Source of the DNA: Desulfocapsaceae bacterium
Lineage (GTDB): Bacteria > Desulfobacterota > Desulfobulbia > Desulfobulbales > Desulfocapsaceae
Direction: 5' to 3'
Assembly: GCA_028697885.1 (NCBI GenBank)
Contig: JAQVER010000012.1
Location: 1 to 55,373, forward strand
DNA: 55,373 nt
The notes under the pieces were generated by a model. That model was given only the letters and a program-made list of their open reading frames with translations, was not told where the DNA came from and searched no databases. Position numbers and translations under genes: made by a program. Of the stretch, positions 1 through 55,373 are shown in pieces; positions within the stretch are counted from its first letter, which is position 1, and every line of letters begins with the position of its first letter.

Positions 1-1
1 C

Positions 2-163
2 TTTGAACAGGAGGCGAGTCTGCAACAAGTAGCCGCTATCTTTGACAGTCTGGAACTCCCTTACATTCAGCGCATTGACGCTTCTGGTTCCATTGATACC
101 GTCCATCAAGCTGTGCTGGAGGCCGTCACCCCCTTGTTGCACAACATGATTCAGAATGCCTAA
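2..163 (+). CDS. C-terminus of a nucleoside-monophosphate-kinase-like protein (5' truncated)
   Basis: An open frame enters from the left edge and ends at TAA 161-163, giving the last 53 residues of a protein. The tail contains IDASGSIDTVHQAV, which resembles the C-terminal end of adenylate or thymidylate kinases, where a short IDA/VDG-x-SIDEV segment precedes the last helix. The P-loop and lid lie outside the window, so the identity is only suggested. The next gene starts inside this one (ATG at 156, 8-bp overlap), so the two are probably cotranscribed. The reading frame is well supported; the family call is weak. Confidence 0.5.
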   Translation, partial: FEQEASLQQVAAIFDSLELPYIQRIDASGSIDTVHQAVLEAVTPLLHNMIQNA

Positions 164-1919
164 AAAGACAACCCTCATCAGCCGTTATGCACTCTGCCTC
201 CTGTGCATTCTCAGCCTGCTGCAGACAGTGCTGACCAGTTGTGCCGGCAAGGAACTGTCACCTGCTCCTGCAATCCCTTCTGTTCCTGCTCCTGCTCCAC
301 CACAATCACAGGATGAGACAGGTGAGAGTACCGATCTTGCCTGTTCCTATTTTTATTTTCTTTGGGGAAGCCACGCTGAAAGTAACAATAAATACAGTGA
401 GGCTCAAGAGGCTTATGAAAAGGCCCTCATCTGTGACCCGGATGCTGACTATATCCTCAAAAAGCTTCCTGTTCTCCTTATCAAGATGGGGAAACAACAG
501 TCAGCGGCTCAATGGTTAAGGGAGGCCATTAAGAAGAACCCGAATGATATTGACAGTCAACTGCTTCTTGCACGTCTGGATATTAATTCAGGCGACATAA
601 ATGAAGCTATCCTGATTTACGAAAAAATTCTTAAACTTGCCCCAGACAACAGTACCGTAAGGCTGCGTCTTGGCTACCTCTATAGCCAGCAGGGTCGTTA
701 TAAAGAAGGAGAGAAAACGATCAAGCTTCTTCTGGTCAAAGATCCGAACTCGTACTTCGCCCTCCTCTATCTTGCTCGTCTTGCTATTCAATCAGCTGAT
801 TATGACACCGCCGCAACCCTCTATGAAAAAATTCTTGCCTTAAACTGGTCTCCAGAGTTGGTCTATGAAATGGCCGAATTTTATGGCATGCGCGAGCAAT
901 ATAAACGGGTTGAACAATTGTATGCATCTGTTCTCAAGAAAGATCCTGGGAACGAGCAGGCAGCCCTTGGCCGCGTCCATGCCCTCCTTCTCATCGACCA
1001 GGAGCAAAAAGCCCTGGATGAACTTACCAACATTCGCGCCCTGAGCAGCAACCCCACTAATATTGATCTTATCTCAAGCCGAATACTTATTCGCATGCAG
1101 AATTTTGACAAGGCCAATGTCCTGCTGGAAAAGATCCTGGCCAGGGAAGAATCATCTGCGGCCCGATACATGCTGGCAGTAATTCGTTATGAACAAAACA
1201 AGCCAGAGGCGGCGCTGGCACATCTCAGGAGAATAAGCCACGACGACAAAGAATTTGAAAATAGTATTGCCCTGCAGACCAAGATACTAAGTGAACTGAA
1301 AAGAGCGCCGGAAGCGATCACCCTTCTCAAGAAATTAATCGAGAGCACAAGCCGCCGCCAACCCCTCTACTACAGCCTTCTGGCAGGTATCTATGTAAAT
1401 CAGAACCAACTGGCCAGCGGCCATGAAATCCTGAAAAAAGGAATCGAACGCTACCCGGAGAATGTGCAACTCTTTTTTGAATACGGGCTTCTACTGGAGC
1501 AGGAAGGAAAACAGAACGAAGCCATCTCCACCATGGAAAAAGTAATTGCACTACAATCTGACCATGTGGAGGCCTTAAATTATCTTGGATATACTTGGGC
1601 TGACAACAATGTTCATCTTGAAAAGGCATTGGAGTACATAAAAAAAGCCATCAGCCTTAAACCGGACAATGGTTATATCCTGGACAGTCTTGGCTGGGTC
1701 TATTTTCGCATGGGAGATCTGGAAAAGGCCAAAATAGAACTAGAACATGCCATAGCCCTTGAACCCGACGACCCCTACATTCAAGAACATATGGGAGATG
1801 TCTACCAAACATCCGGTCAAAAGAAAAAAGCATTAAATGCTTATCGTAGAGCCAAAGAGCTGTTCAAAGAGCAGAACCTGAAAGAAAAAATACAGCAAAA
1901 AATCGATGAAATCAAATAA
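156..1919 (+). CDS. TPR-repeat lipoprotein
   Basis: A 587-residue exported protein. The N-terminus has basic residues, a hydrophobic stretch (about 11-27) and a lipobox ending LTSC (Cys29), so it is probably a lipoprotein. A Pro/Ala-rich linker follows (about 35-55), then a solenoid of roughly 13-14 tetratricopeptide repeats running almost to the C-terminus, recognisable from recurring A-x-x-x-Y/L-E-K-A/I-L and ending P-D/N. TPR lipoproteins scaffold envelope complexes; no partner can be named. It overlaps the preceding kinase-like frame by 8 bp and the following LolB-like lipoprotein by 14 bp, which indicates translational coupling and a joint role in the outer membrane. Confidence 0.88.
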   Translation: MPKKTTLISRYALCLLCILSLLQTVLTSCAGKELSPAPAIPSVPAPAPPQSQDETGESTDLACSYFYFLWGSHAESNNKYSEAQEAYEKALICDPDADYILKKLPVLLIKMGKQQSAAQWLREAIKKNPNDIDSQLLLARLDINSGDINEAILIYEKILKLAPDNSTVRLRLGYLYSQQGRYKEGEKTIKLLLVKDPNSYFALLYLARLAIQSADYDTAATLYEKILALNWSPELVYEMAEFYGMREQYKRVEQLYASVLKKDPGNEQAALGRVHALLLIDQEQKALDELTNIRALSSNPTNIDLISSRILIRMQNFDKANVLLEKILAREESSAARYMLAVIRYEQNKPEAALAHLRRISHDDKEFENSIALQTKILSELKRAPEAITLLKKLIESTSRRQPLYYSLLAGIYVNQNQLASGHEILKKGIERYPENVQLFFEYGLLLEQEGKQNEAISTMEKVIALQSDHVEALNYLGYTWADNNVHLEKALEYIKKAISLKPDNGYILDSLGWVYFRMGDLEKAKIELEHAIALEPDDPYIQEHMGDVYQTSGQKKKALNAYRRAKELFKEQNLKEKIQQKIDEIK

Positions 1920-2745
1920 GGTGGTTAGAGTTCAGGAACGCCAAATTCTATTCAGGCTCATTCTGACCCTACTGGTCCTGCTCATACAGGGCTGTGCCGG
2001 AAAGCCCTGGACCAGCCCTGTAGCTGACAGCGAGACGGGGCTCATCACCCAGACTTTTAAGGCAATGCAAGAGCGGGACGCCGCCTGTTTCTCTAGTCTG
2101 GACGCGAAGACAACGCTTTTCTGGGACACCCCTGGAGAAGATCGAGCCGTCGTGGGCTTCCTCCAGTTAAAGCTCCCCACTTCAGTCAAATTCGTAATAC
2201 TGAATCCTCTGGGACAACCTTTTTACGCCTTGGTCAGCAACGGCCAGGATTTTCAGTCGATCAATACAAGTTTGAAACAACACATCATCGGCAAGATCAG
2301 CGCTCTGGCCACTCGATACAAAATCCCTGACTCTCTACTCTCTGAGAGCTGGGGCTATTGGCTGACAGGACGACTCCATGAGCAGGAAGCAACGATTGAG
2401 GCAATCCATCAAGATAGTTCTGGGCGAGGTGTCTGGATTACGATACGCAATCAGGAAGGGGTGTCCCTGAACAAAAGTCATCTCTTGATTCAACCGGCGA
2501 CAAGACAACTTCTAGCACGAATCCTGGTGGATAGTGAGGGAGAAACTATTGCCACCATCTCCTACGATCGCCGGAATGAACAACAAAGTGACTGTGCGCC
2601 GGTCAGCAGGATCACCATCAGCGACTTGCCATACGGCTCACAGCTCAGAATCGATTTTACAGAAATCCTTACCGATCGCTCTTTTTCTGCAGCCAATTTC
2701 AAGCTGAAGGTACCAGCAGACTATGTGACCCAGGAGCTTCTTTAG
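1906..2745 (+). CDS. LolB-like / DUF4292-like outer-membrane lipoprotein
   Basis: 279 residues with a signal sequence and a lipobox ending IQGC (Cys30). The rest is predicted mostly beta, with the layout of LolB-type lipoproteins: a mixed-charge start, then short strands such as VVGFLQLKLP and VKFVILNPLGQPFYALV, and later GYWLTGRL and LPYGSQLRIDF. LolB receives lipoproteins from LolA and inserts them into the outer membrane; relatives of this fold are common in deltaproteobacteria, but functional proof is lacking. Its start lies within the end of the TPR lipoprotein gene. It ends 46 bp from the convergent Cys-cluster gene. Assignment to this broad fold is moderate and a true LolB function is inferred. 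Confidence 0.65.
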   Translation: MKSNKVVRVQERQILFRLILTLLVLLIQGCAGKPWTSPVADSETGLITQTFKAMQERDAACFSSLDAKTTLFWDTPGEDRAVVGFLQLKLPTSVKFVILNPLGQPFYALVSNGQDFQSINTSLKQHIIGKISALATRYKIPDSLLSESWGYWLTGRLHEQEATIEAIHQDSSGRGVWITIRNQEGVSLNKSHLLIQPATRQLLARILVDSEGETIATISYDRRNEQQSDCAPVSRITISDLPYGSQLRIDFTEILTDRSFSAANFKLKVPADYVTQELL

Positions 2746-2791
2746 GACAACAGTTGCAAACTCTGGCTATTCTGCTGCAGCTCCTCCTTTC

Positions 2792-3514
2792 TCACCTGCC
2801 ATTCAATATCGACTCCACTGATTTTCCACCAACTTTCCGGGTGAAGATTGCCTCCAGAAGCGGTGCCACCTTTTCCATCTCATCCTCAAGCAACAAAAAA
2901 CCTGGTAAAGGTTTTGCTTTGACCAGCTGGACCCGGGACTGATCCGCAAAAGAAGCTGGAAGCAGCGTTGCATATCTCTTGTTTTCCGGCAGGTCACAAA
3001 GGGCTGCGAGGACATCAAGCATGTTACCCCAATACTCTCCCTGTCCCAGATGCTCAATGATCTGCATAACAGCAGTGGATGCTGAGAGATAGTACTCCGG
3101 CAGAAGAGCGGAATCGCCGGAGGAGCAACTCTGTTCAGAGGCAAAACAACGACAGGAAAAGGGCCGCACTTCATAGATCCGACAACAACGATTCTCCAGA
3201 AAAGGACAGGGAGACATATTTCCATACTGTTCCGGCTGTCCTTCCTCGCCCTGCAGGCAAGCGCCGGCAAAGTCATTGGTGGTCATCCGGGGACGAGAGG
3301 TGGCACCTTTTTTCTGCAGGCTTTCGGCAAGCCACAACTCACAGCCTTTTTCCCGAATCCAGCGATGGACAACCTCTCCTTCAACGGCAGTAATGGTCAC
3401 ATTCTGGGTACAGCAGACCGCACAGTTTTCTTTACAGGCAAAGGTGAATCCTGCCGACCACTCAGCAAAGGCATCATAAATGCCATGCAGGATCTCTTCT
3501 TTCAACGGTAACAT
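2792..3514 (-). CDS. YkgJ-family cysteine-cluster protein (putative metal-chelating)
   Basis: 240 residues. The N-terminal part holds the Cys cluster of the YkgJ/UPF0153 family: C-x(3)-C-x(2)-CC near residues 27-35, then a CPFL-x(3)-RCC-x-IY-x-VRP-F-x-CR segment near 102-122. The family is annotated as zinc/iron chelating from its cysteines, without a firmly known reaction. The remainder is helical and unassigned. A GAGG lies just upstream of the ATG. It follows the AMIN-domain gene on the same strand with a 61-bp gap, so the two may form an operon, and it converges with the LolB-like gene. Confidence 0.8.
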   Translation of the reverse strand: MLPLKEEILHGIYDAFAEWSAGFTFACKENCAVCCTQNVTITAVEGEVVHRWIREKGCELWLAESLQKKGATSRPRMTTNDFAGACLQGEEGQPEQYGNMSPCPFLENRCCRIYEVRPFSCRCFASEQSCSSGDSALLPEYYLSASTAVMQIIEHLGQGEYWGNMLDVLAALCDLPENKRYATLLPASFADQSRVQLVKAKPLPGFLLLEDEMEKVAPLLEAIFTRKVGGKSVESILNGR

Positions 3515-3575
3515 AGGACCTCAAAATCAAGACCTGCAATCCGTTCAGGCTTTGACGGTATAGCTGCTCGATTCC

Positions 3576-4616
3576 TCATGGCTTTTCACTGTTCCCTGTA
3601 TCTGTAACATCAGAGGATTTTACAAAAAGGACATACAAATTCTCCTCTTTAAAAAATACCTGTTCCAAGTCATAATGTCGATTCGGCACTAACTCCAGCA
3701 CGACTCTAATCTTGTGAGGATTCACATTCTTTTCCACCCGAATCTGCTTAACAAATTTACCAGTTGAAGGTATGACCTCCGGCACGTTCTCCCCAAGAAC
3801 TGCATCCATAAAATCGCAGACGATACTAGGTATCCCCTCTTCAATACCAAAGATCACAGGGGGATGAAATCCACTCAATTGAAACACTATCTTTTCCCCT
3901 TTATCAGGGGTTTGCTCATAGGAAATAGAATGGATCAAAAGTTGTGATGGCGCAGGAAGCAATGGTTTTTTTTCGGAAACAAGGGGAGGTGCAGCAACGG
4001 GAGGTGCAGCAACAGGAGGTGCAGCAACGGGAGGTGCAGCAACGGGAGGTGCAATTTTTTTCTTTTCCACAGGCGCAATAGAGGCTTCCTCCTTTTTCAC
4101 CTTTTCAAGAGAAGGAGTAACTTTTGCAGGAACAAAATCACTTTTTTTCGTCTTCTCGACGGGCTGTTCACGTTGTTGTTTAGTCTCCTTTTTCCCGGCA
4201 TGAAAAATCGTAATAATCAAGCTGTTATCTTTTTCCAGAAAATCCTGAGAAAAGTCATAGTCACCTGCAGGAACGAGATCAAGAACAACCCTGGTCTTGA
4301 GCCGGGGGGCAGTATGCATCCCCACTCTGATTGCCGAGACCAGATTTCCCCTGCTCTTCATCACCCCTTTAACCGATGAGGAATGACGGGTATCATAAAA
4401 ATCAAAAACAACCTTAGGCGACTCTCCTTGAATGGCGAATATTTGAGGGAGATATGGACCATTGAGTTTAAAGGTGATGGTTTCTCGACTACTGCTTTCC
4501 CGGTCAAAGGAAATATTTTCAAGCAGGGCGCCACTCTCTTCAGCACAACTCTGAACAACAGGCAAGGCAAGAAAAACGACAACAGCCAATATAAGAAGAT
4601 GGATAGCTTGACGCAT
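3576..4616 (-). CDS. Double-AMIN-domain envelope protein with Pro/Ala repeat linker
   Basis: I start this protein at the ATG at 4616 (346 residues), because it has AGGGGG about 8 nt upstream and begins directly with a signal sequence ending VQSC (Cys24), a possible lipobox. A longer frame opens at 4721 but its extra residues look non-coding. Two similar AMIN-like beta domains (about 31-140 and 232-335) share I-F-L-x-G-x-x-P-x-IFxI followed by a conserved VRVVLELVP-type strand. They are joined by a charged linker and five copies of a VAAPP-type motif. AMIN domains localise PilQ secretins and AmiC amidases to peptidoglycan. No catalytic domain is fused here, so a septal or pilus-associated scaffold is plausible. 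Confidence 0.8.
   Translation of the reverse strand: MRQAIHLLILAVVVFLALPVVQSCAEESGALLENISFDRESSSRETITFKLNGPYLPQIFAIQGESPKVVFDFYDTRHSSSVKGVMKSRGNLVSAIRVGMHTAPRLKTRVVLDLVPAGDYDFSQDFLEKDNSLIITIFHAGKKETKQQREQPVEKTKKSDFVPAKVTPSLEKVKKEEASIAPVEKKKIAPPVAAPPVAAPPVAAPPVAAPPLVSEKKPLLPAPSQLLIHSISYEQTPDKGEKIVFQLSGFHPPVIFGIEEGIPSIVCDFMDAVLGENVPEVIPSTGKFVKQIRVEKNVNPHKIRVVLELVPNRHYDLEQVFFKEENLYVLFVKSSDVTDTGNSEKP
3984..4053 (+). repeat. 15-bp tandem repeat inside the AMIN-protein linker
   Basis: Four to five tandem copies of a 15-bp unit (gaggtgcagcaacgg on the plus strand) encode V-A-A-P-P repeats on the minus strand. Copies are nearly identical, with one g/a difference, so copy number could vary by slippage while keeping the frame. 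Confidence 0.9.
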
Positions 4617-4915
4617 ATCATGCCCCCTGGGAAGTCTGGCTGACAGAGGCTGGCAACGTCTCTGCCGGCTCAAGGAAAATGGCAGAAATAACAAATTTAT
4701 GATACGACCTTTAATTTTCATACATGTAACCCTTATTCAAGATAACATACTATTTTTATTCGAACAAATACATCTTTAACTTGAATACATTATCCGCCCT
4801 TGTAAAGTCAACCTATTTCCAGTAAATCTGCAGATGAAATATAGATACGAGAGACAGACACCAGACCGGCAGTCCCTTTCAATGGTACCATAAACAATTT
4901 TCTGAAGACTCCCCC
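4617..4915. other. Divergent intergenic region, no gene seen
   Basis: 299 bp between the divergent AMIN gene and the radical SAM gene. It is AT-rich around 4680-4790 and should hold both promoters, but I see no convincing paired -35/-10 boxes and no hairpin terminator. A minus-strand open frame that extends into it (to 4721) is most likely not translated. Confidence 0.5.
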
Positions 4916-7497
<2,582 letters not shown>

Positions 7498-7501
<4 letters not shown>

Positions 7502-8469
7502 TCAATGGCCGAATCATGAGTCACATCATCCTGATTCTTATGGTCATCACCTTCTGGCCGGGGCCAGTGCAGAGTGCCGCTGCCCCCCCCCTGCCAAAGC
7601 TAGTTCAGCAGACCAGGTTCATCGCCTATACCCCCCGCAGCTTTTCCATTGGTGGCGGCAAGATACGTGCCGCCACCGAGGCGGGCATCAGAGAGGACCT
7701 CACCCTGCTGCGACCTTTCTTTAACGGTGTGATCACCTACTCCGCAACCAGCGGTCTGGAAGCCGTTCCCCGGATTGCCCATGAACTTGCCTTTCGGGCG
7801 CTCATCCTTGGCATCTGGGACCCCTCATCCGAGACGGAGATCAGAAACGTCATTCAGGCCGCCCAAAAGTACCCAGACCTGATTGGCGCGATTATTGTCG
7901 GCAACGAGGGGCTGTACACCAGACGATACCTGCCGCAAGACGTCGACAAGGCCATGCAGCGGATAAAAAAAGAATGCCCAGGGATGGCCGTCACCACCTC
8001 CGAGCCCTTTTTCCTCTACTTTGAAAAAGAGTACAGCCAATTTTTCAACAGCCACGACCTGCTGATGCCCAATGTTCATCCGGTCTTTGAGAAATGGTTT
8101 ACGGCAAGTAACCCAACCCAGGGGGTGGACATGGTCATTGACATGGTGGAAAAATTCAAAACGAACTTCAGCAAACCGCTGCTGATCAAGGAAACAGGCA
8201 TGCCATCCGGCCCAAAAGAGAAGGGCTTTTCCCGGGAACGACAGAGGCTCTTCTGGTCAGATATCCGCAAACGTTTTCCTTTCTCCTCCAGCCAGTCCCT
8301 GGCCTGTTTCGAGGCCTTTGACGCCCCCTGGAAACCAGCGGAAATGGCCGCAACCATCCCAGGCGATCACTCCAGTGAGGCATTCTGGGGATTTTTCAGC
8401 AAGGACGGTAAAGCCAAGCAGGTGTTTGAGGCCCTGCCCAAACCTCAGGACTCCCACCAAAATTTATGA
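7498..8469 (+). CDS. Secreted GH17-like glycoside hydrolase (putative beta-1,3-glucan active)
   Basis: 323 residues; an N-terminal hydrophobic signal (best start ATG 7498 or the in-frame ATG 7516) ends near VQSA. The barrel shows family GH17 hallmarks: an early FIAYTPR strand, VGNEG with candidate acid/base Glu137, and KETGMPSG with candidate nucleophile Glu232, matching the eukaryotic and bacterial E-T-G-x-P-S box. The late FEAFDAPWK segment also fits exo-beta-1,3-glucanase-like proteins. GH17 enzymes cleave or transfer beta-1,3-glucan; bacterial members may remodel periplasmic or cyclic glucans. It is coupled (4-bp overlap) to the radical SAM gene, an odd pairing. The family is fairly sure; the substrate is not. 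Confidence 0.78.
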
Positions 8470-8601
8470 AAAACGCTTTGTTTTTATCTATGAGCAGAAA
8501 GGACTTTGCATCTGAGTAGGACCTGAGAATAGAGAGGATTTTGCAGCACTCTTCGTTATGGTTTTATGGTTCGACAGGTTCACCACAAATAGATCAGGAG
8601 A

Positions 8602-9372
8602 TTATTTTTTTCTGGCAATAAAACAACTGCTGGCATAGGTCACAGGAACACCTGCAGGAGTACCAAAACGGGATCGATACTCCTGTTCAAAACGCCGAAG
8701 CCCGGATTTCGTCCAACAATAGTCACCCACTCCGCCCACCCCGGTGGCCCGAAGATGCTGGAGGACATCCCTGGGGGTCGGCAACAACAGCCTGTTCTTT
8801 TCGGTTTCCATCCGTTCCAGAATAAAATTCCTCTCCAGCAAGCCGGCAATCTCTTCAGGACTCCGGTAGTCAAGCCCCACTCCGGTCAATTCCCTGAACT
8901 CCTCCAGGGTGCCTGGGCCAAAGATGGAAAAGACAAGGAAACCATCCTTGCCCAGTGCCTGGGCCAGACGATGAAGAAAACCAGGAAGATCCGTCAGCCA
9001 CTGGAAGGTGGCGCTGGAGATGGCCAGTGTGAGGCTTTCCGGGAGTGGAAGTTCTTCGATATCGCCAAACAATGGCAGGAAGTGCGGCATCCTCTCTTTT
9101 GGAATCCTGGCCCTGACCGATGCGGAAAAATCAGGAACCAGATCATTGAGAAAAAGGGTCTCAACCCGCTGCTGCCGGCAGAGCATCTCAGTCAGCAGCC
9201 CGGTAGAGCAACCGACCTCCAGAACCCGCTCATAGCTGATGGCAGGGAATTGCCCGGCAAGTGCCAGCAACCGAGCGCTGACCTGTTTTTGCACCGTGGC
9301 ATGGAGATCATAGGTTGCCATGGCCTGCCGGAAGCAGTGGGCTATCCTTTCCTTATTCAAAGTCATGACCAT
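8602..9372 (-). CDS. bioC: Malonyl-ACP O-methyltransferase
   Basis: 256 residues (start at 9372, or the ATG two codons later at 9366). BioC methylates malonyl-ACP with S-adenosylmethionine to start pimeloyl-ACP synthesis. Seen here: the typical N-terminal helix with I-A-x-x-F-x-x-A-x-x-x-Y-D-x-x-A-x-V-Q, the SAM motif I VLEVGCSTGLLTE (about 50-62), acidic motif II LFLNDLVPDF, and the LAISSATFQWLTDL motif, which closely matches BioC. It is the last gene of the minus-strand biotin run, 28 bp after bioG, and converges with the GH17-like gene. Confidence 0.95.
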   Translation of the reverse strand: MVMTLNKERIAHCFRQAMATYDLHATVQKQVSARLLALAGQFPAISYERVLEVGCSTGLLTEMLCRQQRVETLFLNDLVPDFSASVRARIPKERMPHFLPLFGDIEELPLPESLTLAISSATFQWLTDLPGFLHRLAQALGKDGFLVFSIFGPGTLEEFRELTGVGLDYRSPEEIAGLLERNFILERMETEKNRLLLPTPRDVLQHLRATGVGGVGDYCWTKSGLRRFEQEYRSRFGTPAGVPVTYASSCFIARKK

Positions 9373-9400
9373 GGATTATCTGCTATTCCCTTCGTTTTAG

Positions 9401-10069
9401 TCATAACAGTGGTTCCACGAGATTATCCCAGCTGTTCCAGCCATAAAAGAGAAAGTGGGAACCCTCGACCCGACGTATTTCTCTCCCTTGCCAGAAGGCA
9501 ATCTGGTTGGCGGCGGGGACCACCATATCCTGACCGGCGATCAGAACTTTTGTATAGATCGAATCTTCTGCCGACTGACAGTTCACCTGCCTTTGCAACG
9601 CTGCAAGCTCCAGCCTTTGACTTTCAAGTGATCTCTGCGGCTGATGGCCAAGAAAGGTGTCCAAGGTCTGGCGCTCCCGGCACATGCGACGATAAAATTT
9701 CAGGCGACTGGTCGCACTGAACTGCTCCAGGGTGGCAGTATAGAGCTGTAACGGAATCCCGAACTGATCATGGATAGGACACAGGGTGCCGTTGATGGCC
9801 ATGGAGCCCTGCAAGCAATGTGACCAGGGATGGAAGATCTGCTGTCCGGCCCAGACTCCCATGGACCAGGAGATGAGGAAGCTACGCTGATACTGGCTGA
9901 AAAGGGTCGCTGGATCAAAATCGAGTGCCAGATCGCAATAATCGGAGAGCATGAGGACATCATACTCCCCGGCCCCAAGGGGCTGAAAGGGCGTGGCATC
10001 CATGCCCCAGCCATTGCAGAAAATGATCAGTTGCTCCTGCTGCTGCCGATACAGCCATGTACTTATCAT
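9401..10069 (-). CDS. bioG: Pimeloyl-ACP methyl ester esterase, BioG type (DUF452)
   Basis: 222 residues. BioG is a small alpha/beta hydrolase that removes the methyl group from pimeloyl-ACP methyl ester, releasing it from chain elongation for BioF. Visible motifs: IIFCNGWGMD at the oxyanion-hole strand, the nucleophile elbow SWSMGVWAG (Ser near 89), an Asp in AGQDMVV, and a C-terminal EGSHFLF supplying the His. The length fits DUF452/BioG rather than BioH. It overlaps bioF by 4 bp (ATGA) and precedes bioC, the usual partner. Confidence 0.93.
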   Translation of the reverse strand: MISTWLYRQQQEQLIIFCNGWGMDATPFQPLGAGEYDVLMLSDYCDLALDFDPATLFSQYQRSFLISWSMGVWAGQQIFHPWSHCLQGSMAINGTLCPIHDQFGIPLQLYTATLEQFSATSRLKFYRRMCRERQTLDTFLGHQPQRSLESQRLELAALQRQVNCQSAEDSIYTKVLIAGQDMVVPAANQIAFWQGREIRRVEGSHFLFYGWNSWDNLVEPLL

Positions 10070-11349
10070 CTCCGGCTCCCAATGCCCTGCCGCATGGCTG
10101 CGCCGGGCAGTGCCGGAATCTCCGCTGCGCTGCGCTTACCTGCCCCAGTGTCGCGACATCCAGGGACGGATGAAGAGCGATCAATCTCTGTGGCCAGGAT
10201 TTCCGGGAGCCCCTGCAGATCCTGCCAGTCCATATCCGCAGTCAGGGAGAGACGGAAACGGGCAGTACCTTCCGGAACGGCAGGTGGACGCACCGGGAAG
10301 ATAAGAAAGCCATGATCCTGCAGGGTTTCAGCAAGGAGTACCGTTTCATGGTCACTGCCGATAATCAGCGGGATGATATTGGTATCGCCGGCGGTGGACA
10401 GACCTCGCCGCTGCAGCCCCTGACGGAGTTGGAGGGAGAGTGAGGCCAGATGACGCCGCTGTTCTGCCATGGCCTGCTGCTCCTGAAAGACAAAGCGAGT
10501 CCAGTTGAGCACCACCGGCGGCAGGGCCGTGGTAAAGATCAGCGAACGGCTGTAATTGACTAGATAGTCACGGATATCCTGGCTGCAGATGACAAAGGCG
10601 CCGATGGAGGCCAGGGCCTTGCCGAAGGTTCCCACCAGCAGATCAATATCAGCCACAACCCCCTGCTCTTCCGCCTTGCCGAGCCCTCTCTCCCCATAGA
10701 GGCCGACACCATGGGCCTCATCCAGATAAAGCAGGGCGTCAAAATCTTTTTTCAACTGAATGAGACGGCCAAGGTCGACCACGTCACCATCCATACTGAA
10801 GACCGACTCACTGACAATCACCACCCGCTCATAGCGGTGGCGATGGGTGGCCAGCAGACGCTCCAACTGCTCATAGTCACGATGGGCAAAACGTTTATGG
10901 GCAGCCCGGCAGAGCTGCATCCCATCATGGATAGAGGCATGATTCAGCTTGTCAGAGAGGATCAGATCGTTTTTGCCGAGCAGGGCCGGCAGGATGCCGA
11001 TATTGGCGTGATAGCCTGAATTAAAGAGCAGGGCTGCGGGGCGTTCATAGGCCATGGCCAGATCCTGCTCCAGCTGATGGGCCAGATCCGTATCGCCTGC
11101 GAGCAGCCGGGAAGAGGCCGCGCCCAGTCCATACCCTTCGAGCAGGTTCCCCGCATCCATCCCCTCATAAAAGCGTTGGAGCAGGGAGGAATTCCCGACC
11201 AGGCCCAGATAATCATTGGAGGTCAGATTCAGCAGCTCCCGTCCCTGACACTGGACATGACAGCCCCGGCGACCGGCCAGGGGCCTAAGCTGACGCAGCC
11301 GGCCGCACTGTGCAAGCCTGGCCAGCTCTTCCTGGTACTCAGGACTCAT
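10066..11349 (-). CDS. bioF: 8-amino-7-oxononanoate synthase
   Basis: 427 residues of the alpha-oxoamine synthase family. It condenses pimeloyl-ACP and L-alanine using PLP. Seen: LTSNDYLGL near the start, [14 protein letters not shown], the Asp-x-Ala-His pair in [14 protein letters not shown], and the PLP lysine in GTFGKALAS (about 242). The enzyme is some 40 residues longer than typical (about 385): the last 40 residues after LPEILATEI are Arg/Ser/Gly-rich and look like an extension without family counterparts. Both ends overlap neighbours by 4 bp (bioA upstream, bioG downstream), so translation is coupled. Confidence 0.95.
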
Positions 11350-12650
11350 GAGTACCCCTCACCTGCCACCACCTCAACAATGGCCGCGGTCAGGGTCTGC
11401 AGATCTTCTTCCGTGATACAATAGGGCGGCATCACATAGACCAGACGACCGAATGGCCGTACCCAGACCCCGCGCTCGACAAAGGCCGCCTGGATCTCCC
11501 GCATAGCCACCGGTTCTTTCATCTCCACCACGCCGATGGCGCCCAGTACCCTGACATCCTGCACCTGCACCAGCTCCCTGCACGGCGCCAACCCCTCTTC
11601 CAGCAGCTGCTCAATCCGCCCCACCTTCTGCTGCCAGTCAGATTCCAGCAGAAGCCGGATGGAGGCGCAGGCCACATGACAGGCCAGGGGATTGCCCATG
11701 AAGGTCGGGCCATGCATGAAGACACCGGGACTGCCCTGAGACACACCCAGCCCCACCTCGGCAGTGGCCAGGACTGCGGCCAGGGTCATGGTCCCGCCGG
11801 TTATGGCCTTGCCCAGACACATGATATCGGGAGTGATACCTGCATGGTCACAGCCAAAGAGAGTGCCGCTGCGGCCGAATCCTGTGGCGATCTCATCGAC
11901 AATCAGCAGGACGCCAAAGGCGTCACAAAGACGACGCACCTGGCGCAGATACTCGGGATGGTAAAAACGCATGCCTCCGGCACCCTGAACAATGGGTTCC
12001 AGGATCACCGCACACAATTCCTGGTGGTGCTGCTCGATCAGCCGGGCAAAGGATGCGATATCGCCCTCATCCCAAACGTGCGAGAACAGGCACTCGGGAC
12101 GATCGGCAAAGAAGTATTGGGGCAGGGAGCCGGCAAAGAGATGGTGCATGCCTCCCTGCGGATCAGAGACCGACATGGCATGAAAGGTGTCTCCGTGATA
12201 GCCGGAACGGATGGTGAGGAAACGGCAGCGCTCGGGATTACCGGTTGCATGGTGATACTGGATGGCCATCTTCATAGCCACCTCCACTGCCACCGAACCC
12301 GAGTCACAGAGGAAGACCTTTTCCAGACCAGCAGGGGTCATCTCCACCAGTAACTTTGCCAGTTCCACGGCCGGAGCATGGGTGAGTCCGCCGAACATCA
12401 CATGGGACATGCGGGCAGCCTGATCCTGCAGGGCCTGGACCAGGACCGGATGGCTGTAGCCATGGATTGCCGACCACCAGGAGGCCATGCCGTCAATCAG
12501 TTCCCGGCCGTCCATAAGGCGGATACGCACACCAGCCGCCGATTCCACCGGAAAGACCGGCAAGGGATCTTCCATAGAGGTATAGGGATGCCAGAGATGG
12601 TCGCGGTCGTAACTGAGAAGGGTTTGGGTTTCCATGACGATGAAGGTCAA
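11346..12650 (-). CDS. bioA: Adenosylmethionine-8-amino-7-oxononanoate aminotransferase
   Basis: 434 residues, a class III PLP aminotransferase that converts KAPA to DAPA using S-adenosylmethionine as amino donor. Motifs: HLWHPYTSM near the N-terminus (diagnostic of BioA), [49 protein letters not shown] and the PLP lysine in CLGKAITGG. Full length for the family. It lies 22 bp after bioB and overlaps bioF by 4 bp. Confidence 0.97.
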
Positions 12651-12672
12651 TTATTTTGGCGGACAAGCTGTT

Positions 12673-13629
12673 TTAAAACTTGAATCCCATCTTGCCAATG
12701 GCAAGCAGATCCTGCTCCAGACCATTGCCGGCCGTGGTCAGATAGTTGCCGACGATGGCACCGTTGGCACCTGCTGCAAAGCATTGATACTGCTCCGTGC
12801 CAAACTGATTGCGTCCTCCAGCCAGACGGATAACCGCCCGCGGATTGATAAAACGGAACATGGCGATGGTGCGCAGGACCTCGTCAAAGGGAATTGATTC
12901 CAAGTCAGCAAAAGGGGTACCGGCAATGGGGGTCAGGATATTGATGGGGATGGACATGACCTCAAGATCCCGCAGCTCAAAGGCTAGTTGCAAGCGCTGT
13001 TCCAGGGTCTCACCCATGCCGATGATGCCGCCGGAACAGATATCCATGCCGGCCGCCCGGGCCAGAAGAATGGTCTCCACCTTTTCTTCCCAAGTGTGGG
13101 TGGTGCACACCTGGGGGAAATACTCCCGGCAGCTCTCCAGATTACAGTGATAGCGCCGTACCCCGAAGGCAACCAGCCGTTCCGCTTTGTCGCGGGTCAG
13201 CAGCCCCATGGAGGCACAGAAGAGAAGCCCTGTTTCCCGGCCAAGCTCGGCATACAATTCACCCAGCTGCTCAAGCTGCTCACTTTTAACAGAACGGCCA
13301 GCCGTGACCAGAGAGAGGCGACGCACCCCGGCCCGGTCATTTTCTCTGGCCTGTTCCAGGGCCGTAGCGGTATCTATCTGCTCATAACTGTCAATGGCCG
13401 CAGGATAGCGGGCGGACTGGGCGCAATAGCGGCAGTCCTCCGAACAACGTCCGGAACGGGCGTTGATGATGGAGCAGAGATCAAAAGAGCTGGCATGAAA
13501 AGAACGACAGAGGCCGTCCGCTGCCCGGCATAACTCGCTCAGGCCAGAATCACGCGCCAGCGCCAGCGCACTTTCGTAACTGAGCGTGCCGCCATCGTGA
13601 ATCTTCTGCAAACAGCTGTGAATGGACAT
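12673..13629 (-). CDS. bioB: Biotin synthase
   Basis: 318 residues, a radical SAM enzyme inserting sulfur into dethiobiotin. The 4Fe-4S motif is C-x3-C-x2-C at Cys62, Cys66 and Cys69 (CSEDCRYC). The 2Fe-2S ligands appear in LLFCASMG, HCNLES and the Arg of VIRLAGGRNQ. It begins the biotin genes only 48 bp after mlaD on the same strand. That gap shows no clear BirA operator or terminator, so it may be read from the mla promoter. The Shine-Dalgarno is poor. Confidence 0.97.
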   Translation of the reverse strand: MSIHSCLQKIHDGGTLSYESALALARDSGLSELCRAADGLCRSFHASSFDLCSIINARSGRCSEDCRYCAQSARYPAAIDSYEQIDTATALEQARENDRAGVRRLSLVTAGRSVKSEQLEQLGELYAELGRETGLLFCASMGLLTRDKAERLVAFGVRRYHCNLESCREYFPQVCTTHTWEEKVETILLARAAGMDICSGGIIGMGETLEQRLQLAFELRDLEVMSIPINILTPIAGTPFADLESIPFDEVLRTIAMFRFINPRAVIRLAGGRNQFGTEQYQCFAAGANGAIVGNYLTTAGNGLEQDLLAIGKMGFKF

Positions 13630-13677
13630 TGAGAAAGGTTGTTGAAAATGATAACAGGTGAACGCTTACCAGCGGCC

Positions 13678-14133
13678 TTATTTTTTTTCTACACTGCCAA
13701 AGGCAAACTTGCTGATCAGCGACTCCAGATCAACCGCCGACTCGGTATCGGTCATCACATCCCCTGCAACAAAGAGTTTATCATCACCACCCAAAGTCAG
13801 TTGAATATACTTATCACCAATAATCCCCTGTGTTTTAACCGAGGCCATGGAATCAACGGGAACTTTTACCCCTTTATCAATTTGCAGAGCCACATGGGCC
13901 AATTCATCTTTGCCAAGCCAGGTGCGTTGGACCTGCCCCACCACCACTCCGGCGATCTGGACTGCTGCACCCTTCTTCACCCCGGAGATATTGTCAAACT
14001 CGGCATTGACCACATAACTGTTTCCCGCACTTAGAATCGAGACCTCCCCCAGCTGTAAGGCCAGATACCCAAAGGCCAGAAAACCAAGCACCATAAAAAG
14101 ACCGACAAATAATTCAAGACCGTTCTGTTTCAT
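13678..14133 (-). CDS. mlaD: MlaD-type MCE-domain lipid-transport protein
   Basis: 151 residues: one N-terminal membrane helix (about 7-27) and one MCE domain with the typical VNAEFDNISGVKKGAAVQIAGVVVGQV segment and a LGGDDKLFVAGDVMTDT end. MlaD forms a periplasmic hexameric ring that binds phospholipid and sits on the MlaE permease, moving lipids between inner and outer membranes. It overlaps mlaF by 4 bp. No mlaC or mlaB lies beside it. Confidence 0.92.
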   Translation of the reverse strand: MKQNGLELFVGLFMVLGFLAFGYLALQLGEVSILSAGNSYVVNAEFDNISGVKKGAAVQIAGVVVGQVQRTWLGKDELAHVALQIDKGVKVPVDSMASVKTQGIIGDKYIQLTLGGDDKLFVAGDVMTDTESAVDLESLISKFAFGSVEKK

Positions 14134-14915
14134 TGTTCCACCAGATGACTCTGATAAATTTCACCCATTGTATTCTCCACAAACTGACGGATATGCGGTT
14201 CCCGCGACCATTGCAGAGCCTCAGGGCTGGCAAATACATCAATTTTCCCATTATTTAAAACAATAACCTGATCCGCCAGATTTAACACCTTGGGGATATC
14301 GTGGCTGACAATCACCGCTGTGTACCCAACTTGATCCTGGGTTCTGGCAAAAAGCTTATATATATCCTGAGTCATAACCGGATCAAGGCCAGTGGTAGGC
14401 TCATCAAAAAGCATAATCTCCGGCTTCAACTGCAAGGCTCTGGCTAGCCCCACCCGCTTACGCATGCCGCCACTCAACTGGGCAGGAAACTTTTCCTCAT
14501 GACCGGTCAGCTCCAGCTGAGTCAAAATGGCCATGACCTGCTCACGGATCTCACTATCCGACTTGCGGGTTCGCTCCCTGAGTGGCAAGGCCACATTCTC
14601 GTAAACACTCAAGGAATCGAAGAGGGCCGCGCCCTGAAAAAGTACCCCAAAGCGAGTGCGCAATTGTTCAAGGGAACGTCCCCGCAGCCCGGTCACATCT
14701 TCACCTCCAACCAAAATCCGGCCGCTGTCAACCGGCATCAGGCCAAGGATCAACTTCAAAGTAACACTTTTTCCCTGGCCGCTGCCGCCGGCAATGACGG
14801 TAGTCTTGCCAACCGGGATGGAAAAATTCACATGATCAAGAATTATCTGCCGCCCCCCATCCTTTTTGGCAAAGGACTTGGTCACATCTCTGAATTCTAT
14901 GGCAAATTCACTCAT
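14130..14915 (-). CDS. mlaF: MlaF-type ABC transporter ATPase
   Basis: 261 residues, the cytoplasmic ATPase of the phospholipid transporter. Walker A is GGSGQGKS, a form typical of MlaF; signature LSGGMRKRVGLARAL; Walker B plus D-loop MLFDEPTTGLDP; switch His in IVSHDIP. It lies between mlaE (115-bp gap, larger than usual) and mlaD (4-bp overlap). Confidence 0.94.
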   Translation of the reverse strand: MSEFAIEFRDVTKSFAKKDGGRQIILDHVNFSIPVGKTTVIAGGSGQGKSVTLKLILGLMPVDSGRILVGGEDVTGLRGRSLEQLRTRFGVLFQGAALFDSLSVYENVALPLRERTRKSDSEIREQVMAILTQLELTGHEEKFPAQLSGGMRKRVGLARALQLKPEIMLFDEPTTGLDPVMTQDIYKLFARTQDQVGYTAVIVSHDIPKVLNLADQVIVLNNGKIDVFASPEALQWSREPHIRQFVENTMGEIYQSHLVEQ

Positions 14916-15030
14916 ACGCCGTCGTCCAAAAAGAATTGCATCATTGAAATACCATAACCGGCATAATGATCCGTACCGAAATTAGTCCAAAATGTAGCAG
15001 TGCCAGCGGCGATAGTTATTTCGTAAGGGC

Positions 15031-15849
15031 TCATAACAAGACCGCTGTCAACAGATAGTCAAAGATAAGCACCGAAATAGAGGAAAAGACCACGGCCTGG
15101 GTGGTCACCCGGCTGACACTCTGAGCCCCGAAACCGGCCCCGCGGATCTGATAGATAAAATAACCGCGTCCTGTACAGATCCAAACCACCAGCAAAGCAA
15201 AGACAAAGGACTTGATCACCCCCAGACGGATATCATGGTTGGTTACGCTGGTGCGCATCCCCTCCAGATAACTACCGGGATTCACCCCCATGAGATGGAC
15301 TCCGGCAATATAGCCGCCGCCAATACCCACCACATCAAAAAGGGCCGTCAGCAGGGGAATAGAAACGAGCGCGGCCAGAAATTTTGGGCTGATCAGATAG
15401 CGAAAGGGATCAACTGCCATGCATTCAAGGGCATCAATCTGCTCCGAGATCCGCATGATGCCAAGCTCGGCGCACATGGCGGAACCCGCCCGCCCGGCCA
15501 CCATAATGGCGGTCAGGACCGGCCCGAGTTCCATGATAAGGGTAAGCGATACGGCAGAGCCAAGCATCCCCTCCGCTCCGAATTTGTGCAGTGAGTAATA
15601 ACCCTGCAACCCCAGCACCATACCTGTGGAAGCCGCAGTACAGAAGATCACCATCATGGAACCGGCACCGATAAAATGCATCTGGCGCATGAACTCGGCC
15701 ATCCGGAAAGGACGCCTGAACACTCCTTTAAGCGCCAGCAAAAGATAAAGGCCCATACGCCCCATATCCTGAAGCATATAGAGGCCTGTCTCTCCTAATT
15801 TTTCCACGGGATTTCGTTGCATACTGACTTCACCCTGCTCAAACGCCAT
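15031..15849 (-). CDS. mlaE: MlaE-type ABC transporter permease
   Basis: About 272 residues with five to six predicted membrane helices. MlaE-family signatures are clear: GMVLGLQGYYSLHKFGAE, then LGPVLTAIMVAGRAGSAMCAELGIMRISEQIDALECMAVDP, which is highly conserved across the family. I use the ATG at 15849; a GTG four codons earlier (15861) and an ATG at 15825 are also in frame. It is the first gene of the mla-bio run and follows a strong sigma70-like promoter (15896-15924). MlaB-type STAS and MlaC genes are absent. Confidence 0.93.
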   Translation of the reverse strand: MAFEQGEVSMQRNPVEKLGETGLYMLQDMGRMGLYLLLALKGVFRRPFRMAEFMRQMHFIGAGSMMVIFCTAASTGMVLGLQGYYSLHKFGAEGMLGSAVSLTLIMELGPVLTAIMVAGRAGSAMCAELGIMRISEQIDALECMAVDPFRYLISPKFLAALVSIPLLTALFDVVGIGGGYIAGVHLMGVNPGSYLEGMRTSVTNHDIRLGVIKSFVFALLVVWICTGRGYFIYQIRGAGFGAQSVSRVTTQAVVFSSISVLIFDYLLTAVLL

Positions 15850-15895
15850 CTCAGATAGCACAAGCTTTCAGAATATCTTTAAAAAAAGTCTCTGG

Positions 15896-15924
15896 ATAAT
15901 AAAAACGACAAAAGGAACTGTCAA
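15896..15924 (-). promoter_or_regulatory. Sigma70-like promoter for the mla-bio operon
   Basis: Read on the minus strand: TTGACA, a 17-bp spacer, TATTAT. This is a consensus -35 and a 5/6 -10 at ideal spacing. Predicted transcription start lies near 15889, giving a leader of about 40 nt before mlaE. Confidence 0.75.
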
Positions 15925-16118
15925 CTTCTTTCAAAAAAACACATACAATCCCTTATCCAATTCTTCCAGTTAGTTCACATGCTACCTCACCTGACACCAA
16001 TTCGCACCTAACATTTATCTTTTTATAGGGAATGTGAAAAATTGCCAGTGCCAGCTTTCTTTCACCAGCAGGTGTGAAGCCGTCAGGAATCTCTTAACAG
16101 AGGGTCAGTGTTTGCCGA

Positions 16119-16148
16119 TTGACAAACAAAACCTCCCTGTGGTAAAAA
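16119..16148 (+). promoter_or_regulatory. Candidate tRNA-Leu promoter
   Basis: TTGACA at 16119-16124, 18-bp spacer, TAAAAA at 16143-16148 (4/6 to the -10 consensus). The tRNA begins 10 nt further on, as expected for a stable RNA gene. Confidence 0.5.
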
Positions 16149-16157
16149 CAAGCACAC

Positions 16158-16245
16158 GCCTGGATGGTGGAACTGGTAGACACCCGAGACTTAAAATCTC
16201 GTGGGCCTTGCGCCCGTGCGGGTTCGACTCCCGCTCTAGGCACCA
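16158..16245 (+). tRNA. tRNA-Leu (anticodon UAA)
   Basis: An 88-nt class II tRNA. The acceptor arm pairs GCCTGGA with TCTAGGC (one G-T wobble), the discriminator base is A and CCA is encoded. The anticodon stem CGAGA/TCTCG closes a 7-nt loop CTTAAAA with anticodon TAA at 16192-16194, reading UUA. A long variable arm (GGGCC...GGCCC-like) and a T loop GGTTCGACTCC follow. Terminator and promoter flank it, so it is a stand-alone gene. Confidence 0.97.
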
Positions 16246-16252
16246 ATAGGAT

Positions 16253-16289
16253 AAGGGGTTTCAGTGATTCACTGAAACCCCTTTTCTTT
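16253..16289 (+). terminator. Rho-independent terminator after tRNA-Leu
   Basis: A near-perfect stem (AAGGGGTTTCAGTG pairing with CACTGAAACCCCTT) closed by a three-base loop and followed by TTCTTTTTT. Directly downstream of the tRNA. Confidence 0.92.
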
Positions 16290-16536
16290 TTTGGCGTTCA
16301 CTACTGTTTTGCCTCAGTCGGAAATGGACTTTCAGACCGCCTGTTGTAAGGGGTTATCAGCTTTTTAAGAAACCACAAGGATACAACTTCTCTTGCAGCT
16401 GGGCGCATCACTGATTATAAAAACAAACTTACACTCGACTCTCACAAACACAGGTTTGTCAAAGATGATTTTCAGATAAACTCAACAGGTCAATTCTCCA
16501 TTTTCAGTTACAATAAAACCGTTTAAATATACAATT

Positions 16537-17220
16537 TTAATAATCGACATCACTTTTTGCAGCAATCAAAACGACTTCAGACATTCCTTCAACGTTGCCC
16601 AAGGCAATAGTCATTTTTTCGGCTGTAGTATCTTCTTTCAAAACAATATCATAGGTCAATCGCAGTGTCCGCCTATCTCCCGATGGCTCAATATGAAGCA
16701 TGTTGGAACGCTTACTGAACTCCTGAATAATTTCAAGGTATGCTGCGCTGTCAGAGTTCTGATCAAAGGTAAAGCGTAAAATGAATTCACTTTTGTAAAG
16801 GGCTCCGAAATTAAATTTATAAGTTACAAGAGCGAGAAATGACACAAAAAATGTGCTTACCAAGGCGAGGAAATAATTGGAAGTACCAGCTGCCATTCCT
16901 ACTGCCAAAGCCAGAAACACAAAGGCGATGTCACGCGTATCCTTGACCACCGTCCTGAAGCGAATTATCGAAAGAGCCCCTACCAGGGCAAATGCTTTAG
17001 CCAAGCTAGAACCAATAACCATCATGACAATGGCGACAATAATTGAAACGAAGAAAATAGTCTGGGTAAAAGACTGGGAATACGAGAGTCCCTTATGGGT
17101 ATAACGATAAACAGAGGCAAGCACAAAACCGAGGACAGCTGCCAGAACAACATTCAAAACCATTTCCTGGTACGAGTAAGTCAACATACTGCCAACAGCA
17201 TTTAATAACTGATCTTCCAT
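16537..17220 (-). CDS. DUF4956 membrane protein
   Basis: 227 residues: about four membrane helices in the first 140 residues followed by a soluble alpha/beta C-terminal domain (about 148-227). The block SLAKAFALVGALSIIRFRTVVKDTRD matches DUF4956, a family of unknown function often encoded beside VTC-domain and CotH proteins. It is the last gene of the four-gene operon, 28 bp after the VTC gene. A role as membrane partner of the VTC polymerase is an inference from this association. The ATG at 17220 is well placed. Confidence 0.85.
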   Translation of the reverse strand: MEDQLLNAVGSMLTYSYQEMVLNVVLAAVLGFVLASVYRYTHKGLSYSQSFTQTIFFVSIIVAIVMMVIGSSLAKAFALVGALSIIRFRTVVKDTRDIAFVFLALAVGMAAGTSNYFLALVSTFFVSFLALVTYKFNFGALYKSEFILRFTFDQNSDSAAYLEIIQEFSKRSNMLHIEPSGDRRTLRLTYDIVLKEDTTAEKMTIALGNVEGMSEVVLIAAKSDVDY

Positions 17221-17248
17221 AACATCCTCATCAATATTTTTAAATTAA

Positions 17249-17992
17249 TCAAAGATCCGCTTCTATTCCGAGAGACACCATGGCATGGCAGATCTTAGAA
17301 ACTGAGACACGGCGAAGTTCGTAAGCTTGAATTAAGTGATGAAACCAAGAGGGAATATGTCGACGAAATTTGACCTCCATTACAGTGTATCCAGGGAGCA
17401 AGCGCCTTGGCTGAGACGAACCGGTCCCCGGGAAAAGAGAACGAGTCATTGTTCCACGTAATTCGCTGTCAAAGGTCAGTCGAAATTCCGGATCGAAACG
17501 GCTGACATAGGGCCGTCTTACATAATCAACAAGGGCGACAGGACGCAATCTCTTCCGGTACAAGTCATACTCAAATTTTCTGCGAACATCGCCCTGAGAC
17601 ATAATACGGAGCAATGTGCTTACAAGAAGATCTCCGGATTCGTACTTAATTCCATTATGACTATCAAGAGGCGTTCTATTTTTTAGAACCAGATTATTGT
17701 ACCGTCCCTTGATCTCCATAAACTGGGGAGTACCATCAGAAGGATCATCCGTGTAAGTACGTACTCGGAATTTTGAGCGAGTGTGAAGTCCATCAACCTT
17801 ATCCCGGAAACATGTATTAAACGGGTCATCAAAGTATAAACTGCGTACGAAATACTGATGTTTAGGCTGTGTTAGTACATAAGGATCAAATTCCAAAAAA
17901 TATTTAAGCTCTCGTTCCAATTCCTGGCGAAGATCTTGAGGTAGCACATATTTGAATTCGAAACGAGAGAAGTGGAGTTTAGTGGCTTGCAA
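17249..17992 (-). CDS. VTC-domain (polyphosphate-polymerase-like) protein
   Basis: 247 residues forming a complete VTC domain of the triphosphate-tunnel superfamily, whose eukaryotic members make polyphosphate from ATP. Tunnel residues appear in order: FEFKYVL (Glu and Lys near 12-14), VRSLYFDD, KFRVRTY with alternating Arg, FMEIKGRYNN-x5-KNRTPL, and the late MEVKFRRHIPSW. Bacterial VTC proteins lack the SPX and membrane domains of yeast VTC4, so the substrate and product are unproven. Its start lies within the CotH gene end (14-bp overlap), and DUF4956 follows. Confidence 0.87.
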   Translation of the reverse strand: MQATKLHFSRFEFKYVLPQDLRQELERELKYFLEFDPYVLTQPKHQYFVRSLYFDDPFNTCFRDKVDGLHTRSKFRVRTYTDDPSDGTPQFMEIKGRYNNLVLKNRTPLDSHNGIKYESGDLLVSTLLRIMSQGDVRRKFEYDLYRKRLRPVALVDYVRRPYVSRFDPEFRLTFDSELRGTMTRSLFPGTGSSQPRRLLPGYTVMEVKFRRHIPSWFHHLIQAYELRRVSVSKICHAMVSLGIEADL

Positions 17993-20777
17993 CGTTCAAC
18001 GCTCCTCTTCTTGCGGGGTCAATCCGTTCCCAGAACCGCGAATCAAAATTTTTCAGATACTCAACTTCTTTCTTGTTACGGTGTAGTTTTTTCTCTTTTG
18101 CCTTAGTTGCGTCTCCAGTGTCAACTGAATCTGCAAGACTTATTCTTTTCGGGGTAGATTCAATCGGTTTATCTATATAACTATCGTAAACAAATATTTT
18201 TGATTTTTTGTCTGCCGTAATCATCTTTTTGTTCCCAATAACACGGCTCTTATAGAGATAAATCTTTCCACCATTTGCGTAACGCCAGTTTTTCTTATAA
18301 GCATCTAAAGCATGACCATTATCTGTTAAATCAAGGTTATAAAGGGACGCAACCGAACCATCCTTGGCCTGTACTCCAATCACATTATTTCGAAATATAT
18401 TGTTAATGGCTAGCAAGCGAGCCCCCTCGCCGACAGAGGCTGCTTTATCACCAGCGTTTTCGATTGTAGTATCAGTAATAATTACATTACTGGTCATAAG
18501 ATCAACGGAATCATTACCACTATCGACAAAATAACAACTTTGTATCACAGCATCACTAATATCAATATCAAGAGCATCCATCAATGCCCGTTCAAATCGA
18601 GAGTTACTAACATGAACCTGAGAGTATACAACATGTACCATATCATCAGTAAGGTGACTGTCACGAAACAGACAATTATTCACCTCGACGCCATCAACAT
18701 CATGTACAGACAACATGGCAGTATATTCAAAGAGATCGCCCTTCAGTCCACTCCCTCCAGCAAACTCACTATAAGAGATGCGAGAAGAATTAGCGCCACT
18801 TCCTTTCAAGACCAAAGCCCCCCAAGGTTCTTGCCCCTCACTCGCAGGCAAAAAACGAATGGGTTTTTCGGCAGTCCCTTCGGCAAGCAAGCGATTATGT
18901 AGAATAATGGTCGCCCCAGGTTTCATATGGAGTGTCGTCCCAGGCTCTATAATTAACTCACTAAAAATTTCTTGTACACCGGCAACCTCAATATCCCCTT
19001 TCCAGCGAGTTGCAATCTTCAACGGTTGCGAATGTACAATTTCATAAAGATCATTAAAAGAATATCGTTGAATGCTTTTCTCAAGGTTGGCATGCTCTTG
19101 TTGGTCTCCGCCTCTGTCAACCAAAATTTCATATAACTTATTTTCTATAGGAACACCTGAAATTTTCAGTTCATAGTAACCAGGTAAAATTTCAAGGTGA
19201 TTTTGAAATACCGATTCTTCTTCTTTAATTTTCATCCCACTTATGAGAGGAATGTCCAACTCAAGACGTACTCCGCGAACATTTAACCCGCCCGTCACAT
19301 CCTTCTCAATCTTCCTGCCATTTTCCCAATAATTTAGGGTCGCAGTAATATCCCCTTTTAATGGTTGTTCGTAAATCAAAAACGTTCGGTTAACAGGTCT
19401 TCGTCCGGTAATCAGGAAATTAACCCCCTCCGGATTCAGCGAAAAAGATACTTGCCCAGGGGGTAACAAAAGCTGTTCCTGCACATCTTCAAAGACTTCT
19501 TCAATGTGCAGCCTTCTCTCTCTCATCCTGGACTCAATTCTCTTTTGGGAATAGTGCAAGTTGGGATCATTGGCGATAACAGGTTTAATAGCGGCAATAA
19601 CTTGATCTGTCTCACTTAAAAATTTTTTATCAAGACCACTCTTAAAGAATTCCTCCAAAACATTCTGTCGGATACGCAAAAAATCCGCATTTTTGAATAA
19701 TGCTTTATGAAGTTTAGTCCTGATCACCTCAAAGGATATATCTTTACCCGAACCAGTAGGCCACTCAACCCATGCAATTGGATCCCAAATTATGGGTTCA
19801 AATTTACTGAGCATAGGGTCATAATACAAACGCCAATTGTGTGTTTCATCGTAATGAAAAGTCTGCGCCAGCGTCTCAAAAGCACTAAACCTAGCCCACG
19901 CCTCCAGATCGAGCAAATTACTCAACTGATCCTGAATTTCTTCTGAAGAAGGTGCATTGACAAGCTGAGCAAGTAATTCCAATGGTTTGTGTGAAGACTC
20001 TGGATAGTGATTATTTATGGAAATTTTTTTCCACAGGCCAGGATGGTCGAAAACTTGTTGGTTCACCCCAGCATAAGAATCTTTCCCAATTAATTCACCA
20101 GCATACATATCACCAGGCATCCGACCATGACGGCGCAATGTGAGCTCTTCTAGTTGTTCCAATAAAAGATAAAGTCCCTGCGTCTTTCCGTTCAAAGTTA
20201 ACTGAACCATCTCGCTATGTGGCGTCAGAAGCTTCAGGTAATCAGCCAATCGATAGGCGAGATAATCATGCAGCTGAAAAGCTCCCTTGGGGGAGTTAAT
20301 ATTAAATGCACGCATCCCTTCAAAAAGAGAACTTTTCTTAGTTTTTATTCTCAAAGATTTTTTAAAGAATCCCCAATGAGGCAAGAAATCGCCCCGGTAT
20401 CTCACCTTAACTTTATGAAGTCGCTTTCCATCCCATAATCCACCCTCGACATACTCATCAAGTCCAGAATGAGGTAGATTAGAGTCTAATTTTGCTAAAT
20501 TAGACTCTGGGACAAAGAGATTAATTGTTCTCAAAGAGTCTGTTTTGCCCTCTTTGTTATTCCTGGTAGAAAAAGCTAACCTTACACTTTGTAAAAGATG
20601 GGAGCCTTCCAACTCCCCAGCATAAAGTAAAGTCATTTTCGCGGGTGCAGAATTATAACGTACACCGAAGGTGTAATATCGATCCAAGGTTGCCCATGTC
20701 CAATAAACAAAGACGACAGTAATGGGGAGGGTAAGCAGCCAACTCCATCGCCATAAATACTTTTGCCAGTCCTTCAT
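17979..20777 (-). CDS. CotH-kinase-like membrane-anchored protein with right-handed beta-helix
   Basis: 932 residues. One N-terminal membrane helix (about 12-29) leads to an extracytoplasmic CotH domain (about 60-420): VRYRGDF, KKSLRIK, LHDYLAYRLAD, LTLNGKTQGLYLLLEQLEE, and the distal NWRLYYD-x8-EPIIWDP metal-binding region. CotH proteins are atypical secreted kinases; spore-coat CotH phosphorylates proteins. A charged beta-rich middle is followed by a parallel beta-helix (about 600-840), with short ladder repeats such as VEVNNCLFRDS and VIITDTTIENAG, typical of carbohydrate-interacting domains. It overlaps both neighbours (4 bp upstream, 14 bp downstream). A surface glycan or protein substrate is inferred. 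Confidence 0.87.
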   Translation of the reverse strand: MKDWQKYLWRWSWLLTLPITVVFVYWTWATLDRYYTFGVRYNSAPAKMTLLYAGELEGSHLLQSVRLAFSTRNNKEGKTDSLRTINLFVPESNLAKLDSNLPHSGLDEYVEGGLWDGKRLHKVKVRYRGDFLPHWGFFKKSLRIKTKKSSLFEGMRAFNINSPKGAFQLHDYLAYRLADYLKLLTPHSEMVQLTLNGKTQGLYLLLEQLEELTLRRHGRMPGDMYAGELIGKDSYAGVNQQVFDHPGLWKKISINNHYPESSHKPLELLAQLVNAPSSEEIQDQLSNLLDLEAWARFSAFETLAQTFHYDETHNWRLYYDPMLSKFEPIIWDPIAWVEWPTGSGKDISFEVIRTKLHKALFKNADFLRIRQNVLEEFFKSGLDKKFLSETDQVIAAIKPVIANDPNLHYSQKRIESRMRERRLHIEEVFEDVQEQLLLPPGQVSFSLNPEGVNFLITGRRPVNRTFLIYEQPLKGDITATLNYWENGRKIEKDVTGGLNVRGVRLELDIPLISGMKIKEEESVFQNHLEILPGYYELKISGVPIENKLYEILVDRGGDQQEHANLEKSIQRYSFNDLYEIVHSQPLKIATRWKGDIEVAGVQEIFSELIIEPGTTLHMKPGATIILHNRLLAEGTAEKPIRFLPASEGQEPWGALVLKGSGANSSRISYSEFAGGSGLKGDLFEYTAMLSVHDVDGVEVNNCLFRDSHLTDDMVHVVYSQVHVSNSRFERALMDALDIDISDAVIQSCYFVDSGNDSVDLMTSNVIITDTTIENAGDKAASVGEGARLLAINNIFRNNVIGVQAKDGSVASLYNLDLTDNGHALDAYKKNWRYANGGKIYLYKSRVIGNKKMITADKKSKIFVYDSYIDKPIESTPKRISLADSVDTGDATKAKEKKLHRNKKEVEYLKNFDSRFWERIDPARRGALNVASH

Positions 20778-22312
20778 CGGACGACCCCCATAACATGAAC
20801 GTCACTATTTGAAGCAAACTCTGGAGTTTTAAAAGAAAAATAAGGATCTAAGCCTAAAATTTCAAAAAAGCTTCCTTGCTTTTTAATATTATTTTGCAGA
20901 ACAAAGGATAATTTTTCGACATCAACCTGCTGTTTGTGCTGGCCACGAACGAACTCTAATTGAGTCAAGACATAAGAGACATTCCTAACATCAGGAAAAT
21001 CGAGACGTAGTTCAGAAGCTTTTCCCTTGACGGGAAGAAAAACATTGAACTCCATTCCCCCTGTAGCTTGATTCAACACCATGAGTGCACGACTTTTTTT
21101 CTCTTCAGAAAAATCCTCCCCTTCACTCCTCCAAAAGATTTCCACGTATGCTTGTGCTAAAGCACCAATAAGTATTTTGTTCGCTTGTTCCATGGTGGTC
21201 TTGGAAGTTTTCTTCGTTTCTTCTTGCCAGATGGATCTCAATTGCTCAACTTCAAGGTTCTCCCCCCTCGCCAAGAGCTCAGCTTCAATAGACTTTCCTT
21301 CAGGAGAGAGGGCAAGTTGAATCATTTCCTCAGGAAAAAACAATCCCACTTGGAGTTCCAGTGATATGGCAAGTTTTTCACCAATAGGCGGATCGGGCAT
21401 CTGCCAATAAAAGTAGGGATCATTCCCTCCAGAAGTTTTTAGAAAAACACCATGCCGTGTCATTTGGTTAAACTGCAGAGGTCTCTCCAATAAATGAAAA
21501 GTAGTCTCTTTTTCTCCTTCCTTAATAAATAGTTTTGGATCGAAAATAGAAATCTTTGAAAAGGATGGTGGATCAATACGGAGGCGTTTTACATCACTAT
21601 CCAACTCAACATTTAATACAATTCTATTATCGAGAGTTAATTCAGGACTGAACCTCTTCTTATTTGTCTCTTTGAAGCCATCACCAAGATCCCAATAGAC
21701 GACCCACGATCCATCATATTCATGCCGACCTGCACTAACTGATCTGGAAAAAACAATAAAGGCTTCTGTATATTTCTCTTGTTTATTCAATATCTCGGCA
21801 TAAGTCTTGGCAACCACTTCCGCTTCAGGCACCCTCTTAAATAAGTTCTTCAATAATTCAATGCCTTCCTTTTCTCTACCAGGAATAAAACTCACCAATT
21901 TGCCCCGTATGGCCTGCGCTTTTAAATCATTTTCATCAAACTCCACCCATTTTTCAGCCCAAAACAAGGCACGTTCAAAATACTTCGCCTCCATCAGAGC
22001 CTCTGTGAGAAGGGATAAAGACCTACGCTTAATAGGATCTAAACGATCCATTACTTTAATTGATTCGAGATCGACCAAAAGAGCTTCTAAGGCATCAATT
22101 CCATTTGCAGAATCTTTCTTCAAAATATCCTGTGATTTATCAAGACGATGTTGATACTTGCCAACATACATTGACACTACCTTCCTATCGACAGTATCAA
22201 TAAATGTTTCTCCAAAAGACCAACACAATACGGTGGCCCCTGCCAGAAGTGATATCAATATCAAAACAACAAGAAAATAATTAGTTATGTTTTTAATCAT
22301 AGCATGCTTCAT
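20774..22312 (-). CDS. Membrane-anchored TPR-like protein of unknown function, CotH-operon partner
   Basis: 512 residues that I do not recognise as a named family. One N-terminal membrane helix (about 12-32) is followed by helical TPR-like repeats (about 50-200; e.g. LLTEALMEAKYFERALFWAEKW and AEILNKQEKYTEAFIVFSRSV). After these come two beta-rich blocks (about 205-330 and 425-500) with WVVYWDLGDGF and VFLPVKGKASELRLDFPDVRN, which look like carbohydrate-type beta sandwiches. It starts the four-gene operon and overlaps the CotH gene by 4 bp (ATGA). Its topology suggests a periplasmic scaffold or substrate-recognition subunit; that is inference. Confidence 0.75.
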   Translation of the reverse strand: MKHAMIKNITNYFLVVLILISLLAGATVLCWSFGETFIDTVDRKVVSMYVGKYQHRLDKSQDILKKDSANGIDALEALLVDLESIKVMDRLDPIKRRSLSLLTEALMEAKYFERALFWAEKWVEFDENDLKAQAIRGKLVSFIPGREKEGIELLKNLFKRVPEAEVVAKTYAEILNKQEKYTEAFIVFSRSVSAGRHEYDGSWVVYWDLGDGFKETNKKRFSPELTLDNRIVLNVELDSDVKRLRIDPPSFSKISIFDPKLFIKEGEKETTFHLLERPLQFNQMTRHGVFLKTSGGNDPYFYWQMPDPPIGEKLAISLELQVGLFFPEEMIQLALSPEGKSIEAELLARGENLEVEQLRSIWQEETKKTSKTTMEQANKILIGALAQAYVEIFWRSEGEDFSEEKKSRALMVLNQATGGMEFNVFLPVKGKASELRLDFPDVRNVSYVLTQLEFVRGQHKQQVDVEKLSFVLQNNIKKQGSFFEILGLDPYFSFKTPEFASNSDVHVMGVVR

Positions 22313-22712
22313 TTGATAATTACTGAACAGGAATATCTAAAGGGTAACCTGCAAGATTGATTGTTGAGATCCCTTGATTTGTTATATTACCACTCACAGC
22401 TCTCACAGTGGTATGATTGTTCATGTTGTAACAATGGAGAATCAAACAGATCGTTTGTCATGAGCAGTTGGTGGGCGGAATAATCAAGTCGTTTTGGGAA
22501 CATAAACAGATATGCTCGCAAAAAACTCTATTTTGTGTTTGTCGCAAGTCACAAATTACTCTATAAATTTTGACCAATCCCCAGCAACGTAGAAACAGGA
22601 TTAACCAGTATTATCAATATACTAACATGCTCAGAAGCTAAATAACCACTGGCTATCACGCCGCTGGTTGTTAAAACCGATTGAATTCCTTACAAGCTTA
22701 TAGAGAAACATA
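22313..22712. other. Intergenic region upstream of the CotH operon
   Basis: 400 bp between two minus-strand operons. It holds a 7-bp inverted repeat (TACCACT at 22388-22394 and AGTGGTA at 22407-22413) about 75-100 bp before the operon start, possibly an operator. It also holds a hairpin (22644-22669) after the long glycosyltransferase gene. No credible ORF. Confidence 0.5.
22644..22669 (-). terminator. Weak hairpin downstream of the 1299-residue glycan protein
   Basis: On the minus strand AACCA-GC-GGC pairs with GCC-AG-TGGTT around a GTGATA loop. The stem is interrupted and followed by ATTTAG, not a full U-tract, so termination is only possible. Confidence 0.3.
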
Positions 22713-25700
22713 TTATCGATTTTTCACTTGAACGCGCTTATGATATTGTTTCATACGTTGTTCTCTTTTTTTGGATATAGTTTTATTAAATGGCACACGA
22801 TACAGCGATGTAGTTTTTGCTATTCTTGAAAATTTATATTGTTTAAAATACCTAACCCAAAGATCCCAATCCTCAAGAAGGTCCATTTCTGGATCAAATC
22901 CCCCTAGCTTCTCATAGCATTCTCTTCGAAACAGAACGGCCTGGATAGGGAAGAAATTTATCCGCATGATAGAATCATTATCGGGTTCTTCTGTGTGTCC
23001 CAAGGTATAATGCCTTTCATAATAATGCTCTTTTTTTTCTGTTTCTTCAGTTGAGACACAAAATGCCGAAGACCAAACAGCCCCACAATATGGTTTGTCA
23101 GAAATTGCATTCACTAGCGTTTCAATATGATCACAATACAATAAATCGTCTTCATCAAGAAAATTGAAAAAATCACCAGTAGCCATTTCTAAACCAATGT
23201 TCCCTGCTCGGCAACGACCTACTTTTTCTGTTGATTTATATACTATATTGAAATCTTTAAATTTAGAGACAATATCTTCAGCTATACTTGAACCATCCTC
23301 AACAATAACTATTTCAATATTCCTATATGTTTGATTGACAATTGAATAAATAGCCCTCTCTAAATAATCAAGACGACCGATCGTTCTTACGATAACAGAT
23401 ACTTTTGTAAATTGTGGGGATACTTTGCTGACAAAAAACCCTCCTTCACGTGCTATCTCATAATTATATCCATCAAAGAATGGCTCGAAGAAATCATTGG
23501 ACTCACATCTTGTCTCTCTAAAATAGGCACTTTCCTTTTCTGTAGTGGTAAGTTCCTCACATTCAGTAGAAGAAAGATTTTCCTTTGCATATCGAGCAAA
23601 CCGAACAAGTAAGTCCTTCCCAATTTTTATATCTTGCTCATTACCGTAACGATTCCGCAAAAAATAATTATGTTTTACCCCATAAAGCTGAGCAATCGGC
23701 TTTACTTCTCCAGGTTTGCTATAGCTGTGATGAGTAATCGTTACAGATGGACAATAAAGTAGACGGTAACCATTGGCTCTCAACCGCCAACTCAAATCTA
23801 CATCCTCACAATACATGAACAATTTCTCATCAAAACCTTGTAGCTCTTCGAAAGCATCTCGTTTCACAACCACTGCAGCGCCACTAAACCAACTGGTTTC
23901 CAAGGAGACCGGGTCATAACACTTGGGATGCTCATATGGAAGCTGTCGCAATTCCCACGCAACAACATCATTATTTGATAGTGTTATGATATTGCTTAAC
24001 TTTGAAAATGCTTCTGTGTCATGCAATTCTGTGTCGATATTAAGAAAAAATAGATAGTTACCAGTTCTAGCTTTAGCTCCTAAATTATTTGCCGCACCGA
24101 AACCTAAATTAAATTCATTTTTTACAATCTTGAATGATGAGAATTTGCGCTGATACAATTCCAATCTAGCAATTGTATCATCCGTGGAAGCATTATCAAC
24201 AATCGTAATTGTTATATTTTTGTCATGAGGGAGTAATGAAGTCATACAATTATCAATCCATCTTGATGAATTGTATGTAACCAGAACAAGGTCAAAATGT
24301 AACAATTCTGATCGGCTTGCAGTAAAAGACATGATAGGAGCTGATGAGAGTTCCCCGTTTCTTGCCCGTTCATAGCCTGGAATAATAGGTGCAGATGACA
24401 CACGTCCTCCCTCTGCCCCATGCTTCAGATAATGAAGCAATGGATTTATACCACCACAGACGACATCCGGATACTCACTAAGATACCATTGCACATCAAA
24501 ATAGGGGTTGGGCTTTCTTCCCTCTTCTGCACCATGTTTCAGATAATGGAGCAGCGGATCCATACCACTCAGGGCAACGTCGGGATATTCACTCAAATAC
24601 CATTGAGTATCAAAATAAGGATTAGGACTTCTTCCTTCAGCTACTCCATACTTCAGATAATGAAGCAATGGACTCATGTTTCTACGGACCACATCCGGAT
24701 ACTCACTAAGATACCATTGAGAGAAAAAATAAGGACTAGGGTTGTTTCCCTCTTTGATCCCATACTTCAAATAATGGAATAGGGGGTTCACCCCTCTACG
24801 GACAACGTCAGGATATTCACTCCAATACCATTGAGTATCAAAATAGGGACTGGGATTCTTCCCTTCATTAACTCCGTACTTCAGGTAATGCAGTAGGGGA
24901 TTTACACCACTAAGAGCTACTTCCGGATATTCACTCAGGTACCATTGAGTATCAAAACAGGGGTTGGTATTTTTCTTCTCATCTACTCCGTGCTTAAGAT
25001 AGTGCAGCAGTGGATTCATACCACTCTGGGCTACATCTTTATATTCACTCAGGTACCATTGGGTATCAAAATACGGGCCGGGGTTGTTCCCGTTTGCCGC
25101 TCCATGTTGCAGGTAATGCAGCAGTGGATTCATACCACTACGGGCTACATCCGGATATTCTTTCAAGTACCATTGGGTATCAAAATACGGATTAGGATTC
25201 CTTCCCTCTTCAACCCCATGTTTCAGATAATGGTACAGGGGATTTATACCACTATAGGCGACATCTGGATATTCACTCAGGTACCATTGGGTATCAAAAT
25301 ACGGATTAGGATTCCTTCCCTCTTCAACCCCGAGATAACAATAGTGATGCAAAGGATGCATTCCTGACATTTTCACATCTAGATATTGACTAGAATACCA
25401 TGCAGCATCAAATAAAGGTAACGCCTTGATTTCTCTCTTAAGCAACTGACATTCAGCCCATTTTCTCAAATTCAGTTTAAACAGGCTACATCCTAATTTT
25501 GTAAAAACATTATGCGTAACAGCACGATGCATCTGATTAATTTTCTTTTCTTGCTCTTGTTGATTCTTTTTTAGAATCGCTATTTGCCCATCACGTTGAA
25601 CCACGATTTGCTGACAATTAGAGAGCTGCCTATCACGGCCAGCCAAAACCTGATTCAGAAGGACGATCTGGCCATCACGATCAACCACATCCTGATTCAA

Positions 25701-26612
25701 ACGGACAACCTGGCCGTCACGCTCGACCAAAGATTCAGTGGCTGTAAATAATCTGTCGATTAGGACAAATGGTGATTTAAGACGATCAAATTCGTCTGAC
25801 CATTGAGCTATTTTATTCTGTAACCCGACGTCATCAGAACTTATTTTATCAGAAGCCACATTAAGCAAAGCAGTATAGATCTCACGAACAATTAAAGGAC
25901 AAGCATCATCCAACACCAAATCATTCAAATCATTAACCGCATGTCGCAGACTTTGATCAAGAATTTCTGTTTTATAGTTTTGTAATTCGGTAAGGTCAAT
26001 TTCCAAATCTAGGCATTGTGCAATCCGATTCAACTCACGATCTGGTGATTGCATCAGACGATCATAATCAACAAATACACGCCTTTCACCAACGGTGCCT
26101 GATAAACTCGCGACAACATATCCAAGCCACAGCAGGTGACTTTTCTCTGCATCAAAACTATTACGTTTAGCTAATGACTTGGCTACGCTCAGGGGATGAC
26201 GCACGGCAATAACATAGCTCACGTCGAACTGACAGTAGTTAAACACCTCTTTCCAAAAAAGTAATAATTTTGCCACACGCGGATCTTTAAAAGCAAAGAG
26301 AGGAACCTTGTCAACTTTCAGACGCAGCAAGTCCACTGCACGGAAAAAATAACCTTTCTTCTGTAATAACTCCACATCGATTGACTCGATCGGAGCGAGA
26401 TGGTGCCAATCACTATTGACAGCGCTCAACATCTCAATATTGATTGTATTAAGATCAATATCTTCCCAAAATCCTTTTTGGTTATCTTCCTTAGAGGGTA
26501 AAAAGCTATCTCCAAGATTGACACCCAAAGCTTGTAAACCACGAGTCATAACACTCGTGCCACTGCGGTGCATTCCCAACACAACAATAATGGATTTTTT
26601 ATTATCACCCAT
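22713..26612 (-). CDS. Multidomain sulfotransferase / nine-repeat / double GT2 glycan protein
   Basis: 1299 residues. Residues 1-270 are a sulfotransferase-like P-loop domain (GMHRSGTSVMTRGL binds the phosphosulfate donor; AVRHPLSVAKSL is the 3'-phosphate strand). A coiled coil of four 14-residue RDGQ-x3-LNQ repeats lies near 292-350. Nine copies of a 38-residue repeat follow (about 398-741; consensus YFDTQWYLSEYPDVA, then NPLLHYLKHGVEEG), a module known in bacterial glycosyltransferases. Then come two GT2 domains: about 775-1010 (VTYNSS, VDNASTDDT, NIDTE, CEDVDLSWR) and 1075-1290 (IVEDGSS, LDEDD, LLEDWDLW). It probably adds two sugars and sulfate to the exported glycan. It is last in the Wzm/Wzt operon, 21 bp after a second sulfotransferase. 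Confidence 0.88.
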   Translation of the reverse strand: MGDNKKSIIVVLGMHRSGTSVMTRGLQALGVNLGDSFLPSKEDNQKGFWEDIDLNTINIEMLSAVNSDWHHLAPIESIDVELLQKKGYFFRAVDLLRLKVDKVPLFAFKDPRVAKLLLFWKEVFNYCQFDVSYVIAVRHPLSVAKSLAKRNSFDAEKSHLLWLGYVVASLSGTVGERRVFVDYDRLMQSPDRELNRIAQCLDLEIDLTELQNYKTEILDQSLRHAVNDLNDLVLDDACPLIVREIYTALLNVASDKISSDDVGLQNKIAQWSDEFDRLKSPFVLIDRLFTATESLVERDGQVVRLNQDVVDRDGQIVLLNQVLAGRDRQLSNCQQIVVQRDGQIAILKKNQQEQEKKINQMHRAVTHNVFTKLGCSLFKLNLRKWAECQLLKREIKALPLFDAAWYSSQYLDVKMSGMHPLHHYCYLGVEEGRNPNPYFDTQWYLSEYPDVAYSGINPLYHYLKHGVEEGRNPNPYFDTQWYLKEYPDVARSGMNPLLHYLQHGAANGNNPGPYFDTQWYLSEYKDVAQSGMNPLLHYLKHGVDEKKNTNPCFDTQWYLSEYPEVALSGVNPLLHYLKYGVNEGKNPSPYFDTQWYWSEYPDVVRRGVNPLFHYLKYGIKEGNNPSPYFFSQWYLSEYPDVVRRNMSPLLHYLKYGVAEGRSPNPYFDTQWYLSEYPDVALSGMDPLLHYLKHGAEEGRKPNPYFDVQWYLSEYPDVVCGGINPLLHYLKHGAEGGRVSSAPIIPGYERARNGELSSAPIMSFTASRSELLHFDLVLVTYNSSRWIDNCMTSLLPHDKNITITIVDNASTDDTIARLELYQRKFSSFKIVKNEFNLGFGAANNLGAKARTGNYLFFLNIDTELHDTEAFSKLSNIITLSNNDVVAWELRQLPYEHPKCYDPVSLETSWFSGAAVVVKRDAFEELQGFDEKLFMYCEDVDLSWRLRANGYRLLYCPSVTITHHSYSKPGEVKPIAQLYGVKHNYFLRNRYGNEQDIKIGKDLLVRFARYAKENLSSTECEELTTTEKESAYFRETRCESNDFFEPFFDGYNYEIAREGGFFVSKVSPQFTKVSVIVRTIGRLDYLERAIYSIVNQTYRNIEIVIVEDGSSIAEDIVSKFKDFNIVYKSTEKVGRCRAGNIGLEMATGDFFNFLDEDDLLYCDHIETLVNAISDKPYCGAVWSSAFCVSTEETEKKEHYYERHYTLGHTEEPDNDSIMRINFFPIQAVLFRRECYEKLGGFDPEMDLLEDWDLWVRYFKQYKFSRIAKTTSLYRVPFNKTISKKREQRMKQYHKRVQVKNR
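24390..25420 (-). repeat. Nine tandem 114-bp coding repeats
   Basis: Nine in-frame copies of a 114-bp unit encode the 38-residue WYLSEYPDV/LLHYLKHG repeat. The first copy (highest coordinates) is most diverged and the central copies are most alike at DNA level, consistent with duplication inside the gene. Confidence 0.92.
25567..25735 (-). repeat. Four tandem 42-bp coding repeats (coiled coil)
   Basis: Four 14-residue units (ERDGQVVRLNQDVV and variants) in the same gene, an exact double heptad and therefore a coiled-coil rod between the sulfotransferase and the 38-residue repeats. Confidence 0.85.
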
Positions 26613-26633
26613 ACAGATTACTTAGTTGAATTT

Positions 26634-27413
26634 TCATATTTTATAGCTCGAAAATGATACCCCTAGAATAGCTAAGGCAATTTCAATCTGCTCTGAAGTC
26701 AAGTCGGTCTGCCAACGCCCTACACTTCGGTTATGCACCCTGTCAGTAGTAACAACCTTAGGGTCTTCTATTCCCCGACCTCGCTCAGCATGGCTGAAAT
26801 TATTCAACACCTGTGCTTCAAAATCTTCACCTAACCAGTTAAAAAGAGATTTTAATGTGGCGGTGGGGGCAGTTACCAGTTCCTCGTATCGGATACGAAA
26901 ACTCGTCTCCGGATACAATTTTTCATATCGCAATCCCTCGTCCACAAAGGTCTTGAGAAACTTAACCTTGTCCTCGAATATTGCCGGTACAGCCTTGGCA
27001 AAACCGATCTCAAGTAACGAGGCAAGTACATCCAGCGGGTGACGCACTACATGAACAAACACAAAACCGCCAGGCAGCAGATGCTGCCATTGGTCGAGGT
27101 ACAATAGGTTTTCGGGATTTTTATCCGCCCATCGCGCCTTGCCTGCCTTGCGGGCAGCCAATTCATGCGCCTCTATGAACGCACGGCCAAAGATGTCACG
27201 TATCTCATCTGGCTCTAAACCCAATGATGGAAGAGTGGAGAACAAACGAACATGGGCAAGGGGATCATTCAGATAATCGCCCCTTAGATCCTTAAAGAAT
27301 TTGACCTCAGGTCCGCAATGAATGCGGCTGTGCGCATCCAGCAAACGACGAATCAAAGAAGTCCCGGAACGATAAAAACCACCGACTATAATGGGCATCT
27401 CTTTTATCGACAT
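26634..27413 (-). CDS. Sulfotransferase family protein
   Basis: 259 residues from the ATG at 27413, chosen because GGGGAG lies 7 nt upstream; a longer frame reaching 27479 would overlap the previous gene by about 60 bp. The PAPS-binding P-loop is GGFYRSGTSLIRRLLDAH, and the 3'-phosphate segment is HVVRHPLDVLASLLE with its Arg and Ser. A late RIRYEELVTAP and NRSVGRWQTDL region is typical of the family. It transfers sulfate from PAPS to a hydroxyl, probably on the glycan handled by this operon. It lies 4 nt after the Wzt-fusion stop codon. Confidence 0.9.
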   Translation of the reverse strand: MSIKEMPIIVGGFYRSGTSLIRRLLDAHSRIHCGPEVKFFKDLRGDYLNDPLAHVRLFSTLPSLGLEPDEIRDIFGRAFIEAHELAARKAGKARWADKNPENLLYLDQWQHLLPGGFVFVHVVRHPLDVLASLLEIGFAKAVPAIFEDKVKFLKTFVDEGLRYEKLYPETSFRIRYEELVTAPTATLKSLFNWLGEDFEAQVLNNFSHAERGRGIEDPKVVTTDRVHNRSVGRWQTDLTSEQIEIALAILGVSFSSYKI

Positions 27414-27417
27414 ACCA

Positions 27418-29559
27418 TCACTCCCCAAAAAAAGGATGGGTGGTAAAGGGGTTGGAACGATCCCAACCGTCATTGTCAAAATTTTTCAATTCCTGCCGGC
27501 GAGGCAATCTCACCTTACTAGGGTCAAAGCGTGCACGCGCACCGTGCCATTGACGTTCTTCAACCTCCTTCGGACTGTAGATGCGTTCCTGACCATATTT
27601 CTTCAGGAGATGTTTACGACTAAGAGCCAGATAGTGACGCAAGATAAAAGCTTCAGGGTACAAATTTCGTTTGGGAAAAACCACTTGATGACCTGCCATT
27701 GACACCAAGTCCACAGGTGACGATTGTTTCTTCCAGGCGTTGACTCTATGTAAAGGCTGGGGTGAAAAAAAATAATAGTCACGGAATCGAGCCACAAAAT
27801 CAGAAGGTTCGCTGTCTTCGCAGTCATTTTCAACGGGCAGAAACACAAATTCGTCAAAATTCACCGCATTATAACCTGCTTGATCAACCATTATCAAAGC
27901 AGCCAATAATGTAGAGAAGCCGGGAGGTGGCTCTCGTATCTCATCTGCATCATGATGGATGAACCAATCGGCTTCAATCTCCGCGGCCAATTGTTCCTTA
28001 ATGCGCAGCTGTTCAACTAAATCGAAGTAGCCTGTGTAGGGTTGCCTCTCAATGCGAAATACCCCCCTACCCAGATATTGTTTGGCAATGGCAAGACTCT
28101 CATCGCAGGAATCGTTGTCGATCACGCAGGTCTCAATCCCTTGTTGATGCAGGTGTTCCAGGCAACGTGGCAAATATAGCGCCTCATTACGAATCGCCAG
28201 TAGAGCCACGACGCGTTTTTTCTCAGTTACCAAAACCGGTGCCGAAGATGGACTATGAACTTGTCTCATCCCAATATCTACCGTACCTAGAAAATCAGGC
28301 TCATAAGGATTTACTTCAAAAGACAATACGGCTGTCTGTTTATCCACAGGTATAAAATTCCGCATTATCCCCCTGCTTTCCAGACGCAAGGTGACGAAAT
28401 AGGTTCCCGGCCAAAATCGGGCATCAAAAGCCACCTCAATGGTCGCAATCGATTTTCCTTCCCGAGTGGAATCTGCTCGAAGAAAAAAATATTTGCCGGT
28501 TATGTCAAGCATACGCCGGTCCATCAGGATCACACTTAAGGCTGCACCTGGCAGATCGCAATCAAATTGGGTTTCAATACGAATACGAACACTTTCACCC
28601 GAGCCAACGGACGTCTTCATACTTTCGTCGGGAAGAAAGCAGGCAGAAACAATCCGTCCCTGTTCAGTCCCAAATGCAGGCAAACCGCTTTCACCCAAAG
28701 ACTTCTTAATGACCACCGGCTTTCCATTAACAGTTTGGCGGCTTTGTTCGTCACGAATATCGAGGAAATATTGTTCTGCTACCGTATCCGGTTGGCCTCG
28801 CATCTTCTCATGACCATGTTCCAGATAGATCACCTGATGGCAGAAGCTTTTGACCATGTTCATGTCGTGGGAAACAAAAAGTAAAGTGGTACCAGATTTG
28901 GTCAGTCGCTGCATTCGCTCCATGCACTTAAATTGAAAAGCAGCGTCACCGACAGCCAGGGCCTCATCTATAATAAGAATATCTGGATCGACACAGACTG
29001 CAACCGCAAATGCCAGACGTACCACCATACCGCTGGAATAAGTTTTTACAGGTTGTTCAATAAAGTCCCCAATGTCTGCAAAGGCAGTTATATAATCAAA
29101 GCGTGAATTGATTTCTTCATTGCTAAGTCCTAGCACCGAGGCATTCATATACACGTTTTCGCGCCCGGTAAATTCAGGGTTGAACCCAGATCCGAGTTCC
29201 AGCAAAGCGGCAATACGTCCATAGGTTTGGATGCTTCCACTGGTTGGATTAAGCGTGCCACAAATCATTTGCAATAGAGTTGATTTTCCACTGCCATTAA
29301 GACCGATAATGCCAACCGTTTCACCCTTTCGAATCTCGAAAGAAACATCTTTGAGCGCCCAGAATTCGCGATAATATTGCTTAGGTGATTTACCCACCAT
29401 CTGCCTTAAATGTGGCAAGATGAACTGTTTAAGCCGTTCTCGAGGAGCGTCATAGATTTGATAACACTTGCTGAGGCTGTGAACGCAAATGGCGATTTCC
29501 TGGCACTCAGAGTTGTCGGTCAGCGAAGAAGAGGAAGTGGATTTAAAGGACATCAGCAA
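27418..29559 (-). CDS. Wzt-type polysaccharide-export ATPase fused to a GT2-like glycosyltransferase
   Basis: 713 residues. About 20-275 form an ABC ATPase of the Wzt/TagH kind (Walker A GLNGSGKST at 86-93; signature TYSSGMVVRLAFA; Walker B ILIIDEALAVGD). About 300-430 form a Wzt C-terminal beta-sandwich, which binds the glycan terminus before export. About 445-700 are an additional domain starting KRVVALLAIRNEALYLPRCLEHL, with CVIDNDSCDES and HHDADE, like glycosyltransferase family 2. Normal Wzt proteins end after the beta-sandwich (around 400-430 residues), so this is a fusion. Its start overlaps the permease gene by 17 bp. Confidence 0.9.
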   Translation of the reverse strand: MLMSFKSTSSSSLTDNSECQEIAICVHSLSKCYQIYDAPRERLKQFILPHLRQMVGKSPKQYYREFWALKDVSFEIRKGETVGIIGLNGSGKSTLLQMICGTLNPTSGSIQTYGRIAALLELGSGFNPEFTGRENVYMNASVLGLSNEEINSRFDYITAFADIGDFIEQPVKTYSSGMVVRLAFAVAVCVDPDILIIDEALAVGDAAFQFKCMERMQRLTKSGTTLLFVSHDMNMVKSFCHQVIYLEHGHEKMRGQPDTVAEQYFLDIRDEQSRQTVNGKPVVIKKSLGESGLPAFGTEQGRIVSACFLPDESMKTSVGSGESVRIRIETQFDCDLPGAALSVILMDRRMLDITGKYFFLRADSTREGKSIATIEVAFDARFWPGTYFVTLRLESRGIMRNFIPVDKQTAVLSFEVNPYEPDFLGTVDIGMRQVHSPSSAPVLVTEKKRVVALLAIRNEALYLPRCLEHLHQQGIETCVIDNDSCDESLAIAKQYLGRGVFRIERQPYTGYFDLVEQLRIKEQLAAEIEADWFIHHDADEIREPPPGFSTLLAALIMVDQAGYNAVNFDEFVFLPVENDCEDSEPSDFVARFRDYYFFSPQPLHRVNAWKKQSSPVDLVSMAGHQVVFPKRNLYPEAFILRHYLALSRKHLLKKYGQERIYSPKEVEERQWHGARARFDPSKVRLPRRQELKNFDNDGWDRSNPFTTHPFFGE

Positions 29560-30397
29560 AACCTTTTCTGGTTTTTTGGAACCAGACGTATCCAGCCCAA
29601 GCTACAATAGTTGCTGCAAAGGTATAAATACCCAATCCCATCCAATCTGGCAGGTGCCCCCAGATCAACACTTCTCGTGCTTGCTCAATGATGAAAGTAA
29701 GCGGGTTTGCCATAATGACTGGACGAAACCTCTCCGGCACAGCGCTCAACGGATAAAAAACAGGGGAAAGAAACATCAACAAGGTGGTAATCACAGTGAT
29801 GGTTTGCCCGACGTCGCGCAGAAATACACCCAGAGATGCAAGCATCCAGGAAAGACCAAGGGTAATAATAATTAATGGAAGAAATACAAACGGGGTAAAA
29901 ACTACCGTCCAGTGCAAATAGCCATTAAAGAGTGTAAAGGCCGCCAGTAGCACACCGAGACTGATGAGACTGTGGAATAACGTAGCACCCATGGCAATAA
30001 CTGGCAGTATTTCAATAGGAAATACGACTTTTTTAACGTAATTAACGTTACCAAGAATCAACCCTGGGGCGCGGTTGATTACCTCGCTGAATAGGCTCAA
30101 TACGATTAAACCAACAAAGAGCACCAAAGCAAATTGTGTTTTGCTGTCGTCACCACCACTCCCACCCCAGCGAGACTTAAAGACCTCAGAAAAGACAAAA
30201 GTGTACACTACCAGCATAAACACAGGATTGAAGAACGACCAAGCGAGTCCAAGTGCCGAACCTTTATAGCGTCCCACCACTTCACGCTTGGTCATTTGCA
30301 CAATAAGTTGACGGTTACGCCAGAGCCCTTTCCCCAATGCTATGAAAGACGTAGGTTGGTTGGCATGGGGGTTGGTTCCCTGATGACTAGGGGTCAT
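29543..30397 (-). CDS. Wzm-type ABC-2 polysaccharide export permease
   Basis: 285 residues when started at the ATG at 30397, which has GGAG 8 nt upstream; the frame stays open to 30472. Six membrane helices and the family's amphipathic N-terminal segment (LIVQMTKREVVGRYKGSALGLAWSFFNP) identify it as the membrane half of an O-antigen/capsule-type ABC exporter that works with the adjacent Wzt protein. First gene of the four-gene export operon. A perfect 10-bp inverted repeat lies about 40-60 bp upstream of the chosen start. Confidence 0.92.
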   Translation of the reverse strand: MTPSHQGTNPHANQPTSFIALGKGLWRNRQLIVQMTKREVVGRYKGSALGLAWSFFNPVFMLVVYTFVFSEVFKSRWGGSGGDDSKTQFALVLFVGLIVLSLFSEVINRAPGLILGNVNYVKKVVFPIEILPVIAMGATLFHSLISLGVLLAAFTLFNGYLHWTVVFTPFVFLPLIIITLGLSWMLASLGVFLRDVGQTITVITTLLMFLSPVFYPLSAVPERFRPVIMANPLTFIIEQAREVLIWGHLPDWMGLGIYTFAATIVAWAGYVWFQKTRKGFADVL

Positions 30398-30434
30398 TCG
30401 AAGCGCTCCATTTTTACCAACGATTTGACTTGTT

Positions 30435-30459
30435 GTTCTTTTGACATGATCAAAAGAAC
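30435..30459 (-). promoter_or_regulatory. Perfect inverted repeat upstream of the wzm-wzt operon
   Basis: GTTCTTTTGA and TCAAAAGAAC, perfect 10-bp arms with a 5-bp spacer, just before the likely wzm start. No U-tract follows, so an operator fits better than a terminator. Confidence 0.5.
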
Positions 30460-30489
30460 AGTAAAGATCCACTATTCTTTCTCTGTAGA

Positions 30490-30538
30490 CAAAAAAAAAC
30501 AGCCTATGCCATAGATCACTAGCAACAGACTGTTTTTC
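30490..30538 (-). terminator. Candidate terminator for the small secreted-protein gene
   Basis: On the minus strand an 8-bp stem AAAAACAG/CTGTTTTT encloses a 27-nt loop and runs into nine T residues, about 40-90 nt past the stop of the small gene. Confidence 0.45.
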
Positions 30539-30539
30539 A

Positions 30540-30568
30540 ATAAATATTGACTTACTGTCAATATTTAT
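30540..30568. repeat. AT-rich perfect 12-bp inverted repeat
   Basis: ATAAATATTGAC and GTCAATATTTAT separated by 5 bp, directly after the small secreted-protein gene. Either a hairpin stabilising the mRNA end or a protein site. Confidence 0.6.
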
Positions 30569-30578
30569 AAATAAATAT

Positions 30579-30917
30579 TTAGTTATGCATCGTCATGGCC
30601 ACTAACTCAGCATTATTTGCATACTCAGATACTTGAACCCACAACTTTTGTCCCAGTGAGTAGGCTGTCAATAATGAAGCGTAAGTCTGATCAGTGTTTG
30701 TTGCAGATAAAACGAACTGATATTTCGTGCCAGCTGTCCAAGTACCACAGGTTACAGTTGGTATTAAATTTACCACAACATCTCCATCTAATGGAGTATT
30801 GACTCCAACCGAATAAATGGAAACATTATTACAGGAAACAGGAGCAGCCAGCACTGCACCAGCTGAGACACCGACACAGAGCAACGCAAGAACTGTCGTA
30901 ATGAGCTTTTTCTTCAT
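30579..30917 (-). CDS. Small secreted protein of unknown function
   Basis: 112 residues from the ATG at 30917, preceded by GGAGG with 5-nt spacing. A clear signal peptide (MKKKLITTVLALLCVGVSAGAVLA) is cut before APVSC. The mature protein, about 88 residues, is neutral, rich in Thr, Val and Asn, has two Cys (likely one disulfide: VSC and VTCGTW) and reads as beta-rich. I recognise no family. It stands alone between the export operon and another secreted protein, in very AT-rich DNA. Confidence 0.7.
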   Translation of the reverse strand: MKKKLITTVLALLCVGVSAGAVLAAPVSCNNVSIYSVGVNTPLDGDVVVNLIPTVTCGTWTAGTKYQFVLSATNTDQTYASLLTAYSLGQKLWVQVSEYANNAELVAMTMHN

Positions 30918-31224
30918 AACTTCCTCCATTAAAAATATTTGTTAAATTTACCTTACCTTTCTTACATTAAAACATTAAAAAAAATTAATGTCTAATATAG
31001 AAATAACACATTTTCACCTTTTTTGAAAACATTATAGTAAAAAAAGTTGCAACAATTTTAGATTGTATAGGAATAGCAAACATTCTTCCATCACTCTGCT
31101 TGTGCACAACCCTCTACTTCTGTTTTGTGAGCCACTTCATTTCTACATGTCATAAAGTCATTTTATTTCAGCATCCGTCAACCCACATAGAAGCCCAATC
31201 ATTTCTGGAGTTACTCCTCAAGTG
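30918..31224. other. AT-rich intergenic region
   Basis: About 300 bp between two minus-strand secreted-protein genes. It contains the TATAAT-like box at 31031-31036 and nothing else I can support. Confidence 0.5.
31031..31036 (-). promoter_or_regulatory. Candidate -10 box for the small secreted-protein gene
   Basis: A perfect TATAAT on the minus strand, about 115 nt before the start codon. No good -35 box lies at 17 bp, so this is tentative. Confidence 0.3.
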
Positions 31225-32043
31225 TTATCGATTTCCCCGACGAACACTGCGCATTTTTTTAATATCTACTAATTTAATTCCGCTTACTGGATCAATGGCC
31301 TCGGGATCATTCTGCCAGCGCTCCTGCTCTGCTCGTTGCCCACTGCGCATTTTTTTAATATCTACTAATTTAATTCCACTTACTGGATCAATGGCCTCGG
31401 GATCATTCTGCCAACGCTCCTGCTCTGCCCGTTGATCGCTATAAATTTGCTTAATATCACCTAATCTCATTCCACTAACCGAATCAATGGACTCAGAATC
31501 ATTCTTCCAACGCTCCTGTTCTGCCCGTTGAGTACTTCGCATCTCCTTAATTTCACCGAAAGTCATTCCACTTTCCGGATCAATAGATTCAGGATCATTG
31601 AAATACGCTACTAATTGCTGATGCTGTTCCTCACGCATCACCTTAGTCTCTTTGTTAGTCCCTCCACTTGCAGCATTCCTGCTCGCCAAACTATCAATAT
31701 TGGTTTTCCCGATATCCCTATCTCCAAAAAAACGGAGAGTCGCTATATTATTCTTATCATCATAAGACAAAGAAACGTTATATTTACGAAGAGATCTCCA
31801 AAAAAACTCCTCCAAAGTAACTCCTGCATATTGTCCACTTAATAATAAGTTATTCCATTTTTCATCAAAAATAATTTTACATCCTATTTGTTTATAAACT
31901 TCTTCAGCTACTGAATTAAGAGGCATATCTTTTAAATCAAGAGATATTAAGTTCTCACCCTGTATCATATTCAATTTCTGACTAAAAGCCTGATTGGTAT
32001 TCAATGCCAGAAACATACAAATAACAACAAATATTTTAAACAT
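31225..32043 (-). CDS. Secreted STN-domain protein with C-terminal 32-residue tandem repeats
   Basis: 272 residues from the ATG at 32043 (AGAGG 6 nt upstream); the open frame extends to a TTG at 32088. A signal peptide (to about AFSQ) is followed by a secretin/TonB short N-terminal-like domain (about 28-110: ISLDLKDMPLNSVAEEVYKQIGCKIIFD). Instead of a secretin or receptor, it ends in four tandem units of about 32 residues (RAEQERWQNDPEAIDPVSG, then KLVDIKKMRS), highly charged and ending at the C-terminus. STN domains bind partner proteins in secretion or TonB signalling. Function unknown. It is alone and faces away from msbA. Confidence 0.72.
   Translation of the reverse strand: MFKIFVVICMFLALNTNQAFSQKLNMIQGENLISLDLKDMPLNSVAEEVYKQIGCKIIFDEKWNNLLLSGQYAGVTLEEFFWRSLRKYNVSLSYDDKNNIATLRFFGDRDIGKTNIDSLASRNAASGGTNKETKVMREEQHQQLVAYFNDPESIDPESGMTFGEIKEMRSTQRAEQERWKNDSESIDSVSGMRLGDIKQIYSDQRAEQERWQNDPEAIDPVSGIKLVDIKKMRSGQRAEQERWQNDPEAIDPVSGIKLVDIKKMRSVRRGNR
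31245..31628 (-). repeat. Four tandem 96-bp coding repeats
   Basis: Units start at 31245, 31341 and 31437, with a diverged fourth copy. The two at 31245-31340 and 31341-31436 differ at five bases, three within the shared peptide and all silent; the other two older copies have drifted. Confidence 0.9.
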
Positions 32044-32478
32044 TCGGAACCTCTTATATATCATCATGGCAGACTGAATTTTTCTCAAAATTTATTTAAA
32101 ATATCTTTCAAGATAGATTAAATAATCCAATAAAATACAAAATAAAACTTTCGTATTTTCTGTGAGTAAAGTAAACATGTTTGTATCTTGTTGCCATAAG
32201 AAATAGTCTTATTTATTGTATAATAAATAAAAAAATTATCATTTCGTTTAACCTCTGTATTATTTAAAAAATTTTTATCCTTGAAACATTAATAAACACT
32301 CCCCAATGGTACTTGCCTCGGAGCTTCTGCAGTAAATTTCTTACATGCATTGAGTTCGTCGGACACTCAATCCGTCTCCGCTCAACGAAAATCCTATTTT
32401 ATCAAGGTACCATTTACTGCACGTAATCACACGTATAGTTTTTTCTATATCATACCGTTCTTATATTTTTAATTTATT
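32044..32478. other. Divergent intergenic region upstream of msbA
   Basis: 435 bp, very AT-rich at both ends. Its centre carries a nested inverted repeat (see 32328-32421). No ORF is credible. msbA has no visible Shine-Dalgarno. Confidence 0.6.
32328..32421 (+). promoter_or_regulatory. Nested inverted-repeat element in the msbA leader
   Basis: Outer perfect 10-bp arms TGCAGTAAAT (32328-32337) and ATTTACTGCA (32412-32421) enclose an inner hairpin TTGAGT/ACTCAA (32350-32370). The block has higher GC than the DNA around it and ends about 57 bp before msbA. It may be a structured leader RNA or a small mobile remnant. Confidence 0.45.
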
Positions 32479-34224
32479 ATGTCAACAAGTCTCATATCCA
32501 ATAAAAAACTTATTTCCCGCCTATATAGCCTTATCCAACCATACAAGATCAAGTTTCTCATTGCCATGATCGCCGCCCTTGTGGTTGCCGGACTGACTGG
32601 CGCTCAAGCCTATATGGTCAAGCCCCTGCTGGACAAAATATTCTTTGAAAAGAACACTTTTTTTCTGGCCGTTCTTCCCTTTGCCCTGGTTGCCTTGTTT
32701 TTAATCAAGGGCCTTTTTTACGGTCTGAACTTTTATCTTCTGGAACAGGTCGGACAGACTGTCATCCGTGACATGCGAGTTAGGCTGTTTGATCATATCC
32801 ACATGCAGTCCCTTTCATTTTTTCATAAAACCCCCACAGGCGAGATCATCTCGCGCATTATCTCTGATATCTACCTCATGCAGGGAGCCATCTCCACAGT
32901 TGTGGTAGGGCTACTGAGGGACTTTTTCCAGGTTATCTTTCTGCTCGGCGTCATCTTTACCATGAACTGGAAGCTGGCTCTGCTTTCCATTATTTTTCTA
33001 CCGTCAGCAGCCCTTCCCATTGTCAAATTCGGTCGTGCCTTTCGCCGAATCAGCACCACCTTGCAGGAAGAAACAGCTGTAACCTCAAACATCATCCACG
33101 AGTCTATTACCGGCGCACCAGTGGTCAAGGCCTTTGCCATGGAACGATACGAATCAGAACGCTTTGCGGCTCAAGTCCATAAACTCTTTGGCGTGATCAT
33201 GGAGGATACCCGGTATCGACGGATTCAACACCCGCTCATGGAGGTGATTGGCGGCATCGGCATGGCGCTCATCATCTGGTTTGGCGGCAAAGAGGTCATT
33301 GCCGGAACTTCAACACCCGGTACTTTCTTCTCCTTCATGACCGCCCTGATCATGATCTATGAACCGATCAAGGGGGTCAGTAAGATCAACTCCACAGTCC
33401 AGCAGGGTCTGGCTGCCGCCACCCGGGTCTTCGATCTCCTCGATATCACGCCTGAGATTGCAGACAAGAATGGGGCTCAGAAACTACCCCCATTTCAGCA
33501 GGACATCACCCTGCAAGATATCACATTCAGTTATGATGGCATAAACCCTGTTCTCAACGGAATCAACCTCTCGGTTAAAAGAGGCGAAGTCTTGGCAATT
33601 GTAGGGCCAAGCGGGTCAGGGAAATCAACCCTGGCCAATCTGATCCCCCGATTTTTTGAAATCGAGCGAGGTCATCTGTTTATTGATGGCATGGATATCC
33701 GTGACGTAACCCTGAAATCCCTACGTGACCAGATTGCTATCGTGACCCAGCAGACCATCCTCTTTAATGACACCATCCGCAACAATATCAGTTATGGCGA
33801 TCAGGACAGATCTGAAGCAGAGATCATAGACGCGGCCCGTGCCGCCTATGCCCTGAATTTTATCGAGCAGCTTCCGCAAGGATTTAACACGTCAATAGGA
33901 GAATCGGGGGTCAGATTATCAGGGGGAGAAAGGCAGAGACTCTCCATTGCTCGTGCCATTCTCAAAAATGCCCCAATTCTTGTGCTTGACGAGGCCACTT
34001 CCGCCCTCGACAGTGAATCCGAGCGAGAGGTGCAAAGGGCCCTGGAGAATCTGATGAAAAACAGAACAACCTTTGTCATTGCCCACCGCCTGTCCACCAT
34101 CAAAAATGCCGACAGGATAATTGTGGTCAAGGATGGTGTTATTGTTGAAGAAGGGAGCCATGAGACCCTGCTCGCGCTTCATGGCGAATACGAGTCACTC
34201 TATACCATCCAGTACCAGAATTGA
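32479..34224 (+). CDS. msbA: Lipid A export ATP-binding/permease protein MsbA
   Basis: 581 residues, a half-size type IV ABC exporter: six membrane helices in the first 320 residues, then an ATPase with Walker A GPSGSGKST (376-384), signature LSGGERQR and Walker B with D-loop VLDEATSALDSE. MsbA flips lipid A-core across the inner membrane. The genes that follow are LPS-core type, so the name fits, although other lipid exporters look alike. The ATG lacks a Shine-Dalgarno sequence and follows an AT-rich leader. Its TGA overlaps the start of a small ORF. Confidence 0.9.
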   Translation: MSTSLISNKKLISRLYSLIQPYKIKFLIAMIAALVVAGLTGAQAYMVKPLLDKIFFEKNTFFLAVLPFALVALFLIKGLFYGLNFYLLEQVGQTVIRDMRVRLFDHIHMQSLSFFHKTPTGEIISRIISDIYLMQGAISTVVVGLLRDFFQVIFLLGVIFTMNWKLALLSIIFLPSAALPIVKFGRAFRRISTTLQEETAVTSNIIHESITGAPVVKAFAMERYESERFAAQVHKLFGVIMEDTRYRRIQHPLMEVIGGIGMALIIWFGGKEVIAGTSTPGTFFSFMTALIMIYEPIKGVSKINSTVQQGLAAATRVFDLLDITPEIADKNGAQKLPPFQQDITLQDITFSYDGINPVLNGINLSVKRGEVLAIVGPSGSGKSTLANLIPRFFEIERGHLFIDGMDIRDVTLKSLRDQIAIVTQQTILFNDTIRNNISYGDQDRSEAEIIDAARAAYALNFIEQLPQGFNTSIGESGVRLSGGERQRLSIARAILKNAPILVLDEATSALDSESEREVQRALENLMKNRTTFVIAHRLSTIKNADRIIVVKDGVIVEEGSHETLLALHGEYESLYTIQYQN

Positions 34225-34421
34225 TGGGTAGGAGAAAAGCAAAAACACCTCGTTGCAGCGCACCCGTAGTCACTATGGTATACCCAAAAGCACACCTCCC
34301 TCATAAGGATTTCCTCGCCTCGTCTTTGGGCCTTCTTGTCGTCTGCCTGGTCATTCCTATCTCCTTAATAGAATTTTGCGAAGCCCTCAAAATCGACTTT
34401 CTCAGGTTGTCCAAGCCATGA
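34224..34421 (+). CDS. Possible small membrane protein in the LPS-core operon
   Basis: A 65-residue frame whose ATG overlaps the msbA stop (TGATG) and whose TGA overlaps the methyltransferase ATG (ATGA). It is basic at the N-terminus, then has one hydrophobic segment (FLASSLGLLVVCLVIPISLI) and a short tail. The perfect fit at both ends and the membrane helix argue for a real coupled gene. No family is recognised and the first 25 residues look like random reading frame, so a non-coding spacer remains possible. Confidence 0.4.
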   Translation: MGRRKAKTPRCSAPVVTMVYPKAHLPHKDFLASSLGLLVVCLVIPISLIEFCEALKIDFLRLSKP

Positions 34422-35167
34422 TAAAATATCATCAGGATCGCATTGATTTTGCCTCATTACATCAAAATAACATCGACAGGATCCAACTGGAAATGATCTC
34501 GGCAAAAAGTCACGTCCTGGAAATTGGCTGTGCCACCGGTTACATGACGGAATACCTTGCCCGAGACAAGCAATGCCGGGTGTTAGGGGTAGAACCTGTC
34601 CAGGAGCAGGCGGAACTGGCCAGAAAAAGAGGGCTGGAGGTTATTACCGGCCTGATAGACTCACAAGAGACCCAGGAACAACTTATTGCCCACACTAAAA
34701 AGCACGGTCCGTTTGAGACTATATTCATGTCTCAAGTCATTGAACATATTGCCGATCCTGCCGCCACCCTGTTCGCCCTCAAGAAGCTACTCAGTCCCGA
34801 CGGTTTTCTTGTTATCTCCACCTGCAGTATTGTCCACTGGAAATGTAGGCTGCAGATCCTTTTGGGCAGGTGGGAATATGAAGATTATGGCATTTTGGAC
34901 CGTACCCATCTTCGCTTCTTTACCATCAGCAGCTTTCGCCAACTCCTTGAAGAGTGTGGCTACAAAATCGTCGATTTTGGCTACACTTTTGAGGATATAT
35001 GCCCCTTTAAGATCATGTTTGACACCCGCATTCTCGCCCCTTCCGACCTCCTGCGCCTGATCCCCTTTTTCGGCATGCGCCTGCGGCGAGCCTACACGGA
35101 TCTCTGTAAAAATTTCCTGGCCACCCAATTTGTCTATAAAGTCCAGCCAGCCCAAGACCCGAAATAA
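34418..35167 (+). CDS. Class I SAM-dependent methyltransferase
   Basis: 249 residues from the ATG at 34418 (the frame also opens at a TTG at 34376). SAM-binding motif I is VLEIGCATGYMTEYLA, with the acidic residue after strand 2 in VLGVEP, and motif IV is FMSQVIEHIADP, as in Methyltransf_23-type enzymes of polysaccharide loci. The C-terminal 80 residues include LLGRWEYEDYGILDRTHLRFFT, a common feature of this group. It probably methylates a sugar of the LPS core or O-antigen. It sits in the msbA operon between a tiny ORF and an acetyltransferase. Confidence 0.88.
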   Translation: MIKYHQDRIDFASLHQNNIDRIQLEMISAKSHVLEIGCATGYMTEYLARDKQCRVLGVEPVQEQAELARKRGLEVITGLIDSQETQEQLIAHTKKHGPFETIFMSQVIEHIADPAATLFALKKLLSPDGFLVISTCSIVHWKCRLQILLGRWEYEDYGILDRTHLRFFTISSFRQLLEECGYKIVDFGYTFEDICPFKIMFDTRILAPSDLLRLIPFFGMRLRRAYTDLCKNFLATQFVYKVQPAQDPK

Positions 35168-35171
35168 AATC

Positions 35172-35741
35172 ATGTTTTTTTCCAGAAAGAAAACGCAAAC
35201 TCTGACTCGCAACCGTATCACCGCTCAGCACTGCGTAATTGGCGATCACACCTACGGCGAGCCAACCATCCTCCAATTTGACCAGACCACCCAACTGGTC
35301 ATCGGCAAGTTCTGTTCCATTTCTGACCAGGTAACCATCATCCTGGGCGGCAATCATCGCAGCGACTGGATCACGACCTATCCCTTCCCCGCCTTCGCCG
35401 ATAGCTGGCCAGAAGCCGCAGCCATCAAGGGTCATCCTGCCTCTAAAGGAGACATTGTCATTGGCAATGATGTCTGGATAGGCTTTGGCGCCACCATCCT
35501 CTCAGGGGTCACCATTGGTAACGGGGCAGTCATTGGAGCCCGGGCAGTCATTAGCAGTGATGTAGCTCCATACGCGATCATGGCCGGCAATCCGGGTCGA
35601 GAGATCAAGAAACGTTTTGACGACACCACCATAGTTCAACTGCTGCAACTTGCCTGGTGGGATTGGCCTGAAGAAAAAATCAAGGCCAACCTCCCGCTCC
35701 TGTGCAGCAACCAGCTCCACCAACTGCTGGCTGCAACATGA
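35172..35741 (+). CDS. CatB-related left-handed beta-helix O-acetyltransferase
   Basis: 189 residues from the ATG at 35172, 4 nt after the previous stop; a TTG start at 35130 would overlap the methyltransferase gene. Hexapeptide repeats (IGNDVWIGFGATILSGVTIGNGAVIGARAVIS) make the left-handed beta-helix. The segment LGGNHRSDWITTYPF holds the catalytic His of xenobiotic/CatB acetyltransferases. These enzymes move acetyl from acetyl-CoA to a hydroxyl; in this operon the acceptor is probably a sugar. It overlaps the following glycosyltransferase gene by 4 bp. Confidence 0.9.
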   Translation: MFFSRKKTQTLTRNRITAQHCVIGDHTYGEPTILQFDQTTQLVIGKFCSISDQVTIILGGNHRSDWITTYPFPAFADSWPEAAAIKGHPASKGDIVIGNDVWIGFGATILSGVTIGNGAVIGARAVISSDVAPYAIMAGNPGREIKKRFDDTTIVQLLQLAWWDWPEEKIKANLPLLCSNQLHQLLAAT

Positions 35742-36727
35742 AAAGGCTCTTATGCACTGTTATCATTGTCAGCCATAACAACTTTGGCGAGACCACTGGC
35801 CCTTGCCTGCAGAGCCTGAACCAGGAAGACTCTGATCTGGAAATAATTGTCGTCGACAATCATTCCGATCAGCAAACACAGGATGCCCTCAAGGTTACCG
35901 CAGAGCAGATGCCCAGGATCAGAGTTATCCTGAAAGACACCAACAGCGGGTACAGCGGCGGCAACAACACTGGCGCTCGGGAAGCATCATCTGACCTCCT
36001 GGTTCTCTTGAACAGTGACACCGAAGTTCCTCCGGGTGCCATTCCCCGTCTTGCGGCGCTCATGAATGAGCATCCTGACTGGTCCATGCTTGGACCAGTC
36101 AGCAACCAGACCGGAAACGATCAGCAGATCTATACCAAAGGTATTACCGTACGGGAGATCCTGGATGAAGGCACTGCATGGTGCGCTCATTCACGCGATT
36201 GCCATTATCCAACCGATATTCTCAGTTTTTTCTGTGTGGTTATCCGCAGAGATGTGTATAATCAGCTGAACGGACTTGATGAAGATTTTGGCTTGGGCTA
36301 TTACGAGGATACGGATTTTAATTACCGGGCGGTAAAGGCAGGGATGAAGCTGATGATCACCGAAGATGTCTTTGTCTATCATCGTGGTTCCGGCAGCTTC
36401 TCCAAGACCTCTGCCACGGTCAGGAAAATGGTCAAACGGAACAAGAAACTCTTTAAGGAAAAACAGGGGCACGGGCATAACGCTGCCCACTGGCGGCTCA
36501 AAAACCTGACAGCCATGGCCCGATATTGTGACCAGGCAGTCTCTGACCTCCCACTTGCAGACCTGCAATATAAATTCAACAACAGACAAACCATGGCCAG
36601 GCAACTGCTGCCCAACAGTCCCATTAAAAGATTTTTCTACCTCCGCCAGCTCAAGGCCATCGAGAAGAATTTTTTAGCCAGAATCAGCGCCTTCGACCCG
36701 ACCAATATCCAATCCAGGCTGCCATGA
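35738..36727 (+). CDS. Glycosyltransferase family 2 (rhamnosyltransferase-like)
   Basis: 329 residues from the ATG at 35738 (ATGA overlap with the acetyltransferase). The GT-A fold is clear: VIIVSHNNFGETTGPCLQSL, IVVDNHSDQQT, NSGYSGGNNTGA, the DxD-like LNSDTE, and the downstream FGLGYYEDTDFNYRAVKAG that carries the catalytic Glu-Asp. The best likeness is to rhamnosyltransferase-type GT2 enzymes. It transfers a sugar from a nucleotide donor in the cytoplasm, most likely to the LPS core or a glycan chain; the linkage is unknown. Confidence 0.9.
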   Translation: MKRLLCTVIIVSHNNFGETTGPCLQSLNQEDSDLEIIVVDNHSDQQTQDALKVTAEQMPRIRVILKDTNSGYSGGNNTGAREASSDLLVLLNSDTEVPPGAIPRLAALMNEHPDWSMLGPVSNQTGNDQQIYTKGITVREILDEGTAWCAHSRDCHYPTDILSFFCVVIRRDVYNQLNGLDEDFGLGYYEDTDFNYRAVKAGMKLMITEDVFVYHRGSGSFSKTSATVRKMVKRNKKLFKEKQGHGHNAAHWRLKNLTAMARYCDQAVSDLPLADLQYKFNNRQTMARQLLPNSPIKRFFYLRQLKAIEKNFLARISAFDPTNIQSRLP

Positions 36728-37785
36728 AGATTGCCATTATTCACAACCAGTTTTCCCGTGGCGGCGGCATGGAGGCTTACATGCTCTTGTTGGTCAAGGG
36801 TTTTCTTGCAGCTGGCGATGAGGTTACTATTCACACCTATGAGGTGGACAGGCAGCTTGCCGCCCGGTTTTCCTGTGCCATTCACCTGACAAAATTGCCC
36901 CCCCTGCCCGGACGCTGGAAAAAATATCTCTTCCTGCACAGATGCAAGACCGATTTCAACAGAGAAGAGTATGATATCTCGCTGAGCCTCACCCGCACCA
37001 GTTGTCAGGATATCGCCATCTGTGGCGGTGTCCATCCCGAGGTGGTCAAACGGGTCAGCCGCTCTTCGCTGCTTCGCTGGTTCCATGATAAAATCGAGAT
37101 TGCCTTTGAAAGAAAGATGTTTTCAACCGTGCCGATTATCATGGCCCACTCAAAGGCCATTGCCAGAGAGATCATCAACAATTATGAGGTGGAAGAGAGT
37201 AAGATCAAAGTCCTTTACCCACCCATAGATATTGATAAATTTTTTCGAGCAAATCCCCAGACAGTGAAAGAGATCTGTGCTGAGTTTAACATCTCTGCCA
37301 ACAAGCTCACCTTTCTTCTCCCATCTTGTGGGCACAAATGCAAAGGATTACAACAACTTCTTCTGGCATTCAATCAGCTCGCTCCTGACCGCTTTGAACT
37401 CCTGGTGGCAGGAGGCAGATTACCGCGAAAAATTCCGGCAAACGTCCGCTATATAGGCTATATTGACAATCTTGCCCCCATATACAGCGCTGTTGATTAT
37501 ACTATCCTGCCCTCTCATTATGAGGCCTTCGGACTGGTGATCCCCGAATCACTTCAATGCGGTACCCCTGTAATCACAACCAGGGAAGTGGGTGCAGCGG
37601 AATTATTGTCAGACCAGGAGGGTATTCTCCTGGACAATAATCAACCAGAAACCATTGCGACCACGATCAGAAATCTGAGCAAAACATTTCCAGTGGCGGA
37701 AAACTTTGCCGGCAGACACCGACTGACCATCAGCCAGCATATAGCCGATATCAAAGCTCTCTATTCTGCCTTGCGTCCTCGATGA
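36724..37785 (+). CDS. Glycosyltransferase family 4
   Basis: 353 residues with the GT-B architecture. An N-terminal glycine-rich loop FSRGGGMEAYMLLL binds the acceptor side; the C-terminal half has FLLPSCGHKCKGLQQLL and the E-x7-E motif in HYEAFGLVIPESLQCGTPVIT, diagnostic of GT4 retaining enzymes. RTSCQDIAICGGVHPEV and the IMAHSKAIAREIINNY segment recall LPS core (WaaG-like) transferases. It overlaps its neighbours by 4 bp on both sides, inside the msbA operon. Confidence 0.92.
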   Translation: MKIAIIHNQFSRGGGMEAYMLLLVKGFLAAGDEVTIHTYEVDRQLAARFSCAIHLTKLPPLPGRWKKYLFLHRCKTDFNREEYDISLSLTRTSCQDIAICGGVHPEVVKRVSRSSLLRWFHDKIEIAFERKMFSTVPIIMAHSKAIAREIINNYEVEESKIKVLYPPIDIDKFFRANPQTVKEICAEFNISANKLTFLLPSCGHKCKGLQQLLLAFNQLAPDRFELLVAGGRLPRKIPANVRYIGYIDNLAPIYSAVDYTILPSHYEAFGLVIPESLQCGTPVITTREVGAAELLSDQEGILLDNNQPETIATTIRNLSKTFPVAENFAGRHRLTISQHIADIKALYSALRPR

Positions 37786-38855
37786 CCAAAGGCAATGATT
37801 CATATTCCATGACAAAGACACCATTCCGGCACATAGTTTTTCCAAAAGCACCGGCAAAAATTCTTATCATCAAACCCAGTGCCCTCGGTGACATTGTCCA
37901 TACCCTGCCTTTTCTGGCTGCCGTCCGCGCAACATTTCCGGCAGCAGAAATTCACTGGGTCGTGGCCAGGGGGCTGCATACTTTTCTTGAAGGTCACCCA
38001 ATGATCAACAGGTTATGGATCATGGATAAAGAGAGATGGAAGGAGATTTCCCGTTTCAGGGAGATCATTCCGGAAATCAACACATTCAGAAAAGCGCTGG
38101 CAGAGGAACACTTTGACGTTTCCATTGATCTCTCAGGACTCCTACGCAGCGGACTGATCACCTTTGCCGCCGGTGCCCGTTACAAACTGGGTTTTGCCGA
38201 CTCGGATGAAGGGAGTCCCCTCTTTTATACCCACAAGGTTGAAGGAGGAAGACAGATCCATGCCATTGACCGCTATCTCAAGCTGGCCGCCCTCATGGGC
38301 TGCGACACGTCACAGGTCAGCCATCCGATGCCTCCTTACCCCGCTGACAGCCCTCTGCTCTCTTCGCTTCCTGAGCACTTCTGCATTATCGCTCCCTCCG
38401 CAGGAAAAGAGGCCAACCGCTGGCCTGCTGATCGCTTTGGGGCACTGGCTGCGGGCTTGCCTTTGCGCTCAATCATTATCAGCAACAAGGCAGATGCAGC
38501 GGTGGCGGAAGCGGTCGTTGCGGCCAGTAAGGGCATGGCACTTAATTTGTCAGGACAAACCGGCCTCAAGGAGCTTGTGGCCCTGATTGCCAGGGCACAA
38601 TTTTTCATCTCCAATGACACCGGCCCCATGCATATCGCGGCGGCGCTTGGCATCCCGGTTTTTGCCATATTCGGCCCCGCCAACCCAATTAGAACCGGCC
38701 CTTACGGAACCATCCACACGGTCATTCAGGAACAGCTCCACTGTATTCCATGCTACCGGCGAAAACCATGTAATAAATGGACATGCATGAAGAATATCAC
38801 CGTGGAAAAGGTCAGAGAGACAATTACAAGAAGTGGCCTCATACACTCAACATAA
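37782..38855 (+). CDS. Glycosyltransferase family 9, heptosyltransferase-like
   Basis: 357 residues (an in-frame ATG at 37809 is an alternative start). GT9 motifs: ILIIKPSALGDIVHTLPFLAAVRATFP at the N-terminal Rossmann domain, with the Asp that acts in catalysis, and FISNDTGPMHIAAALGIPVFAIFGPANPIRTGPYG in the ADP-heptose binding half. A C-terminal CIPCYRRKPC segment is common in this family. It most likely adds heptose to Kdo or to the first heptose of the LPS inner core (WaaC/WaaF-like); the exact linkage cannot be read from the sequence. Confidence 0.92.
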   Translation: MTKGNDSYSMTKTPFRHIVFPKAPAKILIIKPSALGDIVHTLPFLAAVRATFPAAEIHWVVARGLHTFLEGHPMINRLWIMDKERWKEISRFREIIPEINTFRKALAEEHFDVSIDLSGLLRSGLITFAAGARYKLGFADSDEGSPLFYTHKVEGGRQIHAIDRYLKLAALMGCDTSQVSHPMPPYPADSPLLSSLPEHFCIIAPSAGKEANRWPADRFGALAAGLPLRSIIISNKADAAVAEAVVAASKGMALNLSGQTGLKELVALIARAQFFISNDTGPMHIAAALGIPVFAIFGPANPIRTGPYGTIHTVIQEQLHCIPCYRRKPCNKWTCMKNITVEKVRETITRSGLIHST

Positions 38856-38871
38856 ATTTTGAATCTTAATT

Positions 38872-39666
38872 ATGCGCACCTCACTCATTATCACCACATA
38901 CAACTGGAAAGAGGCATTGGAACTTTCTCTCCTCAGTGTTTTTAAACAGTCTCAATTTCCAAATGAAATCATTATCGCCGACGATGGCTCTGACAATGAG
39001 ACTCGAGAGACCGTTGAAAGACTGGCAAAGGAGTCTCCTGTTCCCCTTATTCACTCCTGGCAGCAGAACAAAGGTTTTAGGCTAGCCCGCAGCAGAAATA
39101 AAGCTATCGCGAAATCAACAGGTGACTACCTGATCCTCATTGATGGTGACATTGCCCTGGAGCAGCATTTTATTTCTGACCATATTATGGCAGCACAATC
39201 TGGATTTTTTGTACAGGGATCACGGGTCCTCCTCAACAAGAAGGCAACTCAACAAGCCTTGCAAGAAAAAAAAATCCGCATCTGTTTCTGTGCACCCGGC
39301 ATTGAAAACAGGAAGAATTGCCTTCGTTCCCACCTGTTATCAAAGCTATTTTCCTTTGGCAGTAAAAAACTCACAGGAATTAAGACCTGTAACTTTGCCT
39401 TCTGGAAAAAAGATGCCGAGGCGGTTAATGGATTTAATGAAGAATTTTTGGGATGGGGCCGAGAGGATTCAGAATTTACGGCAAGATTACTCAACAACGG
39501 CATCAAACGTCAAAATATCAGATTCAACGCCCTTGCCTACCACCTTTATCACCCGATGAATTCACGACAAAGCCTGCCAATCAATGATGCTATACTGGCC
39601 GACACTTGTAACAACAAACTTACCTGGTGTGACAAAGGGCTGTCCCTGCATCTTCAGAGACAGTGA
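38872..39666 (+). CDS. Glycosyltransferase family 2 with galactosyltransferase-type C-terminal domain
   Basis: 264 residues. The GT-A core shows LIITTYNWKEALELSLLSVF, IIADDGSDNET, RLARSRNKAIAKSTGDYLILIDGD, and a C-terminal FNEEFLGWGREDSEFTARLLNNG that matches the Glyco_transf_7C part of galactosyltransferases. It closes the plus-strand core operon, 16 bp after the heptosyltransferase, and its stop lies 4 bp from the stop of the convergent WaaE-like gene. Confidence 0.9.
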   Translation: MRTSLIITTYNWKEALELSLLSVFKQSQFPNEIIIADDGSDNETRETVERLAKESPVPLIHSWQQNKGFRLARSRNKAIAKSTGDYLILIDGDIALEQHFISDHIMAAQSGFFVQGSRVLLNKKATQQALQEKKIRICFCAPGIENRKNCLRSHLLSKLFSFGSKKLTGIKTCNFAFWKKDAEAVNGFNEEFLGWGREDSEFTARLLNNGIKRQNIRFNALAYHLYHPMNSRQSLPINDAILADTCNNKLTWCDKGLSLHLQRQ

Positions 39667-39670
39667 CAGA

Positions 39671-40471
39671 TCAAATACCTGATGATTTCGAGAGAGGTGG
39701 CGATTCCGGCAACTGCCATTGAGATTTCAACTCATGCAATTTGGCATACCGATAAAAAGTTCCTTCAAAGTTGCCAAGAGCAATGACAAAACCAGGCCAT
39801 CCGTCCAGAATCCCTCTTTTCAAAAAATAAAGCTTAAAAAATGACCAAAACCCGTGTGCTAAGGCCTTACCCATGGTCGCCTCCTTGCCATTTTCAACAA
39901 GCTTGATTGCCCCGAGCGTCGAATATTTGTTAGCCTTATGCATCACCTCTTCCAAATTTTTAAAAGGAACCTGCCAGATGGCATGATGCAAGAACCCTGG
40001 CTTGCTGGAAGAATTTATTGAATAAGCCTCATGCACCATATCCGGCCTAAAGACAAGCGTACCTTTTCTAAACAGTTGTGGTTGCCGGTAGTCGGGGTAG
40101 AAGCCAGAGTATTTGATCCATTGCCCCATGAAGAAATTCCTGCGCGGCACATAGTAGGCATCAACGCTCTTACCAGCATGAATAACTTCCAGGATTTCAT
40201 CCCTGGCCTCAGGAGTACAGCGTTCATCAGAATCAAGGCTGAAAATCCATTCATGGGAGCAGGCCGCCATCGCTCTGTTCCGCAAATCGCCAAATCCTTT
40301 AAAATCGACCTGAACAACCCGAGCTCCAAGCGACTCGGCAATCTGCACTGTATCGTCAGTAGAATGCGAATCTACTACAATAATTTCATCGGCCCACAAA
40401 ACCGAATGCACTGCAGCCTTAATCTTTTCGGCCTCATTATAGGCTATGATATAGACAGAGATCTGACTCAT
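39671..40471 (-). CDS. WaaE-like glycosyltransferase family 2
   Basis: 266 residues resembling the WaaE/KdtX group, inverting transferases that extend the LPS inner core. Signatures: VYIIAYNEAEKIKAAVHSV, ADEIIVVDSHSTDDT, FGDLRNRAMA, WIFSLDSDER and the late GFYPDYRQPQLFRKG. A membrane-associated helical tail follows. It lies 2 bp after the PilB-like gene on the minus strand and converges with the core operon, so it completes the LPS-core gene set on the other strand. Confidence 0.9.
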   Translation of the reverse strand: MSQISVYIIAYNEAEKIKAAVHSVLWADEIIVVDSHSTDDTVQIAESLGARVVQVDFKGFGDLRNRAMAACSHEWIFSLDSDERCTPEARDEILEVIHAGKSVDAYYVPRRNFFMGQWIKYSGFYPDYRQPQLFRKGTLVFRPDMVHEAYSINSSSKPGFLHHAIWQVPFKNLEEVMHKANKYSTLGAIKLVENGKEATMGKALAHGFWSFFKLYFLKRGILDGWPGFVIALGNFEGTFYRYAKLHELKSQWQLPESPPLSKSSGI

Positions 40472-40473
40472 GG

Positions 40474-42717
40474 TTAACGCGGTGGTGCTTGGGACGGTCG
40501 TCCACTGCCGCCGCTCGCAAGTTTGACAATAATCTGATTTGATTTCTGCAATCTGGTGACCATGGTTTTAAAAAGATGCTCGGAAACATCCGGATATTTT
40601 TTTATCACTTCTTCCAGCTTATCACCGGGAAATCGTTTCACCGAAGAACGTCCTTGGGAGATTATTGACGCGGCGCGCTGCTCACCCGAGATTGCCGCCA
40701 TCTCCCCAAAATATTCTCCCGGCTCGGTCAATTCAGCAATCTTTTTTCCTCCCTTGATGACTGTCAGCGCCCCACGAATCAATTTGAAAAAATCGATATC
40801 CCGATTCCCTTCACGAATAATCATATCACCATCTTCATAATTCTCCACATCGGGATTCACCAAATAGGCAGGGAGACTCTCTTCGTGGGCAACCGTGCGC
40901 CGCAAGGCCTCTTCAACACTGGTTACACCATCACGAACCTTTTGCAGAGCGGCCTGCCGCAATGGGACCATTCCGGACTGGATCGCCACCTTGCGCAGGG
41001 TGTCCTCAGGAACCTCAGCACTAATGGCCGTAGATACCTCATCGGTCACCTCCATCAACTCAAAAAAGCCAACTCGCCCTTTATAACCGACACCATTGCA
41101 CGCTGAGCATCCAACAGCACCATAGGTGACCAAGGTATCGACTTCATCTTCATTAAAGCCCATATGCACCAGTTCTTGCGGATCATGCATCACCGGCGTT
41201 TTACATTTCTGACACAGTTTTCTCCCCAGACGCTGGGAAAGAACCATGGTAACGGATGAGGCAAGCATAAAGGAAGGAATCCCGATATTCACCAGACGGG
41301 CAATAGTTGCCGCGCTGTCATTGGTATGCAGGGTTGAAAAGACAAGATGTCCGGTCATAGCAGCCTTGATCGCAATCTCCGCCGTTTCCAGATCACGGAT
41401 CTCACCCACCATGATAATATCAGGATCCTGCCGCAGAAAGGCCTTCAGGGCTGCGGCAAAGGTCATACCTACTTCGGCATTCACATGCACTTGATTGATG
41501 CCCTTGAAGTTAAACTCTACGGGATCTTCGGCTGTCAGAATCTTGATATCCTCACTGTTCAAAGAATTTAAAGCCGAATAGAGGGTAACCGTTTTACCGG
41601 AACCTGTAGGCCCGGTTACCAGCAAAAGCCCCTGAGGCCTATTCAGACATCGTTTCAGCATCTCGAAGGTTTCAACCTCAAAGCCCAGCTTGGTCAAATC
41701 AACATTCAGGGAACTTTTATCGAGAATACGGAGAACCACCGATTCTCCAAAAAGGGTGGGCAGGGTTGAAACACGAAAATCAACGGAGCGATTATGTCCC
41801 AATCGCATCTTAATGCGACCATCCTGAGGAATACGACGCTCAGTAATGTTCAGATTAGCCAGGATTTTAACCCGGGCAACCAGAGCGTTCTTAATCGTCA
41901 ACGGCAGATTCATCGATTTAAACAGAGATCCATCCTTCCGATAGCGAACCTGCATGTTTTTTTCATATGGTTCCAGATGAATATCGGAAGCACCCTCCTG
42001 CACCGCCTTGACCAGGATTCCATTCACCAGTTTGATAATGGGGGCATCCGAGGCCGCAAACTGCTCTTTTCCCTCTTTTTCCTCAGTTGACTCTATTTCA
42101 AAATCATCGGCAGCCTCAGCCACAATGGAACCGAAATCATCAATCTCGGTGACCGACATCTCCTCTTCAACCTTCTCACCCTGACCACTGCGCAAGGCCG
42201 CAACCTCCGCAGCATCAATACGATAATATTGCTGATAGGCCGCAATAATATCCTCTTCGGTGGAGACACAGACATTCAAGTCTCTCCCGATAATTTCCTG
42301 TAGCTTGGCAACTGCCTCCGTATCTGTCGGCTCCGCCATGGTAATCTGCAGGGTATTACCGGCAACACGCAACGGAAAAGCCATGAATTTTTTGGCGGTT
42401 TCATAGGGTAAGAGCTTGATGGCATCTTTTCCAGGCGGCTCATTACTGATGGAGACAGAGGTAATATTATGCTGGCGGTTGAGAAAGGTACTGATGGTAT
42501 CCCTATCAATATATTCCGCATGAATCAGGATGGTACCGAGACGCCCACCATTCTTCTTCTGTTGCTGTTTGGCGAACTCCAATTGAGTAGGGGTAATATA
42601 ACCAGCCTTACTCAGGAGCTCACCAATCTTATATTTTCCGGCCCCGGACTGGTCTTTTACTGTTCCGCGAAGACCCGTTTTCTGGGATGCTATTTTAGTA
42701 TTAGGTGATACAGCCAT
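40474..42717 (-). CDS. PilB/GspE-type secretion ATPase with C-terminal cyclic-nucleotide-binding domain
   Basis: 747 residues. About 30-165 form an N-terminal GspE/MshE-type domain (IGELLSKAGYITPTQLEFA). About 220-610 form the hexameric AAA ATPase: Walker A GPTGSGKT (369-376), Asp box, Walker B with MVGEIRD, and the Zn cysteines CQKCKTP and CSACNGVGY. Residues about 632-740 are an extra cNMP-binding fold ending GEYFGEMAAISGEQRAAS, whose Glu and Arg match the phosphate-binding cassette of CRP-type domains. PilB extends type IV pili and GspE powers type II secretion. No pilin or pilC neighbours are present; a WaaE-like gene follows by 2 bp. Confidence 0.92.
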   Translation of the reverse strand: MAVSPNTKIASQKTGLRGTVKDQSGAGKYKIGELLSKAGYITPTQLEFAKQQQKKNGGRLGTILIHAEYIDRDTISTFLNRQHNITSVSISNEPPGKDAIKLLPYETAKKFMAFPLRVAGNTLQITMAEPTDTEAVAKLQEIIGRDLNVCVSTEEDIIAAYQQYYRIDAAEVAALRSGQGEKVEEEMSVTEIDDFGSIVAEAADDFEIESTEEKEGKEQFAASDAPIIKLVNGILVKAVQEGASDIHLEPYEKNMQVRYRKDGSLFKSMNLPLTIKNALVARVKILANLNITERRIPQDGRIKMRLGHNRSVDFRVSTLPTLFGESVVLRILDKSSLNVDLTKLGFEVETFEMLKRCLNRPQGLLLVTGPTGSGKTVTLYSALNSLNSEDIKILTAEDPVEFNFKGINQVHVNAEVGMTFAAALKAFLRQDPDIIMVGEIRDLETAEIAIKAAMTGHLVFSTLHTNDSAATIARLVNIGIPSFMLASSVTMVLSQRLGRKLCQKCKTPVMHDPQELVHMGFNEDEVDTLVTYGAVGCSACNGVGYKGRVGFFELMEVTDEVSTAISAEVPEDTLRKVAIQSGMVPLRQAALQKVRDGVTSVEEALRRTVAHEESLPAYLVNPDVENYEDGDMIIREGNRDIDFFKLIRGALTVIKGGKKIAELTEPGEYFGEMAAISGEQRAASIISQGRSSVKRFPGDKLEEVIKKYPDVSEHLFKTMVTRLQKSNQIIVKLASGGSGRPSQAPPR

Positions 42718-42819
42718 TTTATCCTACAAATAAAGATTAAATATACACAGACCTGCAGTCGGAAGCCGAACAAAACTTTTCAGCTCCCAAAAGATACATC
42801 CTTTTTCCTAAAAAAACAA

Positions 42820-42850
42820 ACGGGTTAAAAAGAAAATCTTTTTAACCCGT
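42820..42850 (-). terminator. Rho-independent terminator after fhs
   Basis: A perfect 13-bp stem (ACGGGTTAAAAAG with its complement) around a 5-nt loop, followed on the minus strand by TTTGTTTTTTT. It lies about 90 nt past the fhs stop. Confidence 0.92.
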
Positions 42851-42938
42851 CATTGGTACTAATTACAAACCAGCAATTACAAATTAATAAATAATGCCGG
42901 CATCATTCGTAATTCGTAAATCCATATTCGTAATGCTA

Positions 42939-44702
42939 TTAAAACACGCCCTTGACCTTCCCAGTCTCCACATCAACATCCACACGCCGATAGGCCGGAT
43001 CTGATGCTGTTCCAGGCATCAGACTGATTGCCCCGGCAACCGGGACAACAAAGCCGGCGCCCTTATAGGTAAGGATATCACGGATGGGCAGCGTCCAGCC
43101 TTTGGGTACACCCTTCAGCTTAGGATCATGAGACAGAGAGAGATGGGTCTTGACCATACAGGTTCCCATCTCCTTCATATCGGGATCATCCGCCAGACGT
43201 TTCAACTTAGCTTGGGCCTCAGGGGTATAGGAGACGCCATCAGCTCCATACACTTCTTTCGCAATGAGTTCAATGCGTTTATCCAAGGGATCAGAGAGAT
43301 CATAGAGAAATTTGAAGTCATTGGGCTCTTCACAGGCATCTACTACCGCATCAGCAAACTCAAGTGCCCCTTCACCACCATGTTCCCAATGACGGGACAG
43401 GGCAACGCGGGCACCGGCTGCCTCACAGATACGGCGGACAGCCTTGATTTCGTTATCAGTATCCGTATAAAAGGCATTGATACAGACAACTGGATTGATC
43501 CCTGCTTTCTTGACCGTTTCTATATGATGGAGCAGGTTTTTACAGCCTTCCTCAACCCAACCCACATTTTCTTTCGCATACTCAAGCGGCATGGGCTTAC
43601 CAGGGACTGGAATAGGAGCACCGCCGTGACATTTCAAGGCCCGGATGGTAGCAACCACGACCGCACAGTTAGGTTTGTTGCCGGAGAAACGACATTTCAG
43701 ATTCCAGAACTTCTCAAATCCGATATCAGCACCAAATCCAGACTCGGTAACATTGTAATCAGCAATCTTCAAACCAACCCGATCAGCAATTACAGAAGAC
43801 TGACCAATGGCAATATTAGCAAAAGGACCAGCATGCACAAGAACCGGTTGTCCTTCCAAAGTCTGCAGCAGGTTCGGGTTCAAGGCCTGAACCATCCAGG
43901 CGGTCATGGCGCCATCCACTTCAAGATCAGCCGTAGTTACAGGCCTGTCCTGACGGTCATAGGCAACAACGATTTTACCCATCCGACGGCGCATATCAGC
44001 CAGATCATTGGAGACCGAAAGGATTGCCATAATCTCGGAAGAGACGGCAATGGCAAAGGAAGACTGCATGGTAAACCCGTCCATCTTACCACCCATACCA
44101 ATGGTAATATTACGCAGGGCCTGGGCACAGAAGTCAATAATCCAGTTGAATTCGACCTTCTTGGGATGGATGTCAAGCCGCTTCAGATTCCGCTTGGCAA
44201 GCTGCTCGTCAGTGTAGTTAGCCTCATGCTGCATCCGGGAAGTAAGTGCAACCATACCCAGATTATGGGCATTCATGATGGCATTGATATCACCGGTCAA
44301 ACCAAGGGAGAACTCAGTCAAAGGAATACACTGGGCAAGACCGCCACCGGCAGCAGAACCCTTAATGTTCATGGTGGGACCGCCTGATGGCTGACGGATG
44401 GCACCGATAACACTCTTGTTCCGTTTTCCAAGGCCCTGGACCAGACCCATGCAGCAAGTTGATTTTCCTTCGCCAAGAGGTGTGGGACTGATGGCAGTCA
44501 CATCAATGTATTTTCCATCGGGCTTATTACCCAGACGGTTCATGATTTTCTTGAAATCAAGCTTGCCGACATAATGTCCATGTGGCAGGAGTTCCTCTTT
44601 TTCAAGACCAAGCTTTTCAGCCAGTTCATAGACTGTTTTCATCCGGCTTTCCGCTTCCTGCGCTATTTCCCAGTCTGCATGTTTTGTTGGATCAAGAGCC
44701 AT
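42939..44702 (-). CDS. fhs: Formate-tetrahydrofolate ligase
   Basis: 587 residues, full length for the family. Fhs uses ATP to make 10-formyl-tetrahydrofolate from formate, the first folate step of the methyl branch of the Wood-Ljungdahl pathway and a source of one-carbon units. Visible: the ATP-binding loop [14 protein letters not shown] near 70-83, [22 protein letters not shown], and the C-terminal [23 protein letters not shown]. The start has GAGAGGAG 7 nt upstream. It is a single-gene transcript with its own promoter (44810-44838) and terminator. Confidence 0.97.
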
Positions 44703-44809
44703 ACTATTCTCCTCTCAAGGCAAAGGTTAAGGATCATGCAACAAGAGAGTCCAACACCAACAGGCATCTTTCCCCTTGACACATTTACATTTCATCATAA
44801 TTGATGATT

Positions 44810-44838
44810 CATATAACTAATTCTTAAAAACATGTCAA
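44810..44838 (-). promoter_or_regulatory. Sigma70-like promoter of fhs
   Basis: On the minus strand TTGACA, a 17-bp spacer, TATATG (4/6 to the consensus). It would give a leader of about 100 nt. A TCATCA/TGATGA inverted repeat (44792-44807) overlaps the predicted start of transcription. Confidence 0.7.
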
Positions 44839-44884
44839 TATCAGAGCGCAGACAACAAGTGAGAAAAAAAACAACTAAAATAAG

Positions 44885-44925
44885 AAAAGGCCCCTTGTCA
44901 TAATTTTGCAAACAAGGGGCCTTTT
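44885..44925 (-). terminator. Rho-independent terminator after thyX
   Basis: A perfect 14-bp stem AAAAGGCCCCTTGT / ACAAGGGGCCTTTT with a 13-nt loop, then TTTTCTTATTTT on the minus strand, about 55 nt past the thyX stop. Confidence 0.93.
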
Positions 44926-44978
44926 CTCATTCGTGCCTCAAGCCAGAAAGAGGCAGGGGGATTTTTTTCTTCTATTCT

Positions 44979-45908
44979 TCACATGAATAATTTTGGATAT
45001 CTTTTCTCTATCTCTGCCGCAAGAGGAATCATAACCTCACGCATGGAAGGTTCCGCGGCAGGTGAGGTCCGCAACCTGAAAATATGCTTCCATTCTGCCA
45101 GATTACAATAAACAATGATCTCAGTTTTACAGGAATTAGGTAATACAGTTCTGGCAGCTTGGGGCGTGGAGGTCTCAAGAAGTTGCAGGTAAAGATCCTC
45201 GGTCAATTCCATGGCCTGTTGCCAGAGTTGATATTCAGCAGAGTCAGGGGCAAAAAACAGGGGCCGGACAAATGTTACCTGGTTACCAAACTTGTCCTGA
45301 CTGTAACGGCAATAACGCTGGCTCTCTTGAAGAAATGAACAGGGACGGTGGCGAACAATTTCATGGGTAACAGCCCGATTTACAATAAATTTCACCCCCA
45401 GAAAGCGATGGCGCAACACAAGATTCGAGGCCAATTGTTCCACCTCCTCCAAGGGTATTTTCTCAACACCAATGAGTTCGCCCCCTTGTCTCTTCTGCGA
45501 TTGCCAGACACCTTCAAAAAGATACGGATGGCTGGCGCCAAGAAAATCAACCATGGCCTGCACCAGAGCTATCTCAGGAAAGGCAAGATACAACTCCCTG
45601 AACGTCCGGATTGAGCCCGTCACCAACAGACCGTTCTCCACCCGATCGACAAAAAGAAACTTGGGCTGGCAGCCCAGAAGATCTGTGATCTGCTGCGAAG
45701 TACAAACAAGACGCAGAGTCACAACCGCCATCTCCATGACTGAGTTATGCCCGTGTTCAGCAATCTTCTTCACGAAGGGCAACGCTGAACTCTCGCTGAT
45801 CTTCTCCTCGCTCTTATAACAGATACGGCCGCAAGCCTCCAACCGCACCGTAAGCGACGCCCGATCCAGATCGTCCTGGATCTCATAACTTGGATCGACA
45901 ACAATCAT
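44979..45908 (-). CDS. thyX: FAD-dependent thymidylate synthase
   Basis: 309 residues. ThyX methylates dUMP using methylene-tetrahydrofolate and FADH2. The signature RHR-x2-S is present as RHRPCSFLQESQRY near residue 187, preceded by AVTHEIV, which is typical. GHNSVMEMAV near the start is the flavin-binding segment, and LPNSCKTEIIVYCNLAEWKHIFRLR near the C-terminus binds nucleotide. It is longer than the smallest family members (about 220-250), as in other anaerobes. Its start codon abuts the nifS stop, so it is cotranscribed with nifU-nifS. Confidence 0.95.
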   Translation of the reverse strand: MIVVDPSYEIQDDLDRASLTVRLEACGRICYKSEEKISESSALPFVKKIAEHGHNSVMEMAVVTLRLVCTSQQITDLLGCQPKFLFVDRVENGLLVTGSIRTFRELYLAFPEIALVQAMVDFLGASHPYLFEGVWQSQKRQGGELIGVEKIPLEEVEQLASNLVLRHRFLGVKFIVNRAVTHEIVRHRPCSFLQESQRYCRYSQDKFGNQVTFVRPLFFAPDSAEYQLWQQAMELTEDLYLQLLETSTPQAARTVLPNSCKTEIIVYCNLAEWKHIFRLRTSPAAEPSMREVMIPLAAEIEKRYPKLFM

Positions 45909-47093
45909 CTATGCATCCACCTTCCAGAAGGGTGACATTTGACGCAACCCGGCAATAATGGGTGGCATTTTCTCCAGGACGAAATCAATTTCTGCTTCGG
46001 TATTATAAATACTTAAGGAATAACGAATAGAACCATGGGCAGCAGTGAACGGCACCCCCATAGCCCGCAGGACATGCGAGGGTTCGAGCGATCCGGAGGT
46101 ACAGGCGGAACCCGAGGAAGCACAGATATTATATTGATCCATGTGCAGCAAAATAGCCTCACCCTCCACATATTCAAAACTGATATTGGAGGTATTGGGC
46201 AGGCGATCGGTCTTATGACCATTCAACATAGAATGCGGGATGGCCGCAAGCAAGCCCTGCTCCAGTTTATCCCTGAGTGCCTTGACCCTGCTGTTTTCTT
46301 CAGCCATATGTGTAGCCGCAAGATCACAAGCACAACCAAGACCAACAATAGAGGCCACGTTTTCTGTCCCTCCACGCCGTCCTCTCTCCTGATGCCCGCC
46401 TACCAGAAAAGGTACAAAAGGAGTACCACGACGGACATACAAAACACCAATCCCCTTTGGACCATGGAGCTTATGGCCAGACAGGGACAGAAAATCCACA
46501 TCCAGCTCTTTCAGATTAATAGGAACCTTGCCCACGGCCTGAACCGCATCGGTATGGAACAAGATACCACGCTCTCTAGCCATCCTGGCCATCTCGGCAA
46601 TGGGAAAAATCACCCCTGTCTCATTATTGGCCCACATGATACTGACGATGGCTGTATCATCAGCCAATGCCTCTTCATACTTCTGCAAATCCAGGGTGCC
46701 ATCAGAGTCCACCATCAAACGGCTCAATCGATGCTTATGGCCGGTCAAAGTATCAAGGCTCTCACAGAGATTTTTAACAGCCGGATGTTCCACCCTGGTA
46801 GTGACGATATGACGCTTATCAGGAAATGACTGCAGTGCTGAAAAGATGGCAGTCGAATCACTTTCTGTACCGCAACTGGTAAAGACAATCTCTTCAGGAT
46901 CGGCCCCCAGTAGATTGGCCACCTTTTCCCTGGCCTCAGCGATTGCAGCCCCCACCTGTCCGCCGAAACGATGCATGGAGGACGGATTACCATAATAATC
47001 GCGGAGATAAGGCATCATGGCCTCCAGCACCTCAGGGGCAACCCGGGTGGTGGCGTTATTATCCATATACACAGCTTCTTCAGGATTCATCAT
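45909..47093 (-). CDS. nifS: Cysteine desulfurase NifS
   Basis: 394 residues, a PLP enzyme that takes sulfur from cysteine for Fe-S clusters. Seen: YMDNNATTRVAPEVLEAM, MWANNETGV, HTDAVQAVGK, the PLP lysine in SLSGHKLHGPKG and the sulfur-accepting cysteine in SSGSACTSGSLEPSHVLRAMG, in the NifS/IscS class I form. It overlaps nifU by 4 bp and is followed directly by thyX. No nitrogenase genes are nearby, so this pair is probably the general Fe-S assembly system. Confidence 0.96.
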   Translation of the reverse strand: MMNPEEAVYMDNNATTRVAPEVLEAMMPYLRDYYGNPSSMHRFGGQVGAAIAEAREKVANLLGADPEEIVFTSCGTESDSTAIFSALQSFPDKRHIVTTRVEHPAVKNLCESLDTLTGHKHRLSRLMVDSDGTLDLQKYEEALADDTAIVSIMWANNETGVIFPIAEMARMARERGILFHTDAVQAVGKVPINLKELDVDFLSLSGHKLHGPKGIGVLYVRRGTPFVPFLVGGHQERGRRGGTENVASIVGLGCACDLAATHMAEENSRVKALRDKLEQGLLAAIPHSMLNGHKTDRLPNTSNISFEYVEGEAILLHMDQYNICASSGSACTSGSLEPSHVLRAMGVPFTAAHGSIRYSLSIYNTEAEIDFVLEKMPPIIAGLRQMSPFWKVDA

Positions 47094-47926
47094 TTTGATT
47101 CCTCCACGATCAACGAGTCAAGGACCAACTCACGCAATTTCTTCTCCACATACTCTTTCAAGGTGGTCTGGGATTTTGCACAACTGGTGCAAGAGCCCCG
47201 CAAAGAAACCATGACAAAATCACCATCCACATCCACCAGCTCGATATCACCCCCATCCTTGCGCAAACCAGGCCTGATCTCGCGTTCCAGCGCCTCTTCG
47301 ATCTTCTTGATCTTCTGTAGGGTGGTCATGCGCTTGGGCTTTTCAGCTATCTTCTTGATGTCTACCCCCTGATGCACGGTGGCCATCAGGATCTCCCGCA
47401 AACGATCGATACATTTGCCACAACCGCCACCTGCCTTAGTGAAATTGGTGATCTCTTCCACCGAACGCAGATTGGACTCTTTGATGGCCCGGATAATCTC
47501 CAGATCAGTGACCCCAAAGCATTCGCAGACAATCTCTCCTTCCGCCATGGGCAGCTTCAATCCCCGATAATTGGCAATGGCAGACTCCAGAGCCTCACGG
47601 CCCATCACTGAGCAGTGCATCTTTTCCTTGGGCAGCCCACCGAGACGATCGGCAATATCCTCATTGGTTACCTTCGCGGCCTCTTCAAGGGTCATACCGA
47701 TAATCATCTCGGTCAGAACGGAAGATGAGGCAATGGCACTGGCGCAGCCAAAGGTCTTAAACTTGGCATCGGCAATGACACCCTTATCATCGAGCTTGAA
47801 GGTCAATTTCAAAGCATCGCCGCAGGCCAGCGACCCCACTTCGCCAATGCCGTCAGGTTTCTCAATCTCTCCCACATTCTTGGGATGCAAAAAATGCTGC
47901 TGAACCTTATTGGTATATTCCCACAT
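47090..47926 (-). CDS. nifU: Fe-S cluster scaffold NifU (three-domain)
   Basis: 278 residues with full NifU layout: an IscU-like N-terminal domain with its three cluster cysteines (ACGD near 35, FGCASA near 60, MHCSV near 104), a central (2Fe-2S) domain with C-x-C and C-x2-C (VCECFG; GGGCGKC), and a C-terminal Nfu domain with RGSCTSCAKS. GGAG precedes the ATG by 8 nt. First gene of nifU-nifS-thyX, with an unusual inverted-repeat leader (47949-48009). Confidence 0.96.
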   Translation of the reverse strand: MWEYTNKVQQHFLHPKNVGEIEKPDGIGEVGSLACGDALKLTFKLDDKGVIADAKFKTFGCASAIASSSVLTEMIIGMTLEEAAKVTNEDIADRLGGLPKEKMHCSVMGREALESAIANYRGLKLPMAEGEIVCECFGVTDLEIIRAIKESNLRSVEEITNFTKAGGGCGKCIDRLREILMATVHQGVDIKKIAEKPKRMTTLQKIKKIEEALEREIRPGLRKDGGDIELVDVDGDFVMVSLRGSCTSCAKSQTTLKEYVEKKLRELVLDSLIVEESK

Positions 47927-47948
47927 GAGCCACTCCTGATTATTTAGG

Positions 47949-47995
47949 GGCCGTTACGAAATAACTTTTACAGTCATATTAATTTCGTTACGGCC
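47949..47995 (-). promoter_or_regulatory. Long inverted repeat in the nifU leader
   Basis: Perfect 14-bp arms GGCCGTTACGAAAT (47949-47962) and ATTTCGTTACGGCC (47982-47995) with a 19-bp spacer, 23 bp before nifU. A third segment just upstream (GCCGTAAACG, near 48002) can pair with the second arm, so two alternative hairpins are possible. Confidence 0.6.
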
Positions 47996-48050
47996 TTTTA
48001 TGCCGTAAACGACACTGAAAGATAACTGTTATGTTGCGACAACGGCTTAT

Positions 48051-48091
48051 AAAAAAACAGTGAACAGGAAAAAGCTTTTTCCCATTCACTT
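48051..48091 (-). terminator. Strong terminator without an assigned upstream gene
   Basis: On the minus strand AGTGAATGGGAAAAAG pairs with CTTTTTCCTGTTCACT through its full length (two G-T wobbles) and is followed by GTTTTTTTAT. It probably ends the hsp20-lon-phosphohexomutase transcript or an unrecognised short RNA. Confidence 0.85.
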
Positions 48092-48487
48092 TTTTACTTT
48101 TACACACACTAAATACTTCATAAATAAAAATCAACGTTCAAGTGATTCCATGTGAGGATTTAGGAACGATTCCACAACAACCTCCAGCTTTACCAGGGCC
48201 GACCATTGAACTTACCTTAAAATTGACATACCCCACATCACCGACAACAGCCACGGCCGCAACAGCTCGCCAACTCCCTGGTCGTCGGCTCCAGAGAATG
48301 ATCAAATGACTAAATTTTTCTGGCAAGTATCAACATTATGGCTTAGTTGACCTTTGGGCCGGACACAACATTCTTTCCCTCACTGCAATCTCCTCCACCT
48401 CAACATTGGGCCCTTCTCCCAGAATATATTTATCATCCCGCCCTTCCGTTCCTGACCATTTGCCGGTGATACTGTTTACACACCAGT

Positions 48488-50227
48488 TTACAACAATCCA
48501 ATCTCCTTCAGCATGGCCCTGGCCGCCTGCACCAGGTTGCCGGTTCCGGCGGCGGTACGCGACTCCACATAAAAACGAACCTTGGGCTCGGTGCCGGAAG
48601 GACGGATCATCAGCCAGGAGCCATCTTCAAAGATCATCTTGCGGCCATCAATAGCAATGACTTCAGCGATACGCTGGTCAACTCCCCCCACCTTGACCAG
48701 AGTTCCCACATCGTAGCTTTGCAGGCGTTGCAGGATCGCCTTGAGTTCCTCGCCTTTGGCGCTCACCTCCAGTCCACCCCGATCAGGGTAATAGGCACCG
48801 TATTCTTCCTCAATACGGTGCAGGTACTCACCAAGATTCAGTTGCAGAGTCAAGACCATATCCATCGCCAAAAGTAAACCGATATAGGCATCTTTTTCCG
48901 GGGTATGGCCAATGACCGAGATGCCATCTGACTCTTCAAAACAGACAAGGGCCTGTCCTATAACCGGCTTGAATTCCTTGAATCCCACCTTGGGTTCAAA
49001 GACCTGCTCACCAAATGCTCGGGCCAGACAATTGGCAAGATTAGAGGTCGCCACCGTCTTGGCCACCATCCCCCGTTTTCCTTTGACCTCATGGAGAAAA
49101 TGGTAGGCCATAGCCCCGAACTGATTCATGCTGATCTCAGTAGTCCCGTCAGTAAAACGGATGCGATCCCCGTCAGGATCAATAATGGCACCAACCTTGA
49201 ATCTTTCAGATCTTGCCCGCAAGGTCTCACCCACCTGACGCATATTCACCGAAGAAGGCTCGGGGGCAATACCGCCAAAAGTCACATCCGCATCTGCCCG
49301 GAGATGTATCAACCTCTCCCCCCCATTCCCCTCAAACAGGGGCACGACATGAAGACGGCTGGCGCCATGCACCGAATCAATGGCCACACAGAGATCTTGA
49401 TTCTCCGTAAAACCGCGCATGATTTTATCCAGATCCAAACCATGGCTAGAAACATTCCGGCGCACCAGCGCCTTCCAGCACGCCAGAGAATCAAACGGGA
49501 GGATATCGCTCCTCTGGGAAGGAGGTGACAGAGGAGCAGTCAAGGAAACCAGAGGGGAAACATCGGCAACGATGATCCCCCGGGCATTGGCCGTAATCCT
49601 GTTGGTCAGCTCCGAGGCGGCTGGTCCCGCATCGGCGGCATTATATTTGAATCCACCATATTCCAGGGGGTTATGGGAAGGGGTCAGATTAATAGAAAAG
49701 GCCGCGCCAAGCTCCAGAAGCGCCGCAGACAGTACACCCGTGGTAGACTCTCCAGCATAATGGACGGTAAATCCGGCCCTGACCAGGACATCAATTACGG
49801 CGGCGGCCAGAACCTCACCGCCAAAACGATTATCAAAACCGACTATACATCCCTTTTTCCGAGCCTCTTGCAGGCTTGCAACTCCAAGGAATGGAGCCAG
49901 TTCCTGCTCCTCGTCAAGCACCTGATAGAGTTCCACAATGGCGGCAGTGACAAAAGAGACGGAACGGACAAAAAGGTCCTTCCCCAGCACTCCCCGCCAA
50001 CCGGAGGTCCCGAATGTAACCAATTCCCGCGGACGTCCCAAGTTGGTAATAATTTCATCCATAAGCAAGAGATAAACCTGATCTATATACCTCTGCCAGA
50101 CCTCACCCTCTTTCTCTCTTTTCTCTACAAGCCTGTGAATTAAGGCAAAATAATCACTACCTGAGTGATCGTTTCCGATATTACAGCTTTTATATAATTC
50201 ACGCACAGTGTCAGCTACCGTCATCAT
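48488..50227 (-). CDS. Phosphoglucomutase/phosphomannomutase family protein
   Basis: 579 residues of the alpha-D-phosphohexomutase superfamily, which interconverts hexose 6- and 1-phosphates and so feeds nucleotide-sugar synthesis. Domains in order: a 60-residue N-terminal helical extension, TFGTSGWRGV, the phosphoserine loop TPSHNP, the metal-binding DPDGDRIR, the sugar-specificity loop CFEESDGI, and the phosphate loop RPSGTEPKVRFYVE. The sugar cannot be told from this. It follows lon by 42 bp on the same strand, an unusual place for a sugar enzyme. Confidence 0.92.
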   Translation of the reverse strand: MMTVADTVRELYKSCNIGNDHSGSDYFALIHRLVEKREKEGEVWQRYIDQVYLLLMDEIITNLGRPRELVTFGTSGWRGVLGKDLFVRSVSFVTAAIVELYQVLDEEQELAPFLGVASLQEARKKGCIVGFDNRFGGEVLAAAVIDVLVRAGFTVHYAGESTTGVLSAALLELGAAFSINLTPSHNPLEYGGFKYNAADAGPAASELTNRITANARGIIVADVSPLVSLTAPLSPPSQRSDILPFDSLACWKALVRRNVSSHGLDLDKIMRGFTENQDLCVAIDSVHGASRLHVVPLFEGNGGERLIHLRADADVTFGGIAPEPSSVNMRQVGETLRARSERFKVGAIIDPDGDRIRFTDGTTEISMNQFGAMAYHFLHEVKGKRGMVAKTVATSNLANCLARAFGEQVFEPKVGFKEFKPVIGQALVCFEESDGISVIGHTPEKDAYIGLLLAMDMVLTLQLNLGEYLHRIEEEYGAYYPDRGGLEVSAKGEELKAILQRLQSYDVGTLVKVGGVDQRIAEVIAIDGRKMIFEDGSWLMIRPSGTEPKVRFYVESRTAAGTGNLVQAARAMLKEIGLL

Positions 50228-50269
50228 TCAAATTCCTTATTCGGTTAAAAATCTTTTTTTTGACTCAAC

Positions 50270-52630
50270 TCATTTTTCCAAAAAAATCCCCAGCGCCTCT
50301 TCAATGGTCTGCGGGTAATGAAAAATCACACCTTCCCGTATCTCTTCAGGGATCTCCAGCACATCCTTCTCATTTAAGGCTGGGAGGACTATCTCTCTGA
50401 TCCCGGCCCGTAAAGCGCCAAGGACCTTCTCACCTATCCCCCCCACAGGCAATACATCACCACGCAGGGTGATCTCTCCGGTCATGGCGATGTCAGGCCG
50501 GACAGACCGTCCGGTAATGACAGAAACCAGGGATGCAACCATGGCCACCCCGGCAGAGGGACCATCTTTAGGAATAGCCCCTTCCGGTACATGCACATGG
50601 ATATCAATCTTGGAAAATATCTTTTCATCAATACCCAGCTCTTTTGCATGTGAGCGGATATAGCTGTGGGCAGCCGTAGCGGACTCTTTCATCACCTCAC
50701 CCAACTTACCGGTAAGAATCAGGCCACCATTACCTTTCATCTTGGAACTTTCAATAAAGAGGATTTTTCCACCCACAGGCGTCCAGGCAAGACCCGTGGC
50801 AAGGCCCGGTCCCCAGGTCCGAGCCTTGATTTCCGGAAAAAATCGAATGGGACCAAGATAAGTATACAGATCATCTGGGCCAACAACATGTTTTTTAGTT
50901 CGTCCTCTAGCAATTTCAGCCGCTATTCCACGACAGATAGCAGCAATTTCCCGTTCCAGATTCCGCACCCCTGCTTCACGGGTATAAGACTCAACAAGAG
51001 CACGCAGGGCCTCATCCGAGACAAAAAGATCATCAGAACCAAGTGCATGGGCTTCCATCTGTTTGGCAAGGAGATGACGTCTGGCAATGGCCACCTTTTC
51101 CGGCAAGGTATACCCGGACAGTTCAACCACCTCCATCCGGTCACGCAGAGGATCGGGAATGGTGTCAAGCACATTGGCAGTGGCAATAAACATGACCTTC
51201 GACAGATCAAATTCTATATCGAGATAGTGATCCGTAAAAGTTGAGTTCTGTTCAGGATCCAGAACTTCCAGCAGTGCTGACGAGGGATCGCCGCGAAAAT
51301 CATTGCCCAGTTTGTCAATTTCATCCAGCAGAAAGACCGGGTTATTGGTTTTCGCCTTCTTCAAACTCTGGATAATACGGCCCGGCAGGGCACCGATATA
51401 TGTCCGCCTGTGTCCCCTGATTTCAGCCTCATCCCTGACTCCGCCCAAAGAGATACGCACAAATTCACGATTCATGGTCCTGGCGATGGACTGCCCGAGA
51501 GAGGTCTTCCCTACTCCCGGCGGGCCACTGAAACAAAGAATCGGGCCGTGTATATCTTCTTTCAGTTTGCGCACCGCCAAAAATTCCAGAATCCGTTTTT
51601 TTATTTTTTTCAGGCCATAATGATCCCGTTCCAGATCGCTTTCAGCCTTATCAAGGTCAAGGGTGTCAGTGGTGGATTCCAGCCAGGGAAGATCAAGAAT
51701 CCAATCGAGATAATTACGGGTGCCTGAATACTCCGGTGATGAAGGGGAAATCCTCTCCAGACGGACAAGCTCATTTTCCACCACCTTCCGTGCTTCTTCC
51801 GGCAACTTCTTGGCGGCAAACCGCTCGCGCAGCTCTTTTACCTCAATCTTTTCACCATCCTCCCCCAGTTCTTTGCGAATAGATGCCAGTTGTTGACGAA
51901 GGAAAAATTCACGTTGACGACCATCGATATCTTTTTTTACCGCCTCCTGGAGTTTTTGACTGGTCTCCACTGTCTCAAGACGTTTACTCAACTCAAGCAT
52001 AACCCTTTTCAAGAGTTCTTCAAAACCTCTGATTTCCAGAATCTCCTGTTCTTCTTCAAGCTTCAAATTCAGCTGAGTTATTACCAGGTAACTGATAAGA
52101 AAAGGATTATCCAAGGCATTCAGGGTGAGCCCCAACTCTTTTGGCAGCTCAGTCAACTGTACGAGCAAGGCAAACTGAGTACGCAGACTGAGAATCATAG
52201 CCTGACTGTGCTGACTCTCCTGAAACGCCATGGGGACTTCCACTATTGAGGCCCGGATATAGGGGCTAGTCTCAACGACCTTTACTATTTCTATTTTTTT
52301 AGTGCCACTGACCAGTACATGGTAATATCCTTCTTTTTCTTTACTGAGTTTATGGATATAGCCAATAACTCCCACCCTGTACAGGTCATCTTCCTTAAGA
52401 TGTTCGATGCCTTCCGGCGCTGATTTCTTAGTGGAAACAAGTCCTATCATGCGGTTGCCAAGGAGTGCGTCATCAATAAGTTGCTTAGATGCATCATCAG
52501 CCACCTGCAGAGGAAAACCCATTCCAGGATAAAAGACAAAACCATGAAGAGGCAGGATGGGCAAGGTTTCAGGCACCGCCAAACTGTTAGGATCCACTTT
52601 CTTTTTTGTTTCCTGATTCTCTTGTTCCAT
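50270..52630 (-). CDS. lon: ATP-dependent protease Lon
   Basis: 786 residues: N-terminal substrate-binding LAN domain from [15 protein letters not shown] (about 22), a coiled middle, an AAA domain with Walker [11 protein letters not shown] and Walker [11 protein letters not shown], and the C-terminal Ser-Lys protease (KDGPSAG with the catalytic Ser, and [14 protein letters not shown] with the Lys). Lon degrades misfolded and regulatory proteins. It is 3 bp after hsp20 and ahead of the phosphohexomutase, forming a stress-type operon. Confidence 0.97.
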
Positions 52631-52633
52631 GTT

Positions 52634-53077
52634 TCAGCCTCCAACCTGTATCCTGACTTTTATCTGATTTTCAATCTTTCTCTTTTTAAGAGAAACAATT
52701 AGGATTCCATCAAGATATAAAGATGAGACTTCTTCCACATCCACTCTCGCCGGAAGCGTCACAGTCCGTTCAAATGCTCCCAGTTCAATTTCCAATTGAT
52801 GAATACAGACAATGGGTTGCGTCTTTGGAAGTTGCCGTCTTCCACTGATGTGCAACTGATCCTCTGCCACCAAAAGCTCCAGCGAATCCTTTGAGACTCC
52901 GGCCAAATCACAATAAACAGTTATCTCTTCAATAGACTCATAAATATCAATAGGAGGTTGCCACGAGCCTGATTCGAGCTTTATCATTCTCGAAAAAGAC
53001 ATATTCCGCAGCATGCGTCCTGTTTGCATTTGCATCTCTTGAATTTCTCTAAATAATTTCTTGCTCAATGGAGCCAT
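52634..53077 (-). CDS. Small heat-shock protein (Hsp20/alpha-crystallin family)
   Basis: 147 residues if started at the ATG at 53077, which has GGAGG 6 nt upstream; the adjacent ATG at 53080 is only 3 nt away, and the frame is open to 53125. The alpha-crystallin domain (about 38-140) shows PPIDIYESIEEITVYCDLAGVSKD, LHISGRR and the late YLDGILIVSLKKR in place of the usual GVL-x-V. It is a chaperone that holds unfolding proteins. It begins the hsp20-lon-phosphohexomutase operon; no CIRCE or sigma32 box was found upstream. Confidence 0.9.
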   Translation of the reverse strand: MAPLSKKLFREIQEMQMQTGRMLRNMSFSRMIKLESGSWQPPIDIYESIEEITVYCDLAGVSKDSLELLVAEDQLHISGRRQLPKTQPIVCIHQLEIELGAFERTVTLPARVDVEEVSSLYLDGILIVSLKKRKIENQIKVRIQVGG

Positions 53078-53250
53078 CATTTTCCTCCGAGTTGATAAAC
53101 GTATGTCACCTTGTGGTTCTAGCAAAATTCATAAAATATCAGGCAGCAAGACAGAAACTGGGCATTTGTCCTTTTGCTGGAAAGCAAAGCTGGGAAAATC
53201 CGAATTTGCATCATGATCCTTCCCCACACAAACCAGATTTTTTCCTCTAA

Positions 53251-53436
53251 TTATACTCCTTTTCCATTACTTTTTTTTAAGTATGGAATAAAATCTGACA
53301 GAAAGTCAACCGAATAAAATTCATCCTGATGTTCATGACTTTCACCTTGAAGCCGTCGTTCAAAATATCCACAAAAATGAAATGGTGTCGTTGACAGCAG
53401 ATCAGATAAGTGGGTTGGAAACAAAACACCGGTCAT
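53251..53436 (-). CDS. Possible small ORF upstream of hsp20 (hypothetical)
   Basis: A 61-residue frame with a protein-like, acidic composition (HEHQDEFYSVDFLSDFIPYLKK), no signal or membrane helix, and no Shine-Dalgarno. Its ATG sits in a 12-bp palindrome (CGGTCATGACCG, 53432-53443). No family is recognised, and chance is quite possible. Confidence 0.22.
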   Translation of the reverse strand: MTGVLFPTHLSDLLSTTPFHFCGYFERRLQGESHEHQDEFYSVDFLSDFIPYLKKSNGKGV

Positions 53437-53508
53437 GACCGTCGTGACAAAATGATCATAAAAGTAATGGTTATTTCATAATGGCTCCTAAATATCACTG
53501 GCTAAACC

Positions 53509-53538
53509 TTGACGAATAGTCACTATTATTTATATAGT
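53509..53538 (+). promoter_or_regulatory. Candidate ppsA promoter
   Basis: TTGACG at 53509-53514, 18-bp spacer, TATAGT at 53533-53538 (5/6 for each box). It would give a leader of about 130 nt. Confidence 0.6.
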
Positions 53539-53675
53539 AGTTTTACAAAATTAATGTATTGCTACGCTTAGCTGACATTTTTCATTCGCTAGCATTCAGG
53601 CAGCCACTAAAAGCCTACAAAAATGGGCAAAAGCCCTTCTATTTAACAAACTAATCCCAGCAGGAGAACTTACAC

Positions 53676-55373
53676 ATGGGTCACACTCACGACAAAGAAT
53701 TAATTCTCTGGTTTGATGATATCGGCATTGAAGATGTTCCCATGGTTGGCGGGAAAAACGCCTCCCTCGGCGAAATGTATCAACATCTCACCTCAAAGGG
53801 TGTTGCTGTCCCTCACGGTTTTGCCATCACCGCATATGCCTACCAATATCTGATCAAATCTGCCGGAATCGAGAATGCTGTTATCGAAGCTCTCGACGGT
53901 CTGGATACCCATGATCTGCACAATCTGCAGGCAAGGGGTAAGAAAGTACGTGAGATTATCCGCGGGGCCAAATTCCCCCAAGATCTGCAAGATGCAATCA
54001 TCGACTCCTATAAAAAAATGGAGGCGGAATACGGCAAGGATGTGGACGTCGCCGTCCGTTCCTCAGCCACCGCTGAGGATCTGCCTGATGCCTCTTTTGC
54101 CGGTCAGCAGGAGACCTATCTCAACGTCCGTGGCTACGATGCCATCCTTGATTACTGCAGCCAGTGTTTTGCCAGTCTCTTTACCGACCGCGCCATTTCC
54201 TATCGTCACGACAAGGATTTCGGTCAGTTTGATGTCTATCTCTCCATTGTTATTCAGAAGATGGCCCGTTCCGATTCGGCCAGCTCCGGTGTTCTTTTTA
54301 CCATCGACACCGAATCAGGCTTTAAAGATGCAGTCTTTATCACCGGTGCCTGGGGCCTAGGCGAAAACGTGGTCCAGGGTGCGGTTAACCCGGACGAATA
54401 CTTTGTCTTCAAACCCACCCTTAAAGAGGGCAAGAGACCCATTGTCTCCAAGACCATCGGCTCCAAAGAGATCAAGATGATCTACGACAATGACCCCAAC
54501 ACCCCGCATCCGGTCAGAAACATCCCTACTACCCTGGAAGAACGGAACGCATACGTTATCAGTGACGATGAAATCCTTCAGCTCGCTAAATGGGCCTGCA
54601 TCATTGAGGAACACTACGGCAAAGCTATGGACATCGAATGGGCTAAGGACGGCGACGGGGTTAACGTTGGCACCGGCAAGCTCTTCATTGTCCAGGCAAG
54701 ACCCGAAACGGTCCACTCTCAGAGCGACAAAAGACTCATGGAGACCTACAAGCTGCTGGAGAAGGGCAAGGTTCTGGCTACCGGACTGGCAGTAGGAACC
54801 AAGATTGGCCAGGGCAAGGCTAACGTCATCTCCGACGTCAAGGACATCCACTCCTTCAAAAAAGGAGAGGTTCTGGTGACCGACATGACCGATCCGGATT
54901 GGGAACCGATCATGAAGATCGCCAGCGCCATCATCACCAACCGCGGCGGTCGGACCTGTCATGCAGCCATCATCTCGCGCGAGCTGGGCATCCCCTGCGT
55001 TATCGGCACCGGCGACGGCACCAAGAAAATCAGCCACGGCCAGGACATCACTGCTTCATCATCGGAAGGTGAGACCGGTTATGTTTATGAGGGTCTGCTC
55101 AAGTTTGAGATTAATCGAGTAGATCTGGGCGACCTGCCAGCGACCAAGACCAAGATCATGATGAATCTGGCCATCCCGGAGAAGGCCTTCACCGAATGCC
55201 AAATTCCCAATGATGGAGTCGGCTTGGCCCGCGAAGAGTTCATCATAAACTCCCACATCGGCCTCCACCCCCTGGCTTTGTACAACTACGAGGAGCTGAA
55301 GAAATCCGATGATCCGGTAAAGCAGGACATCGTCAAGCAGATCGATGCCAAGACTGGGGCATATGCCGACAAG
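53676..55373 (+). CDS. ppsA: Phosphoenolpyruvate synthase (3' end outside the window)
   Basis: The first 566 codons of an uninterrupted frame that runs off the right edge; GGAGA precedes the ATG at 53676. PpsA makes phosphoenolpyruvate from pyruvate and ATP, the entry to gluconeogenesis in bacteria growing on small organic acids or CO2. Seen: the ATP-binding domain with VGGKNASLGEM, RSSATAEDLPDASFAGQQETYLN and ITGAWGLGENVVQGAVNPDEY, and the swivelling phosphohistidine domain with TNRGGRTCHAAIISRELGIP (His429). The TIM-barrel domain is only begun. Typical full length is about 800 residues. Confidence 0.96.
   Translation, partial: MGHTHDKELILWFDDIGIEDVPMVGGKNASLGEMYQHLTSKGVAVPHGFAITAYAYQYLIKSAGIENAVIEALDGLDTHDLHNLQARGKKVREIIRGAKFPQDLQDAIIDSYKKMEAEYGKDVDVAVRSSATAEDLPDASFAGQQETYLNVRGYDAILDYCSQCFASLFTDRAISYRHDKDFGQFDVYLSIVIQKMARSDSASSGVLFTIDTESGFKDAVFITGAWGLGENVVQGAVNPDEYFVFKPTLKEGKRPIVSKTIGSKEIKMIYDNDPNTPHPVRNIPTTLEERNAYVISDDEILQLAKWACIIEEHYGKAMDIEWAKDGDGVNVGTGKLFIVQARPETVHSQSDKRLMETYKLLEKGKVLATGLAVGTKIGQGKANVISDVKDIHSFKKGEVLVTDMTDPDWEPIMKIASAIITNRGGRTCHAAIISRELGIPCVIGTGDGTKKISHGQDITASSSEGETGYVYEGLLKFEINRVDLGDLPATKTKIMMNLAIPEKAFTECQIPNDGVGLAREEFIINSHIGLHPLALYNYEELKKSDDPVKQDIVKQIDAKTGAYADK

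Follow-up and report, generated by a model that had tools for sequence, protein, structure and literature searches.

A CotH, VTC and DUF4956 gene set with a modular fourth protein beside surface-polysaccharide genes in a Desulfocapsaceae bacterium

The grouping of a CotH-type kinase, a polyphosphate polymerase of the VTC type and a DUF4956 membrane protein has been published as an accessory set whose genes lie side by side in the pel operons of Gram-positive bacteria (PMC7112168), and the corresponding S. intermedius genes, SIR_1592-1594, have been deleted, giving a DUF4956 mutant with more Pel, a CotH mutant with less Pel, and a VTC-gene mutant in which aggregation and Pel were still present (PMC12345266). 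The authors of the latter study did not find the three-gene arrangement outside Pel. Similarly, the C. perfringens locus NELoc-2 combines VTC, CotH, a HEAT-repeat protein and a chitin-synthase-like glycosyltransferase (PMC2879425). As for the individual families, Bacillus CotH acts as a protein kinase (PMC7821199), and yeast Vtc4 is inactivated by substituting R264, R266 and E426 (PMC9911596). A first-pass annotation of the locus presented here called the system undescribed, a label that the pel literature takes away from the trio itself; what is new is its independence from Pel, the apparently near-obligate pairing of VTC with DUF4956, the conservation of the VTC tunnel and the identity of a module in the fourth protein, orfA.

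The window, a stretch of 55,373 nucleotides, carries four genes reading in the same direction on the minus strand at 16537-22312, in the order orfA, CotH, VTC and DUF4956 (Table 1), with overlaps of 4 bp between orfA and CotH and 14 bp between CotH and VTC, a gap of 28 bp between VTC and DUF4956, and an intergenic stretch of 400 bp ahead of orfA; open reading frames and Pfam bear out the gene calls, the domain calls and the single overlapping operon of the first-pass annotation. CotH, VTC and DUF4956 are each single-copy in the host genome (174 contigs, completeness 99.8%). Mla-type genes, assigned by eye, lie at 13678-15861, and the envelope is of the Gram-negative type. The G+C content is 41% in the operon, compared with 52% over the window's first 16 kb. 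Now considering that eight genomes of the genus share the genes ahead of the tRNA-Leu(TAA) position while the DNA beyond it differs between most of them, and that no other genome of the genus within a set of 258 genomes from the order has VTC or DUF4956, the operon lies in a variable and probably acquired region that also holds the sulfotransferase, glycosyltransferase and Wzm/Wzt-type genes. At locus L148, the DNA adjoining this tRNA position encodes a look-alike, by eye, of the type I restriction-modification protein HsdM. A stem-loop at 16253-16283 was considered as the operon terminator and dropped, since its T-run fits the plus-strand tRNA. Among the glycan genes on the other side, 22713-26612 encodes a protein of 1299 aa whose N-terminus is sulfotransferase-like; it also has two GT2 domains and repeats in tandem, each about 40 aa long (FDTQWYLSEYPDV...).

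Table 1. Positions of the operon genes, their domains and the flanking features within the window
Feature	Position	Strand	Remarks
orfA	22312-20774	-	512 aa, ATG start; ORF
CotH kinase-like protein with C-terminal right-handed beta-helix	20777-17979	-	932 aa, ATG start
VTC / triphosphate-tunnel polymerase-like protein	17992-17249	-	247 aa, TTG start
DUF4956 membrane protein	17220-16537	-	227 aa, ATG start
orfA module copy 1	21377-21739	-	profile 5.4e-30, orfA itself being a row of that profile
orfA module copy 2	20804-21190	-	matches profile built without orfA
CotH kinase domain	19542-20405	-	candidate catalytic Asp310 (DETHN) and Asp332 (WD)
Beta-helix region of CotH protein	18168-19022	-	Pfam and comparison with relatives
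tRNA-Leu(TAA)	16158-16245	+	past operon end, opposite strand; DNA beyond differs between genus genomes
Surface-polysaccharide genes: sulfotransferase-like/GT2 protein, sulfotransferase, Wzt-type ABC protein with GT domain, Wzm-type permease	22713-30472	-	
Further glycan-type genes: ABC exporter, methyltransferase, GT2, GT4, GT9, GT2, GT2	32479-40471	.	

The grouping of VTC, DUF4956 and CotH is far beyond chance. Across the 258 genomes of the order, VTC is found in 19, DUF4956 in 20 and CotH in 25, and the counts for both, VTC alone, the partner alone and neither are 19/0/1/238 for VTC with DUF4956 (Fisher p=7e-28) and 18/1/7/232 for VTC with CotH (Fisher p=4e-21), both p values ignoring shared ancestry. 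All VTC genomes (19/19) thus have DUF4956 and 18/19 have CotH, the exception being G155, where a beta-helix protein takes the place of CotH (L040:10171-12849, in a record that is partly masked with X) and Pfam does not score a CotH domain. VTC lies within 10 kb in 76 of the 80 named-genome loci chosen by DUF4956, and a local profile finds CotH in at least 70 of all 100 loci examined, a lower bound given that some loci are cut off by contig ends and that a strong CotH in L101 escaped the profile; by record title these loci belong to Deltaproteobacteria, Myxococcota, Caldilineaceae, Acidobacteria, Planctomycetes, Verrucomicrobia and Firmicutes. In 14 control genomes, VTC and DUF4956 match in the same three, two of which also have CotH. 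The first-pass annotation had named a lack of joint conservation as what would overturn it, and these figures decisively say the opposite, with DUF4956 appearing, from gene content, as a near-obligate membrane partner of VTC.

The VTC protein matches its Pfam domain at 1.5e-37 and, among PDB sequences, its profile matches yeast Vtc4 (PDB 3g3q) at 2.4e-17 versus 0.62 for another tunnel enzyme, an inorganic triphosphatase. Sequence comparison with Vtc4 also aligns the tunnel residues, a point on which the earlier proposal had been made to depend: E12, K14, K74, R76, R78, E93, K95, K104, R159, R171, E206, K208 and K233 are all present, each is kept in 90-93 of 93 sequences, and the counterparts of R264, R266 and E426 are among them, so that the protein by all appearances keeps the whole polyphosphate-polymerase tunnel under strong constraint. 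Its partner DUF4956 (PF16316, 7.1e-15) has the invariant GALSI-x-RFR motif and is modelled (pLDDT 87.7) as a bundle of membrane helices followed by a C-terminal ACT/ferredoxin-like domain, an architecture already described for SIR_1592 (PMC12345266). Among the structure matches listed for this model, all span residues 142-227 only and none covers the membrane part.

The 932-aa CotH protein scores 1.6e-26 with Pfam CotH (PF08757; 94 bits against a curated cut-off of 23.8) and 2.2e-7 with Pfam Beta_helix, and its kinase domain matches the CotH kinase structure PDB 5jd9 at 4.1e-17. Asp332 aligns with the WD aspartate of the catalytic pair (D228 and D251 in B. subtilis), and Asp310 stands one residue off the D228 position relative to 5jd9 but is found in the relatives too; the two are a candidate catalytic pair that the protein keeps. 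Export is likely from family membership; the N-terminus is rich in W and hydrophobic by eye and falls under a simple hydropathy threshold. The subtype with a beta-helix is shared by L032, L036, L040, L045, L048 and L120.

orfA consists of an N-terminal hydrophobic anchor (residues 13-31), a helical, TPR-like region and two sandwich-like modules, the sandwich fold itself being a guess. In Pfam, TPR families are reached below threshold only (best ANAPC3, 0.015), NCBIfam gives no match, and in a comparison with TPR scaffolds of the AlgK, BcsC and PelB type the match to BcsC TPR is weak (E=1). Single-sequence AlphaFold gives a helical repeat region for residues 1-140 (pLDDT about 73-93) and pLDDT values mostly of 23-44 past residue 160, where the module fold is not resolved. 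A module of about 130 aa makes up the C-terminal half, where it occurs twice, the copies being 25% identical over 111 aa. Eight loci of the order have, between DUF4956 and CotH, a gene for a protein of 270-300 aa, and a profile built from seven such proteins with orfA left out finds orfA at 3e-8 among about 1000 ORFs, the best domain covering residues 379-498 (i-E 1.8e-6); ten module sequences have invariant W, R-x-D and D-P positions. orfA is two modules joined to an anchored helical repeat. The first-pass annotation saw in it a protein specific to this operon and asked whether it accompanies the other three genes, and the answer is divided: no full-length homologue was found in 58 relatives (one partial match), in a pattern scan of genome contigs or in plasmids, but the modules recur, in eight relatives as a separate gene within the VTC-DUF4956 locus.

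The module, which has no match in PDB sequences or Pfam, occurs in 96/258 genomes of the order, also at the N-terminus of the CotH protein of L042, in DUF2142-type membrane proteins and in AlgX-type acetyltransferases, and this distribution over DUF2142, AlgX-type and CotH-locus proteins suggests that it marks surface-polysaccharide proteins of the order. At L042:8108-9751, an AlgX-type acetyltransferase with a C-terminal module of this type is encoded directly upstream of the VTC gene. Also, a 309-aa exported-looking protein without a significant family match is encoded directly after DUF4956 at L032:8272-9201.

Turning to the polysaccharide itself, a Pel reading of the host locus was rejected, as the genome has no match to PelF (PF11997). 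Furthermore, PelF is present in 5/66 tested genomes with DUF4956 loci, absent from 61/66 and found in 0/19 within the order, and the trio is thus mostly Pel-independent, contrary to the statement in PMC12345266. Links to glycan machinery take several forms. In Paenibacillus abyssi, a single ORF of 1088 aa (L122:5932-9198) matches PelG (5e-130) and CotH (2.9e-62), a possible fusion known from one genome in which an assembly error is conceivable. Firmicutes loci follow the order VTC, DUF4956, CotH, an unknown protein of ~690 aa, a HEAT protein and a GT2; in 19 loci the GT2 lies downstream at a near-constant distance of about 4.5 to 6.5 kb, and it is chitin-synthase-like in the one locus scanned. 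This arrangement, seen at L112:9222-16734 and other Firmicutes loci, is a synthase cluster distinct from Pel. Genes for glycosyltransferases, Wzx, Wzm or O-antigen ligase adjoin L032, L039, L040, L043 and L120, and glycosyltransferases occur at 9/19 loci of the order versus 3/20 control regions (p=0.04), counts that are lower bounds since some families escape the small local profiles. No obvious polysaccharide genes adjoin the set at several loci (e.g., L037, L041 and L034). A role in polysaccharides is drawn from three contexts together, namely the Pel clusters, the Firmicutes HEAT-GT2 arrangement and the Gram-negative glycan clusters of the window, L032, L040 and L120.

The adjacency of the trio, the tunnel residues, the CotH aspartates, the glycan neighbors and the presence of orfA modules on DUF2142 and AlgX-type proteins are best explained, with about an even chance of being right, by an accessory module that serves a surface polysaccharide and links phosphate-polymer chemistry in the cytoplasm to the phosphorylation or control of the glycan. 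VTC would make polyphosphate, or short polyphosphate, from ATP beside DUF4956, which would gate or pass the product across the membrane, or the product would be sensed; across the membrane, CotH would add phosphate to the glycan or to a matrix protein, using ATP or exported polyphosphate, and its own beta-helix, together with orfA, would keep it attached to the growing glycan. The context favors the glycan as the external acceptor. Counted against this explanation are the CotH domain of L040, which Pfam no longer recognizes, the loci, such as those named above, without obvious polysaccharide genes, the hydropathy of the CotH N-terminus, and the literature searched, which held no biochemistry of any bacterial VTC. 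This last point also speaks for a divergent triphosphate tunnel enzyme acting on another substrate, such as a nucleoside triphosphate or a lipid-linked pyrophosphate, with no link to polyphosphate; triphosphate tunnel enzymes as a class do vary in substrate (PMC4641920), but the preference of the profile for Vtc4 over inorganic triphosphatase makes this very unlikely.

The differing effects of the S. intermedius mutants speak against a simple linear pathway and leave room for two further readings. One is a bacterial VTC complex that only makes and exports free polyphosphate for storage, metal binding or surface charge, while CotH separately phosphorylates surface proteins as in the spore coat. 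Intact tunnel residues, the near-obligate DUF4956 partner, the coupling of synthesis to membrane passage by yeast VTC (PMC9911596) and the protein kinase activity of Bacillus CotH all agree with it; it is nevertheless doubtful, since CotH is repeatedly linked to glycan machinery, including the PelG-CotH single ORF, and since polyphosphate storage hardly accounts for the beta-helix and the glycan-type modules. The other is a regulatory module in which VTC and the ACT-domain protein DUF4956 control polysaccharide synthesis according to a nucleotide or phosphate signal that they sense, with no phosphate polymer exported, as might be read from the C-terminal ACT/ferredoxin-like domain, from a Pel level that rises on deletion of DUF4956 and falls on deletion of CotH, and from a VTC mutant without reported loss. 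Tunnel conservation in 93 sequences suggests catalysis and not sensing alone, and such a module has no need for an exported kinase, which renders it unlikely. Returning to the accessory module, its boldest version, in which VTC polyphosphate passed via DUF4956 is the phosphoryl donor or transferred group for a CotH glycan kinase outside the cytoplasm, is decidedly unlikely; if true, it would provide an energy supply for extracytoplasmic polysaccharide phosphorylation that is spread over many bacterial phyla.

The trio is a consistent gene set of bacterial surfaces, with descriptions found only for Pel-type loci and one Clostridium locus; standing mostly without Pel, it points to a general phosphate step in building cell-surface sugars. 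Two questions become testable: whether bacteria couple a VTC-type polyphosphate polymerase to a membrane partner, and where exported CotH-type kinases obtain their phosphate.

How, then, does this locus compare with what is known? The spore coat kinase CotH has the same kinase domain and catalytic Asp positions, whereas the protein here is fused to a beta-helix and stands in a glycan context. The yeast VTC complex has, as judged from alignment, the same tunnel domain and catalytic residues, but the VTC protein here, at 247 aa only, is without SPX and without a fused membrane domain, and its membrane part would be DUF4956, a member of another family. C. perfringens NELoc-2 similarly places VTC and CotH beside a glycosyltransferase in a gene order that recurs in Firmicutes loci, whereas the present locus has no HEAT protein and no adjacent processive GT2, and instead has the TPR-like region and modules of orfA. 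The accessory set of the Gram-positive pelDEADAFG operon (SIR_1594-1592) has the same three families, contiguous and beside surface-polysaccharide genes, but here the genome is without PelF, CotH carries a beta-helix, orfA is added, and the set is found in a Gram-negative-type envelope with Wzm/Wzt, glycosyltransferase and sulfotransferase genes as its neighbors.
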